This document shows positions 1 to 46,001 of a stretch of 46,001 nucleotides of DNA, in pieces. Position 1 is the stretch's first letter. Each line of letters starts with the position of its first letter. The translations under genes and the position numbers were made by a program. The notes beneath the pieces are model-generated. The model did not search any database, was not told where the DNA came from, and saw only the letters and a list, made by a program, of their open reading frames with translations. Origin of the DNA: a virus; the IMG/VR virus record IMGVR_UViG_3300013132_004731, positions 1-46,001 of that record; one strand, written 5' to 3'.

Positions 1-1
1 A

Positions 2-373
2 CCACCTCCCCCTCCTCCTCCACCTACAACTACAGCTCCACCACCACCTCCGCCACCACCACCTCCGCCACCACCACCTCCACCACCTCCACCACCACCT
101 CCTCCGCCACCTCCACCTCCGCCACCACCTCCTCCGCCACCTCCACCTCCGCCACCACCATGTTACAATTGCGGGGGCTGTCAATTTACATGTGGTAACG
201 GCTTCTACGCTGCAGACGGCGGCTGTTGTCATGGTTGGGGATTCTGCTCAGACGGAACTTATTTTAACGATGGACCTGGAGGATTTAATCCAGCAGGGCT
301 AGATCCAACAAAAGAATATAAAGGATTGGCTGGTCCAGATCTTAGAGATATTGAAAAGCTTTTTAATGAATGA
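2..373 (+). CDS. C-terminal part of a Pro-rich, Cys-rich protein (5' partial)
   Basis: Frame 2 is open from the window edge to a TGA at 371-373. The visible 123 residues start with about 54 residues that are almost all proline, broken once by Thr-Thr-Thr-Ala. A compact 70-residue tail follows with eight cysteines (CYNCGGCQFTCGNG, then GGCCHGWGFC) and many glycines, which looks like a small disulfide- or metal-stabilised domain. The proline codons are mixed (cca, cct, ccg, ccc), so the tract is probably kept by selection on the protein. The family is not recognised. A polyproline rod ending in a small knob fits an extended virion or surface-exposed protein, but that is inference. The stop overlaps the next start (ATGAATGA). 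Confidence 0.75.
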   Translation, partial: PPPPPPPPTTTAPPPPPPPPPPPPPPPPPPPPPPPPPPPPPPPPPPPPPPPPPCYNCGGCQFTCGNGFYAADGGCCHGWGFCSDGTYFNDGPGGFNPAGLDPTKEYKGLAGPDLRDIEKLFNE

Positions 374-1403
374 CCTCTACGATACAGAATTATTAAGTTT
401 TGTTGATGAAGGAGGCTACATACTTAGTATACAAAATAATATATTTATTGCAGATATAGATAATGTCTATTACAAAAAAAAGATTAATTTAATAGTATTT
501 GAAGAAGATGGAAGACATCTATTCTCTGTAAAAAATAAACCATTTAAAATAAGTCATAACCAAAAATTTTTTGATGTAAAGATAATAAATAAAGAAAAAA
601 TAGAATATTTTTTAAATCTCAAAACTTATTTAATTGATACAAGAAATGATTCTTTTATTAAAGAGTTACATTTAAATAAAAAGATATATAAAAATTTTAT
701 ACGTTTTTATATAAATAAAGATGAATTACAAAATGGAAATATGATAATATTTTTAGATTCATCTAAATACGGATTCGACCCTAGATATGATTTAAAATGT
801 CATATTAGCAAAGAAGCTTCTGAAGATTTTATATTAAAATATGGCGAAAATAAATTAATAGAAGAAATAGAAAAAAAAATAAAAGAATATAAGGCTTCTG
901 GACATTTATATAAAACACAAAATGGATTAAGGTTAATATTAACAGATAAATTTAGAAAAAACGAAGATTACGCGCAATTAGCGAAAGATTTATATTCAGA
1001 TTCAAAATACATTAATACATGTTTACTCGCAGGAAGATACGGATGTAGACTTACTCCAAAATTAAAAAATTATAAATTATTCGACAAATCTTATAATAAA
1101 CTAATTTCAAATCTATCTAATAATGATATTGCCACAAGTATAATAGAAAATGATGGAGGAACACCAATAAAATTTGATCTTAAAAATATTTACTTTAAAG
1201 ACGATAAACAGAATAAAAAAATAGAAAAATATTTTATAATTTTTAAGGATTTAGTAACTGGTTATATAAAAAGAGAAGGGTACGCTATTTGTAGAAAAAT
1301 TAAAAAATTTAAGTTTTCTGAAGAGAATCCTGAAATTTTACAATTTTTAGATTATCATGATAAATGGACAAAGGCTAATAAAGAGAACACAATACTTATA
1401 TGA
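366..1403 (+). CDS. Unknown protein, first copy of a tandem paralogue pair
   Basis: This 345-residue protein is not recognised as a characterised family. I chose ATG 366 over the upstream in-frame TTG 351 because its N-terminus (MNDLYDTE...GGYILSIQ) then lines up with that of the next gene (MIDLYSSE...RGYINSIQ), and because it overlaps the previous stop by 8 nt, as expected in a coupled operon. Shared blocks in the second half are YKTQNGLRLILTDKFR, a CRLTPKLKNYKLFD segment, and the C-terminal YHDKWTKANKENTIL. The conserved Arg, Lys, His and Asp residues suggest a nucleotide- or phosphate-binding or enzymatic core, but no function can be assigned. The stop overlaps the next ATG (ATGA). Confidence 0.8.
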   Translation: MNDLYDTELLSFVDEGGYILSIQNNIFIADIDNVYYKKKINLIVFEEDGRHLFSVKNKPFKISHNQKFFDVKIINKEKIEYFLNLKTYLIDTRNDSFIKELHLNKKIYKNFIRFYINKDELQNGNMIIFLDSSKYGFDPRYDLKCHISKEASEDFILKYGENKLIEEIEKKIKEYKASGHLYKTQNGLRLILTDKFRKNEDYAQLAKDLYSDSKYINTCLLAGRYGCRLTPKLKNYKLFDKSYNKLISNLSNNDIATSIIENDGGTPIKFDLKNIYFKDDKQNKKIEKYFIIFKDLVTGYIKREGYAICRKIKKFKFSEENPEILQFLDYHDKWTKANKENTILI

Positions 1404-2356
1404 TAGATTTATATAGCTCTGAATACAATCATCGCGGGTATATAAACAGCATCCAAAAATATATAGGATTAATTGATGTAGACTTTATTTCTTCAGATAA
1501 TAATTTTACAATAGATTTTACTAATAATTTAACTTTATATCCATTAGACGTTTATCAATTAAACATTTGCCCATATCAAAAATCATTCGATATAAATTTT
1601 ATAAACATGGATAAAAAGTCCATATCAGAGATTTCTATTTATGATAGAAACAATAATGATCTAAATTTTAAAAAGGAAATAGATAATAATTCTAAAGTAA
1701 AATTTAATATACCAAAAGATATAAGATGCCGAAAAGACGAATTCTATATTCTCAAAGATAAAAAAAATGATTTAATGTTTAAAATTTTTGTAAATTATAA
1801 TGCGTCTAAAAGAATTTACGCTGAAAATGGAGAAGAAAAAATTATAAATGACATAGAAAAATACTTAACTCAAAACAAAATAACTTCAAATATATATAGG
1901 ACGCAAAATGGTTTAAGAGTGATATTACTTGATAAATTAAGAGGCCTATTTGATAAAGATTCATATCAAGATTATAAAAGCATAAGTAATTCTATATATG
2001 GCGATGATTTGTATTTAAAATACGTAATAGCAAGGGGAGCTTATTCTTTAAGATTAACGCCAAAATTTAGGAGTTACAAGCTTATAGATCAAAATAATTA
2101 TAAAGAATATGAAGAAAAATTTAAAGAAAGCCTTGGATTAAAGTACCTTCATGGTCTTATCAGAGCCGTTGGAAACCCCTTGAATGGAAAGAAAATAATT
2201 GATTCTTTATCAAGAATATATTTAAAATCTGATAAATATTCTGTCGCAAAAATAATAAATAGAATTGGTGATATAAAAGATAAAGATATATCTAATTTTA
2301 TAGAATTTCACGATAAATGGACAAAAGCAAACAAAATTAATACAATATTAGTATAA
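1400..2356 (+). CDS. Unknown protein, second copy of the tandem paralogue pair
   Basis: This 318-residue protein is clearly related to its upstream neighbour. It has the same N-terminus pattern, YRTQNGLRVILLDKLR, SLRLTPKFRSYKLID and a closing FHDKWTKANKINTILV. The N-terminal 130 residues are much more diverged than the C-terminal 180, so the conserved function probably lies in the C-terminal half. It starts within the stop of the first copy and ends 1 nt before the next ATG, so all three genes look cotranscribed. No characterised family is recognised. Confidence 0.8.
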   Translation: MIDLYSSEYNHRGYINSIQKYIGLIDVDFISSDNNFTIDFTNNLTLYPLDVYQLNICPYQKSFDINFINMDKKSISEISIYDRNNNDLNFKKEIDNNSKVKFNIPKDIRCRKDEFYILKDKKNDLMFKIFVNYNASKRIYAENGEEKIINDIEKYLTQNKITSNIYRTQNGLRVILLDKLRGLFDKDSYQDYKSISNSIYGDDLYLKYVIARGAYSLRLTPKFRSYKLIDQNNYKEYEEKFKESLGLKYLHGLIRAVGNPLNGKKIIDSLSRIYLKSDKYSVAKIINRIGDIKDKDISNFIEFHDKWTKANKINTILV

Positions 2357-2357
2357 C

Positions 2358-2774
2358 ATGGTCTTTCTCTCTTATAACTTATTTCTATATAGATACAATA
2401 AAGGATATGATGCTAAATTAAATATTTTTAAAAAGCATTTTCCTGGTAAAGACTATTTGCTACCATATAGTCAATTAAGTAAAGATGAAATTGCTACAAA
2501 GATAAAATGTGATGAAAATGAACTAACTGGGCTATTTGTAAAAGATTTAGACTTTATAATGAAAAAATGTAGTGGACTAGCCGTTTTTCCAACAAAAAAC
2601 AATTACATTGGACTTGGTACATATTGGGAAATTATCTCGGCAGAGAAATATGGTTTAGAAAAGTTAGTATATAATTCTGAAAAAGATATATTTTATAATA
2701 AATTTAAAATTAAAGAAGTTCCAAAGAAAATCAAAAATGCGACATTTTACAAAAAAATTATTTTTTTAGATTAA
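2358..2774 (+). CDS. Small protein resembling nucleoside 2-deoxyribosyltransferases
   Basis: The protein has 138 residues. The stretch DLDFIMKKCSGLAVFP, followed by YIGLGTYWEIISAEKYG, resembles the core of nucleoside 2-deoxyribosyltransferase-like proteins (Asp at the end of a strand, a small-residue strand ending in Pro, then a Gly-x-Gly-Thr-x-x-Glu helix whose Glu is the usual nucleophile). The full length is close to that of small members. Such enzymes exchange bases on deoxynucleosides or hydrolyse modified nucleotides, which would suit a phage nucleotide pool. The match is by eye and partial, so the function is a guess. The gene overlaps the 3' end of the convergent neighbour by 17 nt. 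Confidence 0.6.
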   Translation: MVFLSYNLFLYRYNKGYDAKLNIFKKHFPGKDYLLPYSQLSKDEIATKIKCDENELTGLFVKDLDFIMKKCSGLAVFPTKNNYIGLGTYWEIISAEKYGLEKLVYNSEKDIFYNKFKIKEVPKKIKNATFYKKIIFLD

Positions 2775-3597
2775 TAATTTCTTCTACTTTTTTTTCTAGC
2801 AAAGCTAATTTATGATCTATTTTAAAAAGAATATCTTCAAACATTTTATTTGCGACTTCATCTTCGATCTCTGGATATGGTAAATCTAAATAAGGTATCT
2901 TTTTATCTATAATATAAAATACTTCATTATCTTTATTTTTCTTAGCAAATTGGCTTTTTGTTTTTATTAATATTTTATTCGTAACGACTTTACCAGTTTT
3001 AATTTCATATGGAAGATTATTAAGGAGATGAAGGACCATAAATCCATCCCCATGAGTTACGTCTTTGATAAAGTTAGATTGAAAATTTTTTACATTAGTT
3101 TTTTTATAAAAGAAATCTAATAAAATTTTAGCACCATTTTCACTAATAAAATAAGCATTTTCTTCTGGAGGTTCAAAATAAGCTCCCTTTTGTAATATTT
3201 CGAACTCGATTTGATCGTCTTTTATATCAGTTATTATGATTGATGTTTTTCTCAAAGGATCATTTATCTCTTTATCTAAAACAAATTTTTGATTTTTGAA
3301 TATATTACCACTTTTTTCTATCACTTTAGTATGCCCAAAGAATTCATATTCATCGTAATATATATCTATATATTCATTATTTACTATATCACTAGAAGTC
3401 TCAAAAATATGTATTTTATCTATAGACTCTAAATTTTTAAAATTCTTTTCTATTCTTATAGTTTCAAAGTCTTCAATTTTAATAGAAGTAAAATCTGAAT
3501 CGAATACCATAAACATATTCTTTCTAATTGGTATATCAGAAATATTTGCATGAATTAATATTCTACCGTCTTTTATAGAAGATGTATATCTTTGCAT
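2758..3597 (-). CDS. Unknown protein of the late structural operon
   Basis: This 279-residue protein is rich in beta-prone segments and ends in a charged helix (LALLEKKVEEIINL) that looks like a short coiled coil. It starts 8 nt after the stop of the tail-tube-like gene upstream, so it is probably translated from the same message. No enzymatic motif is visible. The position after two tail-tube-like genes suggests a virion or tail-assembly role, by context only. Its stop lies inside the 3' end of the convergent plus-strand gene, with no room for a terminator between them. Confidence 0.75.
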   Translation of the reverse strand: MQRYTSSIKDGRILIHANISDIPIRKNMFMVFDSDFTSIKIEDFETIRIEKNFKNLESIDKIHIFETSSDIVNNEYIDIYYDEYEFFGHTKVIEKSGNIFKNQKFVLDKEINDPLRKTSIIITDIKDDQIEFEILQKGAYFEPPEENAYFISENGAKILLDFFYKKTNVKNFQSNFIKDVTHGDGFMVLHLLNNLPYEIKTGKVVTNKILIKTKSQFAKKNKDNEVFYIIDKKIPYLDLPYPEIEDEVANKMFEDILFKIDHKLALLEKKVEEIINLKK

Positions 3598-3604
3598 TAT
3601 AATA

Positions 3605-4447
3605 TTATATGTGATATTTTAGACTTATTCTAGAATTTATTATATCATTTGTTCTTAGTGAAAAATTCTTACCAACAAGATATCCACTTTTTAAATTCAT
3701 AGATATTTTGGCATCTCCAGACCATGGACTCGCGTAATTAATATTAGTATTGTTAATTAAGCTATTTATATTCCTTATATTCATATCGTATGTATTTAAC
3801 TCGACAAAAAGATCGATTTGTTCTTCATTATAAACTACTCTGTGTGGATATGTCTTTTCTAATGTATATATTGGTTGAACATCAGCCTTATAGGATAGGT
3901 CAATTTTTCTAATATCATGACTAGAAAATTCATTTGAATTATCTTGAAATATTAAAGTTGTAGAAGATCCATGAGAATAGAAATTTTGCTGATTGACACC
4001 GACATCGTAAGAATCTACTCCAAGTGTTCCATTGAATTGACTATTTGTAACACTATAAAATACAAACTCTGCCTGAGACGATATCATATTGTCTGGATCT
4101 GCTGAAATATTATATGATCTTAAGTAGCCACTATTAAATATAGCATTCCCACATGTTATTTTAAAATTATCTTTATCTCCTCCAGTTTTTAATATATTAT
4201 TAATAAAAATATAATCCTTTGGAGCTTGAGATAGGAATGATACATTTATAACTGCCGCCAAACCATCTGCATTGTTTCCTCTAAAAGGATGTTTTTGATT
4301 GACTATATAAGCAAAGCCAGCATTTGGATTTATTTCTAAAGATATATTTTGAGCGGTAAAATTATACTGATTGTACAAAGCTGGAGCAATTCCATATTTA
4401 TTGAAGCTCTGAATTGAAATTGGAAAATTTTTATAAGAATAAAACAT
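3605..4447 (-). CDS. Tail-tube-like structural protein, paralogue 2
   Basis: The protein has 280 residues and is almost all beta. A central segment (GNAIFNSGYLRSYNISADPDN, then SSQAEFVFYS) matches the pattern GLRYTNCLLDSFSFTVEPDR...NAQASFFTF in the upstream gene, so the two are paralogues. A Gly/Asn strand followed by a repeated S-x-x-x-x-(D/P) strand pair is typical of phage tail-tube and related hexamerising folds. That assignment is inference from pattern and location. The ATG overlaps the upstream stop region (TTAATG), which suggests translational coupling. No signal peptide or membrane segment is seen. Confidence 0.75.
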   Translation of the reverse strand: MFYSYKNFPISIQSFNKYGIAPALYNQYNFTAQNISLEINPNAGFAYIVNQKHPFRGNNADGLAAVINVSFLSQAPKDYIFINNILKTGGDKDNFKITCGNAIFNSGYLRSYNISADPDNMISSQAEFVFYSVTNSQFNGTLGVDSYDVGVNQQNFYSHGSSTTLIFQDNSNEFSSHDIRKIDLSYKADVQPIYTLEKTYPHRVVYNEEQIDLFVELNTYDMNIRNINSLINNTNINYASPWSGDAKISMNLKSGYLVGKNFSLRTNDIINSRISLKYHI

Positions 4448-5259
4448 TAATAGAATTTAGTGAATCTTCTTCTTGTAGAAGTAATTCCATCAACAGAGCT
4501 TGTACCCTCTATTGTAACGCTTTGCGCTCCGCTCATAACTACTGTATAGGTTACTCCTGGGCAACAAATTGCTTCTAAAGCAAATGTAAGAATTCTTGAA
4601 TCACCTGTATATATTACTCTTCTATATAATGCTTCTGACATTTCAAACTCTTCTGATGCGCCATTAAATTTTATTAGTCTTGGATCAATTCTATTTAATA
4701 TTTTTACTGGTAAATATTCTGCTCTAAAACTATATGACATATTAAATAGATTAGAATAGTCTTCTATATTTCCTAAATAAGAATTTGGAAATGCAGTCAT
4801 TGCGGCTTTTGATCCATGTAGAAAGTCTGCGTCTAAATTTTGACCAACTGTATACATTCCAATTTGTCCAGTAGGAGTATTAAACGTGAAGAAAGAGGCT
4901 TGAGCATTAACTATTCTATCTGGCTCAACTGTAAAAGAAAAACTATCTAATAAGCAATTTGTATATCTAAGACCACCGATATCTATATCACCACTTGGAG
5001 CAATATCTGTTAGGTTATTCTTCATGTTATCTATTAAAGTTTTAATAGGATCATCATTTTGAATATTATATTGAAATGATACATTATGAGTAACTACATC
5101 ATTAGGAACTTGGCTATAATAAGCTTGTCTTTTGCCGAGAGACTTGACTGGTGTTATATTATTAGTTGTTGAAAAAGTAATATTTGTTACAGGCATTGCT
5201 CCAGTTATACCATTACATATAAATCTAACTGGGGTATATTTAAAAGAATATATGCTCAT
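4447..5259 (-). CDS. Tail-tube-like structural protein, paralogue 1
   Basis: The protein has 270 residues and is beta-rich. GLRYTNCLLDSFSFTVEPDR and the following strand pair are shared with the downstream paralogue, and more weakly with the protein at 12368-13666. It is the first gene after the group I intron and has its own GTGTAA motif 9 nt before the ATG. It could therefore be expressed without splicing of an upstream transcript. The C-terminus carries several Arg residues (STRRRFTKFY). It is probably a tail tube or tail-associated structural subunit. A homologue search or structure prediction would be needed to choose between tube, terminator and baseplate hub. Confidence 0.78.
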   Translation of the reverse strand: MSIYSFKYTPVRFICNGITGAMPVTNITFSTTNNITPVKSLGKRQAYYSQVPNDVVTHNVSFQYNIQNDDPIKTLIDNMKNNLTDIAPSGDIDIGGLRYTNCLLDSFSFTVEPDRIVNAQASFFTFNTPTGQIGMYTVGQNLDADFLHGSKAAMTAFPNSYLGNIEDYSNLFNMSYSFRAEYLPVKILNRIDPRLIKFNGASEEFEMSEALYRRVIYTGDSRILTFALEAICCPGVTYTVVMSGAQSVTIEGTSSVDGITSTRRRFTKFY

Positions 5260-5268
5260 TTTATTATA

Positions 5269-5274
5269 TTACAC
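5269..5274 (-). promoter_or_regulatory. GTGTAA late-promoter-like motif before gene 4447-5259
   Basis: On the minus strand GTGTAATATAATAAA runs straight into the ATG, with 9 nt between GTGTAA and the start codon. The same hexamer sits 7-10 nt before four other starts. No -35 box is visible. The likely reading is a phage-specific -10 element giving a leaderless or near-leaderless transcript. Confidence 0.55.
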
Positions 5275-5582
5275 TGTTATTTTTTCTAAAAGAAGATTAA
5301 ATTGATTAGCCACTTTCCTCTGCTCATACGGCTTAGTCCGGTGTTCATTTTTATTTATAAATAAATTAGATATTTAGCCAATCTATCGCCGATTGCTCGG
5401 TGTCCTCCCAATTCTAAAAGTCCTAAGACTACATAGAAAAATTAAGTCTAATAGATCGTTTATCAGCTTAGGGCCTTGGTTAGGCTTTTTGGGCCTTTTT
5501 GAATGTATTTCGGAGATATTCCCTCTGTCCACTCGTTCCTCGGCTTGTCACCTTCAATTTATTTAATATCTTTAATTTTAAA
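5275..5582 (-). ncRNA. Structured 3' region following the group I intron core
   Basis: These 308 bases have no convincing ORF on the minus strand. They are locally much richer in G and C than the neighbouring coding DNA. Possible hairpins read on the minus strand include CCGA-GCAA-TCGG (a GNRA tetraloop), AGACT...AGTCT and GCCT-aacca-AGGC. The stretch probably contains peripheral 3' domains (P9 extensions) and the 3' splice site of the intron, or a second RNA element after it. The 3' splice site could not be placed. Confidence 0.5.
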
Positions 5583-5841
5583 TAAAGATTTTCTTATTGT
5601 TACCAATAAGATTGGACTATGTCTTATTTATATTTTATATAAATTTGGGCGCTCGTGTCCTTGTTATTCCTGCGGAAGGTCAAAGATTAGTCTCTACACC
5701 TTCTTATATCATTTTTAAACCGCGATATAAGCTTGGCTCGGCGTTACCCTATATTATATGTCAAAGAACTTTTATTTTATATAGGACTTTCACCGAATTC
5801 ACCCAATACGGCCATAAGGTGTTACACTTGTATAGTCCCGA
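5583..5841 (-). ncRNA. Group IA self-splicing intron, catalytic core
   Basis: All core elements of a group I ribozyme can be read on the minus strand. P3 is TTGGGTG (5800-5806) with CGCCCAA (5645-5651), 7 bp. P4 is TTCGG with CCGAG. P5 is TCCTATA with TATAGGG. P6 is CTTATATC with GATATAAG. The R element GGTGTAGAGACTA is at 5688-5700, and the S element AAGACATAGTCC at 5614-5625 forms P7. P8 is the AT hairpin at 5626-5644. P9 is CTTATTG-GTAA-CAATAAG (5593-5610). The 36 nt or so between P7 and the 3' strand of P3 hold extra pairing (P7.1/P7.2 position), which is diagnostic of subgroup IA, common in phages. No homing endonuclease ORF is present. The 5' splice site is probably at or a few bases from 5841-5844. 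P1 was not resolved. Confidence 0.9.
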
Positions 5842-8800
5842 TTAGATTGTTATTGCGTATTTATTTGCTAAATATGTATTTACTGCTGATATTTGCGATG
5901 GGCTTAATTCTTTATTATATATTAATACTTCAGCTAAATTACCCTGCCAGTAATATTGTCCTCCCCAATTTTGAACCCCTAAGAATGGTCCACCATTTGG
6001 GAAAGAATTAGTATATGTGCTGCTACTATATGATGGAGCAAGAAAATCTGGATAAAAAGATATGAAGCCTGTATTATTTATAGCTATATATCTATTTTGA
6101 TTACTCGACATAGTTGTTAATATATGCCATCCAGTTATCGCATTTGGGGCAGCAAAATAATCTCTATAGGTATAAGCGAATCCATCATAAATTTGACCAT
6201 CTTCCCAAGCGTAGTGACTACCTCCGTCAATATTATTACCAAAATCTCCAAATACAGATCCAAGTTGTTTATTCAAGTAATCTGAGACTGTTCTTGCGAC
6301 TGCAAATGCTGTAGCTCCTGTTGTTGAACCCGTGCTTAGTATCGCTGGCAAATCTATGAAATTCGATCCATCAAAAATAACCGAACCATAGCCATTAATC
6401 AAATGATTAGAAGCTTGGGAAAAACTTGCGCCAAATATTTCTGGAGAATTTTGAGCATTACTTGAATCAACAAATGGATTCTCTGGTTTTAACCAATAAA
6501 CTAAATTATTTAAGATATTAAATCCAGGTAATGGGGTTGTTGTAGTGGTGCTTGTTGTAGTGGTGCTTGTTGTAGTAGTACTTGTAGTGGCTGCAGGAGT
6601 TGCACAACTTAAATAATAAGTATATATTGGAGATGTACCTTGACACAATTGACTTTGGGTAGTTACTATGACTTTGACTATAGAATTATTTAAATTATTT
6701 AAATTTGATACAGTTCCGCCCCCATTGAAACCTATTGGACCAGAATTAAAAATTAAATTAGTCCCAGCGTAATCATATAATGAAAATACTAAAATTTCAT
6801 CAGAATTATCAACTGTAAATGTAAAATCAAATGTTCCTAATGCGTTTGTGTCAACATATCTTGTATGTATGCATGTATTATTTATTGTCCAGTTCGAATC
6901 ATTATAATCATAATATGTAATTGCACAATTTCCTGCCAAAGCACTAACTGGAGTAGTTGAAGTTGTGGTTGTTGTAGTGGTTGTCGTACTAGTGGTCGTC
7001 GTAGTAGTACTTGTAGGACCAACAGTGCCAATTATTTTGAATGCTTTTGAATTATTTTCATTATTATAATAGTTTGATAATCTATAAGTACCATCCGAAG
7101 TTATATTAGTATTATCGACTGAAGTGTTTGAAGTAGTTTTAATTCTAAATTGAATTTGACCCATTAGACCGCCCCAACTTAATTCAATGTTTTCATTAGA
7201 GAAATTATCAGAATTCAAAGACCATTCATATAATGGACCACCTTCAAAATTATTTAAACTAGAATATAATCCTAAGTTCTTTGGTCCTTTATTTGAAGAA
7301 CGATTTCCAACCAATATTCTTTTTAATGTAGCTTCATATCCATTTTCAATATTAAAACCAAAAGAAACATAATCATTTGTGTCCTGACTCCAAGCTTTAG
7401 AGCAAAATGAGTTTGATCCAGATGCCGCCAAAAGGCCTGGGCCTCTTTGTAAATCTAGAGCAGTAATATGATTTGAACCAATTCCAGTGACTAGATTTTC
7501 ATCTCCATTTCTACCATCGAGCTCCCAAGCAACTAATGCTGGACAACTTAATTGATAATTATAATAAACAAAAGGCGCACAATCATCTGAATTTTGTACT
7601 TTTATATAAACTAAAGCATTATTCGCTTCTGATGTTTTTACAAATCCTACAGATGCAGAGGTTGATGTTGGTCCAAAAGGATAAAGTATATTATTATAAT
7701 TAACATAACCACTAATTTGGTAACCTTCTGAATAAAATGCCAAAGAAGCAAGTCCTTGAGAATCTCCATCAAGACTAATATTTCTTTTATGTTGACAACC
7801 ATAAGATACCCAATCTAAATCATTTGTTTCATTGTATATAACATCGCATTCACCTTCTGTTACAGGAACAGGAGGAGGAGTCGTTGTCGTTGTAGTCGTT
7901 GTTGTTGTAGTAGTTGTGGTTGTTGTTGTCGTTGTAGTAGTGGTTGTAGTCGTTGTGAATCTTTCGCAAAATATAGAATAAAAGTACCAAGCATTAATTG
8001 AGCAATCTATTGTCGAATCTATTAGTACATATACTGTAGCATATTCTGGATCTCCAGCTATTCTTTCGAAAAGAACATTTCCATAATATCCTGAGCTTTC
8101 TGTTCCTAAAGCGACAACAAGTCTATTACCAAGATATACATAGAAATTTAAATTAATATTATTTTCTGCTCCCCAATTGAAGCGTAAATTGCCCAAATCG
8201 CTTCCTATAAATATTCTTCTTCCATCTAAGCATCCTCCACTAACCCAATTTGGATTATCTACTTCATAATAATTATTACCACAAGTTCCATCTGGTAATA
8301 ATGGAAATGGGGTAGTTGTAGTAGTCGTAGTGGTGGTAGTAGTCGTGGTAGTCGTGGTCGTAGTTGTAGTAGACGAAGTCAAATCATAAAAATATATATA
8401 TTTTTGTCCTACAAATAGAATTTTTGATCCAAGATACTCAGCGGTTACAGATATCCAATTATCTAGATATGGTAATGTGGCAATTGAATAATTAGGTAAA
8501 TTATAAGATGGTAACGGAACAAAATTTGTTTTAGAAATTAAAAATACATTTGTTTTTAAATCATTGGTCCTAGATTTTTTAACTGCTATGACCCAAGTAC
8601 CTCCTCCTGGATTAATATCAAAATTTGTCCACGCTACTTCTGTCAATTCGTAATCTAATTCAAATCCAGCTGATGCCCAATTTTCTCCAAATCCTGAGAA
8701 ATAAAATTTACCATTATTATTTCCAAAAGCATTTATTGTTGGAGTATCATTAAATAAACGCATTTCTGTTTCGCCCACGTTATTCTCCCATTCTGAAGGG

Positions 8801-10026
8801 GGATAATTTAGACTTTGCTGCCAATTTATACCATCAGAAGAATATGTGGTTCCAGTACCTTTAGCATGGGCGACAAAATTATATCTAGTATAATCTCTAA
8901 CTATTTGAATCCAATTTCCTTCAAAAGGAAACTGTCTTATTGTATACGTTATAAACTCATTTTCAGAAGTAATATATTCATTTGTATATAATTCTCCATT
9001 TGATATTTTATGAGAGAATATCGCTATATATAATGGGGGCTGGCCGCCTCTCGTAATCCAATTTGACCCAGTATATCTAGAAGATGGCACCGAGCGAGCA
9101 TAAAATTCATTTTCATTAGAGTCAAAAACATAAATATAATTTGAGTTTACTCCTCCTCCAGCTGTAATTATAAAACTTCCTCCAGAGCCAGCGCTAATAG
9201 AAGTAGGAACAAGTCCTTGCGAAATTTTTGAGGCTTCATCTTGCGGGATTGGGATATTAAATGATGCCCAATTAACTCTATCAGAAGTAATATATAATTT
9301 CCAATCTTTTGCTAAAATTGCCCATTTATAATTTCCTTGAGAATAAGCAGAGTCTATTGCAGTATTTTCTGGTATTGGTTGTATTGGCTCTGGAGTAGTG
9401 GTTGTTGTTGTTGTTGTTGTCGAAGTAGTGCTTGTAGTAGTAGTTGTTAATTCAGTGCATGGGTTGAAAGAAAAAGAATTTAACGACGGACAACTATTAA
9501 AAATAATTTGCTCAGTGCTTGCTTTATAAATTTTTATCCAATTTAAATAATTATCGCACTCTCCTAAACCATAGCCTCGATCTTGATTTCCTGGGATTGC
9601 ACAAGAAATTTCTAGATTAATAAGTCCGCCTATTGAATTACTAGATATTTCGCTGATTTGTTGTTCTGTTAAAATAAATTGAGCAGTTCTATCTGCCCCG
9701 TCATCTGCATTATTTAAATTTGCTACGCCTAGATTTATTCCATTTGCTTGTACAAAAAATTCTGCTGCATTTGATGCCGTTGCAGTTGGACATGGTCCAA
9801 AGATATTTGAACGTTTTACTTCTATTATTAAATCTACAAAACATGGATTAGGACTTGTTGTTGTAGAGCTAGTCGTTGTTGTGGTAGTACTTGTAGTAGT
9901 AGTGGTAGTAGTCGTAGTAGTTTCTGGAGGAATAGTATCGCAACATATTAAGAAATTATTTCCATTAATATCAACAGTTCCTGGAGGTAATGATATTTGG
10001 GTACTTGGTCCGTTAATACATGACAT
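5842..10026 (-). CDS. Very large modular adhesin-like protein with poly-Thr linkers and a C-terminal LamG-like domain
   Basis: I start this at ATG 10026 (1394 residues), because the TTG at 10044 lies inside the GTGTAA motif. Six Thr/Ser linkers of about 12-30 residues separate folded modules. These are an N-terminal beta module; a sialidase-like propeller region with repeated (S/T)S-D-x-x-N-W motifs; three related modules of about 110 residues sharing G-x-C...Y...N...W...C...R; and a concanavalin/LamG-like C-terminal domain ending AEVLIYNKELSPSQIS. The Thr codons are mixed, so the tracts are selected as protein. The family is consistent with a virion adhesin or tail fibre decorating protein that binds host glycans. 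The stop codon lies within about 10 nt of the group I intron, so the spliced message may have a different C-terminus. Confidence 0.85.
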   Translation of the reverse strand: MSCINGPSTQISLPPGTVDINGNNFLICCDTIPPETTTTTTTTTTSTTTTTTSSTTTSPNPCFVDLIIEVKRSNIFGPCPTATASNAAEFFVQANGINLGVANLNNADDGADRTAQFILTEQQISEISSNSIGGLINLEISCAIPGNQDRGYGLGECDNYLNWIKIYKASTEQIIFNSCPSLNSFSFNPCTELTTTTTSTTSTTTTTTTTTPEPIQPIPENTAIDSAYSQGNYKWAILAKDWKLYITSDRVNWASFNIPIPQDEASKISQGLVPTSISAGSGGSFIITAGGGVNSNYIYVFDSNENEFYARSVPSSRYTGSNWITRGGQPPLYIAIFSHKISNGELYTNEYITSENEFITYTIRQFPFEGNWIQIVRDYTRYNFVAHAKGTGTTYSSDGINWQQSLNYPPSEWENNVGETEMRLFNDTPTINAFGNNNGKFYFSGFGENWASAGFELDYELTEVAWTNFDINPGGGTWVIAVKKSRTNDLKTNVFLISKTNFVPLPSYNLPNYSIATLPYLDNWISVTAEYLGSKILFVGQKYIYFYDLTSSTTTTTTTTTTTTTTTTTTTTPFPLLPDGTCGNNYYEVDNPNWVSGGCLDGRRIFIGSDLGNLRFNWGAENNINLNFYVYLGNRLVVALGTESSGYYGNVLFERIAGDPEYATVYVLIDSTIDCSINAWYFYSIFCERFTTTTTTTTTTTTTTTTTTTTTTTTTTPPPVPVTEGECDVIYNETNDLDWVSYGCQHKRNISLDGDSQGLASLAFYSEGYQISGYVNYNNILYPFGPTSTSASVGFVKTSEANNALVYIKVQNSDDCAPFVYYNYQLSCPALVAWELDGRNGDENLVTGIGSNHITALDLQRGPGLLAASGSNSFCSKAWSQDTNDYVSFGFNIENGYEATLKRILVGNRSSNKGPKNLGLYSSLNNFEGGPLYEWSLNSDNFSNENIELSWGGLMGQIQFRIKTTSNTSVDNTNITSDGTYRLSNYYNNENNSKAFKIIGTVGPTSTTTTTTSTTTTTTTTTSTTPVSALAGNCAITYYDYNDSNWTINNTCIHTRYVDTNALGTFDFTFTVDNSDEILVFSLYDYAGTNLIFNSGPIGFNGGGTVSNLNNLNNSIVKVIVTTQSQLCQGTSPIYTYYLSCATPAATTSTTTTSTTTTSTTTTTPLPGFNILNNLVYWLKPENPFVDSSNAQNSPEIFGASFSQASNHLINGYGSVIFDGSNFIDLPAILSTGSTTGATAFAVARTVSDYLNKQLGSVFGDFGNNIDGGSHYAWEDGQIYDGFAYTYRDYFAAPNAITGWHILTTMSSNQNRYIAINNTGFISFYPDFLAPSYSSSTYTNSFPNGGPFLGVQNWGGQYYWQGNLAEVLIYNKELSPSQISAVNTYLANKYAITI

Positions 10027-10036
10027 ATAAGGTAAA

Positions 10037-10042
10037 TTACAC
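10037..10042 (-). promoter_or_regulatory. GTGTAA late-promoter-like motif before the poly-Thr adhesin gene
   Basis: Reading the minus strand, GTGTAATTTACCTTAT precedes ATG 10026, with 10 nt between the hexamer and the ATG. This places the start at ATG and argues against the TTG at 10044. No -35 sequence is recognisable. Confidence 0.55.
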
Positions 10043-10092
10043 AACTATTCTTTTTTTTTAGAATAATCTTAAACTTATATATATTATAATAT

Positions 10093-10509
10093 ATGCTAAA
10101 TATAGACAAAACTTATCAATATTTCTCTAAGGTATTCTTAGAATTAATTAATATTCAACAATTTAAGACTGAATTTCAAGCTTTGGCACCTGAGATATAC
10201 GCAGATATAGAATCATTTTCTCATAATCAGAATTGTTCTTGCAAATTTAAAATAGAGAATTATGTTAATATGTATAGAGATAAGTGCTCTACATTTTTAA
10301 ATGATTTTATATCTAATCATAATATAGATGTAGATTTAAATAAAATAGAAACAAAATATAAAATTGTTAATATGTCTGGTGCAATAGAAAGAGTAAAAAA
10401 AGTAGATTGGCAAAATTTTAGAGATAGACTAATAAGAGAAAGGGCCATGTACAAGGCTTTTTCTGTGGTTCAAATAGACGATAATACAATTGACGTATAT
10501 TTTCTATGA
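10093..10509 (+). CDS. Small protein of unknown function
   Basis: This 138-residue, mostly helical protein is not recognised. It carries a Cys pair (NCSCKF) near residue 57 and many Lys/Asp residues, and it ends in a beta-prone VVQIDDNTIDVYF. It is one of only two plus-strand genes inside the minus-strand late block. It starts 66 nt from the divergent adhesin start and overlaps the following membrane-protein gene by 4 nt (ATGA), so the two form a mini-operon. The TATAAT just 2 nt before its ATG could be a -10 box, but no -35 is seen. Confidence 0.7.
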   Translation: MLNIDKTYQYFSKVFLELINIQQFKTEFQALAPEIYADIESFSHNQNCSCKFKIENYVNMYRDKCSTFLNDFISNHNIDVDLNKIETKYKIVNMSGAIERVKKVDWQNFRDRLIRERAMYKAFSVVQIDDNTIDVYFL

Positions 10510-10793
10510 TATTTTTTGAATTCTTATTATACTTAATTTTAAGTTTAAGCGTTTCATTCATGTGGAGTTTTGCAGACATATTCTTGCCTTTAAGAAACAT
10601 AATAGCTAGAATACCATATATCAGAAGGCCAATGCTATGTCCCGAATGTAGTAGTTTTTGGATGGGATTTTTTGTGTCTTTTATTTACAATCCATTAAAA
10701 TATGACTTACAGTTATTTTCATTCTTTTTTTGTGGATTAGCCACGCATCTTTTCGCGGCTTTTTTATATAAAATTTATTTTAAAATAAAATAG
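10506..10793 (+). CDS. Small membrane protein with a CPxC...FWxG motif (DUF1360-like)
   Basis: This 95-residue protein has hydrophobic segments near residues 3-22 and 50-90. Between them is LCPECSSFWMGFFVSF, the Cys-x-x-Cys...Phe-Trp-x-Gly signature seen in DUF1360-type small membrane proteins found in phages and Bacillus. The function of that family is not known. Membrane location is predicted from sequence. Phage proteins of this type could act at the inner membrane during lysis or superinfection control, which is speculation. The stop codon directly abuts the stop of the convergent gene at 10794. Confidence 0.75.
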   Translation: MIFFEFLLYLILSLSVSFMWSFADIFLPLRNIIARIPYIRRPMLCPECSSFWMGFFVSFIYNPLKYDLQLFSFFFCGLATHLFAAFLYKIYFKIK

Positions 10794-12347
10794 TTATAGA
10801 TAATTAACTAAAACTGGAAAGCTTTTTGGGTTTTCATAAGATGTATCAGATGTAAAAATATATATATCTCCAGAATACAATCCAGCACTAATCTGACCAG
10901 TATCTTTAATAGAAAATAATATATCGCTTTGAAATGCTCCTGAACTTGATTGATAATTTATATAATTATTTGAAGGAAGTGATCCAGAAATTCCTGTCCT
11001 AAACTGTACCATCCCATTTTTCGTATTCATTTTTATCATGCTAGAATCAAATAATTGATTTCTAGTATTTGCATTCCAATACATTTTTGATTCTAAGCAT
11101 GGTTTAAAAAATCCGCTAGATATCTTATCTAAAGATTTTGCTCCAGAAACTCCTGTGCCAGTGTTGTAGACTGTTAATCCTAAATTTAATTTTGGATATT
11201 TATTGTTAGATAATTTACTTATTTGTATTGGTGTTCCAATAGGATAAGTTTCAAAAGCATTAATATTTTCATGAAAATCTCCTGTATATTTAAAATAAAA
11301 ATTATCAAAATACGCTCTTGATCCATGATCGTTTATCTTGTAGTAAATTGGTATATTAAACCCAGTAGTATTATATATTGTATCTGGTTTGTATATACCG
11401 CTAAATTGAATATACCCAGTATACTCGTGGTTTAAATTTAAACCAATTGTAGATATCTTATAAGATATGGTCCTTTTATTTTGAAGTCTTTTTCTTTTAG
11501 TTTCTCTATTTATAATTCCTCCTCTGACATGCCATGCCTTTGGAGACATTCTACTTATTGTAATTCTTGGATCTAATCCAGTAAAAATATATCTAAGCGT
11601 ATGATTACCAGAATTAGATATATTAAATGTTCCATATAAAAATTCACCAGATATTCCCGAGTGTCGAATAAAAAAGTTTTCATTATTTCCGGTGATATTT
11701 AAATAATTTTCTGTATTAACTGCTGAACCAATAGATACGTAAGCTTTCTTTTGAGTCTCAGTACTCTCTTGAAAATTAAATTCTCCAGTAGATAGAAAGA
11801 ATTGATATCTTACTGTACCAGGACCAGTTTTTTGATTTTTAATTTTGTAACCAAAAGCATTATTAAATGGAACAATTCCGCTATCACTAAAATGAGAAAC
11901 CATAACGCAATCTATTGTTTTTCCTAAAAGATCTTGTAGCGTAGTTCCAGTTCCTTCAATATATATTTCATTATATCCAATTGGCGCACCAGAAAGAGTA
12001 TATTTATAACCATATTTTTTAGATAGTGTTTCATCAAATCCGGCGCCAATAAGATCACCACTTGTAGCAAAAAATTGTTCTCCTGACCCACTTAGTTTTT
12101 GTGTTCCTGAATGAAGTATAAGATCAAAAATATTTTGATATGGGAATGTTATTTCTGACTCATCTCTTTTGGGTTCCCAGTATCCAAGAACAGTATTTAC
12201 TAATTTCTTATTATTATTTAAACATTTAAAATTTTTAAGCTGAGTATAATATCCAGAATATGGAAGAATTCCGCTTGACCAAAATGGATTTGATTTAGTA
12301 GAGAATGTTTCTAAAACCTCTATATTTAATATATCACCAGATGCCAT
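10794..12347 (-). CDS. Large beta-rich virion protein, unrecognised
   Basis: This 517-residue protein is rich in Ser, Gly, Thr, Tyr and Asn and low in charge, with alternating hydrophobic strands throughout. It contains repeated S-G-x-(F/Y) and NNxxY patterns and ends with a GLYSGDIYIFTSD strand pair typical of immunoglobulin-like or receptor-binding beta domains. It lies between two other probable virion genes and starts 21 nt after the 12368-13666 gene, with its own GTGTAA motif. A tail or fibre structural role is likely by context. No enzymatic motif is visible. Two plus-strand genes separate it from the downstream adhesin gene. Confidence 0.75.
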   Translation of the reverse strand: MASGDILNIEVLETFSTKSNPFWSSGILPYSGYYTQLKNFKCLNNNKKLVNTVLGYWEPKRDESEITFPYQNIFDLILHSGTQKLSGSGEQFFATSGDLIGAGFDETLSKKYGYKYTLSGAPIGYNEIYIEGTGTTLQDLLGKTIDCVMVSHFSDSGIVPFNNAFGYKIKNQKTGPGTVRYQFFLSTGEFNFQESTETQKKAYVSIGSAVNTENYLNITGNNENFFIRHSGISGEFLYGTFNISNSGNHTLRYIFTGLDPRITISRMSPKAWHVRGGIINRETKRKRLQNKRTISYKISTIGLNLNHEYTGYIQFSGIYKPDTIYNTTGFNIPIYYKINDHGSRAYFDNFYFKYTGDFHENINAFETYPIGTPIQISKLSNNKYPKLNLGLTVYNTGTGVSGAKSLDKISSGFFKPCLESKMYWNANTRNQLFDSSMIKMNTKNGMVQFRTGISGSLPSNNYINYQSSSGAFQSDILFSIKDTGQISAGLYSGDIYIFTSDTSYENPKSFPVLVNYL

Positions 12348-12354
12348 AAAAATA

Positions 12355-12360
12355 TTACAC
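12355..12360 (-). promoter_or_regulatory. GTGTAA late-promoter-like motif before gene 10794-12347
   Basis: On the minus strand GGAGTGTAATATTTTT precedes the ATG, with 7 nt between GTGTAA and the start codon. A GGAG just upstream of the motif, 13 nt from the ATG, is rather far for a ribosome site. The motif overlaps the gap after the upstream gene's stop. Confidence 0.55.
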
Positions 12361-12367
12361 TCCTATA

Positions 12368-13666
12368 TTAACCATCTATAGTAAGTCTAATCCTCTTTGC
12401 TTTTGTACATTTTGGAGTAGTGGTTGTTGTTGTTGTTGTTGTCGAAGTAGTGCTAGTTGTTGTTGTCGAAGTAGTGCTAGTTGTTGTTGTAGTCCGAGGA
12501 GTAGTAGTTGAAGTTGTTGTTGTTGTTGTTGTTGTTGAAGCAGGAGGTGGTATTGTAGTTGTTGAAGTCGTAGTTGTTGTTGGAGGTGGTATTGTAGTTG
12601 TTGAAGTAGGAGTAGTTGTTCTAGTTGTTGTTGTCGTAGTAGTTGAAGTTGTTGTTGTTGTTGTTGTTGAAACAGGAGGTGGAAGTGGAGGCGGAGTTGT
12701 AGTTGAAGTTGTCGTTGATGTTGTTGTTGGAGGTGGTGTTGTAGTTGTTGAAGTAGGAGTAGTTGTAGTTAAAATTATTGGTGGATATACATAAGGAGCA
12801 AGTGGGGGTTGTGGAGATGGTACTCTTGGAATATTTGGCCCGCATAAAAAACTTCCTATATTATCATAAAGAAACGCTTGATATCTTAAGTTAACTAAAG
12901 AAGATCCATCAACAGAGGCTTGGTACGTTTCTCCAAGAAATATAGCTTCTTTAATGCAAAATCTTATAAGTTGTTCATTTGGATTTTTAAATTTATTAAA
13001 TATAATATTAAATTCGTCTACTTTGAATTTGCATATTGCATCTCTTACGTTTTTAACTTGATAATCATTTAATTTTATACTAAACTCTATATCAACAACT
13101 AAAGGTGGTATAATTTTTATGTCTATTGGATAAGAACTTCCTATTTTATAGATTATATTTTTTTCAGAAGATATGTTTATGCTGAAATTCTGCAATCTAT
13201 TAAAGGAAAAATCATCAAGAGATATATCTATATTTGAATAATCTGTTAAGTCTATTTGAGGTTGAATTAATGAATTTTGAGATGCCTTTGCTATTCCACT
13301 ACCAAAATCACCAAGCGCATCAATTTGAACATTTAGTTGAGGTATTTGCCCAATTTGACAAGATAAGTTATAACTCGAAACCACGCCAGAATTAAAAGCA
13401 AAATATTTATCTTTATATTGAACATGTCCATTAAAAGTATAATCATAATCCATCAAGTAAATAAATGGATCATTGTCAATAAATAATTTATTTATGGATA
13501 TTTGACTTATTATATTATTATTATTTTGATATGTAACTGAGTCCATTCCAAGGCTTTTGACGATTTCTACTGGAACTTCATAAGAGGCTTCGAAGTTTTG
13601 AATACCTACAATACCAGTATTGTTTATATATAATTTTTGATTTTGTTTTACAATTCTAGAACTCAT
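12368..13666 (-). CDS. Tail-tube-like protein with a C-terminal Thr/Pro-rich extension
   Basis: The first 275 residues are beta-rich and share the tail-tube-like pattern (FNSGVVSSYNLSCQIGQIP, then LNVQIDALGDFG) with the proteins at 3605-5259, so this is probably a third paralogue. Residues from about 290 to 415 are almost pure Thr with Ser, Pro and a few Arg, followed by a short Lys/Arg tail (CTKAKRIRLTIDG). Fusing a tube-like fold to a long Thr rod suggests a decorated tail tube or collar subunit, with the rod displayed on the particle. Thr codons are mixed rather than a pure microsatellite. TATAAT lies 4 nt before the ATG, but no -35 box is seen. Confidence 0.8.
   Translation of the reverse strand: MSSRIVKQNQKLYINNTGIVGIQNFEASYEVPVEIVKSLGMDSVTYQNNNNIISQISINKLFIDNDPFIYLMDYDYTFNGHVQYKDKYFAFNSGVVSSYNLSCQIGQIPQLNVQIDALGDFGSGIAKASQNSLIQPQIDLTDYSNIDISLDDFSFNRLQNFSINISSEKNIIYKIGSSYPIDIKIIPPLVVDIEFSIKLNDYQVKNVRDAICKFKVDEFNIIFNKFKNPNEQLIRFCIKEAIFLGETYQASVDGSSLVNLRYQAFLYDNIGSFLCGPNIPRVPSPQPPLAPYVYPPIILTTTTPTSTTTTPPPTTTSTTTSTTTPPPLPPPVSTTTTTTTSTTTTTTTRTTTPTSTTTIPPPTTTTTSTTTIPPPASTTTTTTTTSTTTPRTTTTTSTTSTTTTSTTSTTTTTTTTTPKCTKAKRIRLTIDG
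12420..12770. repeat. Imperfect trinucleotide tract encoding the poly-Thr rod
   Basis: About 350 bp are dominated by gtt/gta/gtc/gtg triplets on the plus strand, which read as aac/tac/gac/cac-type Thr codons (ACN) on the minus strand. Longer units such as the GTCGAAGTAGTGCTAGTTGT block repeat. The triplets are heterogeneous, so the tract is probably maintained by selection for Thr. Slippage or recombination between units could still change its length between isolates. Confidence 0.85.
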
Positions 13667-13711
13667 GTCAATTATATTTTATAAGAAAATAGATTATATT
13701 TCAAAATTAAA

Positions 13712-13942
13712 TTAGGGCCCATTATTAATTATAATAGGATTTGACCCTTGTGATGCTAGCGGTGATGGCGTAGTAGTTGTTGTGGTAGTTGTTGTTGGAA
13801 TAGGTATTACGCCGGGAGTCGTTTGTGGGGCAGGTGTTGTTGTAGATAAAGGTAGTGATTGATAAATTGGTATATCTAGACTATTTATTATAGTTAAATT
13901 TTCTGCTTCTACACAATATTCATTATTCTCTGCAGGATGCAT
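13712..13942 (-). CDS. Small Thr/Pro-rich protein, first gene of the minus-strand late block
   Basis: This 76-residue protein has an ordered N-terminus (HPAENNEYCVEAENLTIINS) followed by two Thr/Pro tracts and a Ser/Asn-rich end (SNPIIINNGP). There is no signal peptide or membrane segment. It uses the same Thr-rich style as its larger neighbours, so it is probably a small virion or decoration protein, by analogy only. It has a GTGTAA motif 10 nt before the ATG and shares a 63-bp divergent intergenic region with the tail-tip operon. Confidence 0.65.
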   Translation of the reverse strand: MHPAENNEYCVEAENLTIINSLDIPIYQSLPLSTTTPAPQTTPGVIPIPTTTTTTTTTPSPLASQGSNPIIINNGP

Positions 13943-13952
13943 TATTAATAAG

Positions 13953-13958
13953 TTACAC
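13953..13958 (-). promoter_or_regulatory. GTGTAA motif, leftward arm of a divergent late promoter pair
   Basis: Reads GTGTAACTTATTAATA then ATG on the minus strand, with 10 nt between hexamer and start. It forms an inverted pair with the plus-strand GTGTAA at 13971-13976, 12 bp away. A single regulator or phage sigma-like factor could therefore fire both late directions from this site. Confidence 0.55.
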
Positions 13959-13970
13959 TATAAATAACTT

Positions 13971-13976
13971 GTGTAA
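13971..13976 (+). promoter_or_regulatory. GTGTAA motif, rightward arm driving the tail-tip operon
   Basis: GTGTAATATT lies 29 nt before ATG 14006. Unlike the other copies it leaves room for a short leader, and that leader carries a ribosome site (AAAGG at 13994-13998, 7 nt from the ATG). A T4-late-like TATAAATA at 13959-13966 is also present on this strand. Confidence 0.5.
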
Positions 13977-14005
13977 TATTACTATACAAGGTAAAAGGTT
14001 AAAAT

Positions 14006-14548
14006 ATGAGTGATTTATCGTTATATAATGTACCTGCTTATAATCCCTCTTCAACGTATTATAAAAATGATGTTATATTATTAGGAAATATTTACTATTA
14101 CAGTCTACTTGATAACAATACGTCGAATACTCCATCAGTAAACTCTGTGGCTTGGGGTGGTTATAGATCTTATGGATCATTAGTAAAACCTGATTTTTTT
14201 TGGGCAGCAAGTTATGCTAATACAGACTTAAGATTAAAACCCAATATAGAGGTTATAAAATTTGGAGATGGATATGAGCAGAGAATGGAGAACGGAATAA
14301 ATAGTAATGCTTTAAAATTCAATTTAAATTTTGAAGGTAGAGATAAGGCTGAAACGCGTGCGATAGCACATTTTCTGCATAAAAGAAAATCAAAGCAAGG
14401 ATTTTTTTATAATCCTCCATTTCCATATAATTTCGATGCTTCTCAGGCTTATCCTAAAAGATTTGTATGCGAAGAGTGGACAATAACTTATAATTTTTAT
14501 AATAACTACAGCGTTAGTGCTGTATTTTTAGAGACAGCTAATTTATGA
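14006..14548 (+). CDS. Minor tail protein, lambda gpM-like, with an N-terminal carbohydrate-binding-like module
   Basis: Residues 60-178 match the gpM family: LKPNIEVIKFGDGYEQRMENGI, a strand-helix stretch with AIAHFLHKRKS, then GFFYNPPFPYN. gpM caps the tail tip complex during siphovirus tail assembly. The first 50 residues are extra and look like a CBM5/12-type fold (YNPSSTYYKNDVILLGNIYYY...W). That would be a small aromatic-rich module for glycan contact, by pattern only. It is the first gene of the plus-strand tail-tip operon, in the standard M-L-I-J order, and the stop overlaps the next start by 4 nt. Confidence 0.88.
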   Translation: MSDLSLYNVPAYNPSSTYYKNDVILLGNIYYYSLLDNNTSNTPSVNSVAWGGYRSYGSLVKPDFFWAASYANTDLRLKPNIEVIKFGDGYEQRMENGINSNALKFNLNFEGRDKAETRAIAHFLHKRKSKQGFFYNPPFPYNFDASQAYPKRFVCEEWTITYNFYNNYSVSAVFLETANL

Positions 14549-15618
14549 GTGTAAACCCAAATTTAGCCGCAGGATCAAAAAAAATATTTTCTGAGTCAAG
14601 TAAATTAGAACCATCTACATTAATTAATCTATTCGAATTAGACTTTACTCAATTTGGTATTAATAGAGATAACTATGCTTTATCACAAATAACATTTGCT
14701 AATATACCTCCTCCTTATGCTGGATTGTCAAATGTTGATACAAATGGAATTTTAAGATTTCATAATTTAAATATAAATTTAGAAAATATTAGCACAAACC
14801 TTATAAATCCAGAATTATATGGACAGATTATTTGGAAAGGTAAAAGATACATACCATTTCCAATAACTATGGAAGGTTTTGAAATTGCATCTCGTGGTAC
14901 ATTGCCAAAACCTAGATTATTATTTAGTAACCATGCTCAGATTGATTCTTATAATACATTTTTTACTATTATTAAAAATTCAATTAGAAGCATAGGAGAT
15001 TTAATTGGACTAAATGTAACTAGAAGAAGAACTTTCATAAAATATTTAGATGCTGTTAATTTTAAAAGCTCTGGAGGGATTATTAATAATGATGACTTTC
15101 AAATAGATCCAGATCCAAATGCAGAACTAGCTCCAGATATTTATTATATTGATAGAAAATTAAGGGAAAATAGAACTGTTTTAGAATATGAACTTAGTTC
15201 TATTTTAGATTTAGAAAATATAAGATTGCCCTTAAGAACGCTTTACAGTGAATCCTGCTCTTTTGATTACAGAGGAGAAGGTTGTGGATATGGCTTGGGA
15301 ATATATGGCAACCAATTAAATCAAGGAAATCCAATAGCTAATGATAAAGATCAATTAATCACTTCTTTAATAAATAGCTCTTTAGTAAATCGCGGAGCAT
15401 GGCAACAAAATACAACATATACTGCGGGAAATTATGTTTTTGTTAATATTGATGGAATTAAGAATTTTTTTGTAGCAAAAGCAACTACAACAACTTCTCC
15501 ATTTGATACCAATTATTGGGTTGCAGACCAATGCTCAAAAAGACTATCTGGATGTAGAAAAAGATTTGGTTCTCCATTACCATTCGGTGGATTTCCAGCA
15601 ACAAATAAGGATTTATAA
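14545..15618 (+). CDS. Minor tail protein, lambda gpL-like (Fe-S tail-tip protein) with an inserted module
   Basis: The protein has 357 residues. The C-terminal region carries the four gpL cysteines (ESCSFDYRGEGCGYG, then DQCSKRLSGCRKRFG) and the closing PLPFGGFP. In lambda these bind a 4Fe-4S cluster at the tail tip. Between cysteines two and three, an aromatic-rich segment (WQQNTTYTAGNYVFV...NYWVAD) looks like a carbohydrate-binding module of the same type as the one at the gpM N-terminus. The N-terminal part is beta-rich, as expected. It overlaps gpM by 4 nt and precedes gpI. No gpK-type NlpC/P60 peptidase gene lies between them, unlike lambda. Confidence 0.9.
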   Translation: MSVNPNLAAGSKKIFSESSKLEPSTLINLFELDFTQFGINRDNYALSQITFANIPPPYAGLSNVDTNGILRFHNLNINLENISTNLINPELYGQIIWKGKRYIPFPITMEGFEIASRGTLPKPRLLFSNHAQIDSYNTFFTIIKNSIRSIGDLIGLNVTRRRTFIKYLDAVNFKSSGGIINNDDFQIDPDPNAELAPDIYYIDRKLRENRTVLEYELSSILDLENIRLPLRTLYSESCSFDYRGEGCGYGLGIYGNQLNQGNPIANDKDQLITSLINSSLVNRGAWQQNTTYTAGNYVFVNIDGIKNFFVAKATTTTSPFDTNYWVADQCSKRLSGCRKRFGSPLPFGGFPATNKDL

Positions 15619-15619
15619 T

Positions 15620-16321
15620 ATGGTTGATATAGAGCTACACGGAATCTTAGCTGAAAAAATTAAAAAAAGCAAATGGAGCTTGGATGTAAAAAGTGTGAGC
15701 GAAGCAATTCGAGCAATAGAAATCAATTCTTCTTCATTGTATAAAACTTTATACGAATTAGATAAAGAAAATATTAAATACCGAGTTCTAATTAATAAAA
15801 AAGATTTTAAAGTTTTTAAGAATGAAAATGAAATAAGAAATGACTTTGATAAGGTTTTAAATTCAAATTTATTTACAAATTTTAATGAAGAAGATTTACA
15901 TAGTATTGATATCGTCCCTGTATTAGAAGGTTCATTTGGAGGTGGTGGATTCTTCCAAATTATACCAATTATTCTTGGTGTAGCACTTATTTTTACAGGA
16001 GTTGGAATAGCGGCTTCAGCGGGAGCATTTGGACTTTTAGCGACAACGCTTGTCATTGCTGGAATAGGACTTGCTGCAGTTGGCTTTCTATCGCTACTAT
16101 CTTCTCCTCCTCCGTTTATAGCTCCAGAATTTAATGCACCAGACGTAGCTGGACCAAAGGGTGGAGGAGGAAAATCATATTTATTTGATGGTCCAGTTAA
16201 TACTGCTGGAGAGGGTGGACCAATTCCAATTGGATATGGAAGATTAATTGTCGGATCGAAAACTATTAGCGCATCATACATTACTACTCATGTTCCAGCT
16301 GGATCTCCAAGGACTACTTAA
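15620..16321 (+). CDS. Tail assembly protein, lambda gpI-like
   Basis: I start at ATG 15620 (233 residues), not at the in-frame upstream codon at 15503 inside gpL. AAGGA at 15607-15611 gives a ribosome site, and the N-terminus IELHGILAEKI...SVSEAIRAIE then matches the ubiquitin-like gpI domain. Two hydrophobic Gly/Ala helices follow at about residues 108-155, then a Pro/Gly-rich end with SYLFDGPVNTAGEGG and IPIGYGRLIVGS, as in gpI homologues. gpI helps assemble the tail tip with gpK and gpJ. The TAA shares one base with the gpJ ATG. Confidence 0.9.
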   Translation: MVDIELHGILAEKIKKSKWSLDVKSVSEAIRAIEINSSSLYKTLYELDKENIKYRVLINKKDFKVFKNENEIRNDFDKVLNSNLFTNFNEEDLHSIDIVPVLEGSFGGGGFFQIIPIILGVALIFTGVGIAASAGAFGLLATTLVIAGIGLAAVGFLSLLSSPPPFIAPEFNAPDVAGPKGGGGKSYLFDGPVNTAGEGGPIPIGYGRLIVGSKTISASYITTHVPAGSPRTT

Positions 16322-19300
16322 TGAAAGAAAAAAATAAAAAATATTTTAAAATTTTAAAGGGTTCTGGAGGAGGAGGTGGGGGTCCACCACCATGTTATCC
16401 CGCTCCACCACCAGATCCACACACGCCAAAAGAAGCTGAAGAAGGAATTATAAAAGATGGAAAGAAACTATCAAGAACTGAAACAGAAGTAACGGATTTA
16501 ATATGCGAAGGCCCAATTGATGGTTTAGTAGAAGGATCATATAGATACGTTGGAAGAAATGGTAGAGTAGGATGGGATTCAGTTACTTTTACTCCTTATG
16601 AAGGTGGAGCAAGAAAATTTTTACGCTCTGTATATTGGAGGAACGTTCCTCTATTAGATGAAGGAGGAAATTTTAATTACAGTGACATAAACTTTAGGTA
16701 TGATAAAGGCGATCAAACTACAGCAACGAGCCTTGTAAGTGATCTAAGTGGTAATCCAACTCCTCAAGCTTCAAGAACATTATCTATAGGAGATATACTA
16801 AGATATAACCCGCCTGGTACAGAAGATTTTGCAAAAAATTATGATTTTAAAAGTACAAATATTAGCTCTTTAATAATATCAATAAAAATTGACGGATTAT
16901 TCGATCAGCAGAATGATCCAAATAAAGATAGACAAACTTTTAATTTAGGCTGCGGACAATCGGTAAAAATTTCACAAACTTTGGGAGATATAAGAGATCG
17001 ATCAATAAGTTTTACTTTTCAAATTTATAAACTAACTACTACTGGAAATGTTTTAGTAAGAAATATCAGTGCTTCTTCCTCGGGTAAAATTACATCTGGT
17101 TTTATAGATACATGGGAAGTTAATTTAAGTGGTTACTTTCAACCAGACGAAGAAAATCATTTAGGATGGAGAGTAAAAATAAGAAGAACATCAAAAGAAA
17201 GCACTACTCTTAATTTGAGAGATGCTTGCAGCGTACATGCTATAACAGAAATTTTTAGAGAACAATATATATATCCAAAAACAGCAATTTTTAAAAGTCT
17301 ATTTACAACTGAATATTTTGATGAAGTCCCACCAAGATCTTATGACGTAAAATTATTAAAAGTAAAAGTTCCTAGTAACTATGATCCTATTAAAAAAACT
17401 TATACAGGAGATTGGAATGGAACATTTAAATCTAATTTAGAATGGACAGATAATCCTGCTTGGTGTTATTATGATTTATTAACTAATAAACGATATGGTT
17501 TAGGAAAATATATTAAAGATGCAAATGTCGATAAATGGAATCTATATAGAATTGCTCAGTATTGTGATACAATAATATCAGATGGATACGGAGGATTAGA
17601 ACCAAGATTTACTTGCAATGCACTTATAAGTGATTTTGCAGATGCATTTAGCTTATTAAATGATATGGCTAGTATTTTTAGAGGGATGTCGTACTATGCA
17701 AATGGCTCAATTTTTGCAATAGCAGATATACCAAATGAGCCAATAGTATTATTTACAAATGCAAATGTAGAAAATGGAGATTTTAATTATTCTAGCAGTA
17801 GTAGAAAAGTAAGAAATACGGTTGCTGTCATTAGATATAATGACATGTCAAATTTTGCAAAACCTGTTGTAGAATATGTAGAAGATCCAGATGGAGTTAG
17901 AAAGCATGGAATTAGAAAATTAGAAATAACAGCTTTTGGTTGTACTAGTCAAGGTCAAGCATATCGTTTAGGAAGATGGGCTTTAGCTAGCGAACAGTTA
18001 GAGACAGAAACTGTAGATTTTACTGCTGGTCTAGAAGCTTTATATATAAAGCCTGGAGATATAATAAAAATTCAAGATCATAATCGTATTTTACATAGAC
18101 TAGCTGGCAGAATATTGAATATATCAATAGAAAATGGTCAACATACTTTTATTTTAGACGAAGAATTTTCAAAATTAAGTAGTTATTTCTCTAGTAACTA
18201 TCCTGGAAATGCATATAAATTAGAAATTTTAACTCCAACTTTTAGAACTACTGGAAATATGTATTCTGACTTTGTTAGTAGCTATAATAGAACAGAAATA
18301 CAATCTGGTGTATTTAATTTATCAAACCTATCTCCAATTACAGGGTATGACCCAGATAGAGTATTAACAAAAATTAATACCAATAAATTATTTGATACTA
18401 GCAATTATGTTTTACAGACAGGAACAATTTGGTCTATGCAAACTGCTGGAGGTAATTTTAATTTAAATGCTCAAACAGAATTATATAGAGTTATTGGTTT
18501 AAATGAAGTGGAGCCAAACAAATATAGCATAAACGCTATTGAGCATAATCCTAGTAAATATTTATTTGCTGAATCTGGTATTAGTTTTAGTGATGCGCCT
18601 ATAACTAATCCAATCGAAAATACAATATTAGAAGCTAGTTATCCAATAAGTTTATCTTTTTCTACATTTAATAATTTATATTTAAGATATACTATTAACA
18701 GAGCAACAACTACTACTAATTACTCTACTAAATTTTGGAAAGTATATGCAAAAGCTGGATCTAATTTTACAACAACTGAACTTAGTAGGCAATTAGTGAA
18801 TCAACAAGGCGTAACAGTTTTTGTTCCAAATGATTCTTTTCTTGTAGCTACTATAAGCGTAAGTAATGCAAATCAAAGTATTACTGAAGAATTTGTCCCA
18901 AGAGTAAATAACACAACATATTATTTTAGAGTATATGGGCTAAATGATAATGGATTCTATTCAAGAACATTTGCTCAAGGAACATATAGTTACAGTTCTC
19001 ATTTACTAAATGATTTTACAAATTTAATAGAATTAAATAGCTTTTCATATTCTACGACAGAACAAAGAACATCAACGGCTGTAAATTTAAATGGTCCGAA
19101 TCTTTTTCAAGGAAAATCTATTAATTATAGTTGGAGAATTAATAATTTAGCTTCTGCATTAAAAATTTGGACGTCGGATGATCTAGAATATAGGTTAAGA
19201 TTTGGAACAGGAACTTTTAATCAAAATACTGCTATTAGTAATACTTTAGGAATAAAAACTTTTAGTCAAAATGGTACTGAGTTTGAAAATTATACTGGTA

Positions 19301-20817
19301 TAGATTCAGCAGTGTTTAATGACGTATTAACTCATAAAAGTTTAAGTGGATTTTGGCTGGCAATAGATGCGAAAGAAAGAACAGGTAATAAATATACTTC
19401 TCAAGAATCATTATCTGCTTTACCATATAGTCAAAGTCATGGTTATCTAAAAGGTGATTTTTATAATTTACCACTGAATACGAGGGTTAATCTTAATAAC
19501 GCACAAGCTATAATTACAAGTTCAAACAACGTACAAATAAGTATTCCAGAGCAAGGAGGTGTCCCAGCAGATGTAGGAAGCACATTTATATTCTTTACAG
19601 ATAAAGCAAATAGCACGGGTTTTCTAAAAGATGTAGAAATAAATAAATTTTTATTTAAACAAACTCGATTCGATGGATATAATTTTGTAAATGACATGTA
19701 TAATAGTGGCATACAAATTAGAGAAGCATTTTATGATGGTTCTAGAGGATTTGCTACAAATGATGGTTTTACAAATACTAGCGCATCCGGAGCAATAATC
19801 AAAACAGGTTGGTTAGCGTTTAAAATGGCTACAAATTTTGAATCTATGTTGATTGATAGATATACTAAAGATTTTAGCGCTCCAAATAATACTACTTATT
19901 CATCTGGACCAGTAAATACTCCTACTGGAATTAACTTTGGAAGATATCCAGCTGGCGTAACTGAAACATATATATGGGATAATAGTGGCGATATGAGAAA
20001 TATTGCTAATAATTTATTATTCCTTTATCACCCATTCGCAAATCCTGTGCAAATCGGAAATGTTTTAGGAGGAGTTATAGACACTGGAGATTTAGACCGA
20101 GCAATAAAACAGACATTTAGAAGTTATAGTAATGGAGGATTTACTAATACTGGAGAATGGAGATTACAAGACGGAACGCTTAGATTACAAAATACGCAAC
20201 TTATTCTAAATAATGCCTCATATATGAATTTACGAGATACTGCTTACCTTAATGTAGGTGCAACAAATCAATCAGATACTAGTAGAATTTATTTAAACAA
20301 AACTTCAATTGAAGCACTTTTCCATACACATATTTCTTTTACTGATGGGATTTCCGGATTTAATCTAACTTTTCCAAATTATACTAGTGGGGGATTAGGT
20401 AACGGTTCAGTTAATGCGAATTCTTTTGCTCCAAGAATAAATATTACAAGTGGAACATTAGAAATGCGAAGTGGATTTATTGGTGTAGATGACATTAATA
20501 TTTTATTTTATAAAAAAAGCGGATTAACAATTCAAGGCGGAGTCGCTGGCGGATTAAGCGGAAAGACTTATGCTATGATTCGCGCATCTACTGGAAGTGG
20601 ATTACATATTTCTGGCAACTTAACAATAACTGGTGGAACAGGAGCATCTATAATTGCTCCAAGCGGATACTTGCACATGACTGGAAATTTAGGAATTTCT
20701 GGAACTACAGTAATTTCTGCTACTGCTGGAACTGCGACTTTGCCAACGAATCCTAGGGGATTTTTAAATGTTAATATAAATAACTCTGGATTTAAAGTTC
20801 CATATTATAATATATAA
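16321..20817 (+). CDS. Tail tip host-specificity protein, lambda gpJ-like central fibre
   Basis: The protein has 1498 residues. After a Gly/Pro-rich N-terminus the gpJ core is clear: TEVTDLICEGPIDGLVEG, DVKLLKVKVPSNYD, DNPAWCYYDLLTNKRYGLG and SIFAIADIPNEP, followed by fibronectin-like segments. The last 500 residues are variable, Ser/Thr/Asn/Gly-rich beta structure with repeats such as RLQDGTLRLQNTQLILNN, typical of a receptor-binding trimeric end. It forms the tail tip and central fibre and decides host range. It is the last gene of the M-L-I-J operon, and its TAA directly abuts the stop of the convergent gene at 20818. Confidence 0.93.
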   Translation: MKEKNKKYFKILKGSGGGGGGPPPCYPAPPPDPHTPKEAEEGIIKDGKKLSRTETEVTDLICEGPIDGLVEGSYRYVGRNGRVGWDSVTFTPYEGGARKFLRSVYWRNVPLLDEGGNFNYSDINFRYDKGDQTTATSLVSDLSGNPTPQASRTLSIGDILRYNPPGTEDFAKNYDFKSTNISSLIISIKIDGLFDQQNDPNKDRQTFNLGCGQSVKISQTLGDIRDRSISFTFQIYKLTTTGNVLVRNISASSSGKITSGFIDTWEVNLSGYFQPDEENHLGWRVKIRRTSKESTTLNLRDACSVHAITEIFREQYIYPKTAIFKSLFTTEYFDEVPPRSYDVKLLKVKVPSNYDPIKKTYTGDWNGTFKSNLEWTDNPAWCYYDLLTNKRYGLGKYIKDANVDKWNLYRIAQYCDTIISDGYGGLEPRFTCNALISDFADAFSLLNDMASIFRGMSYYANGSIFAIADIPNEPIVLFTNANVENGDFNYSSSSRKVRNTVAVIRYNDMSNFAKPVVEYVEDPDGVRKHGIRKLEITAFGCTSQGQAYRLGRWALASEQLETETVDFTAGLEALYIKPGDIIKIQDHNRILHRLAGRILNISIENGQHTFILDEEFSKLSSYFSSNYPGNAYKLEILTPTFRTTGNMYSDFVSSYNRTEIQSGVFNLSNLSPITGYDPDRVLTKINTNKLFDTSNYVLQTGTIWSMQTAGGNFNLNAQTELYRVIGLNEVEPNKYSINAIEHNPSKYLFAESGISFSDAPITNPIENTILEASYPISLSFSTFNNLYLRYTINRATTTTNYSTKFWKVYAKAGSNFTTTELSRQLVNQQGVTVFVPNDSFLVATISVSNANQSITEEFVPRVNNTTYYFRVYGLNDNGFYSRTFAQGTYSYSSHLLNDFTNLIELNSFSYSTTEQRTSTAVNLNGPNLFQGKSINYSWRINNLASALKIWTSDDLEYRLRFGTGTFNQNTAISNTLGIKTFSQNGTEFENYTGIDSAVFNDVLTHKSLSGFWLAIDAKERTGNKYTSQESLSALPYSQSHGYLKGDFYNLPLNTRVNLNNAQAIITSSNNVQISIPEQGGVPADVGSTFIFFTDKANSTGFLKDVEINKFLFKQTRFDGYNFVNDMYNSGIQIREAFYDGSRGFATNDGFTNTSASGAIIKTGWLAFKMATNFESMLIDRYTKDFSAPNNTTYSSGPVNTPTGINFGRYPAGVTETYIWDNSGDMRNIANNLLFLYHPFANPVQIGNVLGGVIDTGDLDRAIKQTFRSYSNGGFTNTGEWRLQDGTLRLQNTQLILNNASYMNLRDTAYLNVGATNQSDTSRIYLNKTSIEALFHTHISFTDGISGFNLTFPNYTSGGLGNGSVNANSFAPRINITSGTLEMRSGFIGVDDINILFYKKSGLTIQGGVAGGLSGKTYAMIRASTGSGLHISGNLTITGGTGASIIAPSGYLHMTGNLGISGTTVISATAGTATLPTNPRGFLNVNINNSGFKVPYYNI

Positions 20818-21621
20818 TTATTTTTTAATCTTTTTAATTCTTTCTATTAGCTCAAATATTTTTGATTTTGGAATATCTTGAATACAATTTAAACTTTCTG
20901 CATTTTCAAATTTCTCTTTCAAAAGTTTTTCTTTTAAAAGATCAAAAGAGATATTTTTATCTTTCATTACTTTCTCCAGAAGATTCTGTGGAGATGTTGG
21001 ATTTTCTTGTTGGATATTTTCATCAATAAGTTTAGCGTCTCCAAGTTCTTCTTGTGATACAATATTGATTTTCAAAAAATTTCTTACGCATCTAACAAAA
21101 GCTCTATTTTCAGCAATTGCAGCTAAAAAGAATCTGGCAAAAGATTTTGTATTATTATGAGTAGCGTCTGCTAGTGCTTCAAAAATTATCTCTTGCCCAT
21201 TAGTTTCATAATTTGGTAACCATGTTATTCTGCAACTCGTGGCAAAATAAGTTTCTGATGCTGCTACAACTTTATATTCAACCTTAGCATAACCTCTGAT
21301 TTGAGCAAGCTCTTTAATTCCACCAAGCAGTATTAAAAGATCTTTATCTTCTAGCTTTGTAACGTCAGTCTCTTGCGTCTTTTGACGATTTGGAACAAGA
21401 TATTCTGTTTTAACCATTTTACGCCAGTTTATGGTACCATCTTCATTATATACATAATTTATATTTTTATTTTCGACTAGACCATATTTATTTCTAGTTA
21501 TAAGAGATGGAGGTATTTGCATGGTATTTATATCAAAATTTAAAGTATTATCTTCAATTATTGATTTTAATTCGGAACTGCCTATCGAAACCGTATCGTT
21601 TTTATCTATTTTTAATGCCAT
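20818..21621 (-). CDS. Probable single-strand annealing / recombination protein
   Basis: The protein has 267 residues. A central alpha/beta domain contains AQIRGYAKVEYKVVAAS, CRITWLPNY and then AENRAFVRCVRNFLKI. The last is a Glu-Asn-Arg-Ala...Arg-Asn-x-Leu helix that resembles the annealing-protein (Rad52/Sak-like) and related phage recombination families. The C-terminus is a charged helical tail (SFDLLKEKLLKEKF...IERIKKIKK). A role in DNA annealing or repair is consistent with the replication genes nearby, but the family is judged by eye. It has its own consensus promoter with the expected transcription start on the ATG. Confidence 0.55.
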   Translation of the reverse strand: MALKIDKNDTVSIGSSELKSIIEDNTLNFDINTMQIPPSLITRNKYGLVENKNINYVYNEDGTINWRKMVKTEYLVPNRQKTQETDVTKLEDKDLLILLGGIKELAQIRGYAKVEYKVVAASETYFATSCRITWLPNYETNGQEIIFEALADATHNNTKSFARFFLAAIAENRAFVRCVRNFLKINIVSQEELGDAKLIDENIQQENPTSPQNLLEKVMKDKNISFDLLKEKLLKEKFENAESLNCIQDIPKSKIFELIERIKKIKK

Positions 21622-21627
21622 TCTATA

Positions 21628-21656
21628 ATCGTACTATAAATAATTAGTTTAGTCAA
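21628..21656 (-). promoter_or_regulatory. Sigma-70-type promoter predicted to give a leaderless transcript (gene 20818-21621)
   Basis: On the minus strand TTGACT (21656-21651), a 17-bp spacer and TACGAT (21633-21628) are followed by 6 nt and then the ATG. Transcription should start at or next to the start codon. The -35 box overlaps the end of the upstream coding region. Confidence 0.65.
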
Positions 21657-22803
21657 TCAAAAAAGCATAGCTATCTGCATGCCTCCAAAATATTTCGTCA
21701 TCAATAACTTGTTGTATATTTTCATTAAAATCTTTAATAGGTTTTTTATCTTTTAAGGCCGCTTCACTTATGTATATTTTATTATTACTTAATATATATC
21801 TATTACTTTTATAATATTTACTTTCTGGTATATCGCTCTTCGTCTTAAATGATAATCTTGTAATTAATCCTAAATCCATATAGTCCATTTTTAATTTATT
21901 AATTTTTTCTTCAGATAAATATGAGGCCATAATAAAATTTATATTCTGTAATTTTAAATAAGTAGGAAATGCGGGATCATTGTCATCTTCTATTTTATAA
22001 AAGACTTGAATTATATTTTTTCTATATTTAGATAATATTTCTTCAGAAATGCTTCTATTTGTTACTATAATACATTTACCAAGTTGTAATTGTCTTTCTA
22101 GGGTTTGTTCATTAAATTCAATATCCATTCTAACTATCATATTATCTAAATTTAAAGATGCTGGATTAACTACGCTATTTGGAACAATTTCTATAGTTTT
22201 TTGATTAAAGTTGGAACCAATCCATGTATATTTATATTTAAGATTTGATTTGATATTTAATTTATTTAAAATTTCTTGAGCAATTTTATCTGGTTTAATA
22301 TCATTAACTGTCTTAGGGTTTTCTACTGGAAAATAAGAAGGCTTGTCATTTTCATTAAATGCTTGAATTAAACTTACATCTTTTTTATCACTCCAATATG
22401 GATTACCTTGAGAAGGATATATTGTGCTGTATAAACCTACTATTTTTTTATTTAAATGAGAAGCCATCTGAAGATTAAGTCCAGGATAACCTATATATAA
22501 TAAACTGTTATTAATAATATAAGCCTTTTGATTAAAATTTAATCCAATTATAGAATAAGCATTTATAATCTTATAATCATTTTGATTGCAAAATTGTAAT
22601 ACTTTAATATTCTTTTCTAGTAGTTGTTCGCTAATTAGATTGACTACTTCTTGCCAGTAATCATAGTTCTTGGCTTGGCATTTATTATCGTGTGAATCTA
22701 TTATAATATAATTATCAATATCTGTAGGATAATATTTTTGATATATATAGGGCTTTGATATTTTAAGACCGCAAGACAAAGCGAATGATTCTAGCGTATG
22801 CAT
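21649..22803 (-). CDS. GT9 (heptosyltransferase-like) C-terminal half, split from the upstream glycosyltransferase
   Basis: The protein has 384 residues. Residues 30-170 match the C-terminal Rossmann half of GT9 enzymes (YIIIDSHDNKCQ, NSLLYIGYPGLNLQMASHL, KIVGLYSTIYPSQGNPYW), which binds the nucleotide sugar. The remaining 200 residues are beta-rich and unrecognised. The N-terminal half of the GT9 fold ends the upstream gene. The two ORFs are in the same frame, separated only by TAG AAT AAT TAA before this ATG, so this looks like a broken or deliberately split gene. The two products may assemble, or read-through may give a fusion. A sugar-transfer role is likely, but donor and acceptor are unknown. 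Confidence 0.75.
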   Translation of the reverse strand: MHTLESFALSCGLKISKPYIYQKYYPTDIDNYIIIDSHDNKCQAKNYDYWQEVVNLISEQLLEKNIKVLQFCNQNDYKIINAYSIIGLNFNQKAYIINNSLLYIGYPGLNLQMASHLNKKIVGLYSTIYPSQGNPYWSDKKDVSLIQAFNENDKPSYFPVENPKTVNDIKPDKIAQEILNKLNIKSNLKYKYTWIGSNFNQKTIEIVPNSVVNPASLNLDNMIVRMDIEFNEQTLERQLQLGKCIIVTNRSISEEILSKYRKNIIQVFYKIEDDNDPAFPTYLKLQNINFIMASYLSEEKINKLKMDYMDLGLITRLSFKTKSDIPESKYYKSNRYILSNNKIYISEAALKDKKPIKDFNENIQQVIDDEIFWRHADSYAFLID

Positions 22804-22815
22804 TTAATTATTCTA
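22804..22815 (-). other. Two in-frame stop codons splitting a glycosyltransferase gene
   Basis: The minus strand reads TAG AAT AAT TAA and then ATG, all in one frame, between the two halves of a GT9 domain. Without the stops the two ORFs would form one protein of about 1028 residues. Confidence 0.85.
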
Positions 22816-24735
22816 AAAGTTTTTAATGTCAAATTCAATTTTATCTTTTCCATTATGGAGATATGTAAGTACTTTCTGTGTTCCTACATATGGTATAAAG
22901 GCTATATCAAAATATCCTGGACTATATTTATTTCCCTCGCACCATATTTGATTTTCCATTTGAGGCATAAATGGTATTACTTTATCAACGTAAGGATTTC
23001 CATCTAGAACTTCAAAATATTCTGGTTTTGTAGCTACATATAACACATGGTTTGGATAATTCTTTTTTATAGAACTAAAAAGGCTTGTACTTAAAAATAC
23101 ATCATTTTCATCTTCTGGTATTACATATAATATTCTTCTGCCAGAATCATCTTTATTCAAGAAATCTTCAAATTTAATTTTTTTATTTTTTTGATTTTCT
23201 TGCCAAGCCACCTGTTTAAAATAGTTTTCTATGTCCTGTCTTTTCATCCCTTTAGATAATTCTTGCATCCAATATTTATGCCCATCATCATTTTCATCTA
23301 CATCTGGTCTTTTTAATATATTTGCATATAAACATTTTATCCACTCTGAGTTATCGTCTATATTTGGCACTTTAAAGAAAGGGTCTTGCTCTTCTGGTTC
23401 TATAGAAAAATTTTTATAATCTATAAATTCTGCATTATCTATAAACTCTTCAAATTTTTTTCCTATGATTTCTGAAGAATAATTATCTATAGTCCATTGT
23501 CTGGCGTTTTTACCCATTTCAATTCTTTTTTGAATTGGCATTTTCCATACTTTTTGTAATTGTTTTGCTATTGAATTTGGAGAGGTCGAAGCTTTTCTAA
23601 ACTCTGTTCCGTGTTCTCTATATTCTGCCCACTCCAATGGGAGCGAGAAAGCTTCTTCTTCGCACATTTCTTCGCCACATGAATAGTTCGTCACAAGAGT
23701 TATAAGCTCGGTTAACTTTGCTTCTTGAATTGGTATTTCTTGGCCACCACTAGTAAATGGATGACAATATACATCCATTATATTATATACTTCATTTAAT
23801 TGTTTTTCTGATACGCCTAAGCCAACGTTAGTTGTTATTTGGCCTTTTTCATTTTCACAAAATTTACATTTTATATCTTGGCCGATAAAATTTTTAACTT
23901 CATAATTTCCACAGGATTTACAAACGTAGGTCGTCAATATTTCATTCTTAGGGATGCCATATTCTTCGGCTAGTTTATAAATATTCCATCCTTCTCCCCA
24001 GTGAGTATGCAAAAGCAAAAATGTGTTTTTTACTTCTGGATTTCTATTCTTCCATAATGCATATCCTTCTAATAAATTAGGCACGCTTTTTCTCAATTGA
24101 TTTCTAAATACAAATCCAACAATAAATGCATTTAAAGGTATATTAAAATTTATTCTTAAATTTTTTCTTTTTTCAATATCTAATTTAAAAAAATTAGTAA
24201 CATCTAGTGGGCCGTGCATAGTTTTTACGTTCGAATGCCCAATGTCATTTAAAGCTTTTGTAGCAAAGTTACTCCATATCCAATAATTTTTCAACTTTGG
24301 AGCGCATTTAATTGCAGATGGTAATATTGGAAGTGAATCTAAAGTCGTCCATATACAGGAAGTTATTTTCTTAAACCATGGCTTATCTATGCTGTAATCT
24401 ACACCCCAAATATCTTGAACAGCTATATAAACATCTGGCTTTTCCTCTTGAATAACTTTATCAATGTTATATGCTCCATAACTAGCCATTCTAGATTGAT
24501 TAGGATCTTTATTGAGCTGCTCTATCTCCTGTGGTGAGGAAGGAAGTGACCCTATAGATTTCCAAGGGGTTTTTTGAAGTTCTGGATTATTTTCCTGCAT
24601 CCCACAACAATAGTGGGATATATCGTATTTATTAGTTTTATATAAATAAGTTAGAAGTGCCTTAGATACCCTACCAAAACCTGTTTTGGCTAAAGCAAAA
24701 TCAGAATGATATAATAATTTTTTTTTTCTAGACAT
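22813..24735 (-). CDS. Three-part glycosyltransferase: GT4-like, DUF4214, GT9 N-terminal half
   Basis: The protein has 640 residues. Residues 1-440 are a GT4-type glycosyltransferase (LLYHSDFALAKTGFGRVSKAL; IVGFVFRNQLRKSVPNLLEG; VYCHPFTSGGQEIPIQEAK). A zinc-ribbon insert with paired cysteines at 272/275 and 290/293 sits inside its C-terminal half. Residues 465-515 are a DUF4214 module (YANILKRPDVDEN...YWMQELSKG), often tied to surface or glycan proteins. Residues 535-640 are the N-terminal Rossmann half of a GT9 transferase (RRILYVIPEDENDVFLSTSL), truncated by the TAG at 22813-22815. It starts one base inside the stop of the upstream SSB-like gene. It probably builds a glycan on a phage or host target. 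Confidence 0.85.
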   Translation of the reverse strand: MSRKKKLLYHSDFALAKTGFGRVSKALLTYLYKTNKYDISHYCCGMQENNPELQKTPWKSIGSLPSSPQEIEQLNKDPNQSRMASYGAYNIDKVIQEEKPDVYIAVQDIWGVDYSIDKPWFKKITSCIWTTLDSLPILPSAIKCAPKLKNYWIWSNFATKALNDIGHSNVKTMHGPLDVTNFFKLDIEKRKNLRINFNIPLNAFIVGFVFRNQLRKSVPNLLEGYALWKNRNPEVKNTFLLLHTHWGEGWNIYKLAEEYGIPKNEILTTYVCKSCGNYEVKNFIGQDIKCKFCENEKGQITTNVGLGVSEKQLNEVYNIMDVYCHPFTSGGQEIPIQEAKLTELITLVTNYSCGEEMCEEEAFSLPLEWAEYREHGTEFRKASTSPNSIAKQLQKVWKMPIQKRIEMGKNARQWTIDNYSSEIIGKKFEEFIDNAEFIDYKNFSIEPEEQDPFFKVPNIDDNSEWIKCLYANILKRPDVDENDDGHKYWMQELSKGMKRQDIENYFKQVAWQENQKNKKIKFEDFLNKDDSGRRILYVIPEDENDVFLSTSLFSSIKKNYPNHVLYVATKPEYFEVLDGNPYVDKVIPFMPQMENQIWCEGNKYSPGYFDIAFIPYVGTQKVLTYLHNGKDKIEFDIKNF

Positions 24736-25277
24736 TACCAGAGTTCGCCATCATTGTCTTTATCATCAGTTTCTACTTCAACTTCTTTTTTATTATTTTT
24801 AATTTTTTTTATAGCCTCTATTCTTTGCGCTTCAAAAACAGAGTTAAGTGCATAAGATAGAAATTCTTTTATTAATCTTGCCTCACTAAAATAAAAGCCT
24901 ATTAAATATCCTTGTTTGTTTTCACTATTTTCCTTGCTTTCTTTATTAACTGTATAAGAAAAACCTACTTGATTATTATCTTTAATATATGGAGAAAGCT
25001 TTATCCTTGTGATCTGCTTATCGGAAGTATGATAAGCTGTAAATTCAGAATTTCTTTCTAATGCGTCTAGTATACCAGCGGTTTCTGTTAAAGAGAATTT
25101 AATTTTAACGCTTTTTGTTGGATTATTTTGATTTTCAGAGAAAGAACCAATTTTTTTAGATTCATTCCAAGAATGCTGTTTAATTAATGAGCTCCATATC
25201 GAGCCATCTTTAGTATTTACTGTAAAGCTACATGCCGTACCTGAATTTTTGCTATTTGGTTTATAAAATGATATCAT
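24735..25277 (-). CDS. Probable single-stranded DNA-binding protein with an acidic tail
   Basis: The protein has 180 residues. The N-terminal 130 residues are a beta-rich basic domain (YKPNSKNSGTACSFTVNT, SIWSSLIKQHSWNES, then SVKIKFSLTETAGILDAL) with the look of phage SSB or whirly-like ssDNA-binding folds. A helix (EARLIKEFLSYALNSVFE) and a Lys-rich stretch follow. The last residues are acidic (VETDDKDNDGELW), as in SSB proteins that recruit partners through the C-terminus. The assignment rests on this architecture and its position directly after the polymerase gene. It has a perfect -35 (TTGACA) and a predicted transcription start on its ATG. Confidence 0.6.
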   Translation of the reverse strand: MISFYKPNSKNSGTACSFTVNTKDGSIWSSLIKQHSWNESKKIGSFSENQNNPTKSVKIKFSLTETAGILDALERNSEFTAYHTSDKQITRIKLSPYIKDNNQVGFSYTVNKESKENSENKQGYLIGFYFSEARLIKEFLSYALNSVFEAQRIEAIKKIKNNKKEVEVETDDKDNDGELW

Positions 25278-25284
25278 AATATTG

Positions 25285-25313
25285 ATATTAACTTATTTTT
25301 ATAGAAATGTCAA
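25285..25313 (-). promoter_or_regulatory. Sigma-70-type promoter predicted to give a leaderless transcript (SSB-like gene)
   Basis: TTGACA (25313-25308), a 17-bp spacer and TAATAT (25290-25285) on the minus strand, then 7 nt to the ATG at 25277. The TGA stop of the polymerase gene is embedded in the -35 box. Transcription is expected to begin on the A of the ATG. Confidence 0.75.
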
Positions 25314-27877
25314 ATGTTTTTAATTTCGCTTAATTTCATATAAATATCTTGGTCTTGTACAGCTATAAGATCAGCAAATATACAATCTTCTTTTTTAATA
25401 CCTTTAACTATCACTATATTTTCTATGTCTGGCATTTTATTGCCATTTAAAACCTTACAATTATCAATTTTATCATTAAATAAAAGTACTGTGGCTTCTC
25501 CAGTTTCGTCTGCTATTTTTAATCTAAAATACTTAGTCTTCTTTTCGCTCTTTGATATTCCGGAATAAGTATCGACTATTTCTCCAACAAAGGATATTTT
25601 TGTATTTATTTCTAATTCAGATATTTCTCTTAAAGATCTTAAATCTGATTTTTTTTCTCTAAAAATATCTATAAGTGTTTTTTCATAAGTATATCCTAAA
25701 AGCCTCTTTTCATAGAACCAATTTGCAAAGCTTTCGCTTTTGCTATTTTGATTATATATTTTTAAATATGGTTCATATTTATTTTTTATTGTTTCAAGCC
25801 TAGATTGCTTTATTATAACTTTGCTTTTTTCATCTTTGAATTCATTTAAATGTTTTATAATTTTAATTAAATCAAAATCAAATTTTTCTCCGAATGATAT
25901 AGCGTATTTTTTTTCTTTAATGTTTAATATATTCCATAGCTGGGCTTCTAATACGACTTTGCTTCTAGACTGTTTAAAGCCTGTAAGGGCTCCTGCTTGT
26001 ATAAGCGAACATAAAACTCCAATATTTAATCCAGATTCTTCTGCTGCTTGAAAGATTTCAAATTTATTAGAATATTTGTTTCTAAAACTATTTAATTTTT
26101 CTATAGATTTATCTGAGATGCCTTTAACAGAAAGTAGTCCAAATCTAATGTCTTGATTTTCTATTGAAAAATCCATATCAGACTTTATAATATGTGGTCT
26201 TAGTAATTTTATATTAAATTCTGACATTTCTTTTTGTATTTTAGATATTTCGCCTATAGGGTTTGGCTCATTCCTAGTCATTTTTAAAAGCGAAAGAAAG
26301 AATTGTTGAGGATAATTAAATTTAAGATAAACAGTAATTGCAGCAAGCGCAGCATAAGCTATAGAATGGGATTTATTAAAAGAATAATTTGCAGAATCTT
26401 CTAAAATTTTCCATAAGATCTCTCCTACTTCTTTTGGTATTTTACTCTCTTGACATTTTTCTTTAATTTTATTTTGCCATTCTTTAATCTCTTCGACCTT
26501 CTTTTTCCCTACGATTCTTCTTAGAATTTCTGCTTCATCAAGAGTAAATCCTATTTTATTCGCCATTTGCATGAGCTGTTCTTGATATAAAGCTACGCCA
26601 CCCGTCTCCTTTAAAATATTATCAAAAAATGGATGAATTGTTTCGTATTCATTATAGTTTGTGTGTTTAGCGTATTTGTCAACAAATTGTAATGCTCCTG
26701 GCCTTGCCAAGGCTAATACTCCACTAAGCTCTTCTAGATTTTTAGGTTTTACTTTTTGACAAACTTTAAAATTTGTTTCTGCTTCAATTTGAAAAAGCCC
26801 ATGAGGATTTTTTAAATCTTGTAAATTTCTATATATAGATTCATCATTTAGATTTATATCATTAATTTTTATGCCTATGTTTTTACAAACATCATCTACT
26901 ACTGATACGCTTCTTAAGCCTAAGATGTCTAGTTTAATATTAAATAAACTTATCCAACTCATATCAAAACTTGACACAGATTCTTTATCTGAAGATAGTT
27001 CTGTTGGACATGAATTAATTAACTGTTCATGAGATAGTAATACTCCAGATGGGTGTACGCCTTTGTTTTTTACTAAATTTCTTAATTTCAAAGCCGTTTC
27101 ATAAATCTCTTTATTGGCGTCACACCAATCTTTAAATCTAGAAACTTCATTATAAGTCTCTTCTATGTCTTTCACCTGGCCAAAGATTTTAGGTATCAAT
27201 GAAGATATTTCGGTCATTTCTTGCTCGGTCTTTTCTCCTATAATTTTACCACATTCTTTTATTAAAAGTTTGCCACTCAAAGTATTTAAAGTAAGAATTT
27301 TACTAGTCTTACCTTTAAATTCTTCTTCCAAATATTGTAAGACTTTGTGTCTATTATAATAACATATATCTAAATCAACATCGCACATTAATGTTCCGTC
27401 TAGGTAAATATTTCCATCAATAATTTGTTTTTTGGCTCTAATCTTCGATATAAACCTTTCAAAGTATAAGTTGTATTTTACTGGGTCTATCTGCGTTACT
27501 CCTATTAGAAATAATATTAAAGATCCTGCCGCAGAACCTCTTCCAAGACCAACTGGTATATTATTTTTATTACAAAAATTTATTACGCTCCAAACCAGTA
27601 TAATATAATCTATAAAAGCTAACTCTTTTAAAGTTTCTAATTCATGTTTAGCGCGATCTATATATCTTTTGTATTCTTGAGAATCTTTTTTTAAATTAAG
27701 TTTCTTAAACCCTTGCAGAGATAATGCCCTTAAGAATTCGTAATTTGATACATCTTCACTTATGCCTAATTCATGCTTATAAGAATTATCAATTTTAAAC
27801 TCTGGTAGTCTTACCCCGTGCAGAGGCAAATCTATGTTTTTAAAATTTTTGCCAAAATCTTTAATTTCCAAAGTCAC
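25310..27877 (-). CDS. DNA polymerase III alpha (DnaE-type), polymerase core without PHP domain
   Basis: 855 residues from a GTG at 27877, chosen because GGAGG lies 6 nt upstream. The palm has LGRGSAAGSL at about residue 112, the catalytic Asp pair in CDVDLDIC, and the third Asp in KLDILGLRSV. A roughly 12-residue insert precedes the Asp pair. Fingers and helix-hairpin-helix follow (ALARPGALQFVDKY; GGVALYQEQLMQMA; NKSHSIAYA), then an OB fold (SFVGEIVDTYSG). It replicates the phage genome. The N-terminal PHP domain is a separate gene at 28722-29471, with an exonuclease gene and a 72-residue gene between them. The start overlaps the upstream gene by 17 nt. Confidence 0.93.
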   Translation of the reverse strand: MTLEIKDFGKNFKNIDLPLHGVRLPEFKIDNSYKHELGISEDVSNYEFLRALSLQGFKKLNLKKDSQEYKRYIDRAKHELETLKELAFIDYIILVWSVINFCNKNNIPVGLGRGSAAGSLILFLIGVTQIDPVKYNLYFERFISKIRAKKQIIDGNIYLDGTLMCDVDLDICYYNRHKVLQYLEEEFKGKTSKILTLNTLSGKLLIKECGKIIGEKTEQEMTEISSLIPKIFGQVKDIEETYNEVSRFKDWCDANKEIYETALKLRNLVKNKGVHPSGVLLSHEQLINSCPTELSSDKESVSSFDMSWISLFNIKLDILGLRSVSVVDDVCKNIGIKINDINLNDESIYRNLQDLKNPHGLFQIEAETNFKVCQKVKPKNLEELSGVLALARPGALQFVDKYAKHTNYNEYETIHPFFDNILKETGGVALYQEQLMQMANKIGFTLDEAEILRRIVGKKKVEEIKEWQNKIKEKCQESKIPKEVGEILWKILEDSANYSFNKSHSIAYAALAAITVYLKFNYPQQFFLSLLKMTRNEPNPIGEISKIQKEMSEFNIKLLRPHIIKSDMDFSIENQDIRFGLLSVKGISDKSIEKLNSFRNKYSNKFEIFQAAEESGLNIGVLCSLIQAGALTGFKQSRSKVVLEAQLWNILNIKEKKYAISFGEKFDFDLIKIIKHLNEFKDEKSKVIIKQSRLETIKNKYEPYLKIYNQNSKSESFANWFYEKRLLGYTYEKTLIDIFREKKSDLRSLREISELEINTKISFVGEIVDTYSGISKSEKKTKYFRLKIADETGEATVLLFNDKIDNCKVLNGNKMPDIENIVIVKGIKKEDCIFADLIAVQDQDIYMKLSEIKNI

Positions 27878-28079
27878 CGTTGTCCTCCATTTTGTCTACT
27901 TCTTTATTAAAGACATCTAATCCTTTAGCTAAAATTCTCATGGAATTTCTGTCTTTTAAGGAATAAAAGACATCCGCTTTACCATTCTTTTTGCCTTTTT
28001 GTATCGTAATTAAAAGATATTCTATATTAGAATCTTCTAATTTTTGCGTCATATCATAAATATCATCTAAAGATGCCAT
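27861..28079 (-). CDS. Small protein between exonuclease and polymerase genes
   Basis: This 72-residue protein is not recognised. It is predicted to be alpha/beta (DDIYDMTQKLEDSNIEYLLI, then a basic GKKNGKADVFYSLKDR) and ends in an acidic EVDKMEDNGDFGN. The final codons double as the ribosome site of the polymerase gene (GGAGG at 27888-27884), which may explain part of the acidic ending. Sitting between the proofreading and polymerase genes, it may be a small replisome partner. That is context only. Confidence 0.7.
   Translation of the reverse strand: MASLDDIYDMTQKLEDSNIEYLLITIQKGKKNGKADVFYSLKDRNSMRILAKGLDVFNKEVDKMEDNGDFGN
27884..27888 (-). promoter_or_regulatory. Shine-Dalgarno site fixing the GTG start of the polymerase gene
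   Basis: GGAGG on the minus strand lies 6 nt before GTG 27877, inside the 3' end of the 72-residue gene. Its presence at an internal operon gene contrasts with the leaderless first genes. Confidence 0.75.
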
Positions 28080-28080
28080 A

Positions 28081-28719
28081 TTAAATTTCTACCTGCCATT
28101 TCAATTTATTCCACACTTTTAAGTTTAAGTCAAGATCATTTAAAGCGTCATGGAGCTTTTCATAATCATGTTCAATTTCAAATTCTTTTCCAAGAGTCGA
28201 TAGACTGCTTTTAACATCTCTTCTTTTAGTGTGATAAATTTTATATTGATATTCTAGTAGATTTTCGTTTGGTTTATATGGCGTTCCGTATTTAATACCT
28301 CTTGCAATACAATTTGTGTCAATAATTTTATTCATCAAATGATCCCAATGACAACCCATGTGTTCATATAATTCTTTAATTAAGAAAATATCAAAGCCTA
28401 GAATATTGTGGCCAACTATATAATCAGCATGATCTAGCCAGTCTTTAACAGTCGGAAAAGAGTCTTTTATATTAAGACCTTCCTTTTCAACCTTCTTGTG
28501 ATCATATCTTGTTATTCTTGCTGCCTCCTGGCTTATTTTTAAATCTGTATCCCATTTTATATAATAATTTTTACTATCAGTTTTGATATCTCCATTAGCT
28601 TTTACTAAACCAATCTGCCAAGGTAAGTTATGACAAAAGTTTAAACAAAGATTGAAACTTTCCATATCAATAAATACAAATTTGTTTTGTTTATTAAATC
28701 TTAAAAGATGTTCTTGCAT
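28081..28719 (-). CDS. DnaQ-like 3'-5' proofreading exonuclease
   Basis: The protein has 212 residues. The DEDD exonuclease motifs are present: Exo I with Asp18 and Glu20 (FVFIDMES), Exo II in IVGHNILGFDIF, and Exo III with His190 and Asp195 (HDALND, the DEDDh spacing). It should remove mispaired 3' ends for the neighbouring DnaE-type polymerase, supplied in trans like bacterial epsilon subunit. The gene is placed precisely between the separated PHP and polymerase genes, with 1-2 nt gaps. The weak AAGGC upstream of the ATG may serve as ribosome site. Confidence 0.9.
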   Translation of the reverse strand: MQEHLLRFNKQNKFVFIDMESFNLCLNFCHNLPWQIGLVKANGDIKTDSKNYYIKWDTDLKISQEAARITRYDHKKVEKEGLNIKDSFPTVKDWLDHADYIVGHNILGFDIFLIKELYEHMGCHWDHLMNKIIDTNCIARGIKYGTPYKPNENLLEYQYKIYHTKRRDVKSSLSTLGKEFEIEHDYEKLHDALNDLDLNLKVWNKLKWQVEI

Positions 28720-28721
28720 AA

Positions 28722-29471
28722 TTAAGCCTTTATGCTTTCATAACAAAATGAATTGCTTGTCATATGAGCCAATTCTGGCTTATTCAAGTTTGTTCTGTTG
28801 TTAATACATCTGAAAGTTAGATATGCTTTAAAATCTTTTCTGTTTTTATAAAATACGCTTTTCACATTAATAGTATTAAAGCTGTTTGCTTTCGCAAAAT
28901 TATTTACTTTGGATTTTATTAGATTATCAAATGGTAAAGAGTTATTTTCTATAAAAAAGAGCGGATTTGTAAAACTAAAATCTGGAACACATATGGAGCC
29001 CATTAATGTATTATTAAATATGAAAGAGTCGTAGAAAGGAATACATAAAAGAAGATCGTCTTCTTTCCATAAAGATCTTAATGTTTTATAATCTATTCTT
29101 GGTTCATAATAAAAACCCTGTTTACAAGCTATAGTAAAGATATTTATTAAACTTTTATATCCATTATTATTCTTAAAAAAGATTATAGCCTTTGAGGTCT
29201 TTTTTCTAGACTCTTCGCTTTTTTCATTTAAATCATCGTTGACAGATATCCTAACTCCATATCTTAAAGATATATTATACTTTTTTGTATTTGTATATGC
29301 TTCTAAAAATGAAGTCATATTATCCTCAACTAAATATACTTCTTTTAGTTTATTTTCTTTCGCTATATTTATAATTGAATTTGGGTAAAATTCTTCAGCT
29401 TTCTCATCTTCTAGAGTTAATATAGATCTTCCTATGCTATAATGAGATTTAAATATAGGTAAAACTTCCAT
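28722..29471 (-). CDS. Detached, degenerate PHP domain of DNA polymerase III alpha
   Basis: This 249-residue protein aligns with the N-terminal PHP domain of DnaE (a start with SHYSIGRSIL; NIAKENKLKEVYLVEDN; LRYGVRISV; INIFTIACKQGFYYEPRIDYKTLR) and ends with NSFCYESIKA, where DnaE normally continues into the palm. The metal-binding pattern is damaged. The canonical His-x-His start is reduced to a single His, and the usual Thr-Asp-His after the first helix is Val-Glu-Asp. PHP-borne exonuclease activity is therefore unlikely. It may remain as a structural subunit, with DnaQ-type proofreading taking over. It has a perfect consensus promoter. Confidence 0.82.
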   Translation of the reverse strand: MEVLPIFKSHYSIGRSILTLEDEKAEEFYPNSIINIAKENKLKEVYLVEDNMTSFLEAYTNTKKYNISLRYGVRISVNDDLNEKSEESRKKTSKAIIFFKNNNGYKSLINIFTIACKQGFYYEPRIDYKTLRSLWKEDDLLLCIPFYDSFIFNNTLMGSICVPDFSFTNPLFFIENNSLPFDNLIKSKVNNFAKANSFNTINVKSVFYKNRKDFKAYLTFRCINNRTNLNKPELAHMTSNSFCYESIKA

Positions 29472-29477
29472 GGTGTT

Positions 29478-29506
29478 ATTATATTAAATATATATAATAT
29501 TGTCAA
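29478..29506 (-). promoter_or_regulatory. Perfect consensus sigma-70 promoter predicted to give a leaderless transcript (PHP gene)
   Basis: TTGACA (29506-29501), a 17-bp spacer and TATAAT (29483-29478) on the minus strand, then 6 nt to ATG 29471. Both hexamers are the exact consensus. The TGA stop of the upstream nuclease gene lies inside the -35 box. It should drive the PHP-exonuclease-polymerase operon. Confidence 0.88.
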
Positions 29507-30462
29507 TCTAGATCTGAAAAAGCATCTTTTGGATTACTTGTATTGTTATTTTTTATATTCCATTTTGGACACCCTTGGTATTCCCTTGTCTCTACTGAGT
29601 AACCATTTACATTTTTAAAATCGTTTTTTAAGCTTGTCTCAACAATCTGGCCATCTTTATTAACTTTAACATAATATTCATACGGATCTTTATATGGGCA
29701 TCTCCAGCCTCCTATTTGGCACATCCATTTATTCTTATCGCTATCTGCTGCAAAATTTGCTTTTGCAGACTTCTCGTCAAATCTATTTATATAATCATTT
29801 ATGTGTTCTAAATAATGCTCAAAACCTTTTATTTGATCTTCTGTGAACGTCAATTCTTGTATTGGTTGTTTTGGAAATCTTAAAAATAGAAACTTAACGA
29901 TAGGCTTTAATTTTGGCCAAATTTTTAAACTCGCAAGGCTATACATCATGGCTTGAATATTGGCTTCAAGGTCATCTCCTCTAAATTTATATTTGGAGCT
30001 TTTGTAGTCGATTATATGCATTTCTTTCTTCTTTTTAATAGGCTTATCTATAAAACCCTTAATGTGATATTTGGGGGAATCATTTTTAATATCAAATGGG
30101 TATTCTGGTTGAATAATTTTTCCTTCTTTACCAAAGAAATCATGTTTTAATCCGACCATAATCATTTGATCTAAAATTTCAAAATTTGATTCATTTAGGC
30201 CAACTTTTGCTTTTAATTTTTTTATTAATTTAGTTACGCTTTTACTTCCAGTGACAGAGTTACTTTTAATTATTTTATTATAATTATGTTTATGTCTTGG
30301 ATTTAATAATAATTCAAATATCGTATGACAAATTGTTCCTCTTAAAGCTCCATCGTTAGTACTTTGTGGAATCTTTAAATGATAGTTGTTCCAATAAACC
30401 CAAGAGCATGTCTCTAAGGTTTTAATTCTTGAAGCAGAAAGCGTTCTTAGTTCTTTGTCCAT
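29503..30462 (-). CDS. PD-(D/E)XK nuclease of the RecB/Cas4/AddB type with a likely Fe-S cluster
   Basis: The protein has 319 residues. It starts with SASRIKTLETCSWVYW (first Cys), has a helix with His (GTICHTIFELLL), and the catalytic core KGFIDKP...MHIIDYKSSKY (Asp, then Asp-x-Lys) followed by QAMMYSLA. Three further cysteines near the C-terminus (MCQIGGWRCPY, then YQGCPKWN) complete the 1+3 Cys pattern that holds a 4Fe-4S cluster in Cas4 and AddB. It probably resects DNA ends for recombination. It overlaps the primase gene by 16 nt and ends in the acidic DAFSDLD. It is followed directly by the PHP promoter. Confidence 0.88.
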   Translation of the reverse strand: MDKELRTLSASRIKTLETCSWVYWNNYHLKIPQSTNDGALRGTICHTIFELLLNPRHKHNYNKIIKSNSVTGSKSVTKLIKKLKAKVGLNESNFEILDQMIMVGLKHDFFGKEGKIIQPEYPFDIKNDSPKYHIKGFIDKPIKKKKEMHIIDYKSSKYKFRGDDLEANIQAMMYSLASLKIWPKLKPIVKFLFLRFPKQPIQELTFTEDQIKGFEHYLEHINDYINRFDEKSAKANFAADSDKNKWMCQIGGWRCPYKDPYEYYVKVNKDGQIVETSLKNDFKNVNGYSVETREYQGCPKWNIKNNNTSNPKDAFSDLD

Positions 30463-31355
30463 TTTGCAATCTCTTCTGAGGACATCTCCCCAAAATCTTT
30501 TTTCGTAGGTAATTTAATTTTAATTTGATTTACATCAAAATATCTAGAAAGTTTATTTTGAGCTTTTTGAGCAGCTAAATTGCCAGCGCTGTTTTTATTG
30601 GAGTCATTATTAAAAGATATAAATATTTTATTTGGATCAATCTTTAATAATAGATTTAAGATTGAAATGCTTATCTCTAAACCAAATGTAACGATCACAT
30701 TTTTTACATTTGAATCCCACATGGCCAAGCAATCGCCTATACTTTCTACTAGATAAACTTCTTTCTTATTTTTTATATCTTCAATGTTCAAAAATAATGG
30801 ATAACACCATGCAGATTTATCTCCTAAATGTTTCCATTTTATTTTACTTAAATTTGTAATATCTCTTCCAGAAAATCCAACTATATCCATCTTGCTGTTA
30901 AAAATTGGAAAAACATAGCGATTCTTCATTTTTCCGCTTTTGATAACTCCACCTAAAAAAGCACTGAGGGTATCTTCTTTTACTCCTCTGTTAATCCAAT
31001 ATGTATGATCCTTATCTATATTTGATAATAAGCTTTTATCAAAAGTTTTCGTATCTTTAATTTGTGGCCTAGTATATTCGCTTTTTATGTTAGTATATGT
31101 AAATTTTTTTTCTTTTAGCCATTCTTTGGCTGTCTCATCATTATTTAATTTTAATGTTTTTTTAATTAAAGACGTGAAATCACCGCTAATGTTTTCTTTA
31201 AAATCAATCCAGTTGCCACTATCTTTATAGATCCTTAAAACTGTATCATTATCGCTATCTCTGTATATAGGTTTTGTTCTATATTCTTTTCCGTAATCTT
31301 TTAAAGAATATCCTATGCTGGTAAGTATTTGATGGATATCTACATTATTTTCCAT
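30447..31355 (-). CDS. DnaG-like primase with Toprim domain, zinc-binding residues missing
   Basis: The protein has 302 residues. The N-terminal 70 residues follow the layout of the DnaG zinc-binding fold (KPIYRDSDNDTVLRIYKDSG, then NWIDFKENISGDFTSLI) but contain no cysteines. The Toprim core is clear: RYVFPIFNSKMDIVGFSGR, VYLVESIGDCLAMWDS with the catalytic Glu, then IFISFNNDSNKNSAGN. The usual Asp-x-Asp of Toprim is Asn-Asp here. It should make RNA primers with the DnaB-type helicase encoded two genes upstream. It overlaps ThyX by 16 nt, which points to coupled translation. Confidence 0.85.
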   Translation of the reverse strand: MENNVDIHQILTSIGYSLKDYGKEYRTKPIYRDSDNDTVLRIYKDSGNWIDFKENISGDFTSLIKKTLKLNNDETAKEWLKEKKFTYTNIKSEYTRPQIKDTKTFDKSLLSNIDKDHTYWINRGVKEDTLSAFLGGVIKSGKMKNRYVFPIFNSKMDIVGFSGRDITNLSKIKWKHLGDKSAWCYPLFLNIEDIKNKKEVYLVESIGDCLAMWDSNVKNVIVTFGLEISISILNLLLKIDPNKIFISFNNDSNKNSAGNLAAQKAQNKLSRYFDVNQIKIKLPTKKDFGEMSSEEIAKWTKN

Positions 31356-31999
31356 TGTAGGGCCTCGCTGGTTATTGGAAATTTTTTTATAAAAATATTT
31401 TTACATTTCTCAGCAATAACCCTATGTTCTTTCTGAGTATTTTTTTCTGTCCTTAATTCAATATAATGTATCCAGCTTCTTAATGATCCTTTCATATACA
31501 TTGTGGTTTGCGTTGTTAATGGCAATATCATTCTTGCTACTTCCTTAGCCACTCCATTTTCTATCATGGATTCATAGCAATGTTGACTTATGGATATGGC
31601 TTCGGCAATCAAATGGTTTATATTCTCATAACCTTTTGTATCTATTGGCATTAATCTTTCTCCGACTTGTCGATTTTTTTCTCCCTGTAATCTAAGTTCT
31701 ATATCTTCATAATCATTCGCTACACTATATCTTTGACTAAATTCTTGAAACGAAAATGATCTATGCCTTAAAATTTGAGCTGCAATTGCTCTACTTGTTT
31801 TGATTTCCAAAGTCATATCTACCATTTCAAATGGCGACCAATGTCTGTGCTTAATTAAAAATTCTAAAAGTTTTGGGGCAGTTTCTAGATTCATTTGATT
31901 TGATGGATTGCTGACTCTAGCACAATATGATATTAAATCTTCTGCGTTTTTTATGCCTTCAATATAAGGATGAGTTACAGAAATTAATTCTACGTTCAT
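31340..31999 (-). CDS. thyX: Flavin-dependent thymidylate synthase ThyX
   Basis: The 219 residues carry the ThyX signature RHRSFSFQEFSQRYS at residues 78-92 (RHR...S...RYS). HRHWSPFEM and the C-terminal YIELRTEKNTQKEHR segment bind FAD and substrate. The enzyme makes dTMP from dUMP with methylene-tetrahydrofolate, FAD and NADPH, and supplies thymidine for an AT-rich genome. It acts as a homotetramer. A strong ribosome site (GGAGAG, 32010-32005) precedes the ATG by 5 nt and lies in the end of the helicase gene. With nrdA in the same window it forms a phage nucleotide-supply set. Confidence 0.96.
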   Translation of the reverse strand: MNVELISVTHPYIEGIKNAEDLISYCARVSNPSNQMNLETAPKLLEFLIKHRHWSPFEMVDMTLEIKTSRAIAAQILRHRSFSFQEFSQRYSVANDYEDIELRLQGEKNRQVGERLMPIDTKGYENINHLIAEAISISQHCYESMIENGVAKEVARMILPLTTQTTMYMKGSLRSWIHYIELRTEKNTQKEHRVIAEKCKNIFIKKFPITSEALQWKIM

Positions 32000-33480
32000 A
32001 ATAGCTCTCCATCATTTTGATTTGTATCATTAAGCTCATATTGCTCTCTTTGTCTTGTGGCAATATCTTGCAGAGATCCTCTTTCTTCTATCTTAAAGTT
32101 TTGGACATTGTAATTCAAATAGTTTTGCGCCCAAACTTCTTTGCCAGCGGAGTCTAACCTTCTGACTAAATCTTGATGACCTGCCGCTTCTTTTCCTTGA
32201 AATCTTGTTTTAGTCGGAATTAATTTATGAGTACCGAACTGTTGACCATCTAAAGCTAGTTCGTCCAGAGTTTTTCTTCTAAATATTGCGACGAAGGAAG
32301 CGAACCATTGTAGTCTATCCGACAATGCGATTACGGAACTATCGTCTACAACGGTATTTGAATTTCTATTAAAATTTTCTCCAGAACGATTTAATTGCAT
32401 TGCGGTGACTATTGGACAATTAATTTCTTCAGATATTCTTTTTAATTTATCTATTTTTTCTCCTATGGCTTGATGCTCTGCCCAATTATTGCCAACTTTT
32501 TCTCCAGTCAATTTTATATAATCATATGCTATCAATGCTTGATTTCCTCTTCCTACTTTTGATAGATACCAGCGCCTAATTATTGAGCAGATTTGATCTA
32601 TATTTTTACTTCCTACATGATAATGATAGTATTCATAATTTTTAACTAATTGCCAAGCGGCTCTAACTTTTTTTGTCATCTCCTCATTTTTTCTCCAATT
32701 ACCTGTCTCTAAATACCACATAGGTACATCTGCCAAAGAAGAAACCATTCTTAATTGAATATCAAAGGTCTGCATTTCTGTGTCTAAAATCAATGTTTTT
32801 ACTTTATTTTTTGGATTAATACTTGCATTAAAACATATATCATTTATCCATGTAGATTTTCCCTGACCTGGACGACTAACTATAGCGTAAATATTTCCAT
32901 TTTTAAGACCACCATAAAGTCTATTAAATTCTGGATAAGATGTAGTAAGCCCTACTTCCTCTTTTGGATTATTTCCGATCTCTTCAATAACGTCTTCGAC
33001 ATTGTTAAATAAATTAATTGGCTCGTCATTAATTTCATAAGATGATATTTTCTTATTATAAATAGAATCGCACTCAGCAATTATTTTATCTATTGGTTCT
33101 TCAGGGCTCTTTACAAGAAAATCTTTTAGCTTTTCTGCGGTCTGAGAAATCTCTCTTCTGATTCTCAATTTTAAGAGCTCTTTACATGCATTAATAGTAG
33201 CTTCCTCGGTTATTTGAGAGAAGCTAAGGTTATCTATATAGTCATAAATATTAATATCATCTTTAAAAGATATGCCCAAGTTTTTAATTTTTTCAGCTAA
33301 AAGCACCTTATCAATCTTTTCTCCTTTTTGAGCTATGCTTTTATATACAGAATATATTGAAGAGTGGACTTCATTAAAAAAGTCATTTTCATTTAGAAAA
33401 ACATCAATATCTGGAAATAGATTTTGATATTTAATTAACCCGCTCAGTACGTGTCTTTCTACCTGTATTGAATAAATCAT
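31996..33480 (-). CDS. dnaB: Replicative DNA helicase, DnaB type
   Basis: The 494 residues show the usual two-domain layout: an N-terminal helical domain (VERHVLSGLIKYQNLF, as in DnaB) and a RecA-fold ATPase with Walker A SRPGQGKS at 202-209, TLILDTEMQ, LIAYDYIKLTGE near Walker B, and FQGKEAAG toward the end. It unwinds DNA ahead of the polymerase and recruits the primase. The C-terminus is Asn/Asp-rich (NDTNQNDGELL) and overlaps the ThyX ribosome site. A consensus-like promoter places the transcription start next to the ATG. Confidence 0.94.
   Translation of the reverse strand: MIYSIQVERHVLSGLIKYQNLFPDIDVFLNENDFFNEVHSSIYSVYKSIAQKGEKIDKVLLAEKIKNLGISFKDDINIYDYIDNLSFSQITEEATINACKELLKLRIRREISQTAEKLKDFLVKSPEEPIDKIIAECDSIYNKKISSYEINDEPINLFNNVEDVIEEIGNNPKEEVGLTTSYPEFNRLYGGLKNGNIYAIVSRPGQGKSTWINDICFNASINPKNKVKTLILDTEMQTFDIQLRMVSSLADVPMWYLETGNWRKNEEMTKKVRAAWQLVKNYEYYHYHVGSKNIDQICSIIRRWYLSKVGRGNQALIAYDYIKLTGEKVGNNWAEHQAIGEKIDKLKRISEEINCPIVTAMQLNRSGENFNRNSNTVVDDSSVIALSDRLQWFASFVAIFRRKTLDELALDGQQFGTHKLIPTKTRFQGKEAAGHQDLVRRLDSAGKEVWAQNYLNYNVQNFKIEERGSLQDIATRQREQYELNDTNQNDGELL
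32005..32010 (-). promoter_or_regulatory. Shine-Dalgarno site of thyX
   Basis: GGAGAG on the minus strand, 5 nt before ATG 31999, within the last codons of the helicase gene. It supports this start and translational coupling. Confidence 0.75.
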
Positions 33481-33488
33481 TAACCATT

Positions 33489-33517
33489 ATGATACTAGAT
33501 TAAAAAATAAAAGTCAA
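33489..33517 (-). promoter_or_regulatory. Sigma-70-type promoter predicted to give a leaderless transcript (helicase operon)
   Basis: TTGACT (33517-33512), a 17-bp spacer and TATCAT (33494-33489) on the minus strand, then 8 nt to ATG 33480. The expected start of transcription is 0-2 nt before the ATG. Confidence 0.72.
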
Positions 33518-33524
33518 GAGCCTT

Positions 33525-33803
33525 TTAATTTTTATCTTCTAAGTCATCAAAATCATCATCTTCTCTATTTGTTTTGGCAATTTGATCTGTTGTGGCTTCT
33601 AAATTTAATTGGTCTATACTTTGACTCCAAGTATTAACATAATACAATAATGCCATAGCATTTATTTGATTATCAAATTTTGTAAATACTTGGGGCTCCC
33701 CTTTACTTGAAAAGTTGAACATTATATATCCTCCGAAACTGCATTCATCAAGTTGCTTTAATAGTGAATCTGGTATTTTAAAACTTTTCTTTTTATTTGT
33801 CAC
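33525..33803 (-). CDS. Small acidic-tailed protein in the replication region
   Basis: I start at GTG 33803 (92 residues), because the GTGTAA motif then lies 9 nt upstream, as at the late genes. A TTG one codon earlier is possible. The protein has a beta-rich middle (FGGYIMFNFSSKGEPQVFTKF) and a helix (NAMALLYYVNTWSQSIDQL), and it ends in a strongly acidic REDDDFDDLEDKN. The family is not recognised. It may be a small DNA-mimicking or replisome-recruiting protein, judging from the tail and the location before the helicase gene. Having a late-type motif inside the replication region is odd. Confidence 0.65.
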   Translation of the reverse strand: MTNKKKSFKIPDSLLKQLDECSFGGYIMFNFSSKGEPQVFTKFDNQINAMALLYYVNTWSQSIDQLNLEATTDQIAKTNREDDDFDDLEDKN

Positions 33804-33812
33804 CAAATAATT

Positions 33813-33818
33813 TTACAC
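33813..33818 (-). promoter_or_regulatory. GTGTAA late-promoter-like motif in the replication region
   Basis: On the minus strand GTGTAAAATTATTTG precedes GTG 33803, with 9 nt between the motif and the start codon. It is the only copy of this motif next to a non-structural gene. Confidence 0.5.
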
Positions 33819-34238
33819 TTAAATAATAAAAATTTGGAACTTTTCTTGTATATAGTCTAAAGAGACTTTTTTTAAATCATTTTCATATAATTGCAAGAAT
33901 TTAAAATTATTCATTTCAAGCCATTTTTCTTTTTTTACATCTCTTTTTATACTATTTAAATATTTTAATCTTGAGTCTCCGTGAAAAAATTTATTAAAGG
34001 ATTCATGTTGATCGCCTTGTATCTCAACTGCAATTCTTTTTGTTGCATTTAATATATCAACTTTAAGCATTGTTCCATACACGGGGAACTCTTCATATAC
34101 AATATGGTTTTTCCAGAATGGATAAAAAAACTGTTTAAAATTAAATTGAAGCTTACTTCTACTTTTACCTTCCCAATTTATAAGATTTTTTCTTACATTT
34201 TTATTAACGAGTTTACCGTTAATATTTAATAGTCTCAT
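33819..34238 (-). CDS. PD-(D/E)XK endonuclease of the Vsr/DUF559 type
   Basis: The protein has 139 residues. The core KVDILNATKRIAVEIQGDQH supplies the Asp and the Glu-x-Gln catalytic pair of Vsr/MutH-like nucleases. A conserved helix (SIKRDVKKEKWLEMNNF) and a closing strand (FLQLYENDL) complete the fold. The size fits a minimal nuclease domain. A Holliday-junction or recombination nuclease is plausible because the gene overlaps the RecA-like gene by 4 nt. A free-standing homing-type nuclease is the alternative. Substrate specificity cannot be seen. Confidence 0.75.
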   Translation of the reverse strand: MRLLNINGKLVNKNVRKNLINWEGKSRSKLQFNFKQFFYPFWKNHIVYEEFPVYGTMLKVDILNATKRIAVEIQGDQHESFNKFFHGDSRLKYLNSIKRDVKKEKWLEMNNFKFLQLYENDLKKVSLDYIQEKFQIFII

Positions 34239-35380
34239 GTTGCCAATGTAGAGATGAATTTATTATAAAAGTAATTTGTAATATCTTTATTATCTTCAAG
34301 ATAAAGCCTTAAGTTATCTATACCTTGATGCTGTTTTTTAAGTTCAATATTAGACTTTTTAAGTTCTTCTATAATTTCATCTGAAAAAGTTACCCATGCT
34401 CCTTTTGCAGTGGCGAATTCCCAGCTCAAAATCTGATCGATTACTTCGTACTCTTTCCAAACTGATGCGCCGTCTTTTCTTCCATATTTTATTGGATATT
34501 GAACTTTAGAGTTAGTGGACTCATTTGTTGATTTTTTGATAGCGATCTTTACATTATGTCCAATAATTTTATTTTTAATTGGGTCATATTTTTCATTTGG
34601 TTTTTCAAGAATAAGATCTTTATTATAACGTGGTTCAAATTCAAGAATCCAATTAGCAAAATGAAGAAGAGCATTGCCTCCTGTTGCGCTAGTTTGTCTT
34701 ATATCTTTATTTGCAGCGTATGGATCTAGTTTGATATCCGAGCGTACTTGACTAATAAAAATCGCCATATGGCCGCGCTTAGATAAGGCTAAAGATATTT
34801 TTTTCATTAACATTGATGATATCACTGCTCCACCAGCAACTTTCGTAGCTTCACTTAAAGTTTTTTCTTTATCATTTTTTGTAATCAATCCATCAACTGA
34901 ATCTAATATAAAAATATATCTTTTGTTTTCTTCATTATTCTGGATAAGTTCTTTCATCAATTCGGAAACAGTTTCAAAGACATTCGACTCAAAAACAAAG
35001 CAAGTTCCATCTTCCCATTCATCTGGATTTGTAACAAACTTAATTCCAGATCTTTCTTGGACTTCTTTACTCAATCTTCCTTCCGCTTTAAATAGCAAGG
35101 CCTTAGAGTCTTTTAAGGAAGTGAGAAAATTTTTTGAGACCTCTAAAGCTTCGCTAGTTTTACCGCCCTCATTCATTCCAATGAATCTATGTAAGCCTGG
35201 GCATAGTCCTCCTCCAGTGGCAATATCTAAATTTAGGCTTCCAGTTGAAACTTTATAATAGATTTCTTCTTCAAAATTATAATGATCATCTTTATTTTGT
35301 TTTAAAAATGCGGATAATCTAGTTTTTGCTGATGGTAGATTGCTTGTTTCTACTACTTCTTCTTTAGGTTTTCTTCCCAT
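34235..35380 (-). CDS. RecA/UvsX-like recombinase
   Basis: The protein has 381 residues. Walker A is GMNEGGKT at 68-75, preceded by STGSLNLDIATGGGLCPG as in RecA. Walker B is YIFILDSVDGL, and FISQVRSDIK with the following DIRQTSATGGNALLHF corresponds to the L1/L2 DNA-binding loops. It should coat ssDNA and carry out strand exchange during phage recombination. The Lys-rich N-terminus is longer than in RecA, and the C-terminus lacks the acidic RecA tail. It overlaps both neighbours and sits at the end of the glycan operon, so it is probably transcribed with the sugar genes. Confidence 0.92.
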   Translation of the reverse strand: MGRKPKEEVVETSNLPSAKTRLSAFLKQNKDDHYNFEEEIYYKVSTGSLNLDIATGGGLCPGLHRFIGMNEGGKTSEALEVSKNFLTSLKDSKALLFKAEGRLSKEVQERSGIKFVTNPDEWEDGTCFVFESNVFETVSELMKELIQNNEENKRYIFILDSVDGLITKNDKEKTLSEATKVAGGAVISSMLMKKISLALSKRGHMAIFISQVRSDIKLDPYAANKDIRQTSATGGNALLHFANWILEFEPRYNKDLILEKPNEKYDPIKNKIIGHNVKIAIKKSTNESTNSKVQYPIKYGRKDGASVWKEYEVIDQILSWEFATAKGAWVTFSDEIIEELKKSNIELKKQHQGIDNLRLYLEDNKDITNYFYNKFISTLAT

Positions 35381-35702
35381 ATCTTATAAATTCTAGCAGG
35401 GTTTTAGGTTTTTGGCAAACATTTTTATCTTCACCAATTTTATTTTCTTTGATATTATATGTATTTTTATTTATTATTAATCTATTTTTTTTGTCTTCTA
35501 TATTTAAAAAAGCCTTGCCATCTTCTGTTAAAAACCAAGCTAAGCTAGGCAAATTTAAATCTTTTAAGGATTTCCAGTAAGTTAAAGTCTTATATTTTTT
35601 TATTAACTTTTGAGCTATTTTTATTTCTCTTGGCCAATTTGGTTTTGTTTTTATAAACTTTTTTACGATTAATTGGCATAATTTATGGTTTGTAATTTTC
35701 AA
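35364..35702 (-). CDS. Small basic protein between gmd and recA-like gene
   Basis: 112 residues from a TTG at 35702. There is no internal ATG in frame, and the TTG lies inside the end of the GDP-mannose dehydratase gene. The protein is Lys-rich with a helical N-terminal half (KLCQLIVKKFIKTKPNWPRE, SLKDLNLPSLAWFLTEDG). The WPRE...SLAWFL pattern looks like a small phage DNA-transaction protein, but I do not recognise the family. The position right before the recombinase, with a 17-nt overlap, suggests a recombination accessory (mediator-like) role, by context only. Confidence 0.65.
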   Translation of the reverse strand: MKITNHKLCQLIVKKFIKTKPNWPREIKIAQKLIKKYKTLTYWKSLKDLNLPSLAWFLTEDGKAFLNIEDKKNRLIINKNTYNIKENKIGEDKNVCQKPKTLLEFIRYGKKT

Positions 35703-36741
35703 TATCCCATTTTACCATTCTTTCAACCAGATTGTCAAAGGAATTTTCAGGTTTCCATCCTAATTCGACTCTAGCTTTTGACGAATCTCCTAGTAGAAGA
35801 TCTACTTCTGCTGGCCTATAAAAATTTGGATCGGTTTGTACTAATATTTTTGTTGCAATATTTCCATCTTTTAGTAAGTAATCTGGTAGAACATATAAAG
35901 TATTAACGCCTTCTCCCGTCCATATTCCGTCTTTTATATTAGCATATGAAAATGATTTTTCTACAAATTCTTTTATAGAGTGAGTTTCTTCGGAAGATAA
36001 AATATATTCCTTTGGCTTTTCTTGATTTAGCATAGTCCATATGCCTTTAACAAAATCTTCCGCGTGACTCCAATCTCTTTTAGATTCTAAATTTCCTAGT
36101 TTTATTGGTTCAAATGGTATTTTATTATCTATGGCATATTTAATTCTGGCTACTCCTTTTGTGATTTTTCTTGTGACAAATTCCTCTCCTCGCCTTTCGC
36201 TTTCATGGTTATAGAGTATACAGTGAATAGCATATAAATTATAAGACTCTCTAAATACTTTTGTTATATGTCTTGCTGACGCTTTCGCTGCTCCATATGG
36301 AGATCTTGGCTTTAATGGATGTTTTAAATCTTGCGGAGAATATTCTACATTGCCCATTTCCTCGCTAGAGCCAGCTGAATAAAATCTGCAAGATGGACAA
36401 TTTTTTCTTATAGCTTCCAAACATCTAAGAACGCCTAAAGCTGTTACATCAAAAGTCTGCTCTGGCATAATCCAGCTTGCTCCAACAAAAGATTGTGCGG
36501 CGAAATTAATGAAATAATCTGGTTGTATGTTTTTTACCATATTCTCTAAAGAAGATCCATCAGATAAATCTCCATAAATTAATTTAAAATTTGGATGATT
36601 TATTATTTTAATTAAATTTGAATAATTTGGATTAGACGATCTTCTTATCATCCCATATACTATATGACCCAAAGATAGGCAGTACTCCGCCATATAAGAT
36701 CCATCTTGACCGCTAACTCCTGTTATTATAATCTTTTTCAT
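35683..36741 (-). CDS. gmd: GDP-mannose 4,6-dehydratase
   Basis: The 352 residues match Gmd closely. The NADP-binding start is GVSGQDGSYMAEYCLSLGH (residues 8-26), the substrate-side motif IRRSS follows, the active-site region is AGSSEEMGN, and the Tyr-x-x-x-Lys is in YGAAKASA. It converts GDP-D-mannose to GDP-4-keto-6-deoxy-D-mannose, the shared precursor of fucose, colitose, rhamnose and perosamine. The two upstream genes encode the next two steps of a GDP-colitose route. Host GDP-mannose would be the starting material. Confidence 0.96.
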   Translation of the reverse strand: MKKIIITGVSGQDGSYMAEYCLSLGHIVYGMIRRSSNPNYSNLIKIINHPNFKLIYGDLSDGSSLENMVKNIQPDYFINFAAQSFVGASWIMPEQTFDVTALGVLRCLEAIRKNCPSCRFYSAGSSEEMGNVEYSPQDLKHPLKPRSPYGAAKASARHITKVFRESYNLYAIHCILYNHESERRGEEFVTRKITKGVARIKYAIDNKIPFEPIKLGNLESKRDWSHAEDFVKGIWTMLNQEKPKEYILSSEETHSIKEFVEKSFSYANIKDGIWTGEGVNTLYVLPDYLLKDGNIATKILVQTDPNFYRPAEVDLLLGDSSKARVELGWKPENSFDNLVERMVKWDIENYKP

Positions 36742-36742
36742 C

Positions 36743-37897
36743 TTAAAGATTATTGATATAATTCAACAATTTATCTAAATTATTTGAAGAGACTTTACTA
36801 TGTAGTCCAACATAAAAACCATTATTATTTAATACTTCACTATTTTTATAATGTTTATAGTTAGCGTATTTTTTAAAACAAGTTTGTCTTAAAAGATTAC
36901 CAGAGATAATTGGCCGTGTTTCGATGCCATTCTTTTTGCAAAAGTCTAAAGCTTTTATTTTATCTTTTTTGTTTTTACATATAACAGGAATGCAAAATGG
37001 AACATGAATTCTATTATCAAAATTTTTTGGTAAGGAGGCTCTTTGGGTATATTTATGTATATAATTATTATAAATATTAATTCTTTTATCTATATAAAAT
37101 TTTATTCTTTTAAAATCTAATAATCCTATCAACGCATTGATATTAGTATTCCTAAAGTTATTACCTAATAAATAGAAATCAAATCTTGAATCTACATTTT
37201 TATTTAAATACTTTTGATTATCTTTTACGCTTCTTGTCATTCCGTGGTTTCTTGCCATTAGAAAATAATCGTATTCTTTATCTGAATTAGTGAATATAAA
37301 TCCACCTTCTACGCTTTGCAGTTGGTGGCCAAAATAAGTACTTGTCGTGGAAGTAAAGAAAGAGCTCACGTTTTTATTTTTGAAAGAACCAAATGTATTT
37401 TCACAATTATCTAACATAAATTTTACTTTATATTTTTTTTCTAGATATATAATTTTGCCTATATCAGGAGTATAACCCAATAGACTTGTAATAAAAACAC
37501 ATGATATATTTTTAGATTTTTTAATTAATAAATCTTCTAATTTGTTCAAATCCATTGACCAATCCTCAAGATTAATATCAACAAAATTAGGAGTAAAGCC
37601 TTCTCTTATAAAAGGCGAAACGGAGGTAACCCATGTCGTAGATGGAAATACTATAATATTTTTGTTCTTCGAATATTGATTATCTTTAAGATACATAGCT
37701 AACAATGTATTTGCAAGAGAACCATTTGCGACAAATACTGCGTATTTTACTCCAACATATTCGGCCATTGTTTTTTCAAAAAGCGAAACCTGATCGCCCA
37801 TAGTCCACATATCTTTTTTCTTTAAGAAAAACTTACATATATTAAATTTATCTTTTAATGTAAAATTAGATTCGTTTAGATTCCACATGTTTTTCAT
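36743..37897 (-). CDS. colD: ColD-like PLP enzyme: GDP-4-keto-6-deoxymannose 3-dehydratase
   Basis: 384 residues of the DegT/DnrJ/EryC1 (aspartate aminotransferase-fold) family. ANGSLANTLLAMYL binds the cofactor phosphate, and Asp163 (MLDNCENTFG) holds the PLP ring nitrogen. At the Schiff-base position, where aminotransferases have Lys, the sequence is STYFGHQLQSVEGG, putting His191 five residues before the EGG. In the family, His here marks ColD, which removes the C3 hydroxyl instead of transferring an amino group. Neighbouring gmd and a GDP-fucose-synthase-like gene support ColD over the CDP-linked E1 enzymes. The product would be GDP-4-keto-3,6-dideoxymannose. It overlaps its neighbour by 32 nt. 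Confidence 0.82.
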   Translation of the reverse strand: MKNMWNLNESNFTLKDKFNICKFFLKKKDMWTMGDQVSLFEKTMAEYVGVKYAVFVANGSLANTLLAMYLKDNQYSKNKNIIVFPSTTWVTSVSPFIREGFTPNFVDINLEDWSMDLNKLEDLLIKKSKNISCVFITSLLGYTPDIGKIIYLEKKYKVKFMLDNCENTFGSFKNKNVSSFFTSTTSTYFGHQLQSVEGGFIFTNSDKEYDYFLMARNHGMTRSVKDNQKYLNKNVDSRFDFYLLGNNFRNTNINALIGLLDFKRIKFYIDKRINIYNNYIHKYTQRASLPKNFDNRIHVPFCIPVICKNKKDKIKALDFCKKNGIETRPIISGNLLRQTCFKKYANYKHYKNSEVLNNNGFYVGLHSKVSSNNLDKLLNYINNL

Positions 37898-38780
37898 AAG
37901 TTCTTTTTATTCCTTCATAGAGCGGGGTAAATTTAAATCCATTTAAAATACTAATTAATTTGGCTGACGAGGCATCTTTTCTATATTGACCATCTGGCTT
38001 TAATATATCCCATTGTATACTAATATTGTTTGCATTGCAAGCTCTTAGTGCTATTTCTGCTATTTCTTTTATGCTTTTAACTTCATCGGTGCATACATTG
38101 CAACTTTCGTTTATATTATTTTCAACAAAATTAAAAATAACTTTTGCTAAATCGTCTGCATACATAAATTGTCTTAAAGGCTTCCCTGTGCCCATTAGTT
38201 GTATATTTGTGTTATTATTTTTTGCATTATAAATTTTATTTAATAAACTAGATAAAAAATGAGCCTTATCGCCTTCAAAATGATCATATTCGGAATATAG
38301 ATTGCACGGAGTTAGATATGTATAATTTTTATTATATTGTTTATTATAAGCTTCAATTTGAACAGCCATACATCTTTTAGCATATCCATAAGCAAAATTT
38401 GTTTCCGTTGGTGGTCCTTTGTGTAAGAGGCTCTCGATCATTGGGTACTCATTGTCATCTACTTTATCTGGATAAATACATGTACTTAATATACCTATAA
38501 ATTGATTAACACTTACTTCATGTGCATATTTTAATACATTTGTATTAATCATAATATTTTCTTCAAAAAATTGAACGGGGTTTTTGATATTGTCCATAAT
38601 CCCACCAACTTTTGCTGCCAAATGAATTACTTTCTGTGGTCTAATATCATGCATTAATTCTAAGACTTCTTTTGGATTTTTTAAATTACAATCTTTACTA
38701 GATATAAAAATTCCATTTGGTAAATATTTGATTAGATGCTTGCCAACCATACTAGATCCGCCTGTTATTAAAATTTTCAT
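37866..38780 (-). CDS. GDP-colitose or GDP-fucose synthase (epimerase/reductase, SDR family)
   Basis: The 304 residues follow the GDP-fucose synthase/ColC layout. There is an N-terminal NAD(P) motif (ITGGSSMVGKHL), HLAAKVGGIMDN, STCIYPD with the active-site Ser/Thr region, the Tyr-x-x-x-Lys in AYGYAKR, TPCNLYSEYDHF, and GTGKPLRQFMYADDLAK. The family epimerises C5 (and C3) and reduces C4 of the 4-keto sugar. With a ColD-like gene next to it, the natural reading is ColC, giving GDP-L-colitose. By sequence alone it could equally be Fcl, giving GDP-L-fucose. It overlaps the GT10 gene by 4 nt. Confidence 0.88.
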   Translation of the reverse strand: MKILITGGSSMVGKHLIKYLPNGIFISSKDCNLKNPKEVLELMHDIRPQKVIHLAAKVGGIMDNIKNPVQFFEENIMINTNVLKYAHEVSVNQFIGILSTCIYPDKVDDNEYPMIESLLHKGPPTETNFAYGYAKRCMAVQIEAYNKQYNKNYTYLTPCNLYSEYDHFEGDKAHFLSSLLNKIYNAKNNNTNIQLMGTGKPLRQFMYADDLAKVIFNFVENNINESCNVCTDEVKSIKEIAEIALRACNANNISIQWDILKPDGQYRKDASSAKLISILNGFKFTPLYEGIKRTYEKHVESKRI

Positions 38781-39589
38781 ATGTTATTATATATAGTATT
38801 TTCTGCTAATAGATATTGCTTGGCTCTTGTAAAGTTTTCTATTATAGCTGGAATCCTTTTGGAATATTCATGATCACTTATATTATTTAATATTTCATCT
38901 AATTTATCTAAAGAATCAAATTGGATTATCCCATTGATATCAAAGAAATTGCCTATACTTGAGCATCCATAGTAAATCGGTATTGTGCCAGTCACGAAGC
39001 AGTCAATAAGTTTTTCTGTAAACCAAAAATTTTTTATACTATTTTCTATTACGATCTGAAACTTAAAATCTTTTAAAACTTCTATTTTTGATATTATTTG
39101 TTTATAACCATTTCCAAATAGTTCAAATTTATTTTTAAATCTTTCTATGCATTTCATTCTTAGGTTATGTCCAGTTAAAAAATTTTTATTAGAAGTTATC
39201 ATGCATATCATTCTGCTTTTTTCATAAATATTAAAATCTTTTTTATCAATCCAACAGCCTCCGTAAGGTATAAAAACAGAATTTGGTAATTTTAGAATAT
39301 CTTCATCGTGAGAATATATTTTATAGAATAGATTATAATTATTTTTCACATATGAATATTTTTCTGGACAAAGCTCTTGGGGTTCTATTAGCCATGCAAT
39401 ATCTTTTTTATTGTTTCTTCTGGATGCAGTTATAAAATTATCTGTATATATGATTATATCTTCATCAGTATAGTTATTTGATCGATCCCATTCGATCTTA
39501 TCACTAAATTGAATTGGGGGCATTGGGTTGTTGCTAAATATGCAATGAGAAAAGCTAGAATCTTTTATAAAAATTTTTTTCGGTATCAT
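38777..39589 (-). CDS. GT10-type (alpha-1,3-fucosyltransferase-like) glycosyltransferase
   Basis: The protein has 270 residues. The GT10 donor-binding motif is clear: FQIVIENSIKNFWFTEKLID followed by VTGTIPIYYGC. The acceptor-side N-terminal half contains IIYTDNFITASRRN and LIEPQELCPEKY. GT10 enzymes transfer L-fucose from GDP-fucose, and colitose, a 3-deoxy-fucose, is a plausible donor variant. It sits between the nucleotide-sugar genes and the carbamoyltransferase with 4-nt overlaps on both sides. No membrane segment is seen, so it is probably cytoplasmic. Confidence 0.85.
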   Translation of the reverse strand: MIPKKIFIKDSSFSHCIFSNNPMPPIQFSDKIEWDRSNNYTDEDIIIYTDNFITASRRNNKKDIAWLIEPQELCPEKYSYVKNNYNLFYKIYSHDEDILKLPNSVFIPYGGCWIDKKDFNIYEKSRMICMITSNKNFLTGHNLRMKCIERFKNKFELFGNGYKQIISKIEVLKDFKFQIVIENSIKNFWFTEKLIDCFVTGTIPIYYGCSSIGNFFDINGIIQFDSLDKLDEILNNISDHEYSKRIPAIIENFTRAKQYLLAENTIYNNI

Positions 39590-41163
39590 TTTGAAAATAG
39601 ATATCCTTTGACATAGACATGATCTAACTCTGTATTTTTTAGGACATATAAAGCGTCTTCTATTGAAGATAATATTGGCAATCCTTTAATATTAAAGGAC
39701 GTATTTAATATGATTGGTATTCCACCAAGATTTTGCATTGAATTTAAAATATTATAAAATATTTCATGATCTTTTTCTTTTACAGTTTGAAGCCTTGCCG
39801 TCCCATCAAAATGAGTTATGGAGGAAAGAGTTTTTCTATAATTTTCTTTGACGCTTGGGGCATAACTCATATATTTTGAATAGAATGCATTTTCAAAATA
39901 TATACTTTTATCTTTATCTCTACATACTGGCGCGAATGGTCTAAACCATTCTCTAAACTTTACTTTATGATTAAGAATATCTTTCATGTTATCTACGCAT
40001 GGATTACATATAATACTTCTATTGCCAAGGGCTCTTGGGCCTACTTCTGAACAATCATTAATTATACCTACAATTTTACCATCCAATATAATTTTAGCTA
40101 AATCATTAATTGACACTTCTTTGGCGTCAAATTCTTTTATATAATAATTTATTTTATTTGCATCTAAAATTTCTATTCCATTGTATGTAAGATCTTTTTC
40201 TATTTTTAATTCTGTAAAATATAAAAATTGGCCGAGGGCAAGCCCGCAATCATTTGGATTCGCAGGAACGAAAAGGTCTCGGTTGATTTCATTTAGTCTT
40301 TGTTTTAATTTTTGATTTAAGAGAACATTTAGCGCACATCCACCGACTAAGACTACATTCAAATTCGAAGAAAATATCTCCTCCCAAAATGTATTAAAAA
40401 ATATTTTTTCAAAAACATACTGGGATGTTGCTGCAAGATCATAACTTTGCTGTCCTTTTAAAAAATTGAAAGTTAGATCTAAATTTAAATCTCTCGATAG
40501 TTTATTTAAATCTTTGTGAAAGTAAAAATTTTCGATAGGTCTTACCCACTCATTAATGACTTTGCCGTATGCACATAAACCCATCACTTTTCCTGCATAT
40601 GCTAAAGATTGCAATTCGCTATCTGGCCCAGGTTTTATTTCAGCAATTGGACATCCTATCATCGCGTAAGGTGTTCCAAAATCTAAGTTGTAATTCTTGT
40701 GATTAAAAATTTTATTATTTTTACCAATAAAGGTTTTTGTAGATGTAGTATATTCAATTTCATTGCCCCCTCCATCAATAGATATTATCAATGCTTCGTC
40801 AAAGTTTGATGTATAGTATCCGCTGGCTGCATGGGCAGTATGATGCCCTACTTTAACTAAGGTAGCATTTTCAAATATGGTTTTTAAAAATAATAGATCT
40901 GTTTCTGATAGCTCATTATATATTAATGTATTTATTGAGTTCTTATCTATAAAAGTGCATATGTATTCTATAAATTTTTTTCTTAAAGTTTCATCCGTGC
41001 CTACGCCTTTTCTATGATCAAATCTGTCCGAATACATTGCATATCTTTGTTTTACAAATCTTTCGTATTCTAATATTTTAATATTATCATTTCGATCAAT
41101 AAAGACGGCTGATGCGTCATGAGATCCGTAAATGCTTAATATATTTTTTAAATTTTTATCCAT
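39586..41163 (-). CDS. O-carbamoyltransferase (NodU/TobZ/CmcH family)
   Basis: The protein has 525 residues. The N-terminal Kae1-like domain has SIYGSHDASAVFID, VGHHTAHAASGYYTS and IISIDGGGNE. The C-terminal YrdC-like carbamoyl-transfer domain has GCALNVLLNQK, GPRALGNRSIICNP and ILNTSFNIKGLP. The family moves a carbamoyl group from carbamoyl phosphate, through carbamoyl-AMP, to hydroxyls of sugars or antibiotics. In this operon the likely acceptor is a sugar of the phage-made glycan. The length is typical. It overlaps GT11 by 16 nt and GT10 by 4 nt. Confidence 0.93.
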   Translation of the reverse strand: MDKNLKNILSIYGSHDASAVFIDRNDNIKILEYERFVKQRYAMYSDRFDHRKGVGTDETLRKKFIEYICTFIDKNSINTLIYNELSETDLLFLKTIFENATLVKVGHHTAHAASGYYTSNFDEALIISIDGGGNEIEYTTSTKTFIGKNNKIFNHKNYNLDFGTPYAMIGCPIAEIKPGPDSELQSLAYAGKVMGLCAYGKVINEWVRPIENFYFHKDLNKLSRDLNLDLTFNFLKGQQSYDLAATSQYVFEKIFFNTFWEEIFSSNLNVVLVGGCALNVLLNQKLKQRLNEINRDLFVPANPNDCGLALGQFLYFTELKIEKDLTYNGIEILDANKINYYIKEFDAKEVSINDLAKIILDGKIVGIINDCSEVGPRALGNRSIICNPCVDNMKDILNHKVKFREWFRPFAPVCRDKDKSIYFENAFYSKYMSYAPSVKENYRKTLSSITHFDGTARLQTVKEKDHEIFYNILNSMQNLGGIPIILNTSFNIKGLPILSSIEDALYVLKNTELDHVYVKGYLFSK

Positions 41164-41927
41164 GACTGAGGTATTAAATCTCTTATTATAAAATCATTCC
41201 TATCTTTAAACCAATGATTGGGGGCTATAATTTTTTTATTATGATTTTGATTTAACCATGCTCCCCACCAGCTATAAGAACTATTTGCTATAATATTATT
41301 TTTGCACAAAGCCATTAAATATAGATCTTCTAGATCCGTATTTCCTTGTATTATGTTAAATTTTTTATCAGTAAAATTATTATAACAATAATTAAGATCA
41401 TCGCTAAAAACGAAAACTTTTTTTGAATCTAACAATTCAATTGCATCCATGTAGTATTTTATATCTAAATTATTATAAACATTGCTAAGAGATAGGTAAT
41501 TGCCTCTTCTCAGATGTATGCTGGTGATTTCTTCTTCAAATACTTCTGGATACCTTTTTTTAAGATTATCAAATATTCTACTATTAGAAAAAAAGCTATC
41601 TACTATTAGTTTCCTATTTTTTATAAAATATTTTTCACTTTGAAAATATCCATTAATAAAAATATTAGTATCTTTTGGTAAATCTATTTCACTAAAAGAA
41701 AAGTCTTTTTCTGTAAATTGAAAGAATCCATCTATGTTTGTTATTTCTTCATATTGCTTAAATATACTCTGTTTATATATTTTTGGATCAGTATGTAAAT
41801 AACCTATGTGATAATATCTTAAGCAGACTTTTAAATCGTATATAACAGATAAATTTATTGCATTTGCTAAAGAAAATAAAATGTTACCTAACCCGCCTTG
41901 CATTTGAAATGAGATTATTTTCTTCAT
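41148..41927 (-). CDS. GT11-type (alpha-1,2-fucosyl/colitosyl) glycosyltransferase
   Basis: The protein has 259 residues. GT11 motifs in order are FQMQGGLGNILFSLANAI at the N-terminus, SIHLRRGNYLSLSN (the HxRRG-Y GDP-binding block), KVFVFSDDLNYC and NSSYSWWGAWLN. GT11 members use GDP-fucose, and some O-antigen members are colitosyltransferases, which fits the ColD-like gene in the same operon. It starts within the stop of the GT25 gene (ATGA). Confidence 0.92.
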   Translation of the reverse strand: MKKIISFQMQGGLGNILFSLANAINLSVIYDLKVCLRYYHIGYLHTDPKIYKQSIFKQYEEITNIDGFFQFTEKDFSFSEIDLPKDTNIFINGYFQSEKYFIKNRKLIVDSFFSNSRIFDNLKKRYPEVFEEEITSIHLRRGNYLSLSNVYNNLDIKYYMDAIELLDSKKVFVFSDDLNYCYNNFTDKKFNIIQGNTDLEDLYLMALCKNNIIANSSYSWWGAWLNQNHNKKIIAPNHWFKDRNDFIIRDLIPQSWIKI

Positions 41928-42622
41928 GCTGAGAATTTGAATCTTTCAAAATTGCCTTTTATCCAATCTCTATAATCATAGAAATTATGTTCTATATCAG
42001 AAAAAGACGCGCTTTGTAAAAATAGCATTGGATTAGATATAAAACTGTTATAATTTCTTAATATTCTCTTGCTTAAAAAGACATCTATGGCTTCATTCTC
42101 GTTTATCCAATCGAATATTGAATTTGTGTCTGGTGCATTTTCTAAGAGAGTGTTGTATATTTTACAGTTAAACGCCAGAGCGTGCGTAGTATGGGACGAA
42201 TTTAATTTAAAAAGATTTTCTGAATATTTGGAGATAGGATTTATACCATAGCTATTATCTAAATTGCCTCCAAGATATAAAATATCCCAATCTTTTGGTA
42301 ATTCTTGTAAAGATTTGTTTAGGTTATTAACTGTTATTTTTTCATCAAAAAGTAGTTCAAAATCATCTTCTAGAACTAAATAATTAGATATATTTTTCTC
42401 TTTTGCATTTTTTAAAATTTTAAAATGAGACATGCAACAACCAGCTCTGCCTAAAAATTTTTTATATTTCTCATCGCTGTGATTAAATTTCACTGCTGGA
42501 AATCTTTCTATTTTATGTAGAATATTTAATTTATTAAAATTCTCTAAGCATTTTTCCCATCTATCTTTTCTTTCATCTAAATTTATACAAAAAATTTTTT
42601 CGAAGAAATCGAATGCATTCAC
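41924..42622 (-). CDS. GT25-type glycosyltransferase
   Basis: I start at GTG 42622 (232 residues). It overlaps the upstream stop as GTGA and brings the start close to the domain, unlike the TTG at 42640. GT25 motifs are FCINLDERKDRWEKC, GRAGCCMSHFKIL and YLVLEDDFELLFD (the Asp-rich donor site), then WDILYLGGNLD. GT25 enzymes transfer galactose or glucose to LPS core sugars or to proteins such as collagen. Both glycan and protein targets are therefore possible, and the acceptor is unknown. Confidence 0.88.
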   Translation of the reverse strand: MNAFDFFEKIFCINLDERKDRWEKCLENFNKLNILHKIERFPAVKFNHSDEKYKKFLGRAGCCMSHFKILKNAKEKNISNYLVLEDDFELLFDEKITVNNLNKSLQELPKDWDILYLGGNLDNSYGINPISKYSENLFKLNSSHTTHALAFNCKIYNTLLENAPDTNSIFDWINENEAIDVFLSKRILRNYNSFISNPMLFLQSASFSDIEHNFYDYRDWIKGNFERFKFSA

Positions 42623-43479
42623 TTTAATGCTTTTTCCCAAAATACTTCAGAAGCTTTGGAACAAGATTCTTTAAATGAATCTAGCCCATGTTTGTCCATA
42701 TCATGGATACATCCTACAATATTTGGATTAAAGCAAATCAACTTTGTTCCACAAATACACGCTTCCGCAACAGACCTACAAAATGGTTCTGGTAAAACTG
42801 GAGTATAATATAATGTTTCATATTTATTGTATAAATCTGGCATGGATTCATAAGTCACTGGTCCGAGAAATTCTACATTTTTACATGTAGAAGCTAAATG
42901 ATCAAATACTCTTGCGCCCCAACCAGCTATTACAAAATTAATATTAGGATTTGCTAATACAAATTCAAAAAAAGCCAAGGTACCCTTAAGTTCATGCATA
43001 AACCCAACATATAATATTTTATCTTCTCTTTCCAGCTGTTTATTATAAAAAGTTTTTGAATCTATAGGGTCTGGTACAATTTCAACATTTTTAAATATAT
43101 CTCCGTAATAATTTTTAAAAATTTCATAATGGAAATCTGTCAAAAAGAAAGTTTTTTTACAAGAATTAAATAGTAGTTGCCTGTCTTCTTTTGATAAATA
43201 TCTATTTAAATCATGCTCAAGTCTTACGTGATTTTTATGCTCACTTATCTTTTTTATAACTTCTTTATCAGATCTGTATATGGCTTCTAGATTAGAAGAC
43301 ACAAGAACGTCATAATCATTAAAATCTGTTACTTTAAAATTATAATTATAATTTGCTTCAAAAATAGAATGCCCTAACTCTCTACCTTTATTTATCAAAA
43401 GTTCATTGCTTCTTTGAGCCCCACCTATTGTATGATTTAGGTTAAAATCAGATATCCAAAGTATTTTTTTATTTTCCAT
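42619..43479 (-). CDS. GT4-type glycosyltransferase, first gene of the glycan operon
   Basis: The protein has 286 residues. The N-terminal half starts ILWISDFNLNHTIGGAQRS, and the C-terminal half has ILYVGFMHELKGTLAF, FVIAGWGARV and the donor-site ELP-type motif PVLPEPFCRSVAEAC. It is shorter than a full GT4 (usually 350-400), with a compact acceptor domain. Being first behind a TTGACT-17-TACAAT promoter, it leads a run of overlapping genes down to the RecA-like gene. Its ATG lies 5 nt after the -10 box, so its message is predicted to be leaderless. Confidence 0.88.
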   Translation of the reverse strand: MENKKILWISDFNLNHTIGGAQRSNELLINKGRELGHSIFEANYNYNFKVTDFNDYDVLVSSNLEAIYRSDKEVIKKISEHKNHVRLEHDLNRYLSKEDRQLLFNSCKKTFFLTDFHYEIFKNYYGDIFKNVEIVPDPIDSKTFYNKQLEREDKILYVGFMHELKGTLAFFEFVLANPNINFVIAGWGARVFDHLASTCKNVEFLGPVTYESMPDLYNKYETLYYTPVLPEPFCRSVAEACICGTKLICFNPNIVGCIHDMDKHGLDSFKESCSKASEVFWEKALK

Positions 43480-43484
43480 ACTAA

Positions 43485-43513
43485 ATTGTATGGTTTTTTT
43501 ATTATAAAGTCAA
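43485..43513 (-). promoter_or_regulatory. Sigma-70-type promoter predicted to give a leaderless transcript (glycan operon)
   Basis: TTGACT (43513-43508), a 17-bp spacer and TACAAT (43490-43485) on the minus strand, then 5 nt to ATG 43479. It is divergent from the ncRNA promoter 54 bp away. It could drive the whole run of overlapping genes down to 33819. Confidence 0.75.
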
Positions 43514-43566
43514 TTAAAATTAAGCTAAATTAACACCGATTTAATATATTTACATTATTTTTTTTA

Positions 43567-43595
43567 TTGACAAAAACACTTTATTTAGATACTAT
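43567..43595 (+). promoter_or_regulatory. Consensus-like sigma-70 promoter of the structured RNA / nrdA leader
   Basis: TTGACA (43567-43572), a 17-bp spacer and TACTAT (43590-43595). Transcription should start near 43602, about 390 nt before nrdA. This is the only promoter of this class in the window not set directly against a start codon. Confidence 0.85.
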
Positions 43596-43601
43596 GTATA
43601 G

Positions 43602-43882
43602 AACATACCGCCATATTTAGCGGATAAGGTTTGTCGTACTCCGAAAAACGATAAGTCTTATTAATCCATAACGTGGGCAACGCTATCGGAGCTTGCGACC
43701 CAGAAAACCACTTTTTAGTGGGTGTGTAGGTATAGGGCTAACACGCGAATGACAGTTCTACCGGTGTCTGATAAGTGTTAGGAGCCGAAAGGCTTTATAG
43801 ACTCAATTGGGAATTTGGATTAATAGGCTTTAACACCCTGAAAACAGGGAAAGCTCCGCTTTGAAGAGCTCATTGGGAATTT
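43602..43882 (+). ncRNA. Unrecognised highly structured RNA
   Basis: There is no ORF. The composition is richer in G and C than the surroundings, and many stems can be drawn: CCGC/GCGG (43608-43623), CTCCGA/TCGGAG (43639-43691), CCACT-tttt-AGTGG (43708-43721), CTAACAC/GTGTTAG (43738-43781), AGCC-GAAA-GGCT (43783-43794) and CCCTG-AAAA-CAGGG (43836-43849). GCAA (43677-43680) can pair with TTGC (43693-43696) across the second stem, giving a pseudoknot. ATTGGGAATTT occurs twice near the 3' end. I could not match it to tmRNA, RNase P, SRP, 6S, cobalamin riboswitch or a group I core. It is either a free ncRNA or a cis-acting leader of nrdA. Confidence 0.72.
43806..43882 (+). repeat. Direct repeat of ATTGGGAATTT in the structured RNA
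   Basis: Identical 11-mers lie at 43806-43816 and 43872-43882, each preceded by CTCA or GCTC. They bracket the CCCTG/CAGGG and AGCTC/GAGCT hairpins. They may be two copies of one binding site or two strands competing for the same partner. Confidence 0.8.
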
Positions 43883-43995
43883 AATTACAAAGATTATAAC
43901 ATACACCTGTTTATCTAAAAGATTAGTTATTAACATTTATTTGTAAAATTTTCTTTTATTTTTTAAAAAAAGACTGTAAACTCTTCTTTGGTCTT

Positions 43996-46001
43996 ATGAG
44001 TAAAAATGTTAATGTAAAAAAAAGAAATGGTTCTATAGAAAAATTTGATTTAGAAAAAATTCATCGAGTAATTAATTGGTCGATCAAAGATCTCAATAAT
44101 GTTAGCTTAACAGATATTGAAATAAATGCAAAGATTAATATGCACGATGGAGTATCCACAAAAGAAATCCATAAACTTTTGATTGAATCTGCTGCGAATT
44201 TAATTTCTACTGAAAAACCAAATTATCAATTCGTAGCTGGCCGTTTATTGAATTATCAATTAAGAAAAGACGTTTGGAAAGGAAAGCATGCGCCTCGTTT
44301 ATTGGAATTCATAAATCAAGGATTAAAATATAAAATCTATGACTCTATAATTCTGGAAAAATATGATGAAGATGAATTAAATAAAATGGGCGAATTTATT
44401 GATCATGAAAGAGACTACAATTTTACATATGCAGGAATTAAACAGTTATGTGATAAATATCTAATTAAAGATAGAGTATCTGGTAAAATTTATGAAACTC
44501 CACAATTTGCTTATGTATTAATTGCTGCTTATGCTTTTATAAATTATCCAAAAGAAACAAGACTAAATTATGTTCGTAAGTTTTATGATGCTATCAGCAA
44601 GCATAAAATTAATTTACCAACACCTGTAATGGCAGGAGTAAGAACTCCAAGTAAAAATTATGCAAGTTGTTGTTTAATTGGAGTAGACGATTCTCGTGAT
44701 AGTATTACTGCTAGTGCGACTGCTGTTAGTATGGCAACTGCTAGTAGATGCGGTATCGGTATTGATGTGTCTAAAATTAGAGCTATTGGGTCACCTATTA
44801 AAAATGGTGAAGTAGTTCATACTGGTCTAATTCCATTCCTTAAAATCTACGAGAGTAGCGTAAAAGCATGGCAACAAAATGGATTACGAGGTGGTAGTGC
44901 CACTTGCAATATTCAATGGTGGCATTATGAGATTGAAGATATTGTAGTGTTAAAAAATAACGCTGGAACAGATGATAATAGAGTTCGTAAACTTGATTAT
45001 ACAGTAGGTATGAGCAAACTTTTCTATGATAGAGTTTTAAAAGATGAAGAGATTACTCTCTTTAATACAGCTGAAGTTCCAGAGTTGTATGAAGTTTGGG
45101 GTACGAAAAACTTTGATAAAGTATATAAAGAATGTGAAAGTAAAAAATTAAAAATCAAAAAGAAAGTATCTGCTCGAAAACTATTCTCATTAATAATCAA
45201 AGAAAGAGTAGAAACTGGTAGAATTTATATTCTTAATGTTGACCACGCAAATGATCATGGTGCATGGTTAGATAAAGTTACAATGAGCAATCTTTGCACG
45301 GAAGTTATTCATCCGACTATGCCATTAAATGATTATCATGATAAAGAAGGCGAAATTGGCATGTGTATTCTTTCGGCAGTCAATATGCTAGAAATTAAAA
45401 ATTGGCAGGATCTTGAGAAGACTTGCGATCTTATCGTAAGATTTCTTGATGAAATCATTGAAATTCAAGATTACTTTAATATTGCTGCTGAAAATTTTGC
45501 AAAGAAACGTCGTAGCCTTGGCATAGGCATCACAAATTTGGCAGCTTATCTTGCTAAAAATGAATTAAAATATACTTCTGATAAAACACTTCCAGTATTA
45601 GATGAATGGATGGAGCATTTTCAATATTATCTTTTGAAGTCTAGTCTTGAATTAGCTAAAGAAAAAGGTAAGTGCAACAAATTTGATAGGACTAAATATT
45701 CTAAAGGTGTCCTTCCTATTGATACATATAAAGATAAAGTAGATGAAATTTGCAAACGCAAACTATCTCTTGATTGGGAAAAGCTAAGGAAAGACATTAA
45801 AGAATTTGGATTAAGACATTCAACATTATCATCTTGCATGCCTTGCGAGAGTAGTTCTGTTATTCAATCTTCCACAAATGGAGTAGAACCAATTCGTAGT
45901 CTTATTACTTATAAAATGAGCAAGATGGGCAAATTACCAGTATTAGTTCCAGGAATTGGTAAATATGATAAGAATTATGAATTAGCTTATGAATTAAAAG
46001 A
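43996..46001 (+). CDS. nrdA: Class Ia ribonucleoside-diphosphate reductase, alpha subunit (3' partial)
   Basis: The 668 codons visible here align along their whole length with E. coli NrdA. Residues 1-90 are an ATP-cone (VKKRNGSIEKFDLEKIHRVI) for allosteric control. The core has PTPVMAGVRTPSKNYASC with the redox Cys, RCGIGIDVSKIRAIGSPI, GLRGGSATCNIQWWH, the active-site pair in SNLCTEVIHPT, MCILSAVNM with the second redox Cys, and PCESSSVIQSSTNGVEP. It reduces NDPs to dNDPs with a NrdB radical subunit, not seen in this window. The C-terminal Cys pair lies beyond the edge. ATG 43996 has no ribosome site, only TTCTTTGGTCTT, and about 113 nt separate it from the structured RNA. Confidence 0.95.
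   Translation, partial: MSKNVNVKKRNGSIEKFDLEKIHRVINWSIKDLNNVSLTDIEINAKINMHDGVSTKEIHKLLIESAANLISTEKPNYQFVAGRLLNYQLRKDVWKGKHAPRLLEFINQGLKYKIYDSIILEKYDEDELNKMGEFIDHERDYNFTYAGIKQLCDKYLIKDRVSGKIYETPQFAYVLIAAYAFINYPKETRLNYVRKFYDAISKHKINLPTPVMAGVRTPSKNYASCCLIGVDDSRDSITASATAVSMATASRCGIGIDVSKIRAIGSPIKNGEVVHTGLIPFLKIYESSVKAWQQNGLRGGSATCNIQWWHYEIEDIVVLKNNAGTDDNRVRKLDYTVGMSKLFYDRVLKDEEITLFNTAEVPELYEVWGTKNFDKVYKECESKKLKIKKKVSARKLFSLIIKERVETGRIYILNVDHANDHGAWLDKVTMSNLCTEVIHPTMPLNDYHDKEGEIGMCILSAVNMLEIKNWQDLEKTCDLIVRFLDEIIEIQDYFNIAAENFAKKRRSLGIGITNLAAYLAKNELKYTSDKTLPVLDEWMEHFQYYLLKSSLELAKEKGKCNKFDRTKYSKGVLPIDTYKDKVDEICKRKLSLDWEKLRKDIKEFGLRHSTLSSCMPCESSSVIQSSTNGVEPIRSLITYKMSKMGKLPVLVPGIGKYDKNYELAYELK

Follow-up and report, generated by a model that had tools for sequence, protein, structure and literature searches.

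Colitose, a rare sugar, occurs in bacterial O-antigens. The question raised by this viral locus is whether a phage carries its own route to it. We analysed a stretch of 46,001 nucleotides (the window) from the IMG/VR record IMGVR_UViG_3300013132_004731.

Sugar gene run

The window carried a tightly packed run of sugar genes on the minus strand. The original prediction had placed three adjacent genes at 35683–38780, and ORFs of 352, 384 and 304 aa, overlapping or abutting, were present there. The run comprised:

35683..36741, minus strand: Gmd, GDP-mannose 4,6-dehydratase, 352 aa (PF16363; PDB 2z1m)
36743..37897, minus strand: predicted ColD-like GDP-4-keto-6-deoxymannose 3-dehydratase, 384 aa (His191 at the Schiff-base Lys position)
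37866..38780, minus strand: Fcl/ColC-type epimerase-reductase, 304 aa (predicted last step to GDP-L-colitose, possibly also GDP-L-fucose)
38777..39589, minus strand: GT10 (fucosyltransferase family) glycosyltransferase, 270 aa (PF00852 34.2 bits, cut-off 23.9)
39586..41163, minus strand: NodU/Nol-type carbamoyltransferase, 525 aa (PF16861 192.7 bits; PF02543 75 bits; phrog_1601)
41148..41927, minus strand: GT11 glycosyltransferase, 259 aa (PF01531 71.9 bits)
41924..42640, minus strand: GT25 glycosyltransferase, 238 aa (PF01755 39.7 bits)
42619..43479, minus strand: GT4-like glycosyltransferase, 286 aa, first gene of the run (PF00534 33.7 bits)

The reductase gene overlapped, at its 3' end, the first 32 bases of the ColD-like gene. 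All three genes of the trio were under purifying selection, with dN/dS of about 0.10–0.16 (NG86, against a relative 73–80% identical), figures that are rough because dS was near or above 1. The GT11 shared 31% identity with its counterpart in the colitose locus of E. coli O55. Only one TM-like stretch was found in the eight proteins of the run, a borderline one in the carbamoyltransferase. The non-coding stretch preceding the run had no Rfam match. The window also encoded a DNA polymerase, whose phage relatives were all distant (<60%).

The dehydratase assignment of 35683–36741 was well supported by Pfam, PDB and kept residues. GDP_Man_Dehyd (PF16363) scored 358 bits against a cut-off of 27, and the best PDB sequence match was the Gmd 2z1m (E 1.3e-86). 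The residues S126, E127, Y149 and K153 and the NHES-RRGE stretch, which we take to be catalytic, were common to three other phage Gmds. The NCBIfam gmd model gave 366 bits, under its cut-off of 415, with the next-best model far behind (108.9 bits); the protein was thus classed as Gmd on its Pfam and PDB matches and not counted as an NCBIfam equivalog.

Identity of the ColD-like enzyme

The 384-aa protein scored above the Pfam cut-off for DegT_DnrJ_EryC1 (167 bits). Its best PDB sequence match was ColD (2gms, E 1.7e-39), and it was 28% identical to E. coli ColD. A DegT-family enzyme with His191 at the PLP-lysine site had been proposed, and the alignment agreed: His191 stood where Lys aminotransferases have Lys, and aligned with His188 of wild-type E. 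coli ColD (phmmer) and of E. coli O55 ColD. A Lys at the Schiff-base position was looked for, and His was found there. The same His was present in the best ColD-type ORF of 54/54 and 26/26 viral loci and 80/80 bacterial loci, drawn from the best 80 of 312 viral and the best 80 of 226 bacterial matches and including near-copies of the window. Judged from these sequences, its presence is not due to chance. The exchange of Lys for His had been called the hallmark of ColD; this holds for the 3-dehydratases as a class, but not for ColD alone, since the accessible part of a review gives it for ColD, E1 and SpnQ (PMC8987622). Further residues were therefore needed to decide.

Besides His191, eight residues tested matched ColD, five of them differing in the iron-sulphur E1/RfbH. 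W88, E162, H215, R219 and R250 (E. coli ColD numbers) were all present in the window protein. Each occurred in 90% or more of the ColD rows (55 phage, 24 bacterial) and in 0/11 RfbH/E1-type rows; six bacterial rows outside this count also had all five. As a ColD-only set, these residues come from the present comparison and not from the literature. The AlphaFold2 model (pLDDT 95.4) gave ColD at Foldseek ranks 1–9, with VIA Z values of 47.0 for ColD, 44.5 for perosamine synthase and 44.1 for E1. With a Z gap of 2.5 the folds are close, and the predicted fold by itself cannot choose between the three. In the tree, 85 ColD-type rows grouped together (99 SH-aLRT), apart from the RfbH-like and Lys enzymes. 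Taken together, sequence, fold, residues and tree support the ColD assignment of 36743–37897 well.

The phage ColD rows were sister to, and not within, the main bacterial ColD clade, and this quick tree indicates an old lineage instead of a recent pick-up. Plasmid matches were all at 26–28.5% identity among the matches listed (ten of 396 records). The ColD and reductase trees were built with a quick method after removing near-duplicates and short ORFs, so that counts on them are not prevalence.

Role and descent of the reductase

The third protein matched the Epimerase Pfam family above cut-off (160 bits), and its closest solved relatives were GDP-fucose synthases (best PDB sequence match 4b8w, GDP-L-fucose synthase, E 2.3e-63). 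It kept Ser107, Cys109, Tyr136, Lys140 and His179 (E. coli Fcl numbers), to which we ascribe, as an assumption, catalytic roles, with Ser107/Tyr136/Lys140 as the reductase triad and Cys109/His179 as the epimerisation pair. In the quick tree it fell outside the E. coli O55 ColC branch and grouped in a phage branch near the human GDP-fucose synthase. The term ColC-like in the original prediction is thus apt for the role, given the adjoining ColD and the kept Fcl residues, but not for the descent, and we filed the protein as a reductase that probably works like ColC without being a ColC member by descent. The NCBIfam Fcl model NF047922 gave 193 bits against a cut-off of 500; E. coli O55 ColC also missed it (304), and E. 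coli Fcl passed (551). A Tyr at the HDNF site, common to E. coli ColC and the phage reductase, was rejected as a ColC signature: Tyr or His occurs there in ColD-free phages too, so the site discriminates nothing. His179 of Fcl is a later, conserved residue, distinct from the His of the HDNF motif.

Distribution and linkage among viruses

The trio was frequent in IMG/VR. Among the 80 viral loci fetched with the reductase (best 80 of 456 matches), 71 had a His-type, non-RfbH ColD within 3 kb of it, or 57/66 after collapsing at 95% identity. The ColD residue pattern was found in all 71 ColD-linked loci, once on an incomplete ORF. The search motifs were drawn from an alignment in which 7/10 rows were ColD-linked, so that 71/80 may lean upward. 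A control with E. coli Fcl as query, reading the His motif only, yielded 22 viral loci: in eight a His-type ColD immediately adjoined the reductase, 13 had no ColD, and L261 had an odd-His-motif ORF ~2.7 kb away. ColD linkage is therefore neither special to the window's branch nor universal among viral reductases.

Relatives of the reductase, up to 61% identical, directly preceded Gmd with no ColD between, and presumably make fucose. In L177, L182 and L190 this pair stood ahead of RecA-like and DnaB genes. An RfbH/E1-type gene lay within 6 kb in six of nine ColD-free loci (L201, L210, L214, L237, L247 and L255) and elsewhere on the record in L182 and L190; the 23-kb record of L177, with a contig end close by, had none. 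L215, ColD-free at the locus, was near a contig end. Within the phage branch of the window reductase we counted about five or six changes in ColD linkage, the figure of six taking in loci near contig ends. This repeated change suggests ColD as a possible one-gene switch, with fucose made in its absence and colitose in its presence. The module was not always complete: some ColD phages had no Fcl-type gene even on long records (e.g., L100, with Gmd as the single SDR match on 75 kb), and Gmd was absent from the 141-kb and 120-kb records of the ColD phages L104 and L107.

Comparison with known systems

Like the phage, the O-antigen locus of E. coli O55 (CB9615) has Gmd, ColD, an Fcl-type reductase and a GT11. 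Its ColC and ColD were identified by homology, the RefSeq names being fucose-synthase-family and aminotransferase, and its ColD was identical to the window protein at the nine sites tested. Unlike E. coli O55, the phage has a single run, ordered reductase-ColD-Gmd, that precedes replication genes, a ColD from the sister clade and a reductase that is not a ColC orthologue, and the window ORFs scanned had no match to GDP-mannose synthesis, wzx or wzy families.

The cultured cyanomyoviruses S-CAM7 and ACG-2014f of Synechococcus (KU686212, NC_026927; records of 216 and 228 kb) also have gmd, fcl, a ColD-like gene and a GT11 in a row. Their ColD was 32% identical to that of the window and annotated as CDP-4-keto-6-deoxyglucose 3-dehydrase or aminotransferase; the S-CAM7 reductase belonged to another branch. 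The gene set is thus, judged by sequence, not unique to the window, and many other phages carry it under other names. At the biochemical level we found nothing to contradict the view that colitose is made by no characterised phage, titles and abstract openings in the open-access library searched giving no report of phage-made colitose, but the trio was already in GenBank cyanophages and in IMG/VR.

Phage GDP-L-fucose modules share Gmd and Fcl with the window. Beside L177, L182 and L190, which differ by the missing ColD, they include that of cyanophage S-SCSM1, for which the accessible text describes Gmd, Fcl, fucosyltransferases and a carbamoyltransferase and mentions no ColD (PMC9602691). A change of host glycan is a possible outcome here as with the Gtr-type cassettes. 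Those seroconversion cassettes of temperate phages alter the host glycan; unlike them, the run had almost no membrane segments, and GtrA, flippase and O-antigen polymerase families gave no Pfam match in the 28 window ORFs scanned.

Proposed pathway and alternatives

Gene order, families, residues, predicted fold and conservation lead us to infer that the phage probably encodes a short pathway of its own, leading from the GDP-D-mannose of the host to GDP-L-colitose, the sugar then being used by transferases of the run. Gmd would convert GDP-D-mannose to GDP-4-keto-6-deoxy-D-mannose. Using PMP, and with His191 as catalytic base, the ColD-like enzyme would then remove the C3 hydroxyl; it would restore PMP with glutamate and need no iron-sulphur partner. 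The Fcl/ColC-type enzyme would epimerise C5 and reduce C4 with NADPH. GT11 and/or GT10 would transfer the sugar, and further decoration by carbamoylation is likely. GDP-L-colitose is the most likely predicted product, possibly beside GDP-L-fucose: the Gmd product is also the substrate of ordinary fucose synthase, so some of the latter may be made too. As a tentative first choice, the colitose would serve to glycosylate a phage product, for instance a virion protein, in the cytoplasm; an altered host surface glycan may come second.

Two alternatives concern the DegT-type protein. That it is a perosamine-synthase-like aminotransferase is very improbable. The fold is the same (VIA Z 44.5 to GDP-perosamine synthase, whose substrate is that of ColD), but the window protein and every phage ColD row examined had His and no catalytic Lys at the Schiff-base position, and this identity was rejected. 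Moreover, according to the accessible part of the review, ColD lacks the transferase activity that SpnQ shows under the same conditions (PMC8987622). We give just as little credence to an RfbH/E1-type CDP-sugar 3-dehydrase, with iron-sulphur cluster and reductase partner. The S-CAM7 copy is annotated as such, and RfbH was the top-scoring NCBIfam model, but its 131 bits were far below the cut-off (423), and E. coli ColD reached 263 on the same model. The four iron-sulphur Cys columns of E1 held Arg, Val, gap and gap in the window protein, RfbH-like rows having Cys in 10/10 at three of them. With the ColD-only residues in place this identity was rejected as well, and the adjoining dehydratase is Gmd, not a CDP-glucose dehydratase.

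The other two concern the product. It is unlikely that the trio makes another GDP-3,6-dideoxyhexose, by reduction of GDP-4-keto-3,6-dideoxymannose without C5 inversion or with another C4 configuration. The position of the reductase outside the ColC branch would fit, as would the ColD phages without an Fcl-type gene, where another enzyme, perhaps the host's, must finish; the kept Cys109 and His179 speak against it. GDP-L-fucose, made by Gmd and Fcl for GT10 and GT11, could be the working product, with the ColD-like protein minor or otherwise used. GT10 and GT11 are classically fucosyltransferase families, and both the solved relatives of the reductase and the ColD-free phage pairs agree with such a role. 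We hold this to be quite unlikely, as ColD is under purifying selection, its tested active-site residues are kept across phages, and it accompanies the reductase in 71 of the best 80 loci.

Implications

With the colitose route as the preferred reading, a broader scenario can be put forward tentatively, as somewhat less than an even chance: phages may have maintained and passed around an old ColD lineage of their own, with ColD coming and going beside Gmd and a fucose-synthase-type reductase as the one-gene switch, colitose as a common viral glycan, and the reductase recruited independently of bacterial ColC. If true, many phages would make colitose by genes named aminotransferase, CDP-sugar dehydrase or fucose synthase, and surveys of phage glycans would read colitose as fucose. 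Related phages with and without ColD should then differ by one deoxygenation in their glycan, and comparing those that do and do not have ColD beside Gmd and reductase would directly test the purpose of phage sugar pathways.

Genome organization and sugar genes

The window spans 46,001 bases of the IMG/VR virus record, with the following main features:

16321-20817: J-like protein gene, within a lambda-type tail module together with its neighbours
~25-35 kb: DNA polymerase, exonucleases, primase, ThyX, DnaB and a UvsX/RecA-like gene
43479 down to 35683, minus strand: sugar run of eight genes, adjacent genes overlapping or ~1 base apart

From 5' to 3', the sugar run encoded GT4-like, GT25 and GT11 proteins, a NodU-type carbamoyltransferase, a GT10, and the trio of Fcl/ColC-type reductase, ColD-like protein and Gmd. 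Downstream, on the same strand, were a 112-aa gene and the RecA-like gene. A 66.9-kb contig (G001/L003), with trio translations identical to those of the window, extended the genome leftward; this extension contained tail genes and encoded a tape measure protein.

An extra glycosyltransferase gene with a DUF4214 match (22813-24735, minus strand) was located between the tail and polymerase genes, outside the sugar run. A group I intron (5593-5853, minus strand; RF00028, 73.3 bits) began at the 3' end of a 1400-aa ORF (5842-10044), whose gene may continue past the intron. Close to its C terminus, this ORF had a weak lectin-like match (Laminin_G_3, under the cut-off). About 500 bases lacking a long ORF (43480-43990) separated the sugar run from an open frame running to the window end, which resembled, judged by eye from its sequence, a ribonucleotide reductase large subunit. 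Part of the ~500-base stretch may be a structured RNA; it gave no Rfam match at E 0.1.

The ColD-like protein

The closest solved relative of the ColD-like protein was E. coli ColD (2gms, E 1.7e-39), with lower PDB matches to E1 (7e-25), PseC and perosamine synthase. His188 of ColD aligned with His191 of the window protein, bearing out the original prediction of a histidine at the Schiff-base position. With the AlphaFold2 model (mean pLDDT 95.4; input of 58 window and locus sequences), Foldseek ranks 1–9 were all ColD chains. The structure comparison proposed earlier placed ColD (VIA-align Z 47.0, rmsd 2.4, 371 residues) ahead of GDP-perosamine synthase (Z 44.5) and E1 (Z 44.1).

The predicted fold by itself does not decide between ColD, perosamine synthase and E1, and therefore we searched for discriminating residues. 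Several residues, including W88, E162, H215, R219 and R250 in E. coli numbering, were found in at least 90% of the 55 phage and of the 24 bacterial ColD rows, and these five in 0/11 RfbH/E1-type rows; six bacterial rows outside this count all had the same residues. In the window protein, the four iron-sulphur cysteines of E1 were replaced by Arg, Val and two gaps. According to a review (PMC8987622), Lys-to-His is common to ColD, E1 and SpnQ, and ColD is marked by having no iron-sulphur cluster; the window protein had the substitution and lacked the E1-type cysteines. In a tree of 106 rows (quick method), the 85 ColD-type rows formed a single group (support 99). RfbH-like rows were adjacent to this group, and the Lys enzymes lay outside. 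Within the group, the 55 phage and six bacterial rows (support 99) were the sister group of the 24 bacterial ColD rows, including that of the E. coli O55 O-antigen locus.

The ColD-like protein matched 58 GenBank phage records, 52 of them over at least 80% of its length; 49 of these 52 were Synechococcus phages, almost all of them ACG-2014f and S-CAM7 isolates. In one phage the trio genes were annotated as CDP-4-keto-6-deoxy-D-glucose-3-dehydrase and GDP-L-fucose synthetase, in another as aminotransferase and nucleotide-sugar epimerase, so that colitose is missed by the annotations of S-CAM7 and ACG-2014f. Phage fucose and rhamnose pathways are described in PMC9602691 and PMC12911398. No paper on phage colitose turned up in an open collection from which most subscription papers are missing. 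To that extent the original prediction that no characterised phage is known to make colitose stands, but the trio itself is already present in GenBank phages.

The reductase and its linkage to ColD and Gmd

The window reductase and E. coli O55 ColC both kept Ser107, Cys109, Tyr136, Lys140 and His179 (E. coli Fcl numbers), which we take to be the catalytic residues of Fcl. Sequence identity of the window protein was ~40% with human GDP-fucose synthase, 32% with ColC and 30% with E. coli Fcl. In a tree of 114 rows (quick method, midpoint root for drawing), it grouped with the human enzyme in a 51-row branch, apart from the 26-row branch with O55 ColC. Because of this placement, the sequences point to a ColC by context, not by descent, and the earlier label "ColC-like" holds only in the first sense.

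Neighbours of ColD were counted in flanks of up to 8 kb, some shortened by contig ends, with weak SDR matches included. Among the best 80 of 312 viral relatives, the first 54 loci (47–100% identical) had a Gmd-type gene in 34 and an Fcl-type gene in 24 cases, and the remaining 26 all had Gmd, with Fcl in 21 of them. For the best 80 of 226 bacterial relatives, the counts were 72/80 and 78/80. The reductase was also used as query, since its loci are not picked by ColD. The window reductase retrieved 19 loci, and in 15 of these a His-type ColD was no farther than about one gene away. Three others (L177, L182 and L190) had Fcl directly before Gmd, with no ColD in between or elsewhere in their whole records, and one (L187) was close to a contig end.

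With a ten-row reductase alignment as query, 71 of the best 80 of 456 relatives had a His-type, non-RfbH ColD within 3 kb (57/66 when collapsed at 95% identity), and all 71, one an incomplete ORF, carried the ColD residue pattern. Three of the nine ColD-free loci (L177, L210 and L215) were close to a contig end. The 30–31% matches in the L182 and L190 records were RfbH/E1-type by residues, as were those near six other ColD-free reductases. In the control query with E. coli Fcl, ColD adjoined the reductase in 8/22 viral loci. The ColD label changed at least six times on the reductase tree, five changes being forced by well supported branches for ColD-free rows. The picture suggested by these sequences is a Gmd-reductase pair, beside which ColD would have been gained and lost.

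Variants in related phages

Upstream of its reductase-ColD-Gmd trio, the viral locus L091 encoded (2033-6315) an RfbH/E1-type dehydrase (452.7 against an NCBIfam cut-off of 423; best PDB match E1 3bcx, E 6.6e-99), a dTDP-glucose-4,6-dehydratase-like SDR and another SDR. Two genes matched halves of a thiamine-diphosphate enzyme (E1_dh, and Transket_pyr under the cut-off). This set presumably resembles routes to branched-chain 3,6-dideoxysugars, e.g., yersiniose, and L091 possibly carries two dideoxysugar pathways in a single phage. RfbH-like second copies were also found in L093, L096, L112/L113, L119, L123, L150 and L155/L156. L100, L103, L120, L131 and L142 had ColD and Gmd, with the Fcl-type gene absent in the stretch examined. 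The 75-kb record of L100 had a single SDR match, and between ColD and Gmd a 118-aa gene with a weak DUF4254 match (20.4 bits, cut-off 27).

Proposed pathway and use of the sugar

Gmd, ColD and the reductase would probably act in this order to convert GDP-mannose into GDP-L-colitose. The GDP-mannose would have to come from the host, because no GDP-mannose-making family matched in the window ORFs scanned. The window GT11 was 31% identical to that of the O55 locus, named a fucosyltransferase in RefSeq and presumably the colitosyltransferase WbgN. A GT11 gene also comes immediately after ColD in S-CAM7 and ACG-2014f. Because the sugar-run proteins have in total one, borderline, membrane-like stretch, cytoplasmic transfer onto a phage protein or other soluble acceptor appears likelier than a Gtr-type O-antigen change.
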